Below, piece by piece: positions 1 through 30,962 of a stretch of DNA of 30,962 bases. How positions within the stretch are numbered: the first letter of the stretch is position 1; each line of letters opens with the position of its first letter. Made by a program: the position numbers and the translations under genes. The DNA is from a virus. A model generated the notes under the pieces. It did no database searches. It was not told the DNA's origin and saw only the letters and a program-made list of their open reading frames with translations. Location of the stretch: the IMG/VR virus record IMGVR_UViG_3300026097_000070, positions 1-30,962 of that record; one strand, written 5' to 3'.

Positions 1-381
1 TTCTGCTAGCTCTTCGGATACACCAGTGATTGACTTGTTGAGTGCATTAACCTGCTCGTGAAGAGCTTTCACGGTTTCTGCTAGATCGCTAAAGGCTGAT
101 GCAATGTTGTTGTTGATCTCAGTCACTGCTTGAGTGACATCAGACTTTTCAACCCCTTCTTCAGAAGCTTCTTCCGAAGCATCTTCCTGAGTTGCATCTT
201 CTTCAACTGCAGCTTCAGCCTCTTCAGCAGCCTTTTCAATGTCTTCAGCGGAATCAGCTTTTTCTGCTTCCTCTTCGACAACGGCTACCTCTTCGGTTTC
301 GGCATCTGCCTCTGGAGCGACCTCTACTTCTTCAACGACCTCGTCAGATTTTTCTGTAAGGTCTTCTGTTGTGTCAGTCAT
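1..381 (-). CDS. Nested in-frame scaffold protein (internal start, partial)
   Basis: The ATG at 381-379 is in frame with the protease (codon 253) and is preceded by AAGGAGGT (389-396 on the minus strand) with a seven-base spacer, the strongest Shine-Dalgarno noticed in the window. Translation from here would give only the acidic, Glu/Ala-rich and coiled-coil part without the protease. Phage lambda makes its scaffold Nu3 from the 3' part of the C protease gene in the same way, so a free scaffold protein is the natural reading. At least 127 residues are present; the end lies outside the window. Use of this start is inferred, not shown. Confidence 0.6.
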   Translation of the reverse strand, partial: MTDTTEDLTEKSDEVVEEVEVAPEADAETEEVAVVEEEAEKADSAEDIEKAAEEAEAAVEEDATQEDASEEASEEGVEKSDVTQAVTEINNNIASAFSDLAETVKALHEQVNALNKSITGVSEELAE

Positions 382-1137
382 AGGACTTACCTCCTTTGCT
401 GTCTTAGAAAGATTAATGCCTTTAGCACTATCAACTAAGAACTTTATCATGTTTGTTTTTTCGTTATCTGCTTTCTCTACAAAACCAATGTTTTGCATAG
501 ATACCCCAGATACAGGGTGGATTTCAGACTCTTTATCGGAAAGCATGACAAGCCCAGAATCTGAATCCCAGAAAACGTTCTCTAAGTCTACCACACCGTC
601 TCCCTTAATTGTGTTACCCTCTTCGGATTTTTGAATAGAAAGAATATTTGCAAACTGATTTGCAGGGGAGTCAACAAGCGAAAGCTCTACTAGGTCGTAT
701 TCTTTAATAACACGAACTTGCATGTCGCCCTTCTCGTCATATGCATCGTCCCACTTAAGCATTTTACCGCCAATAGAAAAACCTGTGTATGTACCGTCTA
801 GAACTTTTTCCCAAGTGTCTTGAGCACCTTTAGAAATATACGCAGAAACATAGACACCACTATAGAATTTCTTGGTCTCGGGATCAAAATATTTATCCTC
901 TTTGAATGAGACCATTTTCCCTACTGCTGAGGGTTGGTGCATTTCACGAATGTTCCCGCGAAAACTAGAGAAAGCTCCAAGAGAAGCTTCTGTAGTAACT
1001 ATGTCATTTTGCTTGTCAACGTTGTCTAGGGTTGCAAAACCAGAAACCGTGCGTCGCTCTTCATCAACTTTTGCGAACGGCATTGAAAGGCGAACAGCGT
1101 CGCCTTCTGTATCCCAATGGGCTTTAAACATAGTCAT
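1..1137 (-). CDS. Prohead serine protease with C-terminal scaffold domain (partial)
   Basis: Capsid maturation protease, read by eye because the frame runs off the left edge: 379 codons are present without a stop. Residues 1-170 match the HK97/XkdF prohead protease fold: His67 in REMHQP, Ser121 in GFSIGGK and the ELSLVDSPAN motif near residue 150 fit the catalytic His and Ser and the core of this family. From about residue 250 the protein becomes extremely acidic (Glu/Ala/Asp-rich) and then turns into a coiled-coil-like stretch, as expected for a delta-domain or scaffold. It lies just after the portal gene, the usual order. The start at 1137 has GGAG five bases upstream; a second Met is residue 3. 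A perfect internal ribosome site and ATG at codon 253 suggest the scaffold part is also made separately. Confidence 0.88.
   Translation of the reverse strand, partial: MTMFKAHWDTEGDAVRLSMPFAKVDEERRTVSGFATLDNVDKQNDIVTTEASLGAFSSFRGNIREMHQPSAVGKMVSFKEDKYFDPETKKFYSGVYVSAYISKGAQDTWEKVLDGTYTGFSIGGKMLKWDDAYDEKGDMQVRVIKEYDLVELSLVDSPANQFANILSIQKSEEGNTIKGDGVVDLENVFWDSDSGLVMLSDKESEIHPVSGVSMQNIGFVEKADNEKTNMIKFLVDSAKGINLSKTAKEVSPMTDTTEDLTEKSDEVVEEVEVAPEADAETEEVAVVEEEAEKADSAEDIEKAAEEAEAAVEEDATQEDASEEASEEGVEKSDVTQAVTEINNNIASAFSDLAETVKALHEQVNALNKSITGVSEELAE
389..396 (-). promoter_or_regulatory. Internal Shine-Dalgarno for nested scaffold
   Basis: AAGGAGGT read on the minus strand, seven bases before the in-frame ATG at 381. 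It lies inside the protease coding sequence, where it encodes Lys-Glu-Val-type codons, so its full match to the anti-Shine-Dalgarno is notable. Confidence 0.65.
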
Positions 1138-1146
1138 ACTAGCTCC

Positions 1147-1152
1147 ATTATA
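1147..1152 (-). promoter_or_regulatory. -10 element before protease gene
   Basis: TATAAT on the minus strand, nine bases before the ATG at 1137, in the 51-base gap after the portal gene. No convincing -35. It would give a leader of about three bases, so the GGAG ribosome site would only serve transcripts from further upstream. Confidence 0.4.
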
Positions 1153-1188
1153 TAGTCCCTTTTTAAAAATTGTTAAAAAAGTGTAATA

Positions 1189-2793
1189 TTATTCTGAAGA
1201 ACGGCCTTCGCCTTGTGCGTTGCGTCCATCGGTTGTTGCGGTGCTATCAGACTGTTCATTTGCTCTCTCGGCATCTCTCTGCCTGTTACCCGCCAGGTTT
1301 GCTCTAGTATCTGTTAGTTGTCTAGGAGACATAACAAATGGGTCGTCGCCATCTTGCCTTTGTGGAAGGCCTAGTTCTTGCCTTGCCTCGTTTGGCGTCA
1401 TAACCTGTGTCTTAACATAGCGCTCTAGAATCTGAGATTGCGAAATCTCATCTGTAAGAGTTAGCTCGTTAAAGTTAAATTCAAGAATGTCTGTTTTTTC
1501 TTTGACAATCTTGTTAATCATCTTAGCTAAGTTAGCTTGTGCTGGTCTTGCAACTTGCTCTTTGAATGTGCGATCCTGTGCAAGTGCAGCAGCAATAGCC
1601 GAAGAGTCAGCACCACCAATTTTAGAAAGCGGTACTTGGTGGGCAACTAGAATATCATCTCTATTACGAATACGGTATTCGTTAAACGATGCTTCCTGTA
1701 CCCCATTCTCGATGGGCTGCATATTAAACTCTACCTTGTTGTTTTCTGTGTCGCCAGGTAGCGGGATGTAAAGTGTTCTATGAGACTGACCCTTTAGGCT
1801 CGTCTGTAAGAATCTGAACATCTTGTCTTCTGCGTCTGGAGATAGCTTTGCACCTTTAAGAGTTACAACATAGCGGGGTACAGCTTTGTTGCCGAAGTAG
1901 TCAATGTTGTATTGTGATGCTAGCTGGTCTCCATGTAGTGAGGAAATGGCAGACATGATATCTGGGATACCATAAAAAGTATTTAGTGGAGAGTACTCTT
2001 TGTAATGTAAAATTTCGTTTGGTCTTGGATCATCTGTAATTGGGTTTTGGTTTGTACCACCAAAGTTTCTAAAGTATACTACCTTGTTTCCAATTATTTG
2101 CACGTACCCGTCACGCAGTCGGCGCACACGCATTGTAGTTGATGGGATGTGCCCGACATATCCGATTTCTCCATTGATCGTTCTTCCAATTTCTAGGTAT
2201 CCGTTTCCTGTTGCTTGAACATCTGTATAAAATTTCATCAGGGTGTGGGTGAAGGAGTCTGAATCATTTAAATTCTCTAGCCAGCTACGCAACTCAATTC
2301 TGGTTCTTTCAATTCTATTACGAGCACGCTTAACAGCTTCTTGATCTTCATTGCTTTCAAGTCTGAGCATTGTGCTTTTTGAAACAGCAAAGTCGTATCC
2401 AAGACCAACAATGTTTTCTACCTTCGCGTCAATAGCGGCGTGGTTAGCAAAAGAGGTGTCGTAGTAGTTTGCCAGTTCGTAAAGATTCCAGGGTGGTGTA
2501 ATAACATCAAACATCCCGTAGCCATTACGATAAACCTCTCCAGGATTAATCTCCTTAGACCCAGCTCCATTAGAGCCAGTTTTCTTTGCGTTAGCGTTAG
2601 CGAAATAAGTCTCATTTGGTGGCATGGCTAATGCCTTTGCCATTCTTGTAGAACGACGCTTAAAGTTGGTTTCAAGTCCGTTGTAAGCTTTTAGGTCTTC
2701 CCAGCTTTTGTTAAAGGGGTCTTGATTACTAAAGGCATTATCCTGCTTTTCCAACTCGTCAATACGAGCACCAAGAGTCCACTCTTGCGTCAT
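1189..2793 (-). CDS. Phage portal protein
   Basis: 534-residue portal, the dodecameric ring at the capsid vertex through which DNA is packaged and ejected. The sequence resembles the HK97/PBSX portal family (Phage_portal): a GNGYLEIGR segment near 190, the TFYGIPDIMSAISSLHGDQ region near 270, the YFGNKAVPRYVVTLKG strand after it, and the HQVPLSKIGG motif near 390, then a C-terminal helical segment with TPNEARQELGLPQR typical of the family. The C-terminus is polar and Gly/Ser/Arg-rich. Length is normal for the family. The start overlaps the stop of the upstream gene (TAATG), implying translational coupling, and the protease follows 51 bases later. Terminase, which usually precedes the portal, is not found upstream here. 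Confidence 0.93.
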   Translation of the reverse strand: MTQEWTLGARIDELEKQDNAFSNQDPFNKSWEDLKAYNGLETNFKRRSTRMAKALAMPPNETYFANANAKKTGSNGAGSKEINPGEVYRNGYGMFDVITPPWNLYELANYYDTSFANHAAIDAKVENIVGLGYDFAVSKSTMLRLESNEDQEAVKRARNRIERTRIELRSWLENLNDSDSFTHTLMKFYTDVQATGNGYLEIGRTINGEIGYVGHIPSTTMRVRRLRDGYVQIIGNKVVYFRNFGGTNQNPITDDPRPNEILHYKEYSPLNTFYGIPDIMSAISSLHGDQLASQYNIDYFGNKAVPRYVVTLKGAKLSPDAEDKMFRFLQTSLKGQSHRTLYIPLPGDTENNKVEFNMQPIENGVQEASFNEYRIRNRDDILVAHQVPLSKIGGADSSAIAAALAQDRTFKEQVARPAQANLAKMINKIVKEKTDILEFNFNELTLTDEISQSQILERYVKTQVMTPNEARQELGLPQRQDGDDPFVMSPRQLTDTRANLAGNRQRDAERANEQSDSTATTDGRNAQGEGRSSE

Positions 2794-3173
2794 TACTCTT
2801 CGTCTCCGTACTGATCCAGAGTATTCTTGGCTGCAATAACGGCACCAAGATCATTCATGTTAGGGAGCATACCCTGAGACATTCTGTCTACCTGCTCACT
2901 GTGCTCTTCTTCAGAAATTTTACGCATGTTTGGATAAAACTTAGCTGTGCCGTCTGCCTGACCCCAATACTTAGCTGCATTCTCTAGTTCTTGAACACGA
3001 GCAAGGTCGCCCTTCATTGACTCAATAGAAAGTGCATTACCTTCTCCGTCGGTAAAGGCTTTTCCGTTTGGCTTGTGCCAAACATAAGTGCCAAAGTTAG
3101 AGAAGTTTTCTTCAACAACTTGTACTTTTGTGTTACCTACTTGACCAGGAAAGCGTGGTTTTGGCTTCTTCAT
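2793..3173 (-). CDS. Conserved hypothetical protein upstream of portal
   Basis: 126 residues from the preferred start at 3173, or 128 from an ATG at 3179. It is mixed-charge, without membrane segments or signal. The N-terminus is basic (MKKPKPRFPGQ); the middle contains a predicted helix (ARVQELENAAKYWGQADG), and the C-terminus is acidic. I do not recognise a domain. Its stop overlaps the portal ATG, so the two are probably co-translated and it may be a portal-associated or head-neck protein; that is context only. The TGgTATACT promoter-like sequence ends seven bases before the ATG at 3173, which favours the shorter, leaderless start. Confidence 0.75.
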   Translation of the reverse strand: MKKPKPRFPGQVGNTKVQVVEENFSNFGTYVWHKPNGKAFTDGEGNALSIESMKGDLARVQELENAAKYWGQADGTAKFYPNMRKISEEEHSEQVDRMSQGMLPNMNDLGAVIAAKNTLDQYGDEE

Positions 3174-3180
3174 AACCATA

Positions 3181-3189
3181 AGTATACCA
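3181..3189 (-). promoter_or_regulatory. Extended -10 promoter, leaderless start at 3173
   Basis: Minus strand reads TG-G-TATACT, with the -10 at 3186-3181. Seven bases separate it from the ATG at 3173, placing the predicted transcription start at or next to the start codon. No clear -35. Confidence 0.45.
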
Positions 3190-3191
3190 CA

Positions 3192-6100
3192 TTATGCAGA
3201 AGTCAGTGTCTGTCTGGACCATCTTATGTTTTGAAGTGCCGCATATCGGTAATTATTAAGCGTTAAAGTCTTTCCTGTTTCCAAAACAATTTTATCTGTA
3301 CCAGTAAACTGTCTATAGATTTTTTCAATATCCGGTGCTGTGGGGTTAACCTGAGAGATGTATAGTACCTGTAGCCAAGTTTGCTCATCCCAGTCATCCC
3401 ACACCTGCTGAACTTCATCTACAATATTTACAGAATACCACTTCCTAAAAGCAGATCTTGCAAGCTCGTCCTGTTCGCTAATCTGGTGTGCAGATATGTT
3501 GTTAAAGTTTACTGGGCTAGTAACTCTTAATGCCCCGATATACTGGTTAAAGTTAAGTGCTGTGTCAAAAGATATTCCTAGAACAAACCATTTTTCTGGA
3601 TTTGTTGATGGTCTATTTACAATTCTTCCGTCAACCGAATATGTGATTCCGGATGCCAAGGAATTTGTCGTGCTATCTATTGCATAGATGTATGCCCTTT
3701 GATCGTTATCTGGATACTGTTTTAGATAAAACTTTAATGTTCTGGAAGATTCCTCTATTTCAAAAATTTGAACAGGGGCATCTGAAAACTGTTCGTCGTG
3801 ATAGTGAAGCATCATTTGAAAAGCACCAATTTTAAAGAAGTCTGACTGAGTCTTGTTGATTGGTATTTCAAACCCAGCGTTTTCTGCTACAACGAAGTCT
3901 CTCCTAAATCTAAGACCATCGTTACCAGAAGAATAGAAGTATGGGACAGAGTTCTTGTAAAGGGTAAAGGGTTCTACAAACTTATAGTCTGTAAAGTTTT
4001 TGTTCTTTTTGTATGGGTATATCTCTACACCAAACTTATTTCCAATATTGTTCTTACTGCTAGAAAGCGCTCTAGAAACCATTCTTAAAGATCTAATCTT
4101 GAATGGGTTGTACCTTATTCCAGGAACATTAAACTCCATATGAATGTTTACTGACAACAAAGAAAAGTCTACTCCAGATGGAGGGTATATAACACTGTCT
4201 TCAATTATCTCGTATTTCTCTGACTGCCATCCAGATGTTGGTCTAATTACCCCGTTGATTGGCAGGGGTACTTCTGAGTAATTATCTATAGATGAATTAG
4301 CACCGTTTTCTATGTATTGAAATGTAACATATGTTTTAAATCCTGAACCAGAGTATTCGTAGTTTCCATTACTAAAAATATCAAGGTGCGGATAGTCTAT
4401 ATTAAACTGTAAAAAGTCTAAGTCTAAATAGCTCTTGCCATCTAGACCAGTAACATACTTTGCAAAATAACTAAGGGGAAGGTAGTCTTCCCAATATGCA
4501 TCTACAGAAATATCTAGAATAAACTGATCAAGTTCTTTTCTAGCGACAAGCGTGTAGCTTCCGATATGAGTAAACACATCTGTTGCAATCAATGGTCCCA
4601 CACCGCCGCCATCAATAAGGTCCTCTAGCTCTGGGTCTGGCTCCTGGGCGTCTATGTCCTGTTCCCATTCTACCCTTGCAGGAGTGTCTCCGTCGTAGAT
4701 AATTACTTCTTCGTACTCTTCTGCAAAGTTTGTGGGAAAGCCTTTAATTAAGAATTCGTTTTGGATCTTGCTTAGATTTTTCTGAGTAGAAAAAGATAAA
4801 TTAAATATGTAACCGCCAAAGGTTTTGTTAAAGTCTGGATTGCCACCAATAAAAACCTTAATCTTTTGCTTAGCCCCAAAGAATGTTGCAACAGATCCTC
4901 CATAGTAGTCAATGACTCTTTGGATGTGAAATCCAGCATTAAAGATTACATCTGGAATATGGTCTCCAGCAGAAAAAAGAGTGGTATCTGTAAAGGTTCC
5001 GTCTACCTGCTTAGTTCTCATAACATAACTTACAGTGTCGTTTTCCATATAAACAGTTAGCCTGTTTCCAGTTGTCTCATTTACCAAGTCCATAAGAATC
5101 TCTTGACTTGTTGGCAATGATCTAACCATAAAAGCTCCGTACAAAGCTCTTGTCTCTTCTAAAAGATTATTTAAAGAGTCAAACTTAATGTAGCCATTCG
5201 TTCCAGACCATCCACTATCTGGCTTTAAGGAAACGTGATAGTCTCCAAAGAGATTTGTGTTTTGTGCAGACTCTAGATCAGAGTACCAGTCTGTTATTGT
5301 TTTGTTATCAAAAACAATTTCTGGTAGTTGATAGTCTGGCAACAATATTTCTTCAGAGTTTGGGACAAGGTTATCAATGAATCCATTAGACCATCTCCCT
5401 AACTTGGGGTATGTATATGTTTTACTATATTTTGCAAATGAGTTATCGAAGGTTAGTGTTGTAGAAGAACTAGCACCTTCTAGGTTATTCTTAACTTCAA
5501 CACCCTGCCCATAAACCCAACGCCTTTTTGAAACAATGGTTGGAACCTCATAAGGATATATTCCAACAGCATCTATATAGATTAGTGGAGCTTCTTCGTG
5601 TGCATAAAATCCTAGCCAATCCTGATCATTGTCGAGGTCGTCGTATTTTTCTGGATAAGATATGTTATCTGGTATGAGGTCTAGTGTTACAACTTCTTCT
5701 CCATTGATAACTAAGCTAGCCTTATATGGAGAAATTCTAATATTTACAAGCATAGGTCTTTCCCACTCGCCTACGAAGTGGGTACCAATAGTTTCACCGA
5801 TCATAAGCTTTAAGAATGGACCTTCTACATAAAGACCGTCCGAAGAGTTTATGGGGCCAAAAATTCTTTTATGAGAAAAAGAATGAACCCTTGCCTTCAT
5901 CCAAAACTCACAGGTAAAGTTTTGATACTGGCCAGACTCATTCATAAACCCAAAACCAGGAATAATCAGGGAGGGCTCTGAGGTGGGGTTAGCATATAGA
6001 GCGGTACTGTTAAACGCACCAAAGACTAATGGCATACTGGAGTTTTTTGCATAAAGGTTTGTAGAACTTGCAAGGTAATATGCACTAGCCCCGTCTAAAC

Positions 6101-6767
6101 CGTATGGGCTTGCCTCTACAGACAGCGAAGAAAGGTTTATGTCTGCTGGCAAGGCTTCAGCTTCCGTGCCAAGAGAGGTTACATGAAACTCTTCTGCCCA
6201 CTGTCCAATGTTAATTCCATTAATGCCAAACTCATATCCAGATACTGGTCTTGTCGTTGTGATAAAAAAATCTAGATCTGAAAAGTTTGCTGGGAGGTTG
6301 AAGGTATCTGAAATAAAAGCCCAGTCACGGGAAGCTGGAATATTTTTAGTTGTAGACTCTGTTCTATAAACTCCAAGAGTGTCGTCTGGGTGCTGATACC
6401 TATAGCCAATAGTTACATCAATCGACTGGTCATATGTCACAAAGAATGCCCCCATTGCAACTGACTTTAAGGTTAAGTCAAAGTCTGACTCTTCTAGCGA
6501 AAGTTGGCTGGTAAAGGATATATCGCTTGCGGTAGTTATGACACCGTTTACATACGCATTACTAAATGGTTCTGGGTTTGGAATTTCTGAAAACACTAGC
6601 CCGTCGGTTGCATCAACAACATTAGCACCAGAAACAGACCAATTGTTAAGATCTTGGTTGGTTGAATTAATATAGTGCAGATAATCTACTGATTCGTCTA
6701 AAGCCCACAAAGCAATTGGGTGTTCAGAAAACACCTTAGTCGCATAAGAGTTGAGGGCAGTAGTCAT
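3192..6767 (-). CDS. Large LamG-type tail fibre or minor tail protein
   Basis: 1,191 residues, the longest gene in the window. It opens with EHPIALWALDESVDYLHYIN, a start seen in many phage minor tail proteins carrying concanavalin-A/LamG-like folds. A LamG-like jelly roll is recognisable around residues 270-400: TCEFWMKARV, then a strand set ending in ASLVINGEEVVTLDL. More beta-rich segments with the same flavour (GAFMVRS, FKIGAFQMMLHYHDE) suggest several such domains along the chain. The C-terminal 70 residues are different and may be an attachment or folding end. These domains usually bind cell-surface sugars, so a receptor-binding or long side-fibre role is likely. A good ribosome site (AGGAGAT) precedes the ATG. 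It sits between the adhesin cassettes and the portal-proximal genes. Confidence 0.75.
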   Translation of the reverse strand: MTTALNSYATKVFSEHPIALWALDESVDYLHYINSTNQDLNNWSVSGANVVDATDGLVFSEIPNPEPFSNAYVNGVITTASDISFTSQLSLEESDFDLTLKSVAMGAFFVTYDQSIDVTIGYRYQHPDDTLGVYRTESTTKNIPASRDWAFISDTFNLPANFSDLDFFITTTRPVSGYEFGINGINIGQWAEEFHVTSLGTEAEALPADINLSSLSVEASPYGLDGASAYYLASSTNLYAKNSSMPLVFGAFNSTALYANPTSEPSLIIPGFGFMNESGQYQNFTCEFWMKARVHSFSHKRIFGPINSSDGLYVEGPFLKLMIGETIGTHFVGEWERPMLVNIRISPYKASLVINGEEVVTLDLIPDNISYPEKYDDLDNDQDWLGFYAHEEAPLIYIDAVGIYPYEVPTIVSKRRWVYGQGVEVKNNLEGASSSTTLTFDNSFAKYSKTYTYPKLGRWSNGFIDNLVPNSEEILLPDYQLPEIVFDNKTITDWYSDLESAQNTNLFGDYHVSLKPDSGWSGTNGYIKFDSLNNLLEETRALYGAFMVRSLPTSQEILMDLVNETTGNRLTVYMENDTVSYVMRTKQVDGTFTDTTLFSAGDHIPDVIFNAGFHIQRVIDYYGGSVATFFGAKQKIKVFIGGNPDFNKTFGGYIFNLSFSTQKNLSKIQNEFLIKGFPTNFAEEYEEVIIYDGDTPARVEWEQDIDAQEPDPELEDLIDGGGVGPLIATDVFTHIGSYTLVARKELDQFILDISVDAYWEDYLPLSYFAKYVTGLDGKSYLDLDFLQFNIDYPHLDIFSNGNYEYSGSGFKTYVTFQYIENGANSSIDNYSEVPLPINGVIRPTSGWQSEKYEIIEDSVIYPPSGVDFSLLSVNIHMEFNVPGIRYNPFKIRSLRMVSRALSSSKNNIGNKFGVEIYPYKKNKNFTDYKFVEPFTLYKNSVPYFYSSGNDGLRFRRDFVVAENAGFEIPINKTQSDFFKIGAFQMMLHYHDEQFSDAPVQIFEIEESSRTLKFYLKQYPDNDQRAYIYAIDSTTNSLASGITYSVDGRIVNRPSTNPEKWFVLGISFDTALNFNQYIGALRVTSPVNFNNISAHQISEQDELARSAFRKWYSVNIVDEVQQVWDDWDEQTWLQVLYISQVNPTAPDIEKIYRQFTGTDKIVLETGKTLTLNNYRYAALQNIRWSRQTLTSA

Positions 6768-6784
6768 TTATTATCTCCTAGTAT

Positions 6785-6793
6785 ATTTTAACA
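6785..6793 (-). promoter_or_regulatory. Extended -10 promoter before large fibre gene
   Basis: Minus strand TG-T-TAAAAT, -10 at 6790-6785, in the 35-base gap before the 1,191-residue gene. The leader contains AGGAGAT. CTCCTA upstream and TAGGAG at the ribosome site could pair, so a read-through transcript might mask the site while a transcript from this promoter would not. Confidence 0.4.
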
Positions 6794-6802
6794 TAGTAGG
6801 AG

Positions 6803-7711
6803 TTACTGAATTCTATATTTTACGATAACTACTCCGCTACCACCATTTTTGCCTGGGGGCATTACCTGTGCTCCACCAGCAGATTCGCCCTGAGCATATC
6901 CACCATCTCCACCATCTCCTGTGTATGGATTTCCTGCCGTTGGGCCGTACCTGCTTGTTCCCGTCCCACCGCGTCCTCCTGCAGAATATAGGACAGAGCT
7001 TCCGCTTACTACTCCAACCCTAGTTCCAGAATCGTCAAAATATAAATCGGAAAGCGTCTTGGGAAATATAGTGCTGGTCCCTCCGGCACCTCCTAGATAA
7101 TTTACGGCAGCCGCAGCAAAGCCACCGCCACCACCACCATTGTTCCCACCGGAATAACGATAGCCATCATTACCTTGAGATGGAGAAACTGCTGGAACGT
7201 TACCAGAACCAGCACTTGCCGATCTAAACTGAGCACCACCACCAGAGCCACCATCGGGGGCGGCTCCTCCACGGGCGGCCAAGCCTTCTCCGCCTCCAGC
7301 GGCAGCATGTATATCAAATACTGAATCTTCTCCTGGTAATCCTGGAATACAGTTTGCGGTTGATCCTCTTCCCGCTCCGCCTGCTCCAACGGTAACAAGG
7401 TAGGTACCTGGAGAAGAAAGAGAGTAGTCAATTTCTCTAACACCGCCGCCACCGGCGCCACATCCAGCCTCTGTTTCGTTATCCCCAGCACCTCCGCCAC
7501 CGCCACCAGCTACAACTAACACCTCTAAATCATTATAAATGTTACTCAGGTTATTAACAACAAAGCTATCGCTATTAAGAAATACGTGATACCTGTATGC
7601 CTCATCTGTTCCTGGAACTTCGTAGTCAAATATCTCGTCCCCTCCAGTTGCATCAATGGGGATGATACCTGCGGCGACGCCACGGAATCTTAAAGATAAT
7701 GGCTTAAACAT
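6803..7711 (-). CDS. Glycine-rich adhesin paralogue 1
   Basis: 302 residues from ATG 7711, which overlaps the stop of the MAHYA gene (TAATG). The central part is glycine-rich with many short GGGG and GGSGG runs, starting with EVLVVAGGGGGGAG, and it closes with the typical NGGSGVVIVKYR strand. This is the architecture of phage glycine-rich fibre tips; in phage S16 gp38 such runs form packed polyglycine-II helices that carry receptor-binding loops. It is the most divergent of the six: the SSITGSSVT segment of its paralogues is replaced by a longer insert (around FPKTLSDLYFDDSGTRVG). A receptor-binding role is inferred. Confidence 0.7.
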   Translation of the reverse strand: MFKPLSLRFRGVAAGIIPIDATGGDEIFDYEVPGTDEAYRYHVFLNSDSFVVNNLSNIYNDLEVLVVAGGGGGGAGDNETEAGCGAGGGGVREIDYSLSSPGTYLVTVGAGGAGRGSTANCIPGLPGEDSVFDIHAAAGGGEGLAARGGAAPDGGSGGGAQFRSASAGSGNVPAVSPSQGNDGYRYSGGNNGGGGGGFAAAAVNYLGGAGGTSTIFPKTLSDLYFDDSGTRVGVVSGSSVLYSAGGRGGTGTSRYGPTAGNPYTGDGGDGGYAQGESAGGAQVMPPGKNGGSGVVIVKYRIQ

Positions 7712-8076
7712 TATGAAGCGATCCAATCTTTTACTTCTTCATCCCATTCATAATATTTATTATCGTTGGGGTATGGCTTTGGAGGTACCCAGTCAAAGAT
7801 AGTTGTACTGAGTGTCCAAGAAGGGTATGGCTGTGGTCTAATAAAGGCATCCAAATCGTCGTCATAATAATACCCCCTACCAGCATAATTTCCACGGAAT
7901 GGAAGCTTATCTTTAGTACGATGTTTGCCAAGATAGGTATTATAGCTAGTTCTTAAGCATCTGGCACCATATAGAACTGAATAATAATGTTCCCAGTCTT
8001 GATTGCTAGATTCATCCTTACCCACAAAAACTCGGGTAACGATATTGTTCTCATCTAAAACTGCATAATGTGCCAT
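7711..8076 (-). CDS. MAHYA-family tail-associated protein A
   Basis: 121 residues. It starts MAHYAVLDENNIVTRVFVGK and has a middle block TSYNTY...FRGNYAGRGYYYDDDLDAFI, then W-containing repeats ending YEWDEEVKDW. The same family is common next to fibre genes in aquatic phages; its function is not established. Four paralogues occur in this window, each adjacent to a glycine-rich adhesin gene, so a chaperone, linker or fibre-capping role is plausible but inferred. A TATAAT box lies six bases before the ATG and no ribosome site is visible, so leaderless translation is likely. Confidence 0.72.
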   Translation of the reverse strand: MAHYAVLDENNIVTRVFVGKDESSNQDWEHYYSVLYGARCLRTSYNTYLGKHRTKDKLPFRGNYAGRGYYYDDDLDAFIRPQPYPSWTLSTTIFDWVPPKPYPNDNKYYEWDEEVKDWIAS

Positions 8077-8082
8077 AAAACT

Positions 8083-8088
8083 ATTATA
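8083..8088 (-). promoter_or_regulatory. -10 element, leaderless start at 8076
   Basis: TATAAT on the minus strand followed by six bases (AGTTTT) and the ATG, placing the expected transcription start on the A of the start codon. It lies directly after the upstream gene's stop. Confidence 0.5.
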
Positions 8089-8090
8089 GC

Positions 8091-8492
8091 TTATTCAGAG
8101 GGAGCAGGAATCCAATTGCCGGACTCTTCATCCCAAGTGTAAGTTTCCCCATCCTCGGGGTAAGCTACGGGAGCTTCCCAAAGACAAGTTGTTTCATTTA
8201 AGATCCAAGAACCATAGGGCTTGGGCGGAATAAACGCATCCCGTTTTTCATCGTAAGTGAAACCGATACCGGCATAGTTGAATCTCAGTGCTTTGCTTTG
8301 GTCCTCACTAGGTTCGCCCGTTTTAGGGTCATAGTGAACACCGCCGTAGGTGTTGTAGGAAGTCTGCTTGACCGTAGAATCTTGTGGCGCGTAGTAGGTT
8401 TCCCAATCGTCAATGCCTTCCGCGACATCATCGCGCCCCACGAAAACCTGAACCACGACATTCTCAGAATCTAGTTGTGCGTAATGAGCCAT
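8091..8492 (-). CDS. MAHYA-family tail-associated protein B
   Basis: 133 residues from the ATG at 8492; a TTG four codons earlier is in frame but the paralogues all start at MAHYA. It has the full family pattern: MAHYAQLDSENVVVQVFVGR, a QTSYNTYGGVHYDPKTG block, FNYAGIGFTYDEKRDAFI, then PPKPYGSWILNE and a terminal YTWDEESGNWIP repeat. The long form, with an intact GVHYD segment, resembles versions found in marine and freshwater phages. It follows adhesin paralogue 2 with TAAGACAATG spacing. Function unknown; probably virion or fibre-assembly related. Confidence 0.72.
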   Translation of the reverse strand: MAHYAQLDSENVVVQVFVGRDDVAEGIDDWETYYAPQDSTVKQTSYNTYGGVHYDPKTGEPSEDQSKALRFNYAGIGFTYDEKRDAFIPPKPYGSWILNETTCLWEAPVAYPEDGETYTWDEESGNWIPAPSE

Positions 8493-8496
8493 TGTC

Positions 8497-9426
8497 TTAT
8501 CCAATCGTCACTGTGTCTGTAGGACCGGCGGCAGTAACGGTGTAAACCTTATTAGCGCCTACTGTGGCGTTTGTCTGTGTCACCCCGCCAGAGAATGTGA
8601 CGCTGATGGAAGTTGGCAGACTGAAGATGACAATACCGGAACCGCCAGCGCCAGAAACTTGACCGCCGTTGTCGTACAAGTTACGGTTACCACCACCGCC
8701 ACCACCAGTGTTGGCAGTTCCAGGGCCACCGGCTTGGTTTGTTGCAGAACCAGAACCGCCACCGCCAGCACCACCGGCACCACCTGGAGGCTGGTCGCTT
8801 GACCCACCTCCACCGCCACCGCGAGTCACCGAAGAACCTGTTATTGAAGAAGCAATACCGTCACCTCCCTTACCGCCAACGTTAGCGACACTTGTGGCAC
8901 CAATTTCACCGGCACCACCTCCACCGCCACCACGCTCGCCGTCACCGTCACCACCGGCAAAACCTTGCCCAGCCGTTCCACTACCACCGACAGCAGCAAG
9001 AGAACCACCACCACCGGAAGCGCCATCATAACCAGGATAAGAAATTGTGCCTGAATAGGCACCGCCACCGCCACCACCGCTAGAAGTGACAGAAGCAAAA
9101 ACAGAGGAACTTCCGTTTAGACCCCTAGTTCCAACCGTCACATTTGAAGTCACAGAAGCGCCACCAGCACCAACTGTCAGCGTGTAAGTGCCCTTTTCGA
9201 TATTCCTCAAAGTAGTTTCCGAAGCGCCACCGCCACCAGTCAACTCACCACGAACATTAGACCGATAACCGCCGGCACCACCACCACCGCCGATTCGCGC
9301 ACCACCGGAAGCCCCGCCACCCACGACAACGAACTGGCAGGGCAAACCAAGATTCTCAAACGATGACATACCGTTGAACTTTTTTAAGTCCCTGATGGAA
9401 CTGTTTGCCATAGAAGTAACAGCCAT
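8497..9426 (-). CDS. Glycine-rich adhesin paralogue 2
   Basis: 309 residues. A short Ser/Asn-rich start leads into CQFVVVGGGASGGARIGGGG, the GGGGAGGYRSNVRGE segment, long glycine runs, the conserved GGDGIASSITGSSVTRGGGG block and the SGIVIFSLP closing strand, followed by a small beta-rich tail ending in TVTAAGPTDTVTIG. This matches other glycine-rich phage fibre proteins and especially paralogue 3 (10688-11614), which shares the GYRSNV segment and C-terminal tail. The N-terminal FPxSPxDG module of paralogues 4-6 is absent. GGGGGT nine bases before the ATG can serve as ribosome site. Role in receptor binding is inferred. Confidence 0.72.
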   Translation of the reverse strand: MAVTSMANSSIRDLKKFNGMSSFENLGLPCQFVVVGGGASGGARIGGGGGAGGYRSNVRGELTGGGGASETTLRNIEKGTYTLTVGAGGASVTSNVTVGTRGLNGSSSVFASVTSSGGGGGGAYSGTISYPGYDGASGGGGSLAAVGGSGTAGQGFAGGDGDGERGGGGGGAGEIGATSVANVGGKGGDGIASSITGSSVTRGGGGGGSSDQPPGGAGGAGGGGSGSATNQAGGPGTANTGGGGGGNRNLYDNGGQVSGAGGSGIVIFSLPTSISVTFSGGVTQTNATVGANKVYTVTAAGPTDTVTIG

Positions 9427-9441
9427 TAGTCGTTACCCCCT

Positions 9442-9771
9442 TTAGCTAATCTCCGAGCCGAAAACATTAATGCTCATATCAGCAGACGAGCAGTAAGCAG
9501 TCAGAACATCGGCGGCATCCATTGTTACACCTAAAGTCAAAGTGGTAGAGTCATTTGCTGCTACGGGAATATCGTATGCCAAGTAGTGCTTCTGTACGAT
9601 AGAAGCTCCATCTGGTCTTACTGCTAGTCTAAATGTACCCGCAGATCCTGCGTGATTAGCAATTACGATCGTTGAAATAACTGCTTTTGTAGCGGATGGT
9701 ACTGTGTAAACATCAGTATTTGTTGTAGCGTCAGGTGCGGATTGCCCTAAAACTTTATAATCTCTTGCCAT
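9442..9771 (-). CDS. Small beta-rich structural protein
   Basis: 109 residues beginning MARDYKVLGQSAPDATTNTD and followed by alternating beta strands (KAVISTIVIANH, TFRLAVRP, TTLTLGVTMDAADVLTAYC). Proteins of this type are frequent among tail and virion genes of environmental phages; I know of no assigned biochemical role. There is no signal peptide or membrane segment. It sits between an adhesin gene and a module protein; only three bases separate its ATG from the upstream stop, so it is probably translated by re-initiation. A virion decoration or trimeric fibre segment is the most likely job, inferred from the fold pattern and position. Confidence 0.6.
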   Translation of the reverse strand: MARDYKVLGQSAPDATTNTDVYTVPSATKAVISTIVIANHAGSAGTFRLAVRPDGASIVQKHYLAYDIPVAANDSTTLTLGVTMDAADVLTAYCSSADMSINVFGSEIS

Positions 9772-9774
9772 TGG

Positions 9775-10170
9775 TTATGCCCCCATAAATAAAAATGTGT
9801 CTTCGAGACCGCCTGCGTCTCCGTTTTCCCACCCAGAACCATTATACACCAAAGTTTGACCTTCTGCTTCAGATGCTAATGTTACATCTCCAAGGTCTGC
9901 TAGATTCGAAGGGGAAGCTGTTTTACCGCCAATTTCAATCCACTGAGAAGTATCTCCATCATCATAATAGATGTATGTATTACCGTCTGCAGAGTTTAGC
10001 CAAATCTCTCCATTTGTTGGATTGCTAGGAGCGGTCTCAGAAATATAGAATCTGGAATTAATATCGGGTAGATTGGATAGTAGTGTCCAAGCATTTTTAG
10101 AAGCACTATAAGAATACCCGTTATAGGTATCGCCATCGGATGGGCTAGTGGGAAAATCTAATGCTGCCAT
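9775..10170 (-). CDS. Modular fibre protein (FPTSP + WxNS + DLGDV modules)
   Basis: 131 residues built from three modules reused across this locus: LDFPTSPSDGDTYNGYSY at the start (module D), a GEIWLNSADGNTYIYYDDGD block near 55-85 (module B), and DLGDVTLASEAEGQTLVYNG (module A) near 95-115. The end LEDTFLFMGA resembles the PLSPFLLGGM end of the 155-residue protein at 11946, so both probably end in the same way. The parts are the same as those in the 546-residue fibre at 15786, so this looks like a short fibre segment or a recombination-derived cassette. Leaderless start: TGgTATAAT ends six bases before the ATG. Confidence 0.6.
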   Translation of the reverse strand: MAALDFPTSPSDGDTYNGYSYSASKNAWTLLSNLPDINSRFYISETAPSNPTNGEIWLNSADGNTYIYYDDGDTSQWIEIGGKTASPSNLADLGDVTLASEAEGQTLVYNGSGWENGDAGGLEDTFLFMGA

Positions 10171-10176
10171 AAGTTA

Positions 10177-10185
10177 ATTATACCA
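10177..10185 (-). promoter_or_regulatory. Extended -10 promoter, leaderless start at 10170
   Basis: TG-G-TATAAT on the minus strand, then six bases (TAACTT) and the ATG. A perfect extended -10 whose predicted start point is the A of the ATG; no Shine-Dalgarno is present. Confidence 0.55.
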
Positions 10186-10187
10186 TC

Positions 10188-10688
10188 CTATTCTGCTGGG
10201 TCCCAGCTCTGGGCTATTTCGTTCCATGTGTAGTCGCCACCATCATCAGGACGTTCGACGGGTGGTGTATAGGTGTTTGTGACATCTGACCACACCCAGC
10301 TAGCGTGTGGTGGAACTGGCTTGACCCATTGTTTTGTTAGTTCATCCCAGGAGTACCAGCCTTGTGGCTCAGGATGCGGGATTGGTGCGATCCATTGGTA
10401 AGTTGTTTCGTCAAATACCCAGCTGACAAAAGGCTTCGGTGGAATAAAAGCATCCAGAGTTTCGTCATATCGATATCCGATTCCAGCATAATTCCCACGA
10501 AAAGGCTCTCCTCCCTGTAGGTGCTGGCCTGAAAGTGTATTGTATGAAGTGCGCAAAACCCGGCTTCCGGTAAAAACAGAGTAGTAGTCTTCCCAAGAGG
10601 TTACGCCTTCTACTATATCGTTTTCGTCGCGTCCGACAACTACCCTAAGAACAACATTTCGATTATCTAATATTGCGTAATGTGCCAT
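10188..10688 (-). CDS. MAHYA-family tail-associated protein C (long form)
   Basis: 166 residues from the ATG at 10688, which overlaps the upstream stop (TAATG); an in-frame TTG three codons earlier is less likely. It has the family start MAHYAILDNRNVVLRVVVGR, the TSYNTLSGQHLQGG and YAGIGYRYDETLDAFIPPKP blocks, and then three rather than two copies of a Trp-rich repeat of the form W(V)xDETxxxWxxPxPxPxxxxYxWDExxxxW. The extra repeat makes it the longest of the four paralogues and shows repeat gain within the family. Function unknown; tail-associated by context. Confidence 0.7.
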   Translation of the reverse strand: MAHYAILDNRNVVLRVVVGRDENDIVEGVTSWEDYYSVFTGSRVLRTSYNTLSGQHLQGGEPFRGNYAGIGYRYDETLDAFIPPKPFVSWVFDETTYQWIAPIPHPEPQGWYSWDELTKQWVKPVPPHASWVWSDVTNTYTPPVERPDDGGDYTWNEIAQSWDPAE

Positions 10689-11614
10689 TATTCCCAACTC
10701 ACTATATCTACCCCAGCGGTTATCGTTGTAACCTTAAAATCTCCATCGGTTGCGGTCGAGCCTGTCAGACCAGCGCCAAGTGTAATTGTTCGGGTTGCTG
10801 GATATCGAAGAATAACCACGCCGGAACCCCCAGCACCACCAGCCTTGAAACTAGCAGTGGGGCAAGCGCCCCCGCCACCGCCACCAGTGTTTGCGGTTCC
10901 AGGGTAGCCTGCTTCATTATCTTGTCCACCATTACCGCCTCCTCCTGCTCCTCCATTTCCGCGAATATCTCCTCCGCCACCGCCGCCACCGGCACGAGTA
11001 ACGGACGAACCTGTGATTGAAGAAGCTACACCGGCGCCACCATTGCCACCATAAGTTCCCGGTGAACCGTCAGCTCCTGCTGCACTAGCGCCTCCGCCTC
11101 CGCCTCCCGTTGTGGGACCCGTTTCGTTACCAGAATCGCCGCCTGCAAACCCTTGCCCAGCCGTACCTGCTGCGCCGGGATCGCTAGACCCGCCACCACC
11201 GCCACCACCTGAGCCTCCTACCTTGGCGATGCCAGAAGAATCGAAAGATCCTCCGCCTCCGCCTAGTGAAAGTATGTTATGAAAAAGGCTGTCGGATCCA
11301 TTCTCCCCATCTGAGTTAATCGCAGATGTCGCCCCACCGGCGCCAACAATAACCGCGTAAGTATTTCCCGTTTCACAAATTAGGGGGGACTCCGCACTAA
11401 CCCCACCTCCAGAGTTTTCACCACTAACGTTTGAACGATATCCACCGGCACCGCCTCCGCCAACACCAATTTTACTCCCACCCGTGTTTCTTGAGCCTCC
11501 GGCAGCGCCACCCGCAATCACAATATACTCAAGATTGAATTCGGAACTGCCACCAACCGCCTGAACCCACGCAGAGCCGTCCCACACCTTAGCCGTCGTT
11601 AATTGATATGACAT
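10688..11614 (-). CDS. Glycine-rich adhesin paralogue 3
   Basis: 308 residues. The first 25 residues (MSYQLTTAKVWDGSAWVQA) form a different N-terminal cap, common on aquatic phage fibre tips, followed by LEYIVIAGGAAGGSRNTGG, GGGGAGGYRSNVSGE, many GGGG runs, VASSITGSSVTRAGGGG and the closing SGVVILRYPATRTITLGAG strand with a 30-residue tail. The ATG overlaps the stop of the upstream module protein. Its tail is shared with paralogue 6 (TITLGAGLTGSTATDG versus LTIGAGLTSSTTTSNG), while the N-terminal caps differ, so ends and cores have been reassorted. Confidence 0.72.
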   Translation of the reverse strand: MSYQLTTAKVWDGSAWVQAVGGSSEFNLEYIVIAGGAAGGSRNTGGSKIGVGGGGAGGYRSNVSGENSGGGVSAESPLICETGNTYAVIVGAGGATSAINSDGENGSDSLFHNILSLGGGGGSFDSSGIAKVGGSGGGGGGGSSDPGAAGTAGQGFAGGDSGNETGPTTGGGGGGASAAGADGSPGTYGGNGGAGVASSITGSSVTRAGGGGGGGDIRGNGGAGGGGNGGQDNEAGYPGTANTGGGGGGACPTASFKAGGAGGSGVVILRYPATRTITLGAGLTGSTATDGDFKVTTITAGVDIVSWE

Positions 11615-11946
11615 TAAGACCCGCTATCTGGAGCTTCGATCCAAATATCACCAGCAACTAAAGAATAAGACCCTGAAGGATCGGTAACTCCAACATAAAT
11701 AGTTGTACCAGGATCTCCGTCTGTATTGATAACTGTTGGGGGTAACGCTTCGTTTACCCAGTTTGATGTAGAACTATCATATCTAAGAACATCTTCGTCT
11801 GATGGACTAGTAACTACTACATCATCAAGACCATTAATTTCTCCACCTGGGGGTAGTCTTTTCCATACCCCAGTTGTTGAGTCATAAACATAGTTTTCAT
11901 AAACATCGCCATTGCTAGGAGAAGAGGGGAAGTTCAAAGCAGTCAT
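11614..11946 (-). CDS. Modular fibre protein (FPSSP + DDV modules)
   Basis: 110 residues. Starts LNFPSSPSNGDVYENYVYDS with a GVWKR end (module D), then GLDDVVVTSPSDEDVLRYDS...WVNEALPP (module A), and a C-terminal stretch ending SGSYSLVAGDIWIEAPDSGS that resembles a truncated module B. The ribosome site AGGAGGAATGTA precedes the ATG, and the stop of the upstream gene overlaps the start. It looks like a minimal member of the module family and may be a linker between larger fibre proteins or a decaying cassette; no function can be assigned from sequence. Confidence 0.58.
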   Translation of the reverse strand: MTALNFPSSPSNGDVYENYVYDSTTGVWKRLPPGGEINGLDDVVVTSPSDEDVLRYDSSTSNWVNEALPPTVINTDGDPGTTIYVGVTDPSGSYSLVAGDIWIEAPDSGS

Positions 11947-12413
11947 TACATTCCTCCTAATAAAAATGGACTTAGCGGATCAGGTATAGTAATTGTATCA
12001 TTAACCCACTTTGATCCGTCATAAAATAGTGTTTGACCACTTGTCGGTGAGCTAAGCGTAATGTTTATTCCATCGATCCACTCTGAGCCATTATACTGAA
12101 GTAGCTGGCCATTTGCGGGGGATGTTAGAACAACATCATCCATATCATTAAGTTCATTGAAACTAATGGGGGTACCAGAAACTTCTACCCACTGTGAACT
12201 ATCCGTATCAGTGTAATAAATATATAGAATACCCGTTTCTGAATCCCACCACAATTCACCAGAAGCAGGAGCAGCTGGAGGGGTGGTTCCAGAAGTAATA
12301 GGGCTTACAGATCCTTCTGTAATGCGCTTCCAAGCACCGAGGGTATCATCCCAGTAAAATCCGTTATACTCATCCCCGTCGCTGGGGGATGTTGGAAAAT
12401 TTAAAGCTGCCAT
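11946..12413 (-). CDS. Modular fibre protein (FPTSP + WWDS + two DDV modules)
   Basis: 155 residues. Module D (LNFPTSPSDGDEYNGFYWDD...AWKR) is followed by module B (GELWWDSETGILYIYYTDTD), then two module-A copies in tandem (MDDVVLTSPANGQLLQYNG and NITLSSPTSGQTLFYDGSKW), ending PLSPFLLGGM. The same blocks occur in the 131- and 546-residue proteins, so this is a part of the same reusable set. TATAAT ends six bases before the ATG and no ribosome site is seen, so translation is probably leaderless. Fibre shaft segment or adaptor is a reasonable guess. Confidence 0.6.
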   Translation of the reverse strand: MAALNFPTSPSDGDEYNGFYWDDTLGAWKRITEGSVSPITSGTTPPAAPASGELWWDSETGILYIYYTDTDSSQWVEVSGTPISFNELNDMDDVVLTSPANGQLLQYNGSEWIDGINITLSSPTSGQTLFYDGSKWVNDTITIPDPLSPFLLGGM

Positions 12414-12419
12414 AATCTT

Positions 12420-12425
12420 ATTATA
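12420..12425 (-). promoter_or_regulatory. -10 element, leaderless start at 12413
   Basis: TATAAT on the minus strand, then AAGATT and the ATG (six-base spacing). It sits just after the stop of the gene ending at 12441. No Shine-Dalgarno. Confidence 0.5.
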
Positions 12426-12440
12426 CCTTACTTCTTAGTA

Positions 12441-13388
12441 TTAAGAACCTAACTCTGTCTTTACTCTTACAATGACGATACCAGAACCGCCAGCGCTACC
12501 GTCGTTACCACTACCTGACGACCCACCGCCGCCGCCGCCAGTGTTTGCTGTACCGTCTTGACCGACTCGATTGGTGGAATTACCTCCGTCTCCACCACCA
12601 CCAGTTCCCCCGACACCGTAGGTGCTTGAATCGGCTGTGTTGGTGTGACCACCACCGCCACCGCCGTAGGTTACAGAAGAGCCTGTAATAGAGTTTGCTA
12701 CACCGTTGCCACCATTACCACCCTGACCCGCAGCAGCGTTTGTTCCCGCGCCACCAGCGCCTCCGCCACCACCGCCAGAATACTGATGCCCATTACCGCC
12801 GTTGTTACCAATCCCAGAAACGCCCTGACCTGGTTTGGTTACGGGATTGCTGTCTTGGTCCCCACCAGAGCCACCACCAGAGGCACCGTTTCCGCCATAC
12901 CAACCGTCATAAACCGGATTGAACATAAGGTAGCCACCACCACCGCCGCCTGGCACATAATAGTTCCAAAGTGAACTGGGAAAACCATTAGCGCCCATAT
13001 TCGGTGTGTCTGTGGAAACAACAGAAGCGGCACCGCCAGCGCCAACTACAACATCGAGAGAGCCAGAAGGTAAGTAAAGGTTTTGTACATAGAGAACCCC
13101 ACCAGCACCACCACCAGCCCCATAGGGTCGGCCCCCAGCACCGCCTCCACCAACAAGCAACACATCCGCATACCCACCACGAGTAACCGTCAAGATACCA
13201 TCAGAAGTAAAGCTAATATACTTATAATCAAAACCATCAGTGTAGGTATCTGTGGGGGTATTAGAAAAGTCTGCTGCTAAAGTAAGATCTGAACTAGAAA
13301 TTTGTTGCCATACCCCGACGGTATTGTCCCAATAAAAACCTTCATATACCTGTCCATCAGTAGGACTGTCTGGAAAATTAAGAGCCAC
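12441..13388 (-). CDS. Glycine-rich adhesin paralogue 4 with module D start
   Basis: 315 residues starting with a GTG at 13388: GGAGG lies five bases upstream and the protein then begins ALNFPDSPTDGQVYEGFYWD (module D), matching the starts of paralogues 5 and 6. A short beta-rich domain (KYISFTSDGILTVTRGGYAD) leads into VLLVGGGGAGGRPYGAGGGA, glycine runs, VANSITGSSVTYGGGG and a closing SGIVIVRVKTE strand. It overlaps the 3' end of paralogue 5 by 11 bases. It lacks the GAGGYRSNV segment of paralogues 2 and 3 and has GGVLYVQN instead, so two core subtypes exist in the array. Confidence 0.72.
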   Translation of the reverse strand: MALNFPDSPTDGQVYEGFYWDNTVGVWQQISSSDLTLAADFSNTPTDTYTDGFDYKYISFTSDGILTVTRGGYADVLLVGGGGAGGRPYGAGGGAGGVLYVQNLYLPSGSLDVVVGAGGAASVVSTDTPNMGANGFPSSLWNYYVPGGGGGGYLMFNPVYDGWYGGNGASGGGSGGDQDSNPVTKPGQGVSGIGNNGGNGHQYSGGGGGGAGGAGTNAAAGQGGNGGNGVANSITGSSVTYGGGGGGHTNTADSSTYGVGGTGGGGDGGNSTNRVGQDGTANTGGGGGGSSGSGNDGSAGGSGIVIVRVKTELGS

Positions 13389-14280
13389 CGTCTCCTCCTA
13401 TTCTTACGATAACAATACCCGAACCGCCATCGCCGGCCGTCGCCGCCCCACTATAAGCGCCACCACCACCACTACCAGTATTTGCGGTCCCAGAACCAGC
13501 CGTTCCGCTTACAGTCCCAGCACCCCCGCCTCCAGCGCCACCAGCGCCAGCGGTAGCGCTGCTACCCCCACCACCGCCTCCAGCACGAGTTACAACAGAA
13601 CCAGTAATCGAACTAGAAAGGCCGTCACCTCCAGCGCCACCAACCCCAGATGGGGGTGTGCCGCCAATAGCTCCGGCGCCTCCACCGCCTCCACCGTTCA
13701 AACTACCGGTACGATTACCAGGTCCACCATCGTTTCCCTGCCCCGTAAGGGCTGGCCCACCAGAATAGTCGATGTTGCCGCCACCACCAGAACCACCTCT
13801 TAATCCTTTTTGCTCAACGTTATCTGCTCCCCCTCCTCCGCCGCCACCGTGTGCAACAAGTACAGAACCAATAGAAGACGATGCTCCGTTATTACCGCCG
13901 GCATTTGTAGCAGGAGCGACTCCGCCACTGCCAACCGTTACGGTGTGGCTTCCCTCTGATAGATAAAAGTTTTCAACATAGACATAGCCACCAGCACCAC
14001 CGCCGCCGCCATAAAGCCGACCACCCGAACCGCCTCCACCAATAAGCAAAATATCAGCATAGCCAGCAGACTCAATAATAATATTGCCACTAGATGTAAA
14101 ACTATAAACAGCAGCGGTACCATCATAAGAAGGTGATACTGATGCTCCTGATACCACCGCATTAACGGGGGTAGTGTCTGAAGAAGGACGACTTAACTCC
14201 CATGTTCCAGTAGCTGAAACATAAATATATTGGTTATATGTCTGCCCGTCAGTAGGGCTAGTAGGAAAATCAAGGGCCAT
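13378..14280 (-). CDS. Glycine-rich adhesin paralogue 5 with module D start
   Basis: 300 residues from the ATG at 14280, which overlaps the MAHYA-D stop (TAATG). It starts ALDFPTSPTDGQTYNQYIYV (module D), then a 60-residue beta domain (AAVYSFTSSGNIIIESAGYAD), DILLIGGGGSGGRLYGGGGG, the YVYVENFYLSEGSHTVTVG segment, glycine runs, LSSSITGSVVTRAGGGG and SGIVIVRIGGDGGS. It is closest to paralogue 4 in order of parts; the two overlap by 11 bases and look like a tandem duplication that has diverged. Receptor binding inferred from family architecture. Confidence 0.72.
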   Translation of the reverse strand: MALDFPTSPTDGQTYNQYIYVSATGTWELSRPSSDTTPVNAVVSGASVSPSYDGTAAVYSFTSSGNIIIESAGYADILLIGGGGSGGRLYGGGGGAGGYVYVENFYLSEGSHTVTVGSGGVAPATNAGGNNGASSSIGSVLVAHGGGGGGGADNVEQKGLRGGSGGGGNIDYSGGPALTGQGNDGGPGNRTGSLNGGGGGGAGAIGGTPPSGVGGAGGDGLSSSITGSVVTRAGGGGGGSSATAGAGGAGGGGAGTVSGTAGSGTANTGSGGGGAYSGAATAGDGGSGIVIVRIGGDGGS

Positions 14281-14558
14281 TATGCCGTGGCCTCCTCTGG
14301 GGCAACCCAAGTACAGGTTTCTTCGTCAAGTGTCCAATCAGGTCCGGGCTGGGGTGGAATGAAAGCATCCCTCGCCTCATCATAGATATAACCAATACCG
14401 GCATAGTTCTTGCGAATGTTGTTATTGTAGGAAGTTCTTACACAGCGCTGTCCACGCAAGTCACCATAATAGGTTTCCCAATCACCTGTTGTTTCGTCAT
14501 TACCGACAATTACCTCAGTAACAAAATTATTCTCATCAATAAAAGCGTAGTGTGCCAT
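14280..14558 (-). CDS. MAHYA-family tail-associated protein D (short form)
   Basis: 92 residues, the shortest paralogue. MAHYAFIDENNFVTEVIVGN is followed by a CVRTSYNNN block, then directly RKNYAGIGYIYDEARDAFIP and a single Trp repeat (PDWTLDEETCTWVAPEE). The GVHY segment and the final YxWDE repeat are missing, so the family varies by block loss as well as repeat gain. It lies between adhesin paralogues 6 and 5 with TAATG overlaps on both sides, so its output is probably tied to theirs. Function unknown. Confidence 0.7.
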   Translation of the reverse strand: MAHYAFIDENNFVTEVIVGNDETTGDWETYYGDLRGQRCVRTSYNNNIRKNYAGIGYIYDEARDAFIPPQPGPDWTLDEETCTWVAPEEATA

Positions 14559-15466
14559 TATGCCCCCACCGTAATTGTATCAGTCCCAGCAGTAAATGTC
14601 GTAATCTTATATCCATTACTAGTAGTTGTTGAGCTTGTTAGGCCAGCACCAATAGTTAATGAGTAGGTTTCTGGGTATTTAAGAATTACAACACCAGAGC
14701 CACCGGCAAAACCAGCACCACCACCATTTGTGTTTTTCCCGTCACCACCCTTACCGACATTTGCCGAAGATGAGCCAGTTCCGGTAGCATTCCAATATCC
14801 GGCACCACCTCTTCCATATTCGACGGGGGAGCCTATAATTGTCGAAGTAATGCCAGCTCCGCCAAGAGGAGCGGTTCCATCATCTGTTCTATCGGCATCT
14901 TGACCAGCTGCACCAGCGCCACCACCAGGCGCACCGGAATAACTTGAATAAGATAAGTTACTACCACCAGGAAAACCTTGCATATTTTCACCAGATCCTC
15001 CAGAAGCCAATGATGATGTGCTCCAAGAAGAGGCTCCACCACCAGACCCACCACTATTTCCATTAGCCCCAGCTCCGGAAGAACCAGTATCACCTCCGCC
15101 GCCACCGCCGCCGATGCAAACATAATCGCCAAAAACTGTGTTGCCACCATTAGAGCCGTTACCAGTAACGACTCCTCCTTCAGCACCACCAGCTCCAATA
15201 GTAATTGAATAGGTTTCACCACCAGAAAGCGTTATTGGTTGAAATGCCTTTGCTCCACCACCAGACATTTCTCCAGAAACAGCAGAAAGATATCCGCCAG
15301 CACCCCCACCGCCACCGGCGCCGCCACCGCCTCCAGCAACAGCAATCCATTGTAGATCGTCTGTGAGAAGATCTTTTACTATCTTCCAAACACCAGCAAC
15401 ACTATTCCAAACAAAGCCTTCGTAGTAATCTCCGTCGCTGGGAGAATCGGGAAAATCTAAAGCCAT
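14558..15466 (-). CDS. Glycine-rich adhesin paralogue 6 with module D start
   Basis: 302 residues. Begins ALDFPDSPSDGDYYEGFVWN with GVWKIVKD (module D), then DLQWIAVAGGGGGAGGGGGA, the GGYLSAVSGEMSGGG segment that parallels GYRSNVSGE of paralogues 2 and 3, glycine runs, ITSTIIGSPVEYGRGGAG and SGVVILKYPETYSLTIGAG with a tail like that of paralogue 3. It therefore combines the start of paralogues 4-5 with the core subtype and tail of 2-3, a clear mosaic. The start overlaps the XkdW-like gene stop (TAATG). Confidence 0.72.
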   Translation of the reverse strand: MALDFPDSPSDGDYYEGFVWNSVAGVWKIVKDLLTDDLQWIAVAGGGGGAGGGGGAGGYLSAVSGEMSGGGAKAFQPITLSGGETYSITIGAGGAEGGVVTGNGSNGGNTVFGDYVCIGGGGGGGDTGSSGAGANGNSGGSGGGASSWSTSSLASGGSGENMQGFPGGSNLSYSSYSGAPGGGAGAAGQDADRTDDGTAPLGGAGITSTIIGSPVEYGRGGAGYWNATGTGSSSANVGKGGDGKNTNGGGAGFAGGSGVVILKYPETYSLTIGAGLTSSTTTSNGYKITTFTAGTDTITVGA

Positions 15467-15786
15467 TAGCTTTCACCCTCTTCTACAACTGGGTAGGGGT
15501 AACGATCTTTAATAGCCTGTACTGAATCAAGCCACTCTTGCTCCGTTACCTCGCCTCTTTGCCAGTCGAAGAAGATGGGATCTGATTCATTTTGGTAAGC
15601 AGCTTTACGAAGAGCCTGAACACGATCTACCTCGATTTCAAATTCTACATCTTCCCACTGCAGCTGAATTTCTTCGAGGGTAGGCTTGGGCGACTCGGAT
15701 AGCCAGGTAAGGCCACTGTAGTTGTCACCGTCAAGCGTCCACTGTGCGTCAGGGTAACGCCGGGAAAGAATCATTGGGATATCCAT
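15466..15786 (-). CDS. XkdW-like tail protein / fibre assembly
   Basis: 106 residues with the pattern MDIPMILSRRYPDAQWTLDG, SGLTWLSESPKPTLEEIQ and a helical C-terminal half ending in RYPYPVVEEG. The YPDAxWxL...WxxxSPxPTxxE arrangement is that of small XkdW-like proteins encoded beside tail fibre genes in PBSX-type and aquatic phages. Their exact role is not settled; they may help fibre assembly or attachment. It overlaps the stop of the 546-residue fibre (ATTAGC...) and is followed immediately by adhesin paralogue 6, so it is co-translated with fibre components. Confidence 0.65.
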   Translation of the reverse strand: MDIPMILSRRYPDAQWTLDGDNYSGLTWLSESPKPTLEEIQLQWEDVEFEIEVDRVQALRKAAYQNESDPIFFDWQRGEVTEQEWLDSVQAIKDRYPYPVVEEGES

Positions 15787-17426
15787 TAGCCCGCCACCTC
15801 AATCAAAGTAATCGTAGAAGAAGAACCCTGGTCGCCAGCGGCAATTCTGCCAACATATCCCGTCCCGCCATAAGGAATTCTCATCTGTATTTTGTAAGTC
15901 GTTGAACTTGTCGTAGATGGGGAATCTAAAAAAGTAATAGAATTAGAGTCACCAGCGCCAGTGGAATTTGTAAACATTTCTAAAGTCGAGTTCTCAACAG
16001 CGGACCCAGTTGATTTAGCGATATCAGTTGAATTTCTGACTAAATTGAATTGAACCGAACCAGTCGAAGAATTATTAGCTCCAACAAAAGAAGCAATAAC
16101 AAAAATCTTGCTACTTGTAGAGCGTGGCGTAATCGTTGCGCTAAGTCCAGTCACATCAACCATTGAAGTGCTGGTAGTAGAAAACACATTCGTTTTAGTC
16201 GTTGACACTACCTGCAAAATCCCGCCAGACCGTGACACAGCACCAATCCACGAAGATGATCCTCCGCCCGGATCTGTATAATAAACATACATAGAGCCAT
16301 CAGTAGAGTCTAGCCACATCTGGCCTTCATACCCTGTCGGAGCTGTAGCCTGTACTGTTACTTGTGGTCCACCAGCTGCTACCCATGCTGAAGAAGTTCC
16401 GTCGTCATAGAAGACATACATCTTTCCTTCATCTGAGTTCCACCAAATTTGTCCGTTATATCCAGTAGGAGCGGTATCTGAAATAGTTGCTTGCCCGTCG
16501 CTAGCAGATACCCACTGAGAAGAACTTCCGTCGTTGTAATAAATATAAAGGATTCCGGTGTCTGAATTCCACCAAAGATCTCCAGCTTCTGGGCTAGAAG
16601 GTGCGGTACCGGAAATAGTAGTACCAGCTGGTACATCCAACTCTGCCCAAGAGGCATCAGAACCATCTGTAGTTAGATAATATCCTGAGCTACCCGACTG
16701 ATCTGGCAAAGCATCAAGTGCTTCGTTTACCCACTTGCTAGATGCTCCGTCATAAATAAGAGCTTCACCATCTGCGGGTACGGAAATGTTTGTGTCAGTC
16801 ATATCTGCTATTGACTGAAAAGAAATAGTTCCAGCAGTAGCTTCTACCCAATACCCGTCAGAATCATAGTCTTCAAAGTAAACATATAGGGCACCATCTT
16901 CAGAGTTCCACCACAGGTCTCCGTTTTCTACGTCTACTGAAGGTGCGGTAGTAGATGTAGAGACATTTGCACCAGCTTCAATAACTGAGTTTACCCATTC
17001 TGAAGAAACTGGGTCATATAGCAATGCCTCGCCTTCTGCGGGGGTGCCAGTAATAGTTACATCGCCAAGATCACCAACATTAACAGTTACGATGTCGTCA
17101 ATAGACAGTTCGTCCCATGTTGCAGTTGTACCGTCTGTTTTTAGATAGTAGCCAGCATTACCTGCTTGGTCTGGAAGCGCATCAACCTCTGCCCACAAAG
17201 CATCGGTGCCATCGGTACTAAGAAACTTTCCGGAGTTGCCTACTTGATCAGGGAGAGAACCTTCCCAGTAATCTAGATCATTCCAGTTACTGGTTCCATT
17301 ACCAATCTTAAACTTTTCGGTATCGGTTTCGTAACCCAGCTCACCAGCTTGTAGAACTGGGTTAGCGGCAGTCCATTCTGCAGCCGTACCACGGCGCTGC
17401 TGCATTCTAGCATAAAATCTGGTCAT
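15786..17426 (-). CDS. Modular tail fibre with Mtd_N-like start
   Basis: 546 residues. Residues 1-55 (MQQRRGTAAEWTAANPVL...ELGYETDTEKFKIGNG) match the short fold at the start of many fibres, including the major tropism determinant N-terminal domain. Then come reused blocks: three LPDQxGxxGYYLxTDG units (near 58, 84 and 240), two DVTITGTPAEGEALLYD-type units and four tandem W(W/L)(N/D)SxxGxxYVYYxD units. The C-terminal 140 residues form a distinct beta domain (SSKIFVIASFVGANNSS...TLIEVAG), probably the trimeric receptor-binding or tip domain. No reverse transcriptase or template/variable repeat was seen, so no evidence for a diversity-generating retroelement. AGGAG lies before the ATG. Confidence 0.78.
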   Translation of the reverse strand: MTRFYARMQQRRGTAAEWTAANPVLQAGELGYETDTEKFKIGNGTSNWNDLDYWEGSLPDQVGNSGKFLSTDGTDALWAEVDALPDQAGNAGYYLKTDGTTATWDELSIDDIVTVNVGDLGDVTITGTPAEGEALLYDPVSSEWVNSVIEAGANVSTSTTAPSVDVENGDLWWNSEDGALYVYFEDYDSDGYWVEATAGTISFQSIADMTDTNISVPADGEALIYDGASSKWVNEALDALPDQSGSSGYYLTTDGSDASWAELDVPAGTTISGTAPSSPEAGDLWWNSDTGILYIYYNDGSSSQWVSASDGQATISDTAPTGYNGQIWWNSDEGKMYVFYDDGTSSAWVAAGGPQVTVQATAPTGYEGQMWLDSTDGSMYVYYTDPGGGSSSWIGAVSRSGGILQVVSTTKTNVFSTTSTSMVDVTGLSATITPRSTSSKIFVIASFVGANNSSTGSVQFNLVRNSTDIAKSTGSAVENSTLEMFTNSTGAGDSNSITFLDSPSTTSSTTYKIQMRIPYGGTGYVGRIAAGDQGSSSTITLIEVAG

Positions 17427-17442
17427 CTAAACTCCTGTAATT

Positions 17443-17451
17443 ATTCTATCA
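17443..17451 (-). promoter_or_regulatory. Extended -10 promoter before 546-residue fibre
   Basis: TG-A-TAGAAT on the minus strand in the 42-base gap after the peptidase gene; the leader carries ACAGGAGTTTAG before the ATG, so translation is by a normal ribosome site. Confidence 0.45.
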
Positions 17452-17468
17452 TTTATTTAGAATCTTTT

Positions 17469-18113
17469 TTAGTAATTTGATGGTTTGGCGTACATTTTCA
17501 GATATTTTTCTGGATCTACGTTTTCGCCTTCGACCAAAAGTTCAAAATGGAGGTGTGCCCCAGTCGAAGTGCCCGTATTTCCGACGGTACCAATTATCTC
17601 TCCAGCCTTTACGATTGAGCCTACCCTTAAATTTTCTGGTGTGGTGCCAATCTCCATGTGTGCATAAATGCTTTGCCAGTTTTGAAATTCTGTATCGTTA
17701 AAGTTTGCAATGTGTTCGATGTATACGTGTTGCCCAAAACCATAGCCATAATCTATTCTAGAAATCATACCGTCCATTACTGCATAAACTGGTTCGCCTC
17801 TTCCTGGAACAAAGTCAATACCTTTGTGGTCTGAGGAGCAAGACTTGCAGGGTCGTGGCCTCCATCCATAATCGCTAGAGATTTCTTTGTCGTCTGTTGG
17901 CCAAATCATTTGGGGCATTGGGATTGGGTCAACCTTAGAGGCACTAGGATAAAATGTGGAGGTAACAATAAAAGATCTTTGATAAGACTTCATTTCGTCT
18001 AAGAACAAATCCTCTTGCACAATTTCAAAATCGTAGTCTTCTGCAAAAGCACTAGAAGAGCTAGAAATAATAAATATGCTTAATAAACTTATTAAGAATC
18101 TTTTGTAACGCAT
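17469..18113 (-). CDS. Secreted M23 (LytM-type) metallopeptidase
   Basis: 214 residues. Zinc endopeptidase that cuts peptidoglycan cross-links or stems. A signal peptide is clear: MRYKRFL, a hydrophobic Leu/Ile/Ser core and AFA-E with likely cleavage after residue 24. The M23 domain occupies about residues 75-205 with the complete metal site: His96 and Asp100 (HKGID), His152 (YAHM), and His187/His189 (HLHFE). A CKSC pair precedes the domain. Signal peptides are unusual for phage lysins, which normally rely on holins, so the enzyme is probably exported by the host machinery and could act in lysis from outside the membrane, or be a host-derived gene. It lies among fibre genes, with its own leaderless promoter. 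Confidence 0.88.
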   Translation of the reverse strand: MRYKRFLISLLSIFIISSSSSAFAEDYDFEIVQEDLFLDEMKSYQRSFIVTSTFYPSASKVDPIPMPQMIWPTDDKEISSDYGWRPRPCKSCSSDHKGIDFVPGRGEPVYAVMDGMISRIDYGYGFGQHVYIEHIANFNDTEFQNWQSIYAHMEIGTTPENLRVGSIVKAGEIIGTVGNTGTSTGAHLHFELLVEGENVDPEKYLKMYAKPSNY

Positions 18114-18119
18114 CTGTAT

Positions 18120-18148
18120 ATGTTAACAGATGTTTATTGATGCGTCAA
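18120..18148 (-). promoter_or_regulatory. Promoter of M23 gene (TTGACG-17-TGtTAACAT), leaderless
   Basis: Minus strand: TTGACG (18148-18143), 17-base spacer ending TGT, TAACAT (18125-18120), then ATACAG and the ATG at 18113. Both hexamers, exact spacing and extended -10 are present, making this the best promoter of the left arm. The expected start is the A of ATG. Confidence 0.65.
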
Positions 18149-19047
18149 GCTTCTAGGAAGTTACCTGATGCAACCCACTCGTTAGTACCGCGCTTTCTCA
18201 AAGAAATTTCTGTATACTGCGCATAGAGTTTAATGGTAGAGCTACCGAATGGTCTGAGAGTTACACCCGTATCTGGCTCAACCCTAACTTCTCCGGTTCC
18301 AACTGCATAAACATTAAGAATAGTTCCTATGGGAAATGCTGTTGCGGAATTTAGAGGGATTGTTACTGTTGATGTAGATGAGCTATCTACTGCCACTACC
18401 CCGCTTACATCGCTTAGGGCTAAGGTATAATCTCCGGTCTGAACATTTTCAGATACGTACTGTCTTTGATCAGCTGCCGCAATTGTTAGGTAGTTTGCTG
18501 TTGCACTAGCTTGAGACAAGAAAGTGGAGTTTGCAACTGTTTGAGTATAATACCTTGCATCGCCAAGGGTAGTAAACTCAGCACTAGTTACGAATGTTCT
18601 CCAAACTTTCCAGGAGCCACCGTAGTAAAATCTCCACCAAGTTTTGTTAGTAGAGCTAGCAGATCCACTTTCTGCAACTCCAACGACCTGGTACTCTTGG
18701 AAAACATTTGTGCCATCAGAGATTACTGTAAGAACCCCAGCGTGTGCTGCAGGGTAGTTGGCTCCAGATGGAGTATTCGCCTGAACATAAAAACCAGTTG
18801 TAGTATAGTCATTAAGATTGTCTGTTGCTATAAGAGATGTTGGAGTTTGTCCAAGTTTTGTGTTTTGCAAAGTTTGCAGGTGGCCAGCAATAAAGTCTTC
18901 TGATCCATCTCCTGAAAGGCTTCCTGGATCATTGGTATCTGCCCCATAGTGATAAAACCTAAGAGCTGACTGAATATCAGCATTGTCTGACAAAGAGGGG
19001 ATTACTGAGTTAAATGGTGCGCTACCAGATCCAATGTTTTCCGTCAT
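18145..19047 (-). CDS. Tail fibre protein with pyocin-knob-like domain
   Basis: 300 residues. N-terminal SVIPSLSDNADIQSALRFYH is a frequent start of aquatic phage fibre proteins. Around residues 70-150 the pattern DNLNDYTTTGFYVQA...GVLTVISDGTNVFQEYQV followed by WWRFYYGGSWKVWRTF matches the pyocin-knob fold of phage tail fibres. A short linker with DARYYTQTVANSTFL, typical of trimeric coiled fibre shafts, leads to a C-terminal beta domain (SGVVAVDSSSTSTVTIPL...EISLRKRGTNEWVASGNF) found on many virion proteins. It overlaps the upstream gene by four bases (ATGA) and lies immediately before the M23 peptidase. Confidence 0.75.
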   Translation of the reverse strand: MTENIGSGSAPFNSVIPSLSDNADIQSALRFYHYGADTNDPGSLSGDGSEDFIAGHLQTLQNTKLGQTPTSLIATDNLNDYTTTGFYVQANTPSGANYPAAHAGVLTVISDGTNVFQEYQVVGVAESGSASSTNKTWWRFYYGGSWKVWRTFVTSAEFTTLGDARYYTQTVANSTFLSQASATANYLTIAAADQRQYVSENVQTGDYTLALSDVSGVVAVDSSSTSTVTIPLNSATAFPIGTILNVYAVGTGEVRVEPDTGVTLRPFGSSTIKLYAQYTEISLRKRGTNEWVASGNFLEA

Positions 19048-19712
19048 GAGCCAAGCCCTCCTGTAATTACTTCTGGATCTACAACACTAATATGAATATG
19101 TCCGATAACCGATTTTGAATCGATTTGGGACCAGGAAGATCCATCAAACTCTGCTGCATAAACTGTAATAGGAAGTTTTGTTTCGTCATCAACATCAGTA
19201 AAGACGTCTTCTACCTTAACAGATACTGCTGCTGGGTAGTGTGTTTCTGTTACAGCGTCCACGTCGTAGTTTGACAAGGTAACCTGAACATTGAACCAGT
19301 ACTTGCTATCTGATAGCGTATCTAAATCTGATGCCACGTCAACATACCCAATTAAGGAAGTGTTGACATTTACAGTGTTTGATACTCCAGATGTAAAGTC
19401 TAAAATTTGACTTGTTGAATATGTATCTGGTACAAGTTTTACCGTTGGATTCCAAGTATCTACACCGGATAGATTAACATACTGATAAACCTGTAAGTAA
19501 TTATCGCTTGCTGGATTTGTTACGACATATGTGTCAAAGTATTGTGGAGATCCTCCAGCAAGATCGTTATCTTCGAGGTCTTCTGCTTCTGCTATGCCAT
19601 AGTTAGCATAGGTACCCCTTGTTCCTGCGGGACCAATATTGGTATCTACCTGGATCTCTCGTGGTCCACCAAGTACTGTCAGGTCAGGACTAGAGACAAC
19701 TACATCTGCCAT
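19044..19712 (-). CDS. Virion-associated beta-rich protein
   Basis: 222 residues, acidic, with long runs of polar beta strands and no membrane segment. The start contains a short collagen-like GPAGTRGTYANYG after TVLGGPREIQVDTNI, a pattern frequently placed at the head of baseplate or fibre proteins. The body (WFNVQVTLSNYDVDAVTETHY...ITVYAAEFDGSSWSQIDS) resembles an immunoglobulin-like or jelly-roll domain, but I cannot name the family. GGAGG precedes the ATG by eleven bases in the four-base intergenic space and upstream coding end. It belongs to the same co-translated series as the pyocin-knob fibre and the two BppU-like proteins upstream. Confidence 0.62.
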   Translation of the reverse strand: MADVVVSSPDLTVLGGPREIQVDTNIGPAGTRGTYANYGIAEAEDLEDNDLAGGSPQYFDTYVVTNPASDNYLQVYQYVNLSGVDTWNPTVKLVPDTYSTSQILDFTSGVSNTVNVNTSLIGYVDVASDLDTLSDSKYWFNVQVTLSNYDVDAVTETHYPAAVSVKVEDVFTDVDDETKLPITVYAAEFDGSSWSQIDSKSVIGHIHISVVDPEVITGGLGS

Positions 19713-19716
19713 ATTT

Positions 19717-20106
19717 CTAGCTTCCTCCAGCGTCTGGCTGTGTTACCTGATCTGTAATAGAAATTGTTCCTGTAAGGAGGGTAAAGGTAAAGTCGTATGG
19801 AGCATCTGTTCTGCTAATCTCAACATCGTAAACATAAGTTGTTCCAGCTACCAACTCTGCACCGTTTGCTGGTGTTATAGCGCATTGAACATAAGTGTAG
19901 TCATCAGAAACTACGGCATATCCTTCGATAGCATCTAGTGGGTCTGCTAGCTCACCACGGCTTGGGGCAATGGTAAAAGTCGTTTCGCCTCCGGTAGCGT
20001 AGTCTTCTAATGCGAATGCAGCGCCAGCAGAATCTTTGGGGTAGATTCTAAACTCAAAGGTATCACCCTTGTAATATTCAATGTTGTATGTGCCTGGAAA
20101 TGCCAT
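19717..20106 (-). CDS. Baseplate/fibre protein of BppU-like N-domain type
   Basis: 129 residues. The pattern YNIEYYKGDTFEFRIYPKDS...FTIAPSRGELADPLDAI followed by YTYVQCAITPANGAEL and YVYDVEISRTD...TLLTGTISITDQVTQ is that of small single-domain proteins resembling the BppU N-terminal domain of siphophage baseplates, which attach fibres to the tail. The 127-residue protein at 20681 has the same plan (VRGDTSTLKIEFYETDED ... VRGSISVISDIT), so they look paralogous. AAGGAG precedes the ATG. Role in linking fibres to the baseplate is inferred. Confidence 0.62.
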   Translation of the reverse strand: MAFPGTYNIEYYKGDTFEFRIYPKDSAGAAFALEDYATGGETTFTIAPSRGELADPLDAIEGYAVVSDDYTYVQCAITPANGAELVAGTTYVYDVEISRTDAPYDFTFTLLTGTISITDQVTQPDAGGS

Positions 20107-20123
20107 ATTACTCCTTAATTAAA

Positions 20124-20129
20124 ATTATA
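20124..20129 (-). promoter_or_regulatory. -10 element before 20106 gene
   Basis: TATAAT on the minus strand in the 29-base gap after the collagen-like gene, followed by a short leader with AAGGAG and the ATG. No clear -35. Confidence 0.4.
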
Positions 20130-20135
20130 CACTAT

Positions 20136-20684
20136 CTAGGAACCGTCGTCTTCAATATAAGTGCCAGATAGGTTAAAATCGTCCGCAACGTTTAGCGTAA
20201 AGGGTGTGGTCGAATCAAAATCTTCCTCAATGCCGCTGCTTGTCATGCTGGTTAGGTGTACCTCGTTCGTTCCTGGCTCTACGTGACCATGAATAGAATA
20301 GGTTTTTCCAGAAGACACGTCGTGAAGGTGTCCCCCTGTGAATTGATAATGATACTTTGAATCAAACGGTATTGTGATGTAGTATTGCCCAGTTCCAAAA
20401 TTTGTAATATTGTCAAAATCTACGTTAACCCTGAAGTGTACTAGTGGCCCAACTTTTACATAGCTACCATAGAACATTGGGTCTCCGGTAAATGTTGGCT
20501 GAGTTCCTGCTAAGGTTCCACCCTGTACAACATAGGAAACCTCTGATGGGGCTGGCCCCTCTGGACCCTGTGGACCAGTTGCACCCGTTGCACCCGTAGC
20601 ACCTTGTGGGCCTTGCGGACCTGTGGCTCCGGCTTCCCCTTGTGCTCCTGGAAAAGGTACAACCTTTACGATTGCATCTGTCAT
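20136..20684 (-). CDS. Collagen-like fibre protein
   Basis: 182 residues. After a short head (AIVKVVPFPGAQGEAG) it has about ten Gly-X-Y triplets (GPQGPQGATGATGATGPQGP), which would form a collagen triple helix and so a trimer. A C-terminal beta domain follows (FRVNVDFDNITNFGTGQYYI...YQFTGGHLHDVSSGKTYSIHG), of the kind found in small trimeric phage fibres and spikes. The start overlaps the upstream stop by four bases and AGGAG is close by. Probably a short tail or side fibre; the receptor cannot be predicted. Confidence 0.75.
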   Translation of the reverse strand: MTDAIVKVVPFPGAQGEAGATGPQGPQGATGATGATGPQGPEGPAPSEVSYVVQGGTLAGTQPTFTGDPMFYGSYVKVGPLVHFRVNVDFDNITNFGTGQYYITIPFDSKYHYQFTGGHLHDVSSGKTYSIHGHVEPGTNEVHLTSMTSSGIEEDFDSTTPFTLNVADDFNLSGTYIEDDGS

Positions 20685-21064
20685 AGTGCTCCTCCTGTAA
20701 TGTCACTAATTACAGAAATGGATCCTCTAACGGGTGTCCAAACACTTCCATCTGCAAGCGTGACCTCTAAATCAAATTCTAGCTGTGCGACCCTGTATCT
20801 GCTACCAACGCCCCAATCATCTGTTACAGTATCGGCGGCGGTAACAATAACATAGCCGTCATAGTCGTCAACAGTGAGAGAGTACGATGTATCCGTAGTG
20901 GGATCATACGCGGTTGCGTCGTATGTCCAACCTGTAGTTGTGTAGGCAGTATCTTCGTCGGTTTCATAAAACTCTATTTTTAACGTCGAAGTATCGCCGC
21001 GTACAACATTCCACACAATATTAAGTGGATCGGCACCAAGAATTTCAGGAATACACAGAGTCAT
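20681..21064 (-). CDS. Baseplate/fibre protein of BppU-like N-domain type
   Basis: 127 residues, first gene of the fibre series. WNVVRGDTSTLKIEFYETDE, SYSLTVDDYDGYVIVTAADT, a YRVAQLEFDLEVTLADGSVW strand pair and VRGSISVISDITGGAL give the same plan as the 129-residue protein at 19717, consistent with a baseplate domain that holds fibres. No ribosome site is visible; a perfect extended -10 lies nine bases before the ATG, so the transcript would have at most about three leader bases. It is separated from the holin-like gene by a 306-base region full of inverted repeats. Confidence 0.62.
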   Translation of the reverse strand: MTLCIPEILGADPLNIVWNVVRGDTSTLKIEFYETDEDTAYTTTGWTYDATAYDPTTDTSYSLTVDDYDGYVIVTAADTVTDDWGVGSRYRVAQLEFDLEVTLADGSVWTPVRGSISVISDITGGAL

Positions 21065-21073
21065 AGTAGTTAC

Positions 21074-21082
21074 ATTATAACA
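21074..21082 (-). promoter_or_regulatory. Extended -10 promoter of fibre series
   Basis: TG-T-TATAAT on the minus strand, nine bases before the ATG at 21064; predicted start about three bases before the ATG. No good -35, as expected for an extended -10 promoter. Confidence 0.55.
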
Positions 21083-21094
21083 TTAAAAAATAAA

Positions 21095-21142
21095 ACTAGT
21101 GCCTGGGCGGCGGGTATGAGAGAGACGAGCCCAGACACTAGT
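21095..21142. repeat. 14-bp inverted repeat (hairpin)
   Basis: ACTAGTGCCTGGGC at 21095-21108 pairs with GCCCAGACACTAGT at 21129-21142, with one C/A mismatch, around a 20-base purine-rich loop. No T-run follows on either strand, so it is not a standard terminator. It sits just upstream of the fibre-series promoter and could be an operator or a transcript-end structure of the holin-like gene. Confidence 0.7.
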
Positions 21143-21172
21143 CTATACAATTCTAACAGCATATTAAGAAAA

Positions 21173-21235
21173 ATCGTTATAAAACTTTTTTTAGCCTAAC
21201 GCATCCCTTTATCTATAAGATTTTTTTATAACGAT
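21173..21235. repeat. Perfect 12-bp inverted repeat
   Basis: ATCGTTATAAAA at 21173-21184 and TTTTATAACGAT at 21224-21235, 39 bases apart. The arms are AT-rich with internal T-runs. The CGTTATAAAA part recurs at 25455-25464. It may be a looped operator pair or a terminator of the minus-strand holin-like gene. Confidence 0.65.
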
Positions 21236-21292
21236 GCATCTGAAAATGTATTTTTTTTGTGCTTCGAGGTGTTCAGTTCTTCGTTTTCTGTG

Positions 21293-21334
21293 TATAATAA
21301 ATTCTATGGGGGTAGGGGGCAAGGGGAGCTGGGG
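21293..21334 (+). other. TATAAT and G-quadruplex-type run
   Basis: TATAAT at 21293-21298 is followed by four G-runs: G5-TA-G5-CAA-G4-AGCT-G4 (21308-21334), which fits the standard quadruplex pattern, then a purine tract with three AGATAA units. It lies 3' of the holin-like gene on the opposite strand. A 22-codon ORF starts at 21306, seven bases after the TATAAT, but nothing else supports it. Confidence 0.5.
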
Positions 21335-21370
21335 AGATAAAGAGATAAGAGATAAGAAATATAATATATA

Positions 21371-21661
21371 CTAATTATCTTCTTTAATAGTTTTAATTAT
21401 ATCAGTATCTGGTCTTTTAAATTGACCTTTAATAAGAATCTCTGTAATACGATCTACTTTGTGATCTAATTCTGTGTGCGATTTTTCTAGACGATTTACC
21501 TGATCCTTAAGGCTGCTTCCACCGTTTGGCTTGAACTCTGCCCTCATTTCATCGAGGTAGTGCTTGACTAGCCATCTGATCATTCCTGCAACAATACCTA
21601 TGACGCTAAGAAAAGCCAATACGGGCGGCGCCCAGGTAAGATCAATATTTGAGAAATCCAT
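21371..21661 (-). CDS. Holin-like single-TM protein with coiled coil
   Basis: 96 residues. One transmembrane segment at about residues 12-32 (PPVLAFLSVIGIVAGMIRWL), then a charged segment with FKPNGGSSLKDQVNRLEKSH and a coiled coil to about residue 80. Small proteins of this plan, often grouped with DUF2746, are common in actinophage lysis regions, where they are thought to act as holins or accessory lysis proteins. Here it is the first gene of the minus-strand arm, and the only peptidoglycan enzyme seen, the M23 peptidase, is 3.5 kb downstream. Leaderless: TACAAT ends nine bases before the ATG. A holin role is likely but not proven; a membrane anchor for other proteins is an alternative. Confidence 0.68.
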   Translation of the reverse strand: MDFSNIDLTWAPPVLAFLSVIGIVAGMIRWLVKHYLDEMRAEFKPNGGSSLKDQVNRLEKSHTELDHKVDRITEILIKGQFKRPDTDIIKTIKEDN

Positions 21662-21670
21662 TATGTTTCT

Positions 21671-21676
21671 ATTGTA
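21671..21676 (-). promoter_or_regulatory. -10 element before holin-like gene
   Basis: TACAAT on the minus strand with nine bases to the ATG at 21661; TTAAAA 16 bases upstream may be the -35. No Shine-Dalgarno. Confidence 0.4.
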
Positions 21677-21860
21677 ACGGCATATTTTGTGGTTTTAAGC
21701 TCGGCGGGGCACAAGTTCAAAAAAATTTAGAGTTCTTCGAAATTATATTGGTTTAAACGTCGCGTGAAATAGAGTACCCCAACCCCCCACATACAACATG
21801 TATGACTATGGGTTAGATAACTAGCTATCGAGTATATCCCCATAGGGAGGATAGGGAGTA

Positions 21861-21895
21861 TGATCAAGAAGTGTTAATATTAAGTTTTTTGATCA
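21861..21895. repeat. Dyad in divergent promoter region
   Basis: TGATCAA (21861-21867) and TTGATCA (21889-21895) flank the palindrome TTAATATTAA (21874-21883), giving a symmetric 35-base element between divergent genes. It looks like an operator; a T6 run in the right arm also allows terminator activity on the plus strand. Confidence 0.5.
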
Positions 21896-21936
21896 AAGAA
21901 CCTTCGGTTACGTACCCTCGAAGTTTTATGATAATG

Positions 21937-21945
21937 TGCTAAAAT
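21937..21945 (+). promoter_or_regulatory. Extended -10 promoter, leaderless start at 21952
   Basis: TG-C-TAAAAT followed by six bases (TGTATT) and the ATG at 21952, so the expected start point is the A of ATG. No -35 resembling consensus and no TGTCRGTGGT box. Confidence 0.55.
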
Positions 21946-21951
21946 TGTATT

Positions 21952-22158
21952 ATGAAAGATAATGGCGATGTAGAATTTATGGATCTATTTGATCCTAGAC
22001 AGCCTAGATCAGATAAAGACGTTGTTGAATCAAGATTAGCTATTTGTAATGAATGCCCTTGGCTTGATAAAAGATTAGTTAAATGCCGTAAGTGTGGTTG
22101 TTTTATGAAATTAAAATCTACACTTGGATCTGCTAAATGTCCTATAGGTAAATGGTGA
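21952..22158 (+). CDS. Small six-Cys zinc-binding protein
   Basis: 68 residues, with Cys at 32, 35, 45, 48, 50 and 63 in CNECPWLDKRLVKCRKCGCF...AKCPIGKW. This is a compact zinc-ribbon pattern seen in small proteins of many T4-like and environmental phages (DUF6171-like); their role is unknown, but a nucleic-acid or protein adaptor is usual for such folds. The N-terminal 25 residues are acidic and Asp-rich. It is the first plus-strand gene of the right arm and overlaps the next ATG (TGATG). No ribosome site is present and the extended -10 suggests leaderless translation. Confidence 0.8.
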   Translation: MKDNGDVEFMDLFDPRQPRSDKDVVESRLAICNECPWLDKRLVKCRKCGCFMKLKSTLGSAKCPIGKW

Positions 22159-22250
22159 TGACAAGAGATTTAGATTCCCTCGAAAATAATTACGATATAT
22201 GGGATGATGTTTGGCTCATTAAGGAAGAAGAAGATGAAAGATCATCATGA
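22158..22250 (+). CDS. Very small acidic ORF
   Basis: 30 residues (MTRDLDSLENNYDIWDDVWL then an acidic tail). The ATG overlaps the TGA of the zinc protein and its own end overlaps the HTH gene by 17 bases, the packing style of real genes in this arm. Composition is strongly acidic with two Trp. I do not recognise it. It might simply serve as a translational bridge between the two neighbours. Confidence 0.45.
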   Translation: MTRDLDSLENNYDIWDDVWLIKEEEDERSS

Positions 22251-22392
22251 CAAAGATTACCTTCAGGATAAGATCAATGAAGGAAAAACTTCTAAAGATA
22301 TAGCTAATGAGCTGCGTGTTTCTTATAAACTTGTCGAATTATACCTCAAAAAGTTCGATATACCCTTCGAATCACAGCAAAACACCCTTTAG
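22234..22392 (+). CDS. Small helix-turn-helix DNA-binding protein
   Basis: 52 residues from the ATG at 22234; an in-frame ATG 10 codons earlier exists, but AAGGAAG sits well before 22234. Residues 18-40 (KTSKDIANELRVSYKLVELYLKKF) match the helix-turn-helix found in small phage regulators and in homing-endonuclease DNA-recognition tails. No other domain fits in the length. As the only recognisable DNA-binding regulator in the window it is a candidate for controlling the promoters of the right arm, though nothing ties it directly to the repeated boxes. Followed by an AT-rich convergent region. Confidence 0.7.
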   Translation: MKDHHDKDYLQDKINEGKTSKDIANELRVSYKLVELYLKKFDIPFESQQNTL

Positions 22393-22393
22393 G

Positions 22394-22422
22394 GTAACAT
22401 AACGTTATCAAAATGTTATAAT
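22394..22422 (+). promoter_or_regulatory. Strong extended -10 promoter without downstream gene
   Basis: GTAACA (22394-22399), 17-base spacer ending TG-T, and TATAAT (22417-22422). The -35 area contains the palindrome ATAACGTTAT (22399-22408). No open frame follows before the convergent terminators. Confidence 0.5.
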
Positions 22423-22605
22423 ATATACCCTTTCTCGATCTGAAAAAATTTTTAGATCCAAAATGACAAAAATCTGAATATTTTATTAGTGTGTATGATA
22501 CACGATCACAGATAAAAAGTCAAACTAGGTTAGTGCGCACACCGATACGACTTTACAAAAAAATACCCGTACGGGTTTATAGAAAAATACTGGCACGCCC
22601 TAAAC

Positions 22606-22644
22606 AAAAACTACCCCTAGGCGGTAGGTGGCACCTAGGGGTAG
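22606..22644 (-). terminator. Intrinsic terminator of minus-strand island
   Basis: Read on the minus strand: CTACCCCTAGG, 12-base loop, CCTAGGGGTAG, then TTTTTG. An 11-bp perfect stem plus T-run, 18 bases after the stop of the 57-residue gene. A second weaker one (ACCCGTACGGGT plus T7, 22564-22575) follows. Confidence 0.85.
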
Positions 22645-22661
22645 GGGGTGGTGCTTAGTCC

Positions 22662-22835
22662 CTAAGCGGGGACCAAGTCTGACCAAACAGCGTCTAACTT
22701 GAAGACGATAGAGTAGTAGCCTTCGCCACTACCGATTCGGCTAAGCATTTCATCTGCCTCAGCCATAGTGCTGAAGGTGTCAGACTCCATGATAACCTCA
22801 GAGGTTTGACGGTTGAATACTTTTACTTGATACAT
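22662..22835 (-). CDS. Small minus-strand protein (57 aa)
   Basis: 57 residues: MYQVKVFNRQTSEVIMESDT, FSTMAEADEMLSRIGSGEGY and YSIVFKLDAVWSDLVPA. The short alpha/beta plan, starting with a strand, a turn with ExxDTFSTMAEAD, a helix and another strand, is like many small phage proteins of unknown role. It is the second gene of a two-gene island opposite to its surroundings, with its own TGTCAGTGGT promoter upstream and a strong terminator directly after. The ribosome site is weak (AGAAAG with A-rich spacer). I do not recognise a family. Confidence 0.72.
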   Translation of the reverse strand: MYQVKVFNRQTSEVIMESDTFSTMAEADEMLSRIGSGEGYYSIVFKLDAVWSDLVPA

Positions 22836-22868
22836 TTTTTTCTACTTTCTTTTTTCTTACTTACTTAT

Positions 22869-22897
22869 ACAATACCATTGACCACTGACATTGACTA
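22869..22897 (-). promoter_or_regulatory. Boxed promoter P2 (minus strand)
   Basis: Minus strand: TAGTCA, one base, TGTCAGTGGT (22890-22881), CAATGG, TATTGT (22874-22869). The only boxed promoter on the minus strand; it lies directly after the stop of the 44-residue gene and serves the 57-residue gene. Confidence 0.65.
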
Positions 22898-23029
22898 ACC
22901 GATAACGGTAGCCAACTCAGGATATTCAGCGTATTCATACGCACAAACGAGAGAACCTTCGTCCTCTACAGCAGGAACATAGTTACCGCAAGTTTCGCAG
23001 TAACCCATATCTAATAGTTCGTTATACAT
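22895..23029 (-). CDS. Small CxxC protein (44 aa)
   Basis: 44 residues: MYNELLDMGYCETCGNYVPA followed by an acidic segment with one more Cys (SLVCAYEYAEYPELATVIG). The CETC knuckle suggests a half zinc-ribbon; a metal site would need a partner or dimer. An excellent ribosome site (AAAGGAG, eight-base spacing) supports it. First gene of the minus island. Promoter: TTGACT and TATTGT at 17-base spacing, without the TGTCRGTGGT box. Confidence 0.72.
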   Translation of the reverse strand: MYNELLDMGYCETCGNYVPAVEDEGSLVCAYEYAEYPELATVIG

Positions 23030-23069
23030 TGGTATAACTCCTTTCTTTTATCTAATCTTTATACTACTA

Positions 23070-23098
23070 ACAATAGTACCTATACCCCGAAAAGTCAA
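23070..23098 (-). promoter_or_regulatory. Box-less promoter of minus-strand island
   Basis: TTGACT (23098-23093), 17-base spacer, TATTGT (23075-23070) on the minus strand. Its -35 is near consensus, unlike most boxed promoters. Confidence 0.55.
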
Positions 23099-23107
23099 GC
23101 CCGCTCT

Positions 23108-23117
23108 CGGCGTGTCG
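23108..23117 (+). repeat. CGGCGTGTCG box
   Basis: Copy between the divergent units; its orientation is inverted with respect to the adjacent minus-strand promoter. Confidence 0.6.
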
Positions 23118-23163
23118 CAAAAATAATTCTATTTCCCAGGTAACTCACAGGTGGGGCCGGTCC

Positions 23164-23193
23164 AGGCCGGCCCTGTTAGCAAGTTGTGGATAA
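23164..23193. repeat. GGCCGGCC boundary and DnaA-type box
   Basis: AGGCCGGCCC (23164-23173), preceded by a diverged copy (GGGGCCGG at 23153-23160), then TTGTGGATAA at 23184-23193, whose complement TTATCCACAA contains the perfect DnaA box. Confidence 0.6.
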
Positions 23194-23211
23194 CTATTTT
23201 TGGTGTACACG

Positions 23212-23250
23212 GCGTGTCGCCTTGCATTTGTCGGTGGTGGCTGGTACTGT
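23212..23250 (+). promoter_or_regulatory. Boxed promoter P1 with CGGCGTGTCG
   Basis: CGGCGTGTCG just upstream, TTGCAT (23222-23227), T, TGTCGGTGGT (23229-23238), GGCTGG, TACTGT (23245-23250). Drives the 44-residue gene at 23280. Confidence 0.7.
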
Positions 23251-23279
23251 ATAGGTATAGATAGAAAGTAGGTAGTAAA

Positions 23280-23414
23280 ATGAAAATCAAAGTAACACTA
23301 AACAGTGGAAACGAAAAGTTTCTATTCTTCAGCGAGTTTGCTCGCAAGTCAGTAATGGCTAAGTATAACCAACTCGTTTCTGAAGGCGAAATCCAAGCCT
23401 TCGAGTTGGTATAG
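23280..23414 (+). CDS. Small protein with KYxQLVSEG motif (44 aa)
   Basis: 44 residues: MKIKVTLNSGNEKFLFFSEF, then ARKSVMAKYNQLVSEGEIQA and FELV. A beta strand, a helix and a final strand are likely. The KYNQLVSEGEIQAF block is nearly repeated in the 58-residue protein at 23916 (KYRQLVSEGTIVEF), so these are paralogues. Leader AGAAAGTAGGTAGTAAA is also shared with 23916; AAAGTAGGT is one base from the ideal ribosome site. Function not recognised. Its last codons carry the -35 region of promoter P3. Confidence 0.75.
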   Translation: MKIKVTLNSGNEKFLFFSEFARKSVMAKYNQLVSEGEIQAFELV

Positions 23415-23436
23415 TGTCAGTGGTAACTGATAGTCT
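23408..23436 (+). promoter_or_regulatory. Boxed promoter P3
   Basis: GGTATA (overlapping the previous stop), G, TGTCAGTGGT (23415-23424), AACTGA, TAGTCT (23431-23436). The box starts on the first base after the stop codon. Drives the 45- and 48-residue genes. Confidence 0.7.
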
Positions 23437-23462
23437 TAGAATAACAAGAAAGGAAAACTAAA

Positions 23463-23600
23463 ATGATTGCTTATCCACTATCGATAGACAAAGTCTATGC
23501 TGACTGTGTTAGTTGTGACGCTGTTCACATTGTAGACAAGTATGTGACTTATCACTTTTGTAATCACTGCCGTTCTTCACTCCGTAAGCGAGGTGCGTAA
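23463..23600 (+). CDS. Small zinc-ribbon-like protein (45 aa)
   Basis: 45 residues with Cys15, Cys18, Cys33 and Cys36 (CVSC and CNHC), a classic four-Cys zinc ribbon, and a basic end (SSLRKRGA). Likely binds one zinc; nucleic-acid or protein contact is typical for such folds but the target is unknown. The leader AAGAAAGGAAAACTAAA, also used at 24249 and 24630, provides AAAGGA. The stop overlaps the next ATG (TAATG). Confidence 0.75.
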   Translation: MIAYPLSIDKVYADCVSCDAVHIVDKYVTYHFCNHCRSSLRKRGA

Positions 23601-23746
23601 TGGGCTGGCTGTCTGTAAGCGTGTTGCTGATGGGTGTGGCTATGTCGTTCCACGATACCCTGTGGGTTTGGGCTGGTCTGTTCTTCCTGGCGTGGGTAGG
23701 TCTGTCTGCCATAGAGATGCGGTTGCGACCAGACAAGTGGAACTAA
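23600..23746 (+). CDS. Small membrane protein (48 aa)
   Basis: 48 residues, almost entirely hydrophobic: LSVSVLLMGVAMSF and then LWVWAGLFFLAWVGLSAI, two likely short transmembrane segments, ending in a charged EMRLRPDKWN tail. It overlaps the zinc-ribbon stop and is thus co-translated. No lysis, exclusion or superinfection family is recognisable; a small membrane protein expressed among accessory genes may alter the host envelope, but that is speculation. Confidence 0.68.
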   Translation: MGWLSVSVLLMGVAMSFHDTLWVWAGLFFLAWVGLSAIEMRLRPDKWN

Positions 23747-23747
23747 T

Positions 23748-23788
23748 CGGCGTGTCTACTTGACATCGATCGAAAGTTGGGGCCGGCT
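23748..23788 (+). repeat. CGGCGTGTC-CTTGACA and GGGGCCGGCT boundary
   Basis: Following the stop: ATCGGCGTGTCTACTTGACA, then GGGGCCGGCT (23779-23788), an imperfect copy of the GGCCGGCC palindrome. No -10 fits the TTGACA here. Confidence 0.5.
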
Positions 23789-23839
23789 CGACTGTATCTA
23801 CCCTACAAAAAACACACCCAAACTTTGTGCTCTAGGTAG

Positions 23840-23868
23840 TTGAAATCTGGAGAATAGTGTGAGATGAT
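23840..23868 (+). promoter_or_regulatory. Box-less promoter for 58-residue gene
   Basis: TTGAAA (23840-23845), 17-base spacer ending GTGTGA, GATGAT (23863-23868). The following TAGTTATATAAAG is identical to the start of the P4 transcript, which helps fix the -10. The TGTCRGTGGT box is absent. Confidence 0.45.
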
Positions 23869-23915
23869 TAGTTATATAAAGATAAAGAATAGAAAATATA
23901 GAAAGTAGGTACAAA

Positions 23916-24092
23916 ATGTACAAAGTAATCGAATTCAAATCAAATGGTTCAGTAAAGACTACTGGCTTGTTCAAGAATGAGACTATGGTCTCGGTTCTTC
24001 CTAAGTACCGTCAATTGGTATCAGAAGGTACCATTGTAGAATTCATCGTAGTTGATGAAGATGGTAAGCCTTACCTAAACGGTTCTTACTAA
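23916..24092 (+). CDS. Small protein with KYRQLVSEG motif (58 aa)
   Basis: 58 residues, mostly beta: MYKVIEFKSNGSVKTTGLFK, NETMVSVLPKYRQLVSEGTI and VEFIVVDEDGKPYLNGSY. It looks like an extended paralogue of the 44-residue protein at 23280, sharing the QLVSEG block and the AGAAAGTAGGTA leader. No catalytic or metal site is visible. Together the two suggest duplication of a small accessory gene together with its leader. Function unknown. Confidence 0.75.
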   Translation: MYKVIEFKSNGSVKTTGLFKNETMVSVLPKYRQLVSEGTIVEFIVVDEDGKPYLNGSY

Positions 24093-24093
24093 T

Positions 24094-24157
24094 CGGAGTG
24101 TCGGCTTGACAATCCGACAACTTTGGCCGGCCCGCCTGTGGATAACTTTGTGGATAA
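24094..24157. repeat. Boundary element with two DnaA-type boxes
   Basis: CGGAGTGTCGGCTTGACA after the stop, GGCCGGCC at 24125-24132, then TGTGGATAA at 24137-24145 and again at 24149-24157 (12-base spacing), each the exact complement of the DnaA box TTATCCACA. A degenerate third unit (TGTGGAAAC) follows. Confidence 0.6.
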
Positions 24158-24183
24158 GATGTGGAAACTATTTTTACGATCCT

Positions 24184-24224
24184 CGGCGTGTCGGTTTGGT
24201 AATGTCGGTGGTATAGGCTATGCT
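24184..24224 (+). promoter_or_regulatory. Boxed promoter P4 with CGGCGTGTCG
   Basis: CGGCGTGTCG (24184-24193), TTGGTA (24196-24201), A, TGTCGGTGGT (24203-24212), ATAGGC, TATGCT (24219-24224). Drives the 53-residue gene. Confidence 0.7.
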
Positions 24225-24248
24225 TAGTTATATAAAGAAAGGAAAACT

Positions 24249-24410
24249 ATGACTAGACACTATTTCTCAGACTGGCTAGATGAAGACTGCCTGCGTTGTG
24301 AAGAATGCGGAATGAATGCCCTCGGCAAACACTCCACCTGTGAAGAATACACAGCCTACAACCAAGAGCGTAATCGTCAGTTGCGTGAGCGTTTGGTAAC
24401 AAAACCATAA
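24249..24410 (+). CDS. Small Cys-containing protein (53 aa)
   Basis: 53 residues: MTRHYFSDWLDEDCLRCEEC, then GMNALGKHSTCEEYTAYNQE and a basic Arg-rich helix (RNRQLRERLVTKP). Cys at 14, 17, 20 and 31 with a His nearby could bind zinc. The KHSTCEEYTAYNQERxRxLR end resembles other small phage zinc proteins, but I cannot name the family. AAAGGA ribosome site in the shared GAAAGGAAAACTATG leader. Confidence 0.74.
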   Translation: MTRHYFSDWLDEDCLRCEECGMNALGKHSTCEEYTAYNQERNRQLRERLVTKP

Positions 24411-24414
24411 CGCT

Positions 24415-24455
24415 CGGCGTGTCGCCTTGACACGCTTCCCCCAATAGACTAATGT
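24415..24455 (+). promoter_or_regulatory. Box-less promoter P5 with CGGCGTGTCG
   Basis: CGGCGTGTCG (24415-24424), TTGACA (24427-24432), 17-base spacer, TAATGT (24450-24455). CGTGTC and GACACG form a 6-bp dyad overlapping the -35. No TGTCRGTGGT, but a perfect -35. Confidence 0.6.
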
Positions 24456-24481
24456 TAGTACTAACAAGAAAGGTGGCGACT

Positions 24482-24601
24482 ATGGCCAATATCAAACACT
24501 ATACCCCCTGCGGAACCTGTGGGCAGACTTGGGCAACTGCTCACCTAGTCTATGTCGGCGGTGCTGACCTTCACTGCCGTACCTGTGTCAGTGGTCGCTG
24601 A
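24482..24601 (+). CDS. Small zinc-ribbon protein (39 aa) ending in a promoter
   Basis: 39 residues with CGTC and CRTC (Cys10, 13, 32, 35): a minimal four-Cys zinc ribbon (YTPCGTCGQTWATAHLVYVG). AAAGGTGG upstream serves as ribosome site. The last codons, encoding CVSGR-stop, are the box of promoter P6 (TGTCAGTGGT within TGT-GTC-AGT-GGT), so the end of this protein is constrained by, or derived from, a promoter element. Function unknown; a nucleic-acid contact is typical of such ribbons. Confidence 0.72.
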   Translation: MANIKHYTPCGTCGQTWATAHLVYVGGADLHCRTCVSGR

Positions 24602-24607
24602 TACACT
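24579..24607 (+). promoter_or_regulatory. Boxed promoter P6 (inside gene end)
   Basis: GTACCT, G, TGTCAGTGGT (24586-24595), CGCTGA, TACACT (24602-24607). The box lies within the last codons of the 39-residue gene; the TG of the extended -10 is part of its TGA. Confidence 0.65.
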
Positions 24608-24629
24608 AAAACCAAACGAAAGGAAAACT

Positions 24630-24818
24630 ATGTCATACCAATATAATCCAGATGTCACCGAACTCCGTCAGGCTTGGGAAGTAGCCTACGGCGAAATGGG
24701 AGTCTATCTGCTCTCGGGTGCTATGTTCGTCAATATAGACGACGGCACTAAAGAAAGACTCTACAAGCAAGCACTAGACAAAGTGCGTGAAGACCTAGAA
24801 GAAAAGGGGCTTGTCTAA
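24630..24818 (+). CDS. Small hypothetical protein (62 aa)
   Basis: 62 residues from the ATG at 24630 with AAAGGA in the shared leader; the frame stays open upstream but that part overlaps the previous gene and promoter. Sequence: two helices (DVTELRQAWEVAYGEMGVYL and ERLYKQALDKVREDLEEKGL) around a short GAMFVNIDDGTK turn. No metal or catalytic motif. The stop overlaps the next ATG (TAATG). Unknown function. Confidence 0.72.
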   Translation: MSYQYNPDVTELRQAWEVAYGEMGVYLLSGAMFVNIDDGTKERLYKQALDKVREDLEEKGLV

Positions 24819-25063
24819 TGATGACTCGCAAAGACTATGTGAAGGTCGCTCAGATTCTCTCAGAGTACCGTCAGAGTATTCCCGCTGAGGACTATCACGA
24901 TTTGGTGATGGACTTTGGCAAGATGATGAAACTGGATAACGATAGGTTTGACTTGTCCCGCTTCATGATTGCCTGTGGCATTGACATGAAGGCACTGGTG
25001 ACTCATGCCATGAGCACTTTGCCCAAGCCCAAGCCCGCTAGCGAGCATGTTAGCCTAGCATAA
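24818..25063 (+). CDS. Small helical protein (81 aa)
   Basis: 81 residues; the start may be either of two adjacent ATGs. Helical throughout: YVKVAQILSEYRQSIPAEDY, LVMDFGKMMKLDNDRFDLSR and a FMIACGIDMKALVTHA helix, ending in a Pro/Lys tail (LPKPKPASEHVSLA). The plan resembles small phage proteins in which a residue stretch around NxRFDxxRFxxACG is conserved in many actinophages; their role is unknown. Co-translated with the 62-residue gene. A UUCG hairpin follows its stop. Confidence 0.72.
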   Translation: MMTRKDYVKVAQILSEYRQSIPAEDYHDLVMDFGKMMKLDNDRFDLSRFMIACGIDMKALVTHAMSTLPKPKPASEHVSLA

Positions 25064-25064
25064 A

Positions 25065-25086
25065 CGTATGCCCTTCGGGGCATATG
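25065..25086 (+). terminator. UUCG-capped hairpin plus GGCCGGCC
   Basis: CGTATGCCC-TTCG-GGGCATATG forms a 9-bp stem (one G-U pair) capped by the very stable UUCG tetraloop, right after the stop. GGGGCCGGCCC follows at 25086-25096. No long T-run, so it may protect the 3' end of the mRNA rather than terminate alone. Confidence 0.6.
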
Positions 25087-25174
25087 GGGCCGGCCCAGCC
25101 GCTTTTCCAGTTAGATCATTTACGAAGCAATTTATGAAGATCGCAGAAAAAATCGCAGAAAGTTTTCCAGTTTA

Positions 25175-25215
25175 CGGCGTGTCGGTTTTGCTATGTCAGT
25201 GGTCTGTGTTAGTGT
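25175..25215 (+). promoter_or_regulatory. Boxed promoter P7 with CGGCGTGTCG, leaderless
   Basis: CGGCGTGTCG (25175-25184), TTTGCT, A, TGTCAGTGGT (25194-25203), CTGTGT, TAGTGT (25210-25215), six bases, ATG at 25222. The predicted start is the A of ATG. Confidence 0.7.
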
Positions 25216-25221
25216 TTAGTT

Positions 25222-25443
25222 ATGAACACATTAGATGAAAACCCAACCCAAGTATTTTGCTCGCAGTGTGACTTTGTCACCCCTAACTTTATTGAGTGGG
25301 CAGGTGAGTTCTACTGCGAGGAGGAGTGCGTAGCCTACCTCCCCACCGAAGCCTCTATGGAGGAGCAGGACTTCGGCAACCCCGATGCCGATTGGCTTGC
25401 CTCTGCTGGCTGGGGTGACGACGAGGACTACGGAGCCTGGTAG
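25222..25443 (+). CDS. Acidic zinc-finger-like protein (73 aa)
   Basis: 73 residues. Cys13/Cys16 (CSQC) and Cys32/Cys36 (FYCEEECVAYL) make a likely zinc site, like a TRASH/FCS-type finger that contacts proteins. The C-terminal half is strongly acidic with two Trp-Gly motifs (DADWLASAGWGDDEDYGAW), reminiscent of DNA mimics or acidic interaction tails. Translation is almost certainly leaderless: no ribosome site and a -10 ending six bases before the ATG. Unknown function. Confidence 0.75.
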   Translation: MNTLDENPTQVFCSQCDFVTPNFIEWAGEFYCEEECVAYLPTEASMEEQDFGNPDADWLASAGWGDDEDYGAW

Positions 25444-25444
25444 G

Positions 25445-25473
25445 GGGCCGGCCGCGTTATAAAACCGTTATAA
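25445..25473. repeat. GGCCGGCC boundary and tandem CGTTATAA
   Basis: GGCCGGCC at 25446-25453, immediately followed by CGTTATAAAA (25455-25464) and CGTTATAA (25466-25473) as an 11-base tandem. An inverted CGGCGTGTCG (as CGACACGCCG) comes about ten bases later. Confidence 0.6.
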
Positions 25474-25501
25474 TTAATTTTACGACACGCCGCAGATCGA
25501 T

Positions 25502-25530
25502 TTGCGGGTGTCAGTGGTCAGTGATAGGTT
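25502..25530 (+). promoter_or_regulatory. Boxed promoter P8, leaderless
   Basis: TTGCGG, G, TGTCAGTGGT (25509-25518), CAGTGA, TAGGTT (25525-25530), six bases, ATG at 25537. Confidence 0.7.
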
Positions 25531-25536
25531 GTAGTT

Positions 25537-25692
25537 ATGAAGCACAAAGGTAACGAGAACAAGCCTTATATCGAGGCTATGCGTGAGATTAGAAAGTCTA
25601 ACAAGGCTGGCACTCACGCTGACAAGCGTACCAAGCGTGCTCGCACAAGACAATCAAGCAAGTACAAAGCAATCAAAGATGGAGAAGAATAA
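25537..25692 (+). CDS. Small very basic protein (51 aa)
   Basis: 51 residues with about a third Lys/Arg: MKHKGNENKPYIEAMREIRK, then SNKAGTHADKRTKRARTRQS and an SKYKAIKDGEE end. Such composition suggests binding to DNA or RNA, or a role in condensing nucleic acid; no family is recognised. Leaderless start as for 25222. It opens a four-gene overlapping operon (25537-26448) with stop-start overlaps at 25692, 25967 and 26116. Confidence 0.72.
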   Translation: MKHKGNENKPYIEAMREIRKSNKAGTHADKRTKRARTRQSSKYKAIKDGEE

Positions 25693-25967
25693 TGGGAGCA
25701 ATGAGGGCAATGGATATTGCTGACAACTTCGACCTTGAGGAAGGTATTAAGATACACCTTAGAACAAACCACTACCCTGCCGTACCTATCGAGATGGTTC
25801 CAACGTGCCTTGAGGCTATTGACGCTGTGAACACCGAAAGCGACTGGGAAAAGTTGATTACGTTACCTCATGGAGTATCGTACAAAGGCTTGACACAAGC
25901 CCCCGCCAGTGCTATTATTGAGCAACACCACCTTGAGTTCTGGATTATCGAAAGCGAGTTGTACTAA
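25692..25967 (+). CDS. Conserved small phage protein (91 aa)
   Basis: 91 residues. The core IKIHLRTNHYPAVPIEMVPT, LEAIDAVNTESDWEKLITLP and APASAIIEQHHLEFWI is a pattern I associate with small proteins conserved among actinophages, with a helical body and an invariant NHYPxVP turn; no activity is known. No membrane or metal motif. TAATG overlaps on both sides place it in the same operon as the basic protein. Function unknown; a virion role is unlikely given its place among accessory genes. Confidence 0.72.
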   Translation: MGAMRAMDIADNFDLEEGIKIHLRTNHYPAVPIEMVPTCLEAIDAVNTESDWEKLITLPHGVSYKGLTQAPASAIIEQHHLEFWIIESELY

Positions 25968-26119
25968 TGACTGACACTTACCTTATCGACAAATGGTATA
26001 TACAATATGCTGATGGTACTTTAGTACCTTGCCAAAATAAGGCAACAGCAGAGTATCTCGTAAATATCGGTGACGCAGAGCGTATCGTAGATGTCACTAG
26101 AGAACTGATGAAGAAATGA
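25967..26119 (+). CDS. Small hypothetical protein (50 aa)
   Basis: 50 residues: MTDTYLIDKWYIQYADGTLV, then PCQNKATAEYLVNIGDAERI and VDVTRELMKK. A short beta hairpin followed by helices; one Cys. It is read through overlapping start and stop codons (TAATG at its start, ATGA at its end), which is the main support. The pattern of a strand plus KATAEYLVxIGDAERIVDV resembles small phage proteins with unknown role. Confidence 0.68.
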   Translation: MTDTYLIDKWYIQYADGTLVPCQNKATAEYLVNIGDAERIVDVTRELMKK

Positions 26120-26448
26120 AAGACGGAACCTATGTCGTCAGGCTAGATGACGAAGGGCTCCCAATGCTCGCTAATCAAATAAATATGTCTGATGGGTATT
26201 GGGTATCTGATGACACTGGTGTATCCGTTCACGGAGAACTGGAGTCTAACGCTGTACTAGATGCCCTTAGCCTAATGGATATCAAAGATGGGGAGATTGT
26301 TGGTGTCTGGCAGAATAAAGAAGTGTCGTATATAGACAGGTCTTATCACTTTAGAAATAAAAACACCGCCCTAAAAGCAGGGGAAGCGTTTCAGCAGATT
26401 GCTATCTGGGATTGCGCCAACTCCAAGGCTCTCGACATTCGCTATTAG
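26116..26448 (+). CDS. Hypothetical protein (110 aa)
   Basis: 110 residues, mixed alpha/beta: GTYVVRLDDEGLPMLANQIN, a DGYWVSDDTGVSVHGELESN segment, DGEIVGVWQNKEVSYIDRSY and a terminal helix (NTALKAGEAFQQIAIWDCAN). No recognised domain, metal site or membrane segment. Last gene of the 25537 operon. The EIVGVW...DRSYHF region might be a small beta-barrel. Unknown function. Confidence 0.7.
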   Translation: MKDGTYVVRLDDEGLPMLANQINMSDGYWVSDDTGVSVHGELESNAVLDALSLMDIKDGEIVGVWQNKEVSYIDRSYHFRNKNTALKAGEAFQQIAIWDCANSKALDIRY

Positions 26449-26457
26449 CGGGTGATC

Positions 26458-26511
26458 GGGGCCGGCCCCCGAAACCGTTACCAAGCCGTTACCAAAAATA
26501 TCCCATATGGG
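26458..26511. repeat. GGCCGGCC boundary, tandem CCGTTACCAA, palindrome
   Basis: GGGGCCGGCCCCC (26458-26470), then CCGTTACCAA twice in tandem with 11-base spacing, then CCCATATGGG just before the -35 of promoter P9. Confidence 0.6.
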
Positions 26512-26512
26512 C

Positions 26513-26541
26513 TTGACAATGTCGGTGGTGGCTGTCATACT
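26513..26541 (+). promoter_or_regulatory. Boxed promoter P9
   Basis: TTGACA (26513-26518), A, TGTCGGTGGT (26520-26529), GGCTGT, CATACT (26536-26541): the only copy with both a perfect -35 and the box. The leader holds a GGTGGC/GCCACC hairpin before CCCCTAACAG and the ribosome site. Confidence 0.72.
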
Positions 26542-26601
26542 TAGTATATCAACAAAACAACGGTGGCTGGCTCGCCACCCCTAACAGTAAGGAAGCAAAC
26601 T

Positions 26602-26748
26602 ATGAACACTCCCACTATTGGAGAAGCATACACCACCGCTCAGTCTGGCGTTACTGGCGTTGTCCAGGAAATCGTCAAGAACGCTAGCGGTTCGTTCCGC
26701 GTTCGCCTTGATGTGAACGGTCAAGAGCGTTGGACTACCGTAAAGTAG
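26602..26748 (+). CDS. Small beta-barrel-like protein (48 aa)
   Basis: 48 residues: MNTPTIGEAYTTAQSGVTGV, then VQEIVKNASGSFRVRLDVNG and QERWTTVK. The pattern of GVTGVVQEIVxxxSGxxRVRLDVNGQERWT is like a small five-strand barrel (SH3 or KOW-like). AAGGAAG precedes the ATG at 26602; a longer frame upstream covers the leader hairpin and is unlikely to be used. Stands alone between a boxed promoter and a 14-bp terminator-like hairpin, so it is a single-gene transcription unit with a structured leader. Unknown function. Confidence 0.72.
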   Translation: MNTPTIGEAYTTAQSGVTGVVQEIVKNASGSFRVRLDVNGQERWTTVK

Positions 26749-26756
26749 TCTAACCT

Positions 26757-26796
26757 GTGTGGGGGGAGAGCCACCTACTTTCCTCTCTCCCCACAC
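26757..26796 (+). terminator. 14-bp hairpin after 48-residue gene
   Basis: GTGTGGGGGGAGAG (26757-26770) pairs with CTCTCTCCCCACAC (26783-26796), one G-U pair, 12-base loop. No T-run follows, and promoter P10 begins two bases later. This unit lacks the GGCCGGCC palindrome, so the hairpin may replace it. Confidence 0.6.
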
Positions 26797-26797
26797 C

Positions 26798-26826
26798 ACC
26801 TCTATGTCGGTGGTCAATGATATAGT
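26798..26826 (+). promoter_or_regulatory. Boxed promoter P10
   Basis: ACCTCT, A, TGTCGGTGGT (26805-26814), CAATGA, TATAGT (26821-26826). The expected transcript begins near GTAAGCAAATCCCC (26833-26846), a start block shared with P12. Confidence 0.68.
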
Positions 26827-26867
26827 TATGAAGTAAGCAAATCCCCCTATTGAGAGAGAGAATAATA

Positions 26868-27332
26868 ATGGCAAGAAGCATTTCCGTAAAGGTTCCTACC
26901 TCGTTGCTCATTCAGCAGATTGAGGAGCGTATTGCTCAGATTGACAAAGATATTGAGGAATACCCCGTCAAGCGTGAGGCATTTGACAAGGCAGAGGAAG
27001 CATACAAGGCAGAGGTGGCAAACTTTATTGCTGCTTATCTTGGAGAAAACCTCGACAAGATTGGCTTTGACTATGAGGACATCATTCGTATCAACACAGG
27101 CTTTGGTGTCTATCGTGGACAGAGCAAGGTAGAGGTTTCCTTTGATACTGACGCAATCGTTGGTTTCCCTAAGCGACCAGAAGCACCAGAGAAGCCCAAT
27201 CAGCGTGAGTCGTTTGGTCGCGAATACTCTACCCGCAAGGAGTTGCTGGAGAAAAATCTCCGTATCCTGAAGATGACATCACAGGAAGAGGTCAATGCCT
27301 CTACCTATGGTGCGATTATGGAAATCCTCTAG
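26868..27332 (+). CDS. Hypothetical coiled-coil protein (154 aa)
   Basis: 154 residues from ATG 26868. A long helical segment near 14-50 (IQQIEERIAQIDKDIEEYPV ... AFDKAEEAYKAEV) suggests a coiled coil, followed by an alpha/beta part (YLGENLDKIGFDYEDIIRIN, GFGVYRGQSKVEVSFDTDAI) and a second helical end (TRKELLEKNLRILKMTSQEE). No catalytic motif. An in-frame TTG six codons earlier exists but GAGAGAGAG fits ATG 26868 better. Single-gene unit. Function unknown. Confidence 0.72.
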   Translation: MARSISVKVPTSLLIQQIEERIAQIDKDIEEYPVKREAFDKAEEAYKAEVANFIAAYLGENLDKIGFDYEDIIRINTGFGVYRGQSKVEVSFDTDAIVGFPKRPEAPEKPNQRESFGREYSTRKELLEKNLRILKMTSQEEVNASTYGAIMEIL

Positions 27333-27356
27333 GGACAGGAAGCACCTGGGTATGTG

Positions 27357-27473
27357 TCTAAACTGCCCTATTCCCTGGGAAATGGCGAGCCTGGGTGACG
27401 ATTGGAGCCCCACCTGGGTAGAAGGTATAGTGGATAAACTGCCCCCTCGCGGGGGATCGTTGGGCCGGCCCAA
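27357..27473. repeat. TCTAAACTGCC repeat, CCCCC hairpin and GGCCGGCC
   Basis: TCTAAACTGCC (27357-27367), a partial copy ATAAACTGCC (27434-27443), a CCCCC-tcgc-GGGGG hairpin (27442-27455) and TTGGGCCGGCCCAA (27460-27473) followed by ATATTTTT. The last part could act as a short intrinsic terminator. The rest of the 229-base gap holds no supported gene. Confidence 0.6.
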
Positions 27474-27489
27474 ATATTTTTACTCTTAT

Positions 27490-27531
27490 CGGCGTGTCGA
27501 TTAGGTCTATGTCAGTGGTTGCTGTTACGAT
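27490..27531 (+). promoter_or_regulatory. Boxed promoter P11 with CGGCGTGTCG
   Basis: CGGCGTGTCG (27490-27499), AGGTCT, A, TGTCAGTGGT (27510-27519), TGCTGT, TACGAT (27526-27531). The leader carries ACCCCCTAGAGAAAG before the ATG at 27562. Confidence 0.68.
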
Positions 27532-27561
27532 GTATATATACCCCCTAGAGAAAGAACAGTT

Positions 27562-28080
27562 ATGAACCTAGTACAGACATTTCAGACTTATGTCGAAGAC
27601 GCTACCCCTGGCCAAATCGAAGAAGCGGCTAAGTGGTATTTCGAAGCAGAGAAAGTAGCACACAAGGTGGCAGAGAATCTTGACGCTAGCCTAGAGGTTG
27701 GTGCCAGTGTTGTCTCAGCCTTTTCTCCTCGTGAGCGATGGACAAGCAATGTCACGAAAGCAATCCATTTTTCATTGGGCAAGCCAGTTACTGGATTAAG
27801 TAACAATCTCAAAATGGCACAGGCAAGCCTTACCCTAGGCTATGAAGCATTAAGAGGACCTAAGACAAATGCCTTTGCTAGGGCAATCGCAGGTGACGAG
27901 AACGCCGTAGTGGTGGATGTCTGGATGATGAGAGCAGGTGGATTCGGTATTGACAGCCCAAACAAAACACAGTATACTGATGTGACGAACGCAATCAAAA
28001 CAGTGGCCGACAAGAATGGCCTTACCCCTAGAACAACGCAAGCACTAATCTGGATTATGGTTAGAGGAAGTGGAGAGTAG
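27562..28080 (+). CDS. Possible HhH-glycosylase-like phage protein (172 aa)
   Basis: 172 residues. Similar proteins occur in many actinophages (DUF7178-like). Pattern: SAFSPRERWTSNVTKAIHFS near 52-72, LRGPKTNAFARAIAGDENAV near 97-117, VVDVWMMRAGGFG near 117-130, and LTPRTTQALIWI at the end. The order Lys-Thr-x-x-Phe ... Val-x-Val-Asp-x-Trp-Met-x-Arg recalls the helix-hairpin-helix GPD DNA glycosylases, in which G-K-T and a later D-x-x-x-x-R are conserved; the match is suggestive only. If right it would act on DNA bases, perhaps protecting modified phage DNA. First of three overlapping or adjacent genes. Confidence 0.65.
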   Translation: MNLVQTFQTYVEDATPGQIEEAAKWYFEAEKVAHKVAENLDASLEVGASVVSAFSPRERWTSNVTKAIHFSLGKPVTGLSNNLKMAQASLTLGYEALRGPKTNAFARAIAGDENAVVVDVWMMRAGGFGIDSPNKTQYTDVTNAIKTVADKNGLTPRTTQALIWIMVRGSGE

Positions 28081-28081
28081 A

Positions 28082-28327
28082 ATGCCTAAGTATACAGTTA
28101 CAGGTAGTTATAAAGAATACTACGAGCTTACAATTGAGGCACCCGATGAGGACACAGCTGTGCAAATATTTTATCAGAAGGGTGGCGGTGAATCGAGCCT
28201 GGATGGCGACTGGGACGATATCGATGTGGATTTTGTGTCTTGGCATGACCCCGACACACACGAAGAGCCCACGGCCGATTACACAGAAGAAGACTATGAC
28301 CCCGACGGAGGTAAAATCAGATGGTAA
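28082..28327 (+). CDS. Acidic small protein (81 aa)
   Basis: 81 residues from ATG 28082, one base after the previous stop, with GGAG before it. Starts with a beta strand and helix (KYTVTGSYKEYYELTIEAPD, EDTAVQIFYQKGGG), a plan common to small phage proteins, then a very acidic tail (GDWDDIDVDFVSWHDPDTHE and EEDYDPDGGKIRW). The acidic tail with Trp resembles the 73-residue protein at 25222. The stop overlaps the next gene by seven bases. Unknown function. Confidence 0.72.
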   Translation: MPKYTVTGSYKEYYELTIEAPDEDTAVQIFYQKGGGESSLDGDWDDIDVDFVSWHDPDTHEEPTADYTEEDYDPDGGKIRW

Positions 28328-28503
28328 AGAAAAAATTGAAAGAGTATGAAGTGCTTGAAGTACGTGGCTTTATTGTACATGCATTCAGTGAAAAACATGC
28401 ATTAGATAAATTCAATCGCTATGACTATGTCTCTGAGGGAGACGTGTGGCCAGAAGTCCGCGAGCTAGGCCCCGTCAACATGAGCGGGACAGCTCCGGGA
28501 TAG
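28321..28503 (+). CDS. Small protein (60 aa)
   Basis: 60 residues: MVKKKLKEYEVLEVRGFIVH, AFSEKHALDKFNRYDYVSEG and DVWPEVRELGPVNMSGTAPG. A strand-helix-strand plan with FIVHAFSEKHALDKF, the same sort of fold as the gene before it. Overlap of the start with the upstream stop suggests coupling. The C-terminal GPVNMSGTAPG is loop-like. Unknown function. Confidence 0.7.
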   Translation: MVKKKLKEYEVLEVRGFIVHAFSEKHALDKFNRYDYVSEGDVWPEVRELGPVNMSGTAPG

Positions 28504-28538
28504 GTTTCTCTGGGGGGAGAAAAGACCTGGGCATGTCA

Positions 28539-28576
28539 TCTAAACTGCCTGATCCCCAGATTTCTGGGCCGGCCCC
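28539..28576. repeat. TCTAAACTGCC repeat and GGCCGGCC boundary
   Basis: TCTAAACTGCC (28539-28549) preceded by CTGGGCATGTCA, then a TCTGGGG/CCCCAGA pairing across the element and GGGCCGGCCCC (28566-28576). Confidence 0.6.
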
Positions 28577-28630
28577 GCCGCCCACCATATAACAAAACTA
28601 TAACTTAGTTTACGAAGAACCTAAATAAAC

Positions 28631-28659
28631 TTGTGCATGTCAGTGGTTAGGTGTATGAT
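28631..28659 (+). promoter_or_regulatory. Boxed promoter P12
   Basis: TTGTGC, A, TGTCAGTGGT (28638-28647), TAGGTG, TATGAT (28654-28659). Transcript expected to begin near GTAAACAAATCCCC (28667-28680). Confidence 0.68.
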
Positions 28660-28696
28660 TACTAATGTAAACAAATCCCCTAACGAAAGGTGTCTC

Positions 28697-29704
28697 ATGG
28701 CACACGAATTAGAATCAGACAAATCATTCGCTTCATTCCGTACCCCCGCTTGGCATGGTCTGGGCACCGTCTTTGAAGAAGAAGTTAGCACTAAAGAAAT
28801 GCTTGAGCTGGCTAATCTTCACGATTGGAATGTACACTTGGAAGAAGTTGCCATTCCAGATGGTTTCACCTCCGACAAGACATACAACTATGTCACTCGC
28901 ACGAACCCCTTTGACCGTAAGCAAAAAGACATTCTCGGTGTTGTGGGTGAGCGCTACCGCATTCTCCAGAATGAGGAGCTGTTCGACTTTGGTGACGCAC
29001 TGCTAGATGGTGGTGGTCGTTGGGAGACTGCTGGCTCTATCAAGGGTGGGCGTCAGGTCTTTGGCTCTCTTGCTCTTGAGCGTGAGACTGTGCTCGACCC
29101 CTCTGGCGTATCTGATAAGGTAAACTCTTATCTTCTGGTAAACACATCACATGATGGCTCTATCGCAATTCAGGCTAGCGTTACGCCTGTGCGTGTTGTC
29201 TGCGCTAACACTCTAAACCTTGCTCTTGGTTCTGGTGTTGGTCGTAACCGTAGTGTCAAGCAGTCTTACAAGATTCGACACACCCAAACCGCTAGTGGTA
29301 AAATCCAGGCAGCTCGTGAGGCTCTTGGCTTGGCTAATGTCTACATGGATGAGTTTGACAAGCTTGCTCAGGAGATGATTCAGCAGACTATCTCCAATGA
29401 CAAGTTCCAAGACATCATTCGCATGGCTTACCCCATGCCAGAGGCAGACAAGAAGGGTGCTCTCTCTAAGTGGAACACCAAGCTTGAGCTTCTTGAGGAT
29501 ATCTATCAGGGTGAGTTCAATAACACTATCGCTGGTACCGCTTGGGGTGCTCTCAACGCTTTGACTGAGCGCATTGACTGGCACCGTATTGGGCGCAAGG
29601 GTTCAGACGAGGCTGTACTGTCTGGAGCTAGTGGCTTCGACCCTATGGTGAACGCTGAGAAGAATCGTCTTCTCCAGGTTGTTCGTCAGGCTGTCTCAGC
29701 CTAA
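28697..29704 (+). CDS. DUF932 / TIGR03299 phage-plasmid-like protein
   Basis: 335 residues from ATG 28697 with GAAAGG before it. Typical family plan: N-terminal FRTPAWHGLGTVFEEEVSTK, ILGVVGERYRILQNEELFDF near 80, the DALLDGGGRWETAGSIKGGR segment near 105, LLVNTSHDGSIAIQASVTPV near 145 with VRVVCANTLNLALG after it, and a helical C-terminal part. Such proteins occur in many phages and plasmids of actinobacteria; their biochemical role is not established, though a link to recombination or replication has been suggested from context in some genomes. Length is normal. A single-gene unit. Confidence 0.88.
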   Translation: MAHELESDKSFASFRTPAWHGLGTVFEEEVSTKEMLELANLHDWNVHLEEVAIPDGFTSDKTYNYVTRTNPFDRKQKDILGVVGERYRILQNEELFDFGDALLDGGGRWETAGSIKGGRQVFGSLALERETVLDPSGVSDKVNSYLLVNTSHDGSIAIQASVTPVRVVCANTLNLALGSGVGRNRSVKQSYKIRHTQTASGKIQAAREALGLANVYMDEFDKLAQEMIQQTISNDKFQDIIRMAYPMPEADKKGALSKWNTKLELLEDIYQGEFNNTIAGTAWGALNALTERIDWHRIGRKGSDEAVLSGASGFDPMVNAEKNRLLQVVRQAVSA

Positions 29705-29725
29705 CCCCTTAGTCCTAGGCATGAC

Positions 29726-29757
29726 TCTAAACTGCCTCCCCATTTTGGGGCCGGCCC
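29726..29757. repeat. TCTAAACTGCC repeat and GGCCGGCC boundary
   Basis: GGCATGAC-TCTAAACTGCC (29726-29736), a CCCCATTTTGGGG hairpin (29738-29750) and GGGGCCGGCCC (29747-29757) partly sharing its G-run. This is the tidiest example of the boundary. Confidence 0.6.
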
Positions 29758-29837
29758 AGATCTCCCCAAACAATAATAGTATATAAACTCATTTACGATG
29801 CATTAAGAAGAGATCCTAGAAATCGCAGGAATTTCTA

Positions 29838-29866
29838 TTGACCGTGTCAGTGGTTGGTTGTATAGT
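29838..29866 (+). promoter_or_regulatory. Boxed promoter P13, leaderless
   Basis: TTGACC, G, TGTCAGTGGT (29845-29854), TGGTTG, TATAGT (29861-29866), six bases, ATG at 29873. Confidence 0.7.
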
Positions 29867-29872
29867 GGTGGT

Positions 29873-30046
29873 ATGGAGAAACACGAAGTAGTAAATGAGA
29901 TTCTAGAATATCTAGATACCCGTCGCACACAGCTATCCAATGAGATGTCTGCTGTTGCTTATGAAAGCAATGACTACGCAATGCTTGACGCAATGTATGA
30001 AGTATATGACCACCTTATCGCTAAGTTGGAGGATGACTTTAGATGA
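29873..30046 (+). CDS. Small acidic helical protein (57 aa)
   Basis: 57 residues from ATG 29873: MEKHEVVNEILEYLDTRRTQ, LSNEMSAVAYESNDYAMLDA and MYEVYDHLIAKLEDDFR. Two amphipathic helices, probably a helical hairpin or dimer. An in-frame ATG five codons upstream lies inside the -10 region and cannot be used by this promoter. Leaderless start, as for 25222 and 25537. It opens a seven-gene overlapping run to the end of the window. Unknown function. Confidence 0.74.
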   Translation: MEKHEVVNEILEYLDTRRTQLSNEMSAVAYESNDYAMLDAMYEVYDHLIAKLEDDFR

Positions 30047-30159
30047 TACAAACAATCAAGGTAGACCATGTCTGCCGTTGGTGTGCCCTCGAAAAAGAAT
30101 TCTATCTTCTAGATAGGATATGCGAAGACTGTTGGGAAAGGATGCACAATGCAAACTGA
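30043..30159 (+). CDS. Small zinc-ribbon protein (38 aa)
   Basis: 38 residues with CRWC (11, 14) and CEDC (27, 30): MIQTIKVDHVCRWCALEKEF then YLLDRICEDCWERMHNAN. A minimal four-Cys zinc ribbon, similar in spacing to those at 23463 and 24482. Overlaps the previous stop (ATGA) and the next gene by 11 bases. Unknown target. Confidence 0.7.
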   Translation: MIQTIKVDHVCRWCALEKEFYLLDRICEDCWERMHNAN

Positions 30160-30283
30160 ACAAGCTGAACAACGAGAAGTCTATATTGAAGTCTTGGGTG
30201 GAGTTGCCCATATCATTTCTGCCCCACACGATGTAGATGTTTATATTATTGACTTAGACGAGGAGAAGGAAAGTGCCAGGTAG
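30149..30283 (+). CDS. Small protein (44 aa)
   Basis: 44 residues: MQTEQAEQREVYIEVLGGVA, then HIISAPHDVDVYIIDLDEEK and ESAR. The VYIEVLGGVAHIISAPxDVDVYIIDLD core is a short three-strand unit that I have seen as a repeated plan in small phage proteins (EVxGGVAxVxxxPxxVxVxIxDxD); no activity is known. Start and stop overlap neighbours, supporting it as coding. Encodes the ribosome site of the next GTG gene in its last codons (AGGAGAAGG). Confidence 0.7.
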   Translation: MQTEQAEQREVYIEVLGGVAHIISAPHDVDVYIIDLDEEKESAR

Positions 30284-30437
30284 AGAATCAGAATACATGC
30301 GTGGCTATCTCCGTGGGGTATCTGCCTTGATGGGGCTTATCAGTTCTGGTAAGGTCAAAAGACTTGACAAAACCAATGTATTACAGTATGCTAGAGAACT
30401 AGTCGAAGCCCAAAAAGATAGGGAAGATTCATTATGA
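30273..30437 (+). CDS. Small helical protein with GTG start (54 aa)
   Basis: 54 residues starting at GTG 30273: AGGAG lies seven bases upstream and the frame then reads PGRESEYMRGYLRGVSALMG, LISSGKVKRLDKTNVLQYAR and ELVEAQKDREDSL. A later ATG (codon 9) is possible but lacks a ribosome site. Helical; the YMRGYLRGVSAL segment resembles the YDAGYQDGLIKAI segment of the last gene in the window, hinting at similar small helical folds. Unknown function. Confidence 0.66.
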   Translation: MPGRESEYMRGYLRGVSALMGLISSGKVKRLDKTNVLQYARELVEAQKDREDSL

Positions 30438-30697
30438 CTGCCCCCCTAATATCGTGGAAAGAATGGGAAGATACATACAAGCCCATTAATGATACTATGT
30501 TTGATTTCTATGATGAAGCAGAGGAACACTCTTCATCCCCCTATCACCTATGGACTGTTGTAGATAATAATCCTAACAGTGTTTACTTAGATGTTCTTCC
30601 TGGTCGCAGGTTGTTTAATAGGATAGGTTTCTATGTTACCGAAATTCCTTGGGAGGATACAGATATGGTGGTGAGCAATGACAAACAATATTCCTAG
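30434..30697 (+). CDS. Hypothetical protein (87 aa)
   Basis: 87 residues, acidic: SWKEWEDTYKPINDTMFDFY, DEAEEHSSSPYHLWTVVDNN, VYLDVLPGRRLFNRIGFYVT and EIPWEDTDMVVSN. The order WxxWxxxYxPIxN...YHLWTVVDxxxNxVYLxxGRRxxNRIGYxVTxxPW is a plan found in small conserved phage proteins; role unknown. ATGA overlap with the previous stop. Confidence 0.7.
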   Translation: MTAPLISWKEWEDTYKPINDTMFDFYDEAEEHSSSPYHLWTVVDNNPNSVYLDVLPGRRLFNRIGFYVTEIPWEDTDMVVSNDKQYS

Positions 30698-30752
30698 AGA
30701 AGACAACGAGATGTTCGAAGATATGGTTTGGGAGGAGTGGGACAATGAGTAA
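30678..30752 (+). CDS. Very small acidic ORF (24 aa)
   Basis: 24 residues: MTNNIPREDNEMFEDMVWEE then WDNE. It bridges the 87-residue gene and the last gene by overlaps of 20 and 8 bases. Like the 30-residue ORF at 22158 it is acidic with Trp; it may be a real micro-protein or only a coupling device. Confidence 0.42.
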   Translation: MTNNIPREDNEMFEDMVWEEWDNE

Positions 30753-30962
30753 TGAGACTATCTTTGAGCGGCAAGAAAAGATTGACTATGAGTGGCAAGA
30801 TGGTGATGATGCAGAAATATATGATGCTGGTTATCAAGATGGTTTAATTAAAGCAATAACTATCTTAGATTCCGTGCGGCAACAACCAGAAGTAGATAGG
30901 CTACCATCAAGCTTTACTGTGTCAGTGGTCATTGCTACACTTAGAAAGGTAGCAGAAGGAGA
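30745..30962 (+). CDS. Small protein, partial at right edge
   Basis: 72 codons to the window end without a stop: MSNETIFERQEKIDYEWQDG, DDAEIYDAGYQDGLIKAITI and LDSVRQQPEVDRLPSSFTVS, then VVIATLRKVAEG. Acidic N-terminal half, helical after that. Its TVSVV codons contain promoter P14, so the box is again within a coding sequence. Unknown function. Confidence 0.62.
   Translation, partial: MSNETIFERQEKIDYEWQDGDDAEIYDAGYQDGLIKAITILDSVRQQPEVDRLPSSFTVSVVIATLRKVAEG
30913..30941 (+). promoter_or_regulatory. Boxed promoter P14 (inside coding sequence)
   Basis: TTTACT, G, TGTCAGTGGT (30920-30929), CATTGC, TACACT (30936-30941), within the last gene of the window. GAAAGG follows, as in other leaders, so a further gene probably starts just outside. 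Confidence 0.5.

Follow-up and report, generated by a model that had tools for sequence, protein, structure and literature searches.

The prohead protease gene at the left edge of the window, i.e., the whole 30,962-nt stretch of viral DNA that was analysed, is highly likely to supply two proteins, a protease-scaffold fusion and a free scaffold that would arise from an internal in-frame start. The internal Shine-Dalgarno (SD) sequence and ATG inside this S78 prohead protease open reading frame (ORF) are a real observation, and direct reading of the minus strand around the site gives ...GCAAAGGAGGTAAGTCCTATGACTGAC... The earlier note had placed an SD, seven bases, and an ATG at 381 in frame with the start at 1137; the coordinates were re-derived and are correct, with (1137-381)/3 = 252 codons and no stop between the two starts. 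It had also described a switch to acidic residues, and the sequence does become acidic at the internal start: the visible nested part, 127 amino acids (aa) long, has 34% D+E and a pI of about 4.05. The long ORF begins with ATG at 1137, and its 3' end lies beyond the left edge of the window. The relevant features are the following.

1..1137, minus strand: prohead (capsid maturation) protease-scaffold fusion ORF, 379 codons visible, open at the left edge
1..381, minus strand: putative nested scaffold ORF from the internal ATG at 381, acidic linker followed by a long helix, incomplete in the window
379..381, minus strand: start codon of the nested ORF (ATG; long-ORF codon 253), ATG in 80/80 close relatives
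389..396, minus strand: internal SD AAGGAGGT, 7-nt spacer (388-382) before the ATG
402..440, minus strand: predicted mRNA stem-loop (RNAalifold) immediately 5' of the internal SD, with the stem TCTTAG / CTAAGA
418..426, minus strand: GCTAAAGGC in the apical part of the stem-loop, within a block of synonymous conservation
88..96, minus strand: GCCTTTAGC, which matches the reverse complement of 418-426 exactly and lies in another block of synonymous constraint
1147..1176, minus strand: sigma-70-like promoter TTAACA - 18 - TATAAT, whose -10 box ends 9 nt upstream of the protease start codon
1189..2793, minus strand: portal protein gene, the upstream neighbour, a gene order common to annotated actinophages

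Judged on the window sequence alone, the internal site could be luck and is only suggestive, since 14-18% of synonymous shuffles give an equal match: when codons were shuffled within the ORF (n = 20,000), an in-frame ATG or GTG with an SD of at least 7 appeared in 18% of the shuffles and one with an SD of at least 8 in 14%. It is the retention across relatives that makes the internal start very probably real. The ATG and the ribosome site, whose loss in close relatives the earlier note had considered, are kept, as an in-frame ATG and a GGAGG core, in all 80 close relatives, i.e., the 80 best-scoring among 587 viral-contig relatives (61-78% aa identity). The comparison was extended to 80 more distant loci, the best-scoring ones from another scan, for which named phages had been aligned; 79 of them have an internal SD of at least 6 and an ATG or GTG at the same domain junction, mostly AAGGAGGT(G), and the 80th, L100, has the degraded SD GAAGGGGGTG before ATG243. 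The start codon in this distant clade is GTG (67) or ATG (13). An internal start is also present, and unannotated, in nine named Streptomyces and Rhodococcus phages, i.e., Annadreamy, Wakanda, BillNye, Coruscant, Jay2Jay, Bordeaux, Trina, Weasels2, and Dorin, the last being the weakest case (AAGGAG at 11 nt); in the distant relatives and named phages it sits at codons 245-277 (246-277 in the 79 distant loci), for example at GTG268 in Annadreamy and BillNye and at ATG255 in Jay2Jay. The start is kept in about 170 related phages, a count of best-scoring relatives that are kin to each other and include many contig fragments. The reading frame of one relative, L012, is shorter, perhaps owing to a sequencing error. 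The nested unit is absent from Vibrio phage Ceto, a remote S78 relative in which the protease has 202 aa and the major capsid protein (MCP) 465 aa, and Brevundimonas phage Polewnik has no internal SD above 4, so that the nested start, as sampled, is confined to the actinophage clade.

The SD is weak or absent for the long product and strong for the short one, as expected from a need for excess scaffold. In the window's clade, the mean energy of the anti-SD duplex with the 16S tail is -12.8 +/- 0.7 kcal/mol at the internal site, -15.7 kcal/mol at the MCP start, and -2.9 kcal/mol at the primary protease start; the mean at 543 other in-frame ATGs of the protease genes is -3.5 +/- 2.2 kcal/mol, and a single one of these equals the weakest internal site in duplex strength. 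The corresponding values in the distant clade are -14.1 kcal/mol (internal) and -0.5 kcal/mol (primary). The primary start of the window itself has a short GGAG with an estimated duplex energy of -5.6 kcal/mol and is not wholly SD-free.

Initiation of the fusion may be of a different kind. TTAACA-18-TATAAT scores 11/12, the best promoter match in window positions 1-3500, and TATAAT or TATACT stands 9-10 nt before the protease ATG in 47/47 sequences that could be used from the window's clade, the window among them; the -35 box is poorly conserved in relatives, with 4 of 6 positions matched in most. Because the -10 box is so close to the ATG, a transcript from this promoter would, judging from its position, begin about 0-3 nt before the start codon, which suggests leaderless or near-leaderless translation of the fusion in the window's clade. 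In the distant clade, too, the protease start lacks an SD, and an AT-rich box stands just upstream. TATAAT also occurs 6-9 nt before the ATG of four other window genes (minus-strand starts 8076, 10170, 12413, and 21064), suggesting that leaderless mRNAs may be common in this phage. Within window positions 6803-15466, the ORF list contains a series of glycine-rich proteins of ~300 aa that alternate with short 'MAHYAxLDENN' (93-170 aa) and 'MALNFPxSPxDG' proteins, an array that apparently arose when a cassette for a tail fibre or adhesin was duplicated repeatedly.

In the fusion genes, peaks of synonymous conservation lie over codons 234-243, over codons 247-255, over the residues EVAPEA and SAFSD (346-352), and close to the C-terminal end, and no such peaks were found in the MCP genes or, as the control for synonymous constraint, the portal genes of the same genomes. 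This control led us to reject strong expression or recent divergence as the cause of the constraint; an overlapping gene was likewise rejected, the block at 346-352 having stops in the other frames on inspection. The unusual conservation of codons 234-243, upstream of the internal SD, could also reflect an internal promoter from which the scaffold would be made on its own shorter mRNA, as for UL26/UL26.5 of herpesviruses. This appears unlikely, however, as the minus strand has no sigma-70-like promoter match from about 750 to 381 and the conserved block is at least partly explained by a hairpin that shows some covariation. Of the cells of the predicted stem-loop in 47 sequences, 99.6% are paired (33-50% in slid controls), and the covariation is modest, with a single stem pair that changes on both sides (G-C to A-U, in 7 sequences). 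The region preceding the SD folds more stably than its dinucleotide shuffles in both clades, with mean z values of -2.6 (window's clade, 45 sequences) and -1.9 (distant clade, 45 sequences), and also more stably than control stretches of the same genes (-0.6 and -0.7); an Rfam scan of seven relatives gave no match. In the window's clade, GCCTTTAGC sits about 330 nt downstream of the apical GCTAAAGGC, and the motif is present in the window at these two sites only (0.2 expected; no shuffle with two), which makes 418-426 and 88-96 candidate partners in a possible long-range pairing.

Further conserved stretches were recorded in the same genes. The block GCCTTTAGCGATCTAGC (window 81-96, minus strand), in the region coding for the scaffold helix, is conserved at synonymous sites, and the C-terminal coding block AAATCCCTATGGGGCGGTCGTTTCCTCAAAACTGCCGA (about 3600-3672 in relative L003, and equivalents) has near-invariant nucleotides just before the ribosome site of the MCP gene. 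GCGATCTAG recurs in the C-terminal block of relatives, and the pairs of a small hairpin seen there by eye, before the MCP gene, fail in some sequences.

That the long product is a prohead protease is indicated by profile searches of the window ORF, which matched PF04586 (S78) with 27.7 bits (gathering cut-off, 21) and phrog_9427 with an E value of 1e-104. The protease profile was matched in 13/13 tested members at E<0.01, with S78 and S78_2 but no S49 among their Pfam matches. H67 and S121, the latter in GFSIGG (first-sequence numbering), are invariant in alignments A1 and A2 and are candidate active-site residues with a presumed catalytic role. Full-length fusions of relatives comprise 430-474 aa and nested products 179-221 aa with a pI of 4.05-4.3 (four relatives). 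AlphaFold2 was run for L003 with 28 aligned sequences, and from the model, with its mean pLDDT of 60, the segmentation alone was used: a folded part at about 12-240, acidic disorder at 241-343, one helix at 342-421, and a tail. Start 253 falls at the junction between the folded protease domain and the acidic linker plus 80-residue helix. A PDB fold search with this model, which is too weak for the purpose, returned nothing below E 0.1.

The gene order in relatives is portal, protease-scaffold, and MCP. The earlier note had asked whether the major capsid gene follows, which is the case in the relatives examined: it begins 13-36 nt past the fusion stop and has the SD AGGAGGTG, the window itself ending before the capsid gene. 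The nested product is read as a scaffold because of its acidic composition, its long helix, and its position directly before the MCP gene, and domain, composition, and position together point to a scaffold as the free product. In Streptomyces relatives L002, L083, L084, L090, L091, and L092, conserved cysteines (e.g., CGNCGNAM) precede the scaffold part, whereas the window's clade has none. The disorder and low complexity of the acidic region would also fit a product that is initiated internally but serves as a minor internal head protein or as a regulator that titrates the protease. We regard such a function as quite improbable, given a domain directly before the MCP gene that combines acidic residues with one long helix and ends in a conserved C-terminal motif (SLWGGRFLKTADLF / SKWGGRFL), and given that annotated relatives have no other candidate scaffold gene between portal and MCP.

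The remaining alternatives concern the internal SD itself. Prohead proteases do cleave scaffolds, and proteolysis of the fusion may be an additional route; that it is the main source of free scaffold, with an incidental SD, is very improbable because the SD and start codon have been retained despite a phase shift of the SD and changes of neighbouring residues. Moreover, an SD of at least 7 was found at none of 828 in-frame ATG/GTG codons of the neighbouring portal and MCP genes. Translation of the SD gives K-E-V in the window's clade and E-G-G in the distant clade, and therefore it is the nucleotides rather than the residues that are under conservation. This is also evident from codon choice in the 53 sequences (median nucleotide identity, 0.71) left after removal of those at least 90% identical: the first SD codon is AAG (51) or GAG (2) and the second always GAG (53), although elsewhere in the protease genes 44% of the Lys codons are AAA and 61% of the Glu codons GAA. 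A Lys-to-Glu change at the SD always yields GAG, and residue -3 varies between V, A, and E while its first base stays G. Under this codon usage, the exclusive AAG GAG has log10 P values of about -14 and -23, whose significance is overstated by treating the sequences as independent. Retention merely for the residues Lys-Glu-Val-x-Pro-Met, or chance, for which the 18% of window shuffles might be quoted, is thereby refuted by codon choice and by the SD phase change between the clades.

The earlier idea that one gene provides both fusion and free scaffold is thus well supported by conservation, domain junction, and gene order. With these and both start signals seen in the sequence or the model, we infer the following course, from actual initiation to scaffold function. 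Initiation at 1137 would yield the S78 prohead protease with acidic linker and helical scaffold, and initiation at the SD/ATG of 381 the scaffold domain alone, about 180-220 aa long. The C-terminal part common to both products should bind the MCP encoded next door, so that free scaffold could co-assemble with a minority of fusion molecules, which would carry the protease into the prohead, where it would then digest the scaffold. The product ratio would be set by the strengths of the starts: the fusion has little or no SD and, in the window's clade, probably a leaderless mRNA, and the scaffold has a nearly perfect SD preceded by a hairpin. A more elaborate, two-mode design can be proposed tentatively and with considerable doubt: the scaffold start would lie under the stem-loop, whose apical GCUAAAGGC would pair with GCCUUUAGC about 330 nt downstream, and RNA folding together with the initiation mode (leaderless for the fusion, internal SD for the scaffold) would fix the relative amounts of protease, scaffold, and capsid protein across a large group of actinobacterial phages.

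For annotation, these results indicate that, in Stanwilliamsviridae-like and Rhodococcus phages, the genes recorded as 'capsid maturation protease' conceal a second product, the probable scaffold, that has been missed. A description of the internal start in these phages was not found in open-licence PMC papers. The principle of the internal start is already known from phage lambda and is here combined with a non-homologous S78 protease. The lambda C/Nu3 solution is thereby extended to an unrelated protease family, suggesting that dual starts which fix the protease:scaffold stoichiometry are convergent. The combination of a leaderless fusion, an SD-driven scaffold, and a conserved hairpin is possibly a new regulatory arrangement, and both the pairing of leaderless and SD-led starts and the hairpin can be tested in cultured Streptomyces phages.

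The parallel to lambda C/Nu3 drawn in the earlier note holds for the mechanism, a scaffold from an in-frame internal start in the protease gene with a common C terminus, and extends to the gene order portal - protease/scaffold - capsid and to the location of the internal start at the protease/scaffold boundary, as judged here from the AlphaFold2 model and the acidic switch. It fails for the protease class, since lambda gpC is a protease of the ClpP/SppA (S49) type and the S78 protease is not homologous to it. Here, in addition, the long product lacks a strong SD, a -10 box stands at its start codon, and a hairpin precedes the internal SD. The C/Nu3 overlap was reported by Shaw and Murialdo in 1980 (cited in PMC8508860). 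HK97 gp4 is likewise an S78 prohead protease by profile and is placed before the capsid gene. HK97, however, has no separate scaffold, the N-terminal delta domain of its capsid protein serving instead (PMC8508860). This delta domain contrasts with the nested scaffold described here. The protease of P2 gpO belongs to another family, and the scaffold studied here differs from that of P2 in being independently initiated. The joining of protease and scaffold in one gene is nevertheless shared with gpO (PMC8508860). Homologous fusion genes with an internal start at the same junction are present in Stanwilliamsviridae and in Rhodococcus phages Trina, Weasels2, and Dorin; they differ by an SD in another frame in most and often a GTG start, and their records annotate 'capsid maturation protease' only. 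Herpesviruses also combine a protease-scaffold precursor (UL26) with an in-frame nested scaffold (UL26.5), but their short product has its own transcript, whereas the evidence presented here favours an internal ribosome site.

Follow-up and report, generated by a model that had tools for sequence, protein, structure and literature searches.

PafBC-type promoters upstream of accessory genes in uncultured actinophages: a probable link between phage gene expression and the DNA-damage sensor of the host

Introduction

Phage genes can be tied to the DNA-damage response of their host, an example being the tum gene of coliphage 186, which is under the control of the host SOS repressor LexA. Small phage genes can also be preceded by many copies of one element, as is the case for the start-associated sequences of cluster K mycobacteriophages (TM4). 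In mycobacteria, recA and other genes of the PafBC regulon are served by a promoter known as RecA-NDp or P1, which belongs to the LexA-independent response of actinobacteria to DNA damage and has a dispensable -35 and the published consensus tTGTCRgtg-8nt-TannnT (PMC5656591). PafBC is a heterodimer of WYL proteins that is activated by single-stranded DNA (ssDNA) bound to the WYL domains. Its PafB subunit binds the -26 motif, and the complex inserts between the promoter DNA and domain 4 of sigma-A, thereby replacing the contact of sigma4 with the -35; the mechanism demands that RNA polymerase containing sigma-A be on the promoter beforehand (PMC11804915). In Streptomyces venezuelae, the mycobacterial PafBC motif has been reported as seemingly not conserved (PMC9380542). 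The SiwR-dependent promoter of Mycobacterium smegmatis resembles the PafBC system in that a WYL activator works via the -26 region, but what is conserved there is a GGA triplet, present at one operon, and not TGTCRGTG (PMC10693628). In the open-licence papers that we searched, we found no link between PafBC and phage promoters.

Here, we analysed an entire linear IMG/VR record of 30,962 bp, hereafter the window, which is probably a fragment. Its right arm contains an array of elements that match the RecA-NDp/P1 promoter in every base of TGTCRGTG-N8-TANNNT and in spacing. The mycobacterial promoter serves host repair genes, whereas the 13 copies in the window serve phage genes located in one arm.

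Results

The window contains 13 sites, and not the 14 announced in the title of the original prediction, which itself listed 13 coordinates; the motif is present at all of these with the fixed spacing that had been described. Twelve sites are exact copies of TGTCRGTGGT-N6-TANNNT, and the thirteenth (26520) has CATACT as its -10 with unchanged spacing, so that the TGTCRGTG word is found in 13 of 13. Twelve sites are on the plus strand and one is on the minus strand. In the right arm (22001-30962), the exact pattern TGTCRGTG-N8-TANNNT was seen 12 times where a Markov model predicts 0.008; the left arm has no copy, as had been noticed before. When up to two mismatches are allowed, 1.5 matches to the window motif are expected by chance; the left arm has three matches with two mismatches, all inside GGTGGTGG-rich sequence, and these look accidental.

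Nearly all of the putative promoters are located just upstream of genes. The minus-strand promoter (22869..22890; TGTCAGTGGT-CAATGG-TATTGT), with a predicted +1 at 22862, faces a 57-aa gene (22662-22835). On the plus strand, the promoter at 23229..23250 (predicted +1 23257) precedes a 44-aa gene (23280-23414), and the one at 23415..23436 begins directly past the stop of the preceding gene and is followed by a 45-aa gene (23463-23600). The promoter at 24203..24224 precedes a 53-aa gene (24249-24410), and that at 24586..24607 overlaps the end of the preceding gene and lies before a 62-aa (24630-24818) and an 81-aa gene (24818-25063). The promoter at 25194..25215 serves a leaderless 73-aa gene (25222-25443), and that at 25509..25530 a leaderless 51-aa gene (25537-25692) followed by genes up to 26448. 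The promoter with the CATACT -10 (26520..26541), which has a complete TTGACA -35, precedes a 48-aa gene (26602-26748). Larger genes lie downstream of 26805..26826 (154 aa, 26868-27332), 27510..27531 (172 aa, DUF7178, 27562-28080) and 28638..28659 (DUF932/TIGR03299, 335 aa counted from 28697, ending at 29704). The promoter at 29845..29866 serves a leaderless 57-aa gene (ATG 29873) and then a series of small genes, and the last one (30920..30941) runs into the end of the contig, its downstream gene being outside the record. The short leader that had been proposed thus exists at most sites (approximately 16-54 nt, in most cases containing an AAAGGA-like Shine-Dalgarno sequence), but not at 25194, 25509 and 29845, where the ATG is exactly the predicted +1. 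Similarly, the NNNTGN described as usual before the -10 holds for 10 of the 13 sites, which have an extended -10 TG, but not for 28638 and 29845, where the TG abuts the -10, or for 24203, which has no TG. Two repeats accompany the array: GGCGTGTCG occurs six times on the plus strand between 23109 and 27499 (at 23109, 23211, 24185, 24416, 25176 and 27491), four of these directly upstream of promoters, and seven of the eight GGCCGGCC boxes (23165..29756) sit 47-106 nt upstream of the next promoter.

The earlier observation that only the -35 is poorly conserved is accounted for by the match to the RecA-NDp/P1 class, in which PafBC replaces the -35 contact and makes this element unnecessary. The original prediction had also considered an operator at which a repressor silences all accessory units together; such a repressor could be of phage or host origin, and a fixed 10-bp word between the -35 and the -10 does occupy a classical position for it. 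However, the word lacks symmetry, keeps a fixed position relative to the -10 and +1, and has the sequence of an established activator element. In addition, the -35 at most sites is too poor to permit strong unaided transcription, and we found no repressor candidate; we therefore regard this possibility as extremely unlikely. Control by LexA was likewise rejected, as the actinobacterial SOS box GAACN4GTTC has 0 copies in the window and shows no excess in its relatives (31 against 30 in the control). The array would resemble LexA-controlled phage genes in being tied to the host DNA-damage response, but with activation by PafBC instead of repression by LexA.

The array recurs in related viruses. 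In eighty viral loci, fetched by similarity to the DUF932 protein of the window and without using the motif, the gene strand has 229 canonical sites and the opposite strand 1, against 0 and 1, respectively, for a reversed-word control. N8 is the dominant spacing in these loci and N6, N7, N9, N11 and N12 are empty; the peaks at N3, N13 and N14 are taken as by-products of real sites, in which TA replaces the TG of the extended -10 or a second TANNNT lies near the start. Dense relatives carry 22-24 (G027 and G029) or 23 (G066) sites on one strand. Within six records of 85-111 kb, a block of approximately 6-13 kb contains the entire array, again on one strand, and 80 portal-gene loci (695 kb) contain no canonical sites, showing that the array is absent from the structural regions of these relatives. 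The annotated phage collection contained no relatives of the window at the DNA level, and BLAST of the consensus promoter against it gave chance matches only; the portal and DUF932 proteins of the window are closest to those of Streptomyces phages, at 48-53%.

Cultured phages differ from these viruses. Canonical sites number 0-2 in each of 21 cultured phages, namely 19 actinophages, sampled from phages of Streptomyces, Rhodococcus, Gordonia, Microbacterium, Arthrobacter and Mycobacterium, and 2 proteobacterial phages, so that the motif is not equally frequent in unrelated phages. TM4 has 0 sites; the start-associated sequences of cluster K resemble the array in being many copies of one element, but differ from it in sequence and position. 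The strategy is therefore not universal: PafBC is common in actinobacterial hosts, yet arrays are missing from the cultured soil actinophages that we sampled.

Relatives that are poor in the canonical (type 1) word carry a variant, TGTCWGAS (type 2), mostly as TGTCAGACCC or TGTCTGACCC, with unchanged spacing and start signals. The DUF932 loci contain 249 of these sites, and the two types are anticorrelated across 27 virus records (rho -0.70, p 4e-5). Type 2 sites number 0-1 in each of 18 cultured actinophages and 2 proteobacterial phages.

Both types provide information on the start point. In the window, the predicted start, seven bases past the -10, is mostly an A. Position 28, counted from the first T of TGTC, corresponds to +1 when the -10 occupies positions 16-21, and in the DUF932 loci it is an A in 87% of the canonical and 79% of the variant sites. 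Among all viral loci, an ATG lies exactly there in 60 of 542 unique canonical sites, against 0-7 at each of the other offsets within 26-31, and in 29 of 346 variant sites. The spike, which reflects leaderless genes, points to the predicted start, and together with the initiator A this promoter anatomy supports the view that transcription would start just past TANNNT. We also considered whether these are ordinary extended -10 promoters of sigma-A, the spacer word merely aiding RNA polymerase and PafBC being uninvolved. A TGN does precede the -10 at many sites, and roughly one in five of 538 related sites has a TTG where a standard -35 would stand, so that some may fire without PafBC. However, the word far exceeds both the TGN and the -35 in conservation, its spacing is locked at N8, and it is common to host DNA-repair genes while being absent from phage structural genes, which makes this explanation very unlikely.

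The motif is indeed found at repair genes of candidate hosts. Among the named bacterial genomes scanned with the window motif, many matches besides those in Planktophila were due to chance. A freshwater Candidatus Planktophila MAG (GC 46%) has TGTCAGTGGTACCTGCTACTTT upstream of recA and encodes adjoining PafB-like (WYL, WCX) and PafC (HTH_PafC, WYL) proteins. The 101 genomes analysed from the Planktophila family together have 248 copies of the canonical pattern, or approximately 2.5 per genome, whereas the reversed control gives 81 (Wilcoxon p ~3e-13); the genes that we recognized by eye downstream include recA, recR, radA and dnaN. In 397 Actinomycetota genomes the pattern of the window was found 173 times against 19 in the control, and PafC is present in 26 of 28 Actinomycetota genomes. 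A host search by DUF932 in bacterial genomes gave no match, and the phage WhiB was dropped as a pointer to the host as it looked too divergent. WhiB is encoded by 30 of 47 virus records and, among the control genomes, by Corynebacterium only, which indicates that the hosts are actinobacteria.

The type 2 code also has a counterpart in hosts. TGTCWGACCC-N6-TANNNT occurs 136 times in the 397 Actinomycetota genomes against 10 in the control, and the genes identified by eye downstream include radA, sbcD, ligA, dnaN and genes for SSB-like, RmuC-like and dGTPase proteins; the starts of radA and sbcD are often at or near +28. Some Actinomycetota genomes have type 2 alone, some the canonical type alone and some both, and each of these groups encodes PafC. 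The Planktophila family shows no clear excess of type 2, several of the matches being copies of one intergenic repeat of approximately 60 nt. The HTH sequences of PafB differ between genomes with different codes, a suggestive difference for which, however, shared ancestry could account.

Which protein, then, reads the phage promoters? Arrays of one motif before many phage genes usually indicate a phage regulator, and the original prediction had pointed to a phage activator whose site replaces the -35. WhiB is present in most of the virus records and, together with a sigma-70-like factor, in the known Planktophila phages (PMC10202952), so that an activator or alternative sigma factor encoded by the phage might read TGTCRGTGGT and replace the -35 without host PafBC. 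However, proteins of the WYL family were found in 0 of 46 virus records including the window, which may be fragments, against 7 of 14 known genomes used as positive control, which also argues against a phage-encoded PafBC system. Nor did the phage DNA-binding protein expected to track the motif emerge: in a comparison of the gene content of three type 1 and three type 2 phages (proteins of at least 50 aa), no regulator evidently tracked the element type, and the genes exclusive to one type were of the tail and lysis types plus a few enzymes. In this small comparison, the exclusive tail and lysis genes fit a change of host better than an exchange of the phage regulator. WhiB is found in phages of both types and therefore does not explain the two elements, and the element and its spacing are common to host repair genes. 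We consider a phage activator unlikely, even if one could be encoded beyond the ends of the window, given that this record is a fragment. Since the motif is that of host repair promoters, viral WYL proteins were not seen and no phage regulator tracks the element, the activator is most probably host PafBC. Thus, the mechanism originally envisaged, an activator site that replaces the -35, is retained and corresponds to the -26 element of a known class of activator, but the assignment to a phage protein is not retained.

Discussion

The results presented here make it probable that the 13 sites in the window are PafBC-type (RecA-NDp/P1) promoters that are read by PafBC of the host, and that they wire accessory genes to its DNA-damage sensor. 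In this scheme, no viral PafBC having been seen, host PafBC would read the promoters; ssDNA may build up in the infected cell from phage replication forks, degradation of host DNA or outside damage; ssDNA-bound PafBC would then join RNA polymerase-sigma-A already located at the phage promoters, and the whole block of small genes would fire alongside the host repair genes. We infer from these comparisons that PafBC acts at the phage sites, that infection supplies its ssDNA, when the block would be expressed, and that its function is accessory or in host takeover.

The copies might, besides or instead of driving genes, titrate RNA polymerase and PafBC away from the few repair promoters of the host, in the manner of a sponge. 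The numbers would permit this, as Planktophila-family genomes have approximately 2.5 sites each, whereas the denser phage records have 12-24, multiplied by the phage copy number. However, the sites have the layout of functional promoters, with genes beginning at +1 or shortly past it, which would be needless for a sponge, and this makes such a role improbable.

With somewhat less confidence than for the window itself, we favour the broader view that, in a large group of uncultured actinophages, accessory blocks of 8-24 promoters are wired to host PafBC and not to a regulator encoded by the phage. Their codes, TGTCRGTGG and TGTCWGASS, would switch with the codes of the repair genes of the host lineage, revealing a second, so far undescribed PafBC-type code that PafBC would also read. 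This second code touches on the question of whether Streptomyces and other actinobacteria mount a PafBC response. If true, the DNA-damage sensor of the host would be the master switch for many phage genes, with the phage's own replication as a likely trigger, and the promoter code would predict the type of host. It would also yield a testable view of the timing of gene expression in abundant aquatic phages that have no dedicated regulator.

Repeats in the right arm and in Nanopelagicaceae chromosomes

The GGCGTGTCG repeat, present in the window at 23109, 23211, 24185, 24416, 25176 and 27491 on the plus strand and at 25491 on the minus strand, is suggested to be a second conserved element upstream of the TGTC word, because in the window and its relatives this word lies 18 or 19 nt downstream of 29 of the 142 copies. 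The window also contains eight GGCCGGCC boxes (23165, 24125, 25088, 25446, 26460, 27463, 28567 and 29749), against 0.19 expected, and in seven of them the next promoter follows 47-106 nt downstream. These boxes are possibly cassette borders or terminators; none was found among the viral loci related through the DUF932 protein (1.1 Mb covered).

Several Nanopelagicaceae chromosomes (L487; L489-L491) carry an intergenic repeat of ~60 nt with TGTCAGACC...TANNNT, of which four copies lie in a single 4-kb stretch (L487, 2544, 3396, 4887 and 6502). This element is not evidently a promoter.

Left-arm proteins

Five proteins of ~300 aa matching phrog_2295, with smaller ORFs interspersed, are encoded on the minus strand at 6803-15466, a predicted structural module in tandem repeat; the single one examined contains a glycine-rich domain. 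Searches of Pfam and PHROGs gave no match for the 1191-aa ORF at 3192-6767 (minus strand).

WhiB-like proteins and PafB

WhiB was found in 30 of 47 virus records. Related virus records (L291-L302) hold a separate family of WhiB-like phage proteins (KEWGVWGG) whose C-terminal tail is conserved.

In a sequence comparison of PafB (L602-L626), the helix-turn-helix has TK and AFxRMFERDK in genomes with one promoter code, against TFExIR and SAKRMFERDK in genomes with the other, a difference that is a possible basis for the change of promoter code.
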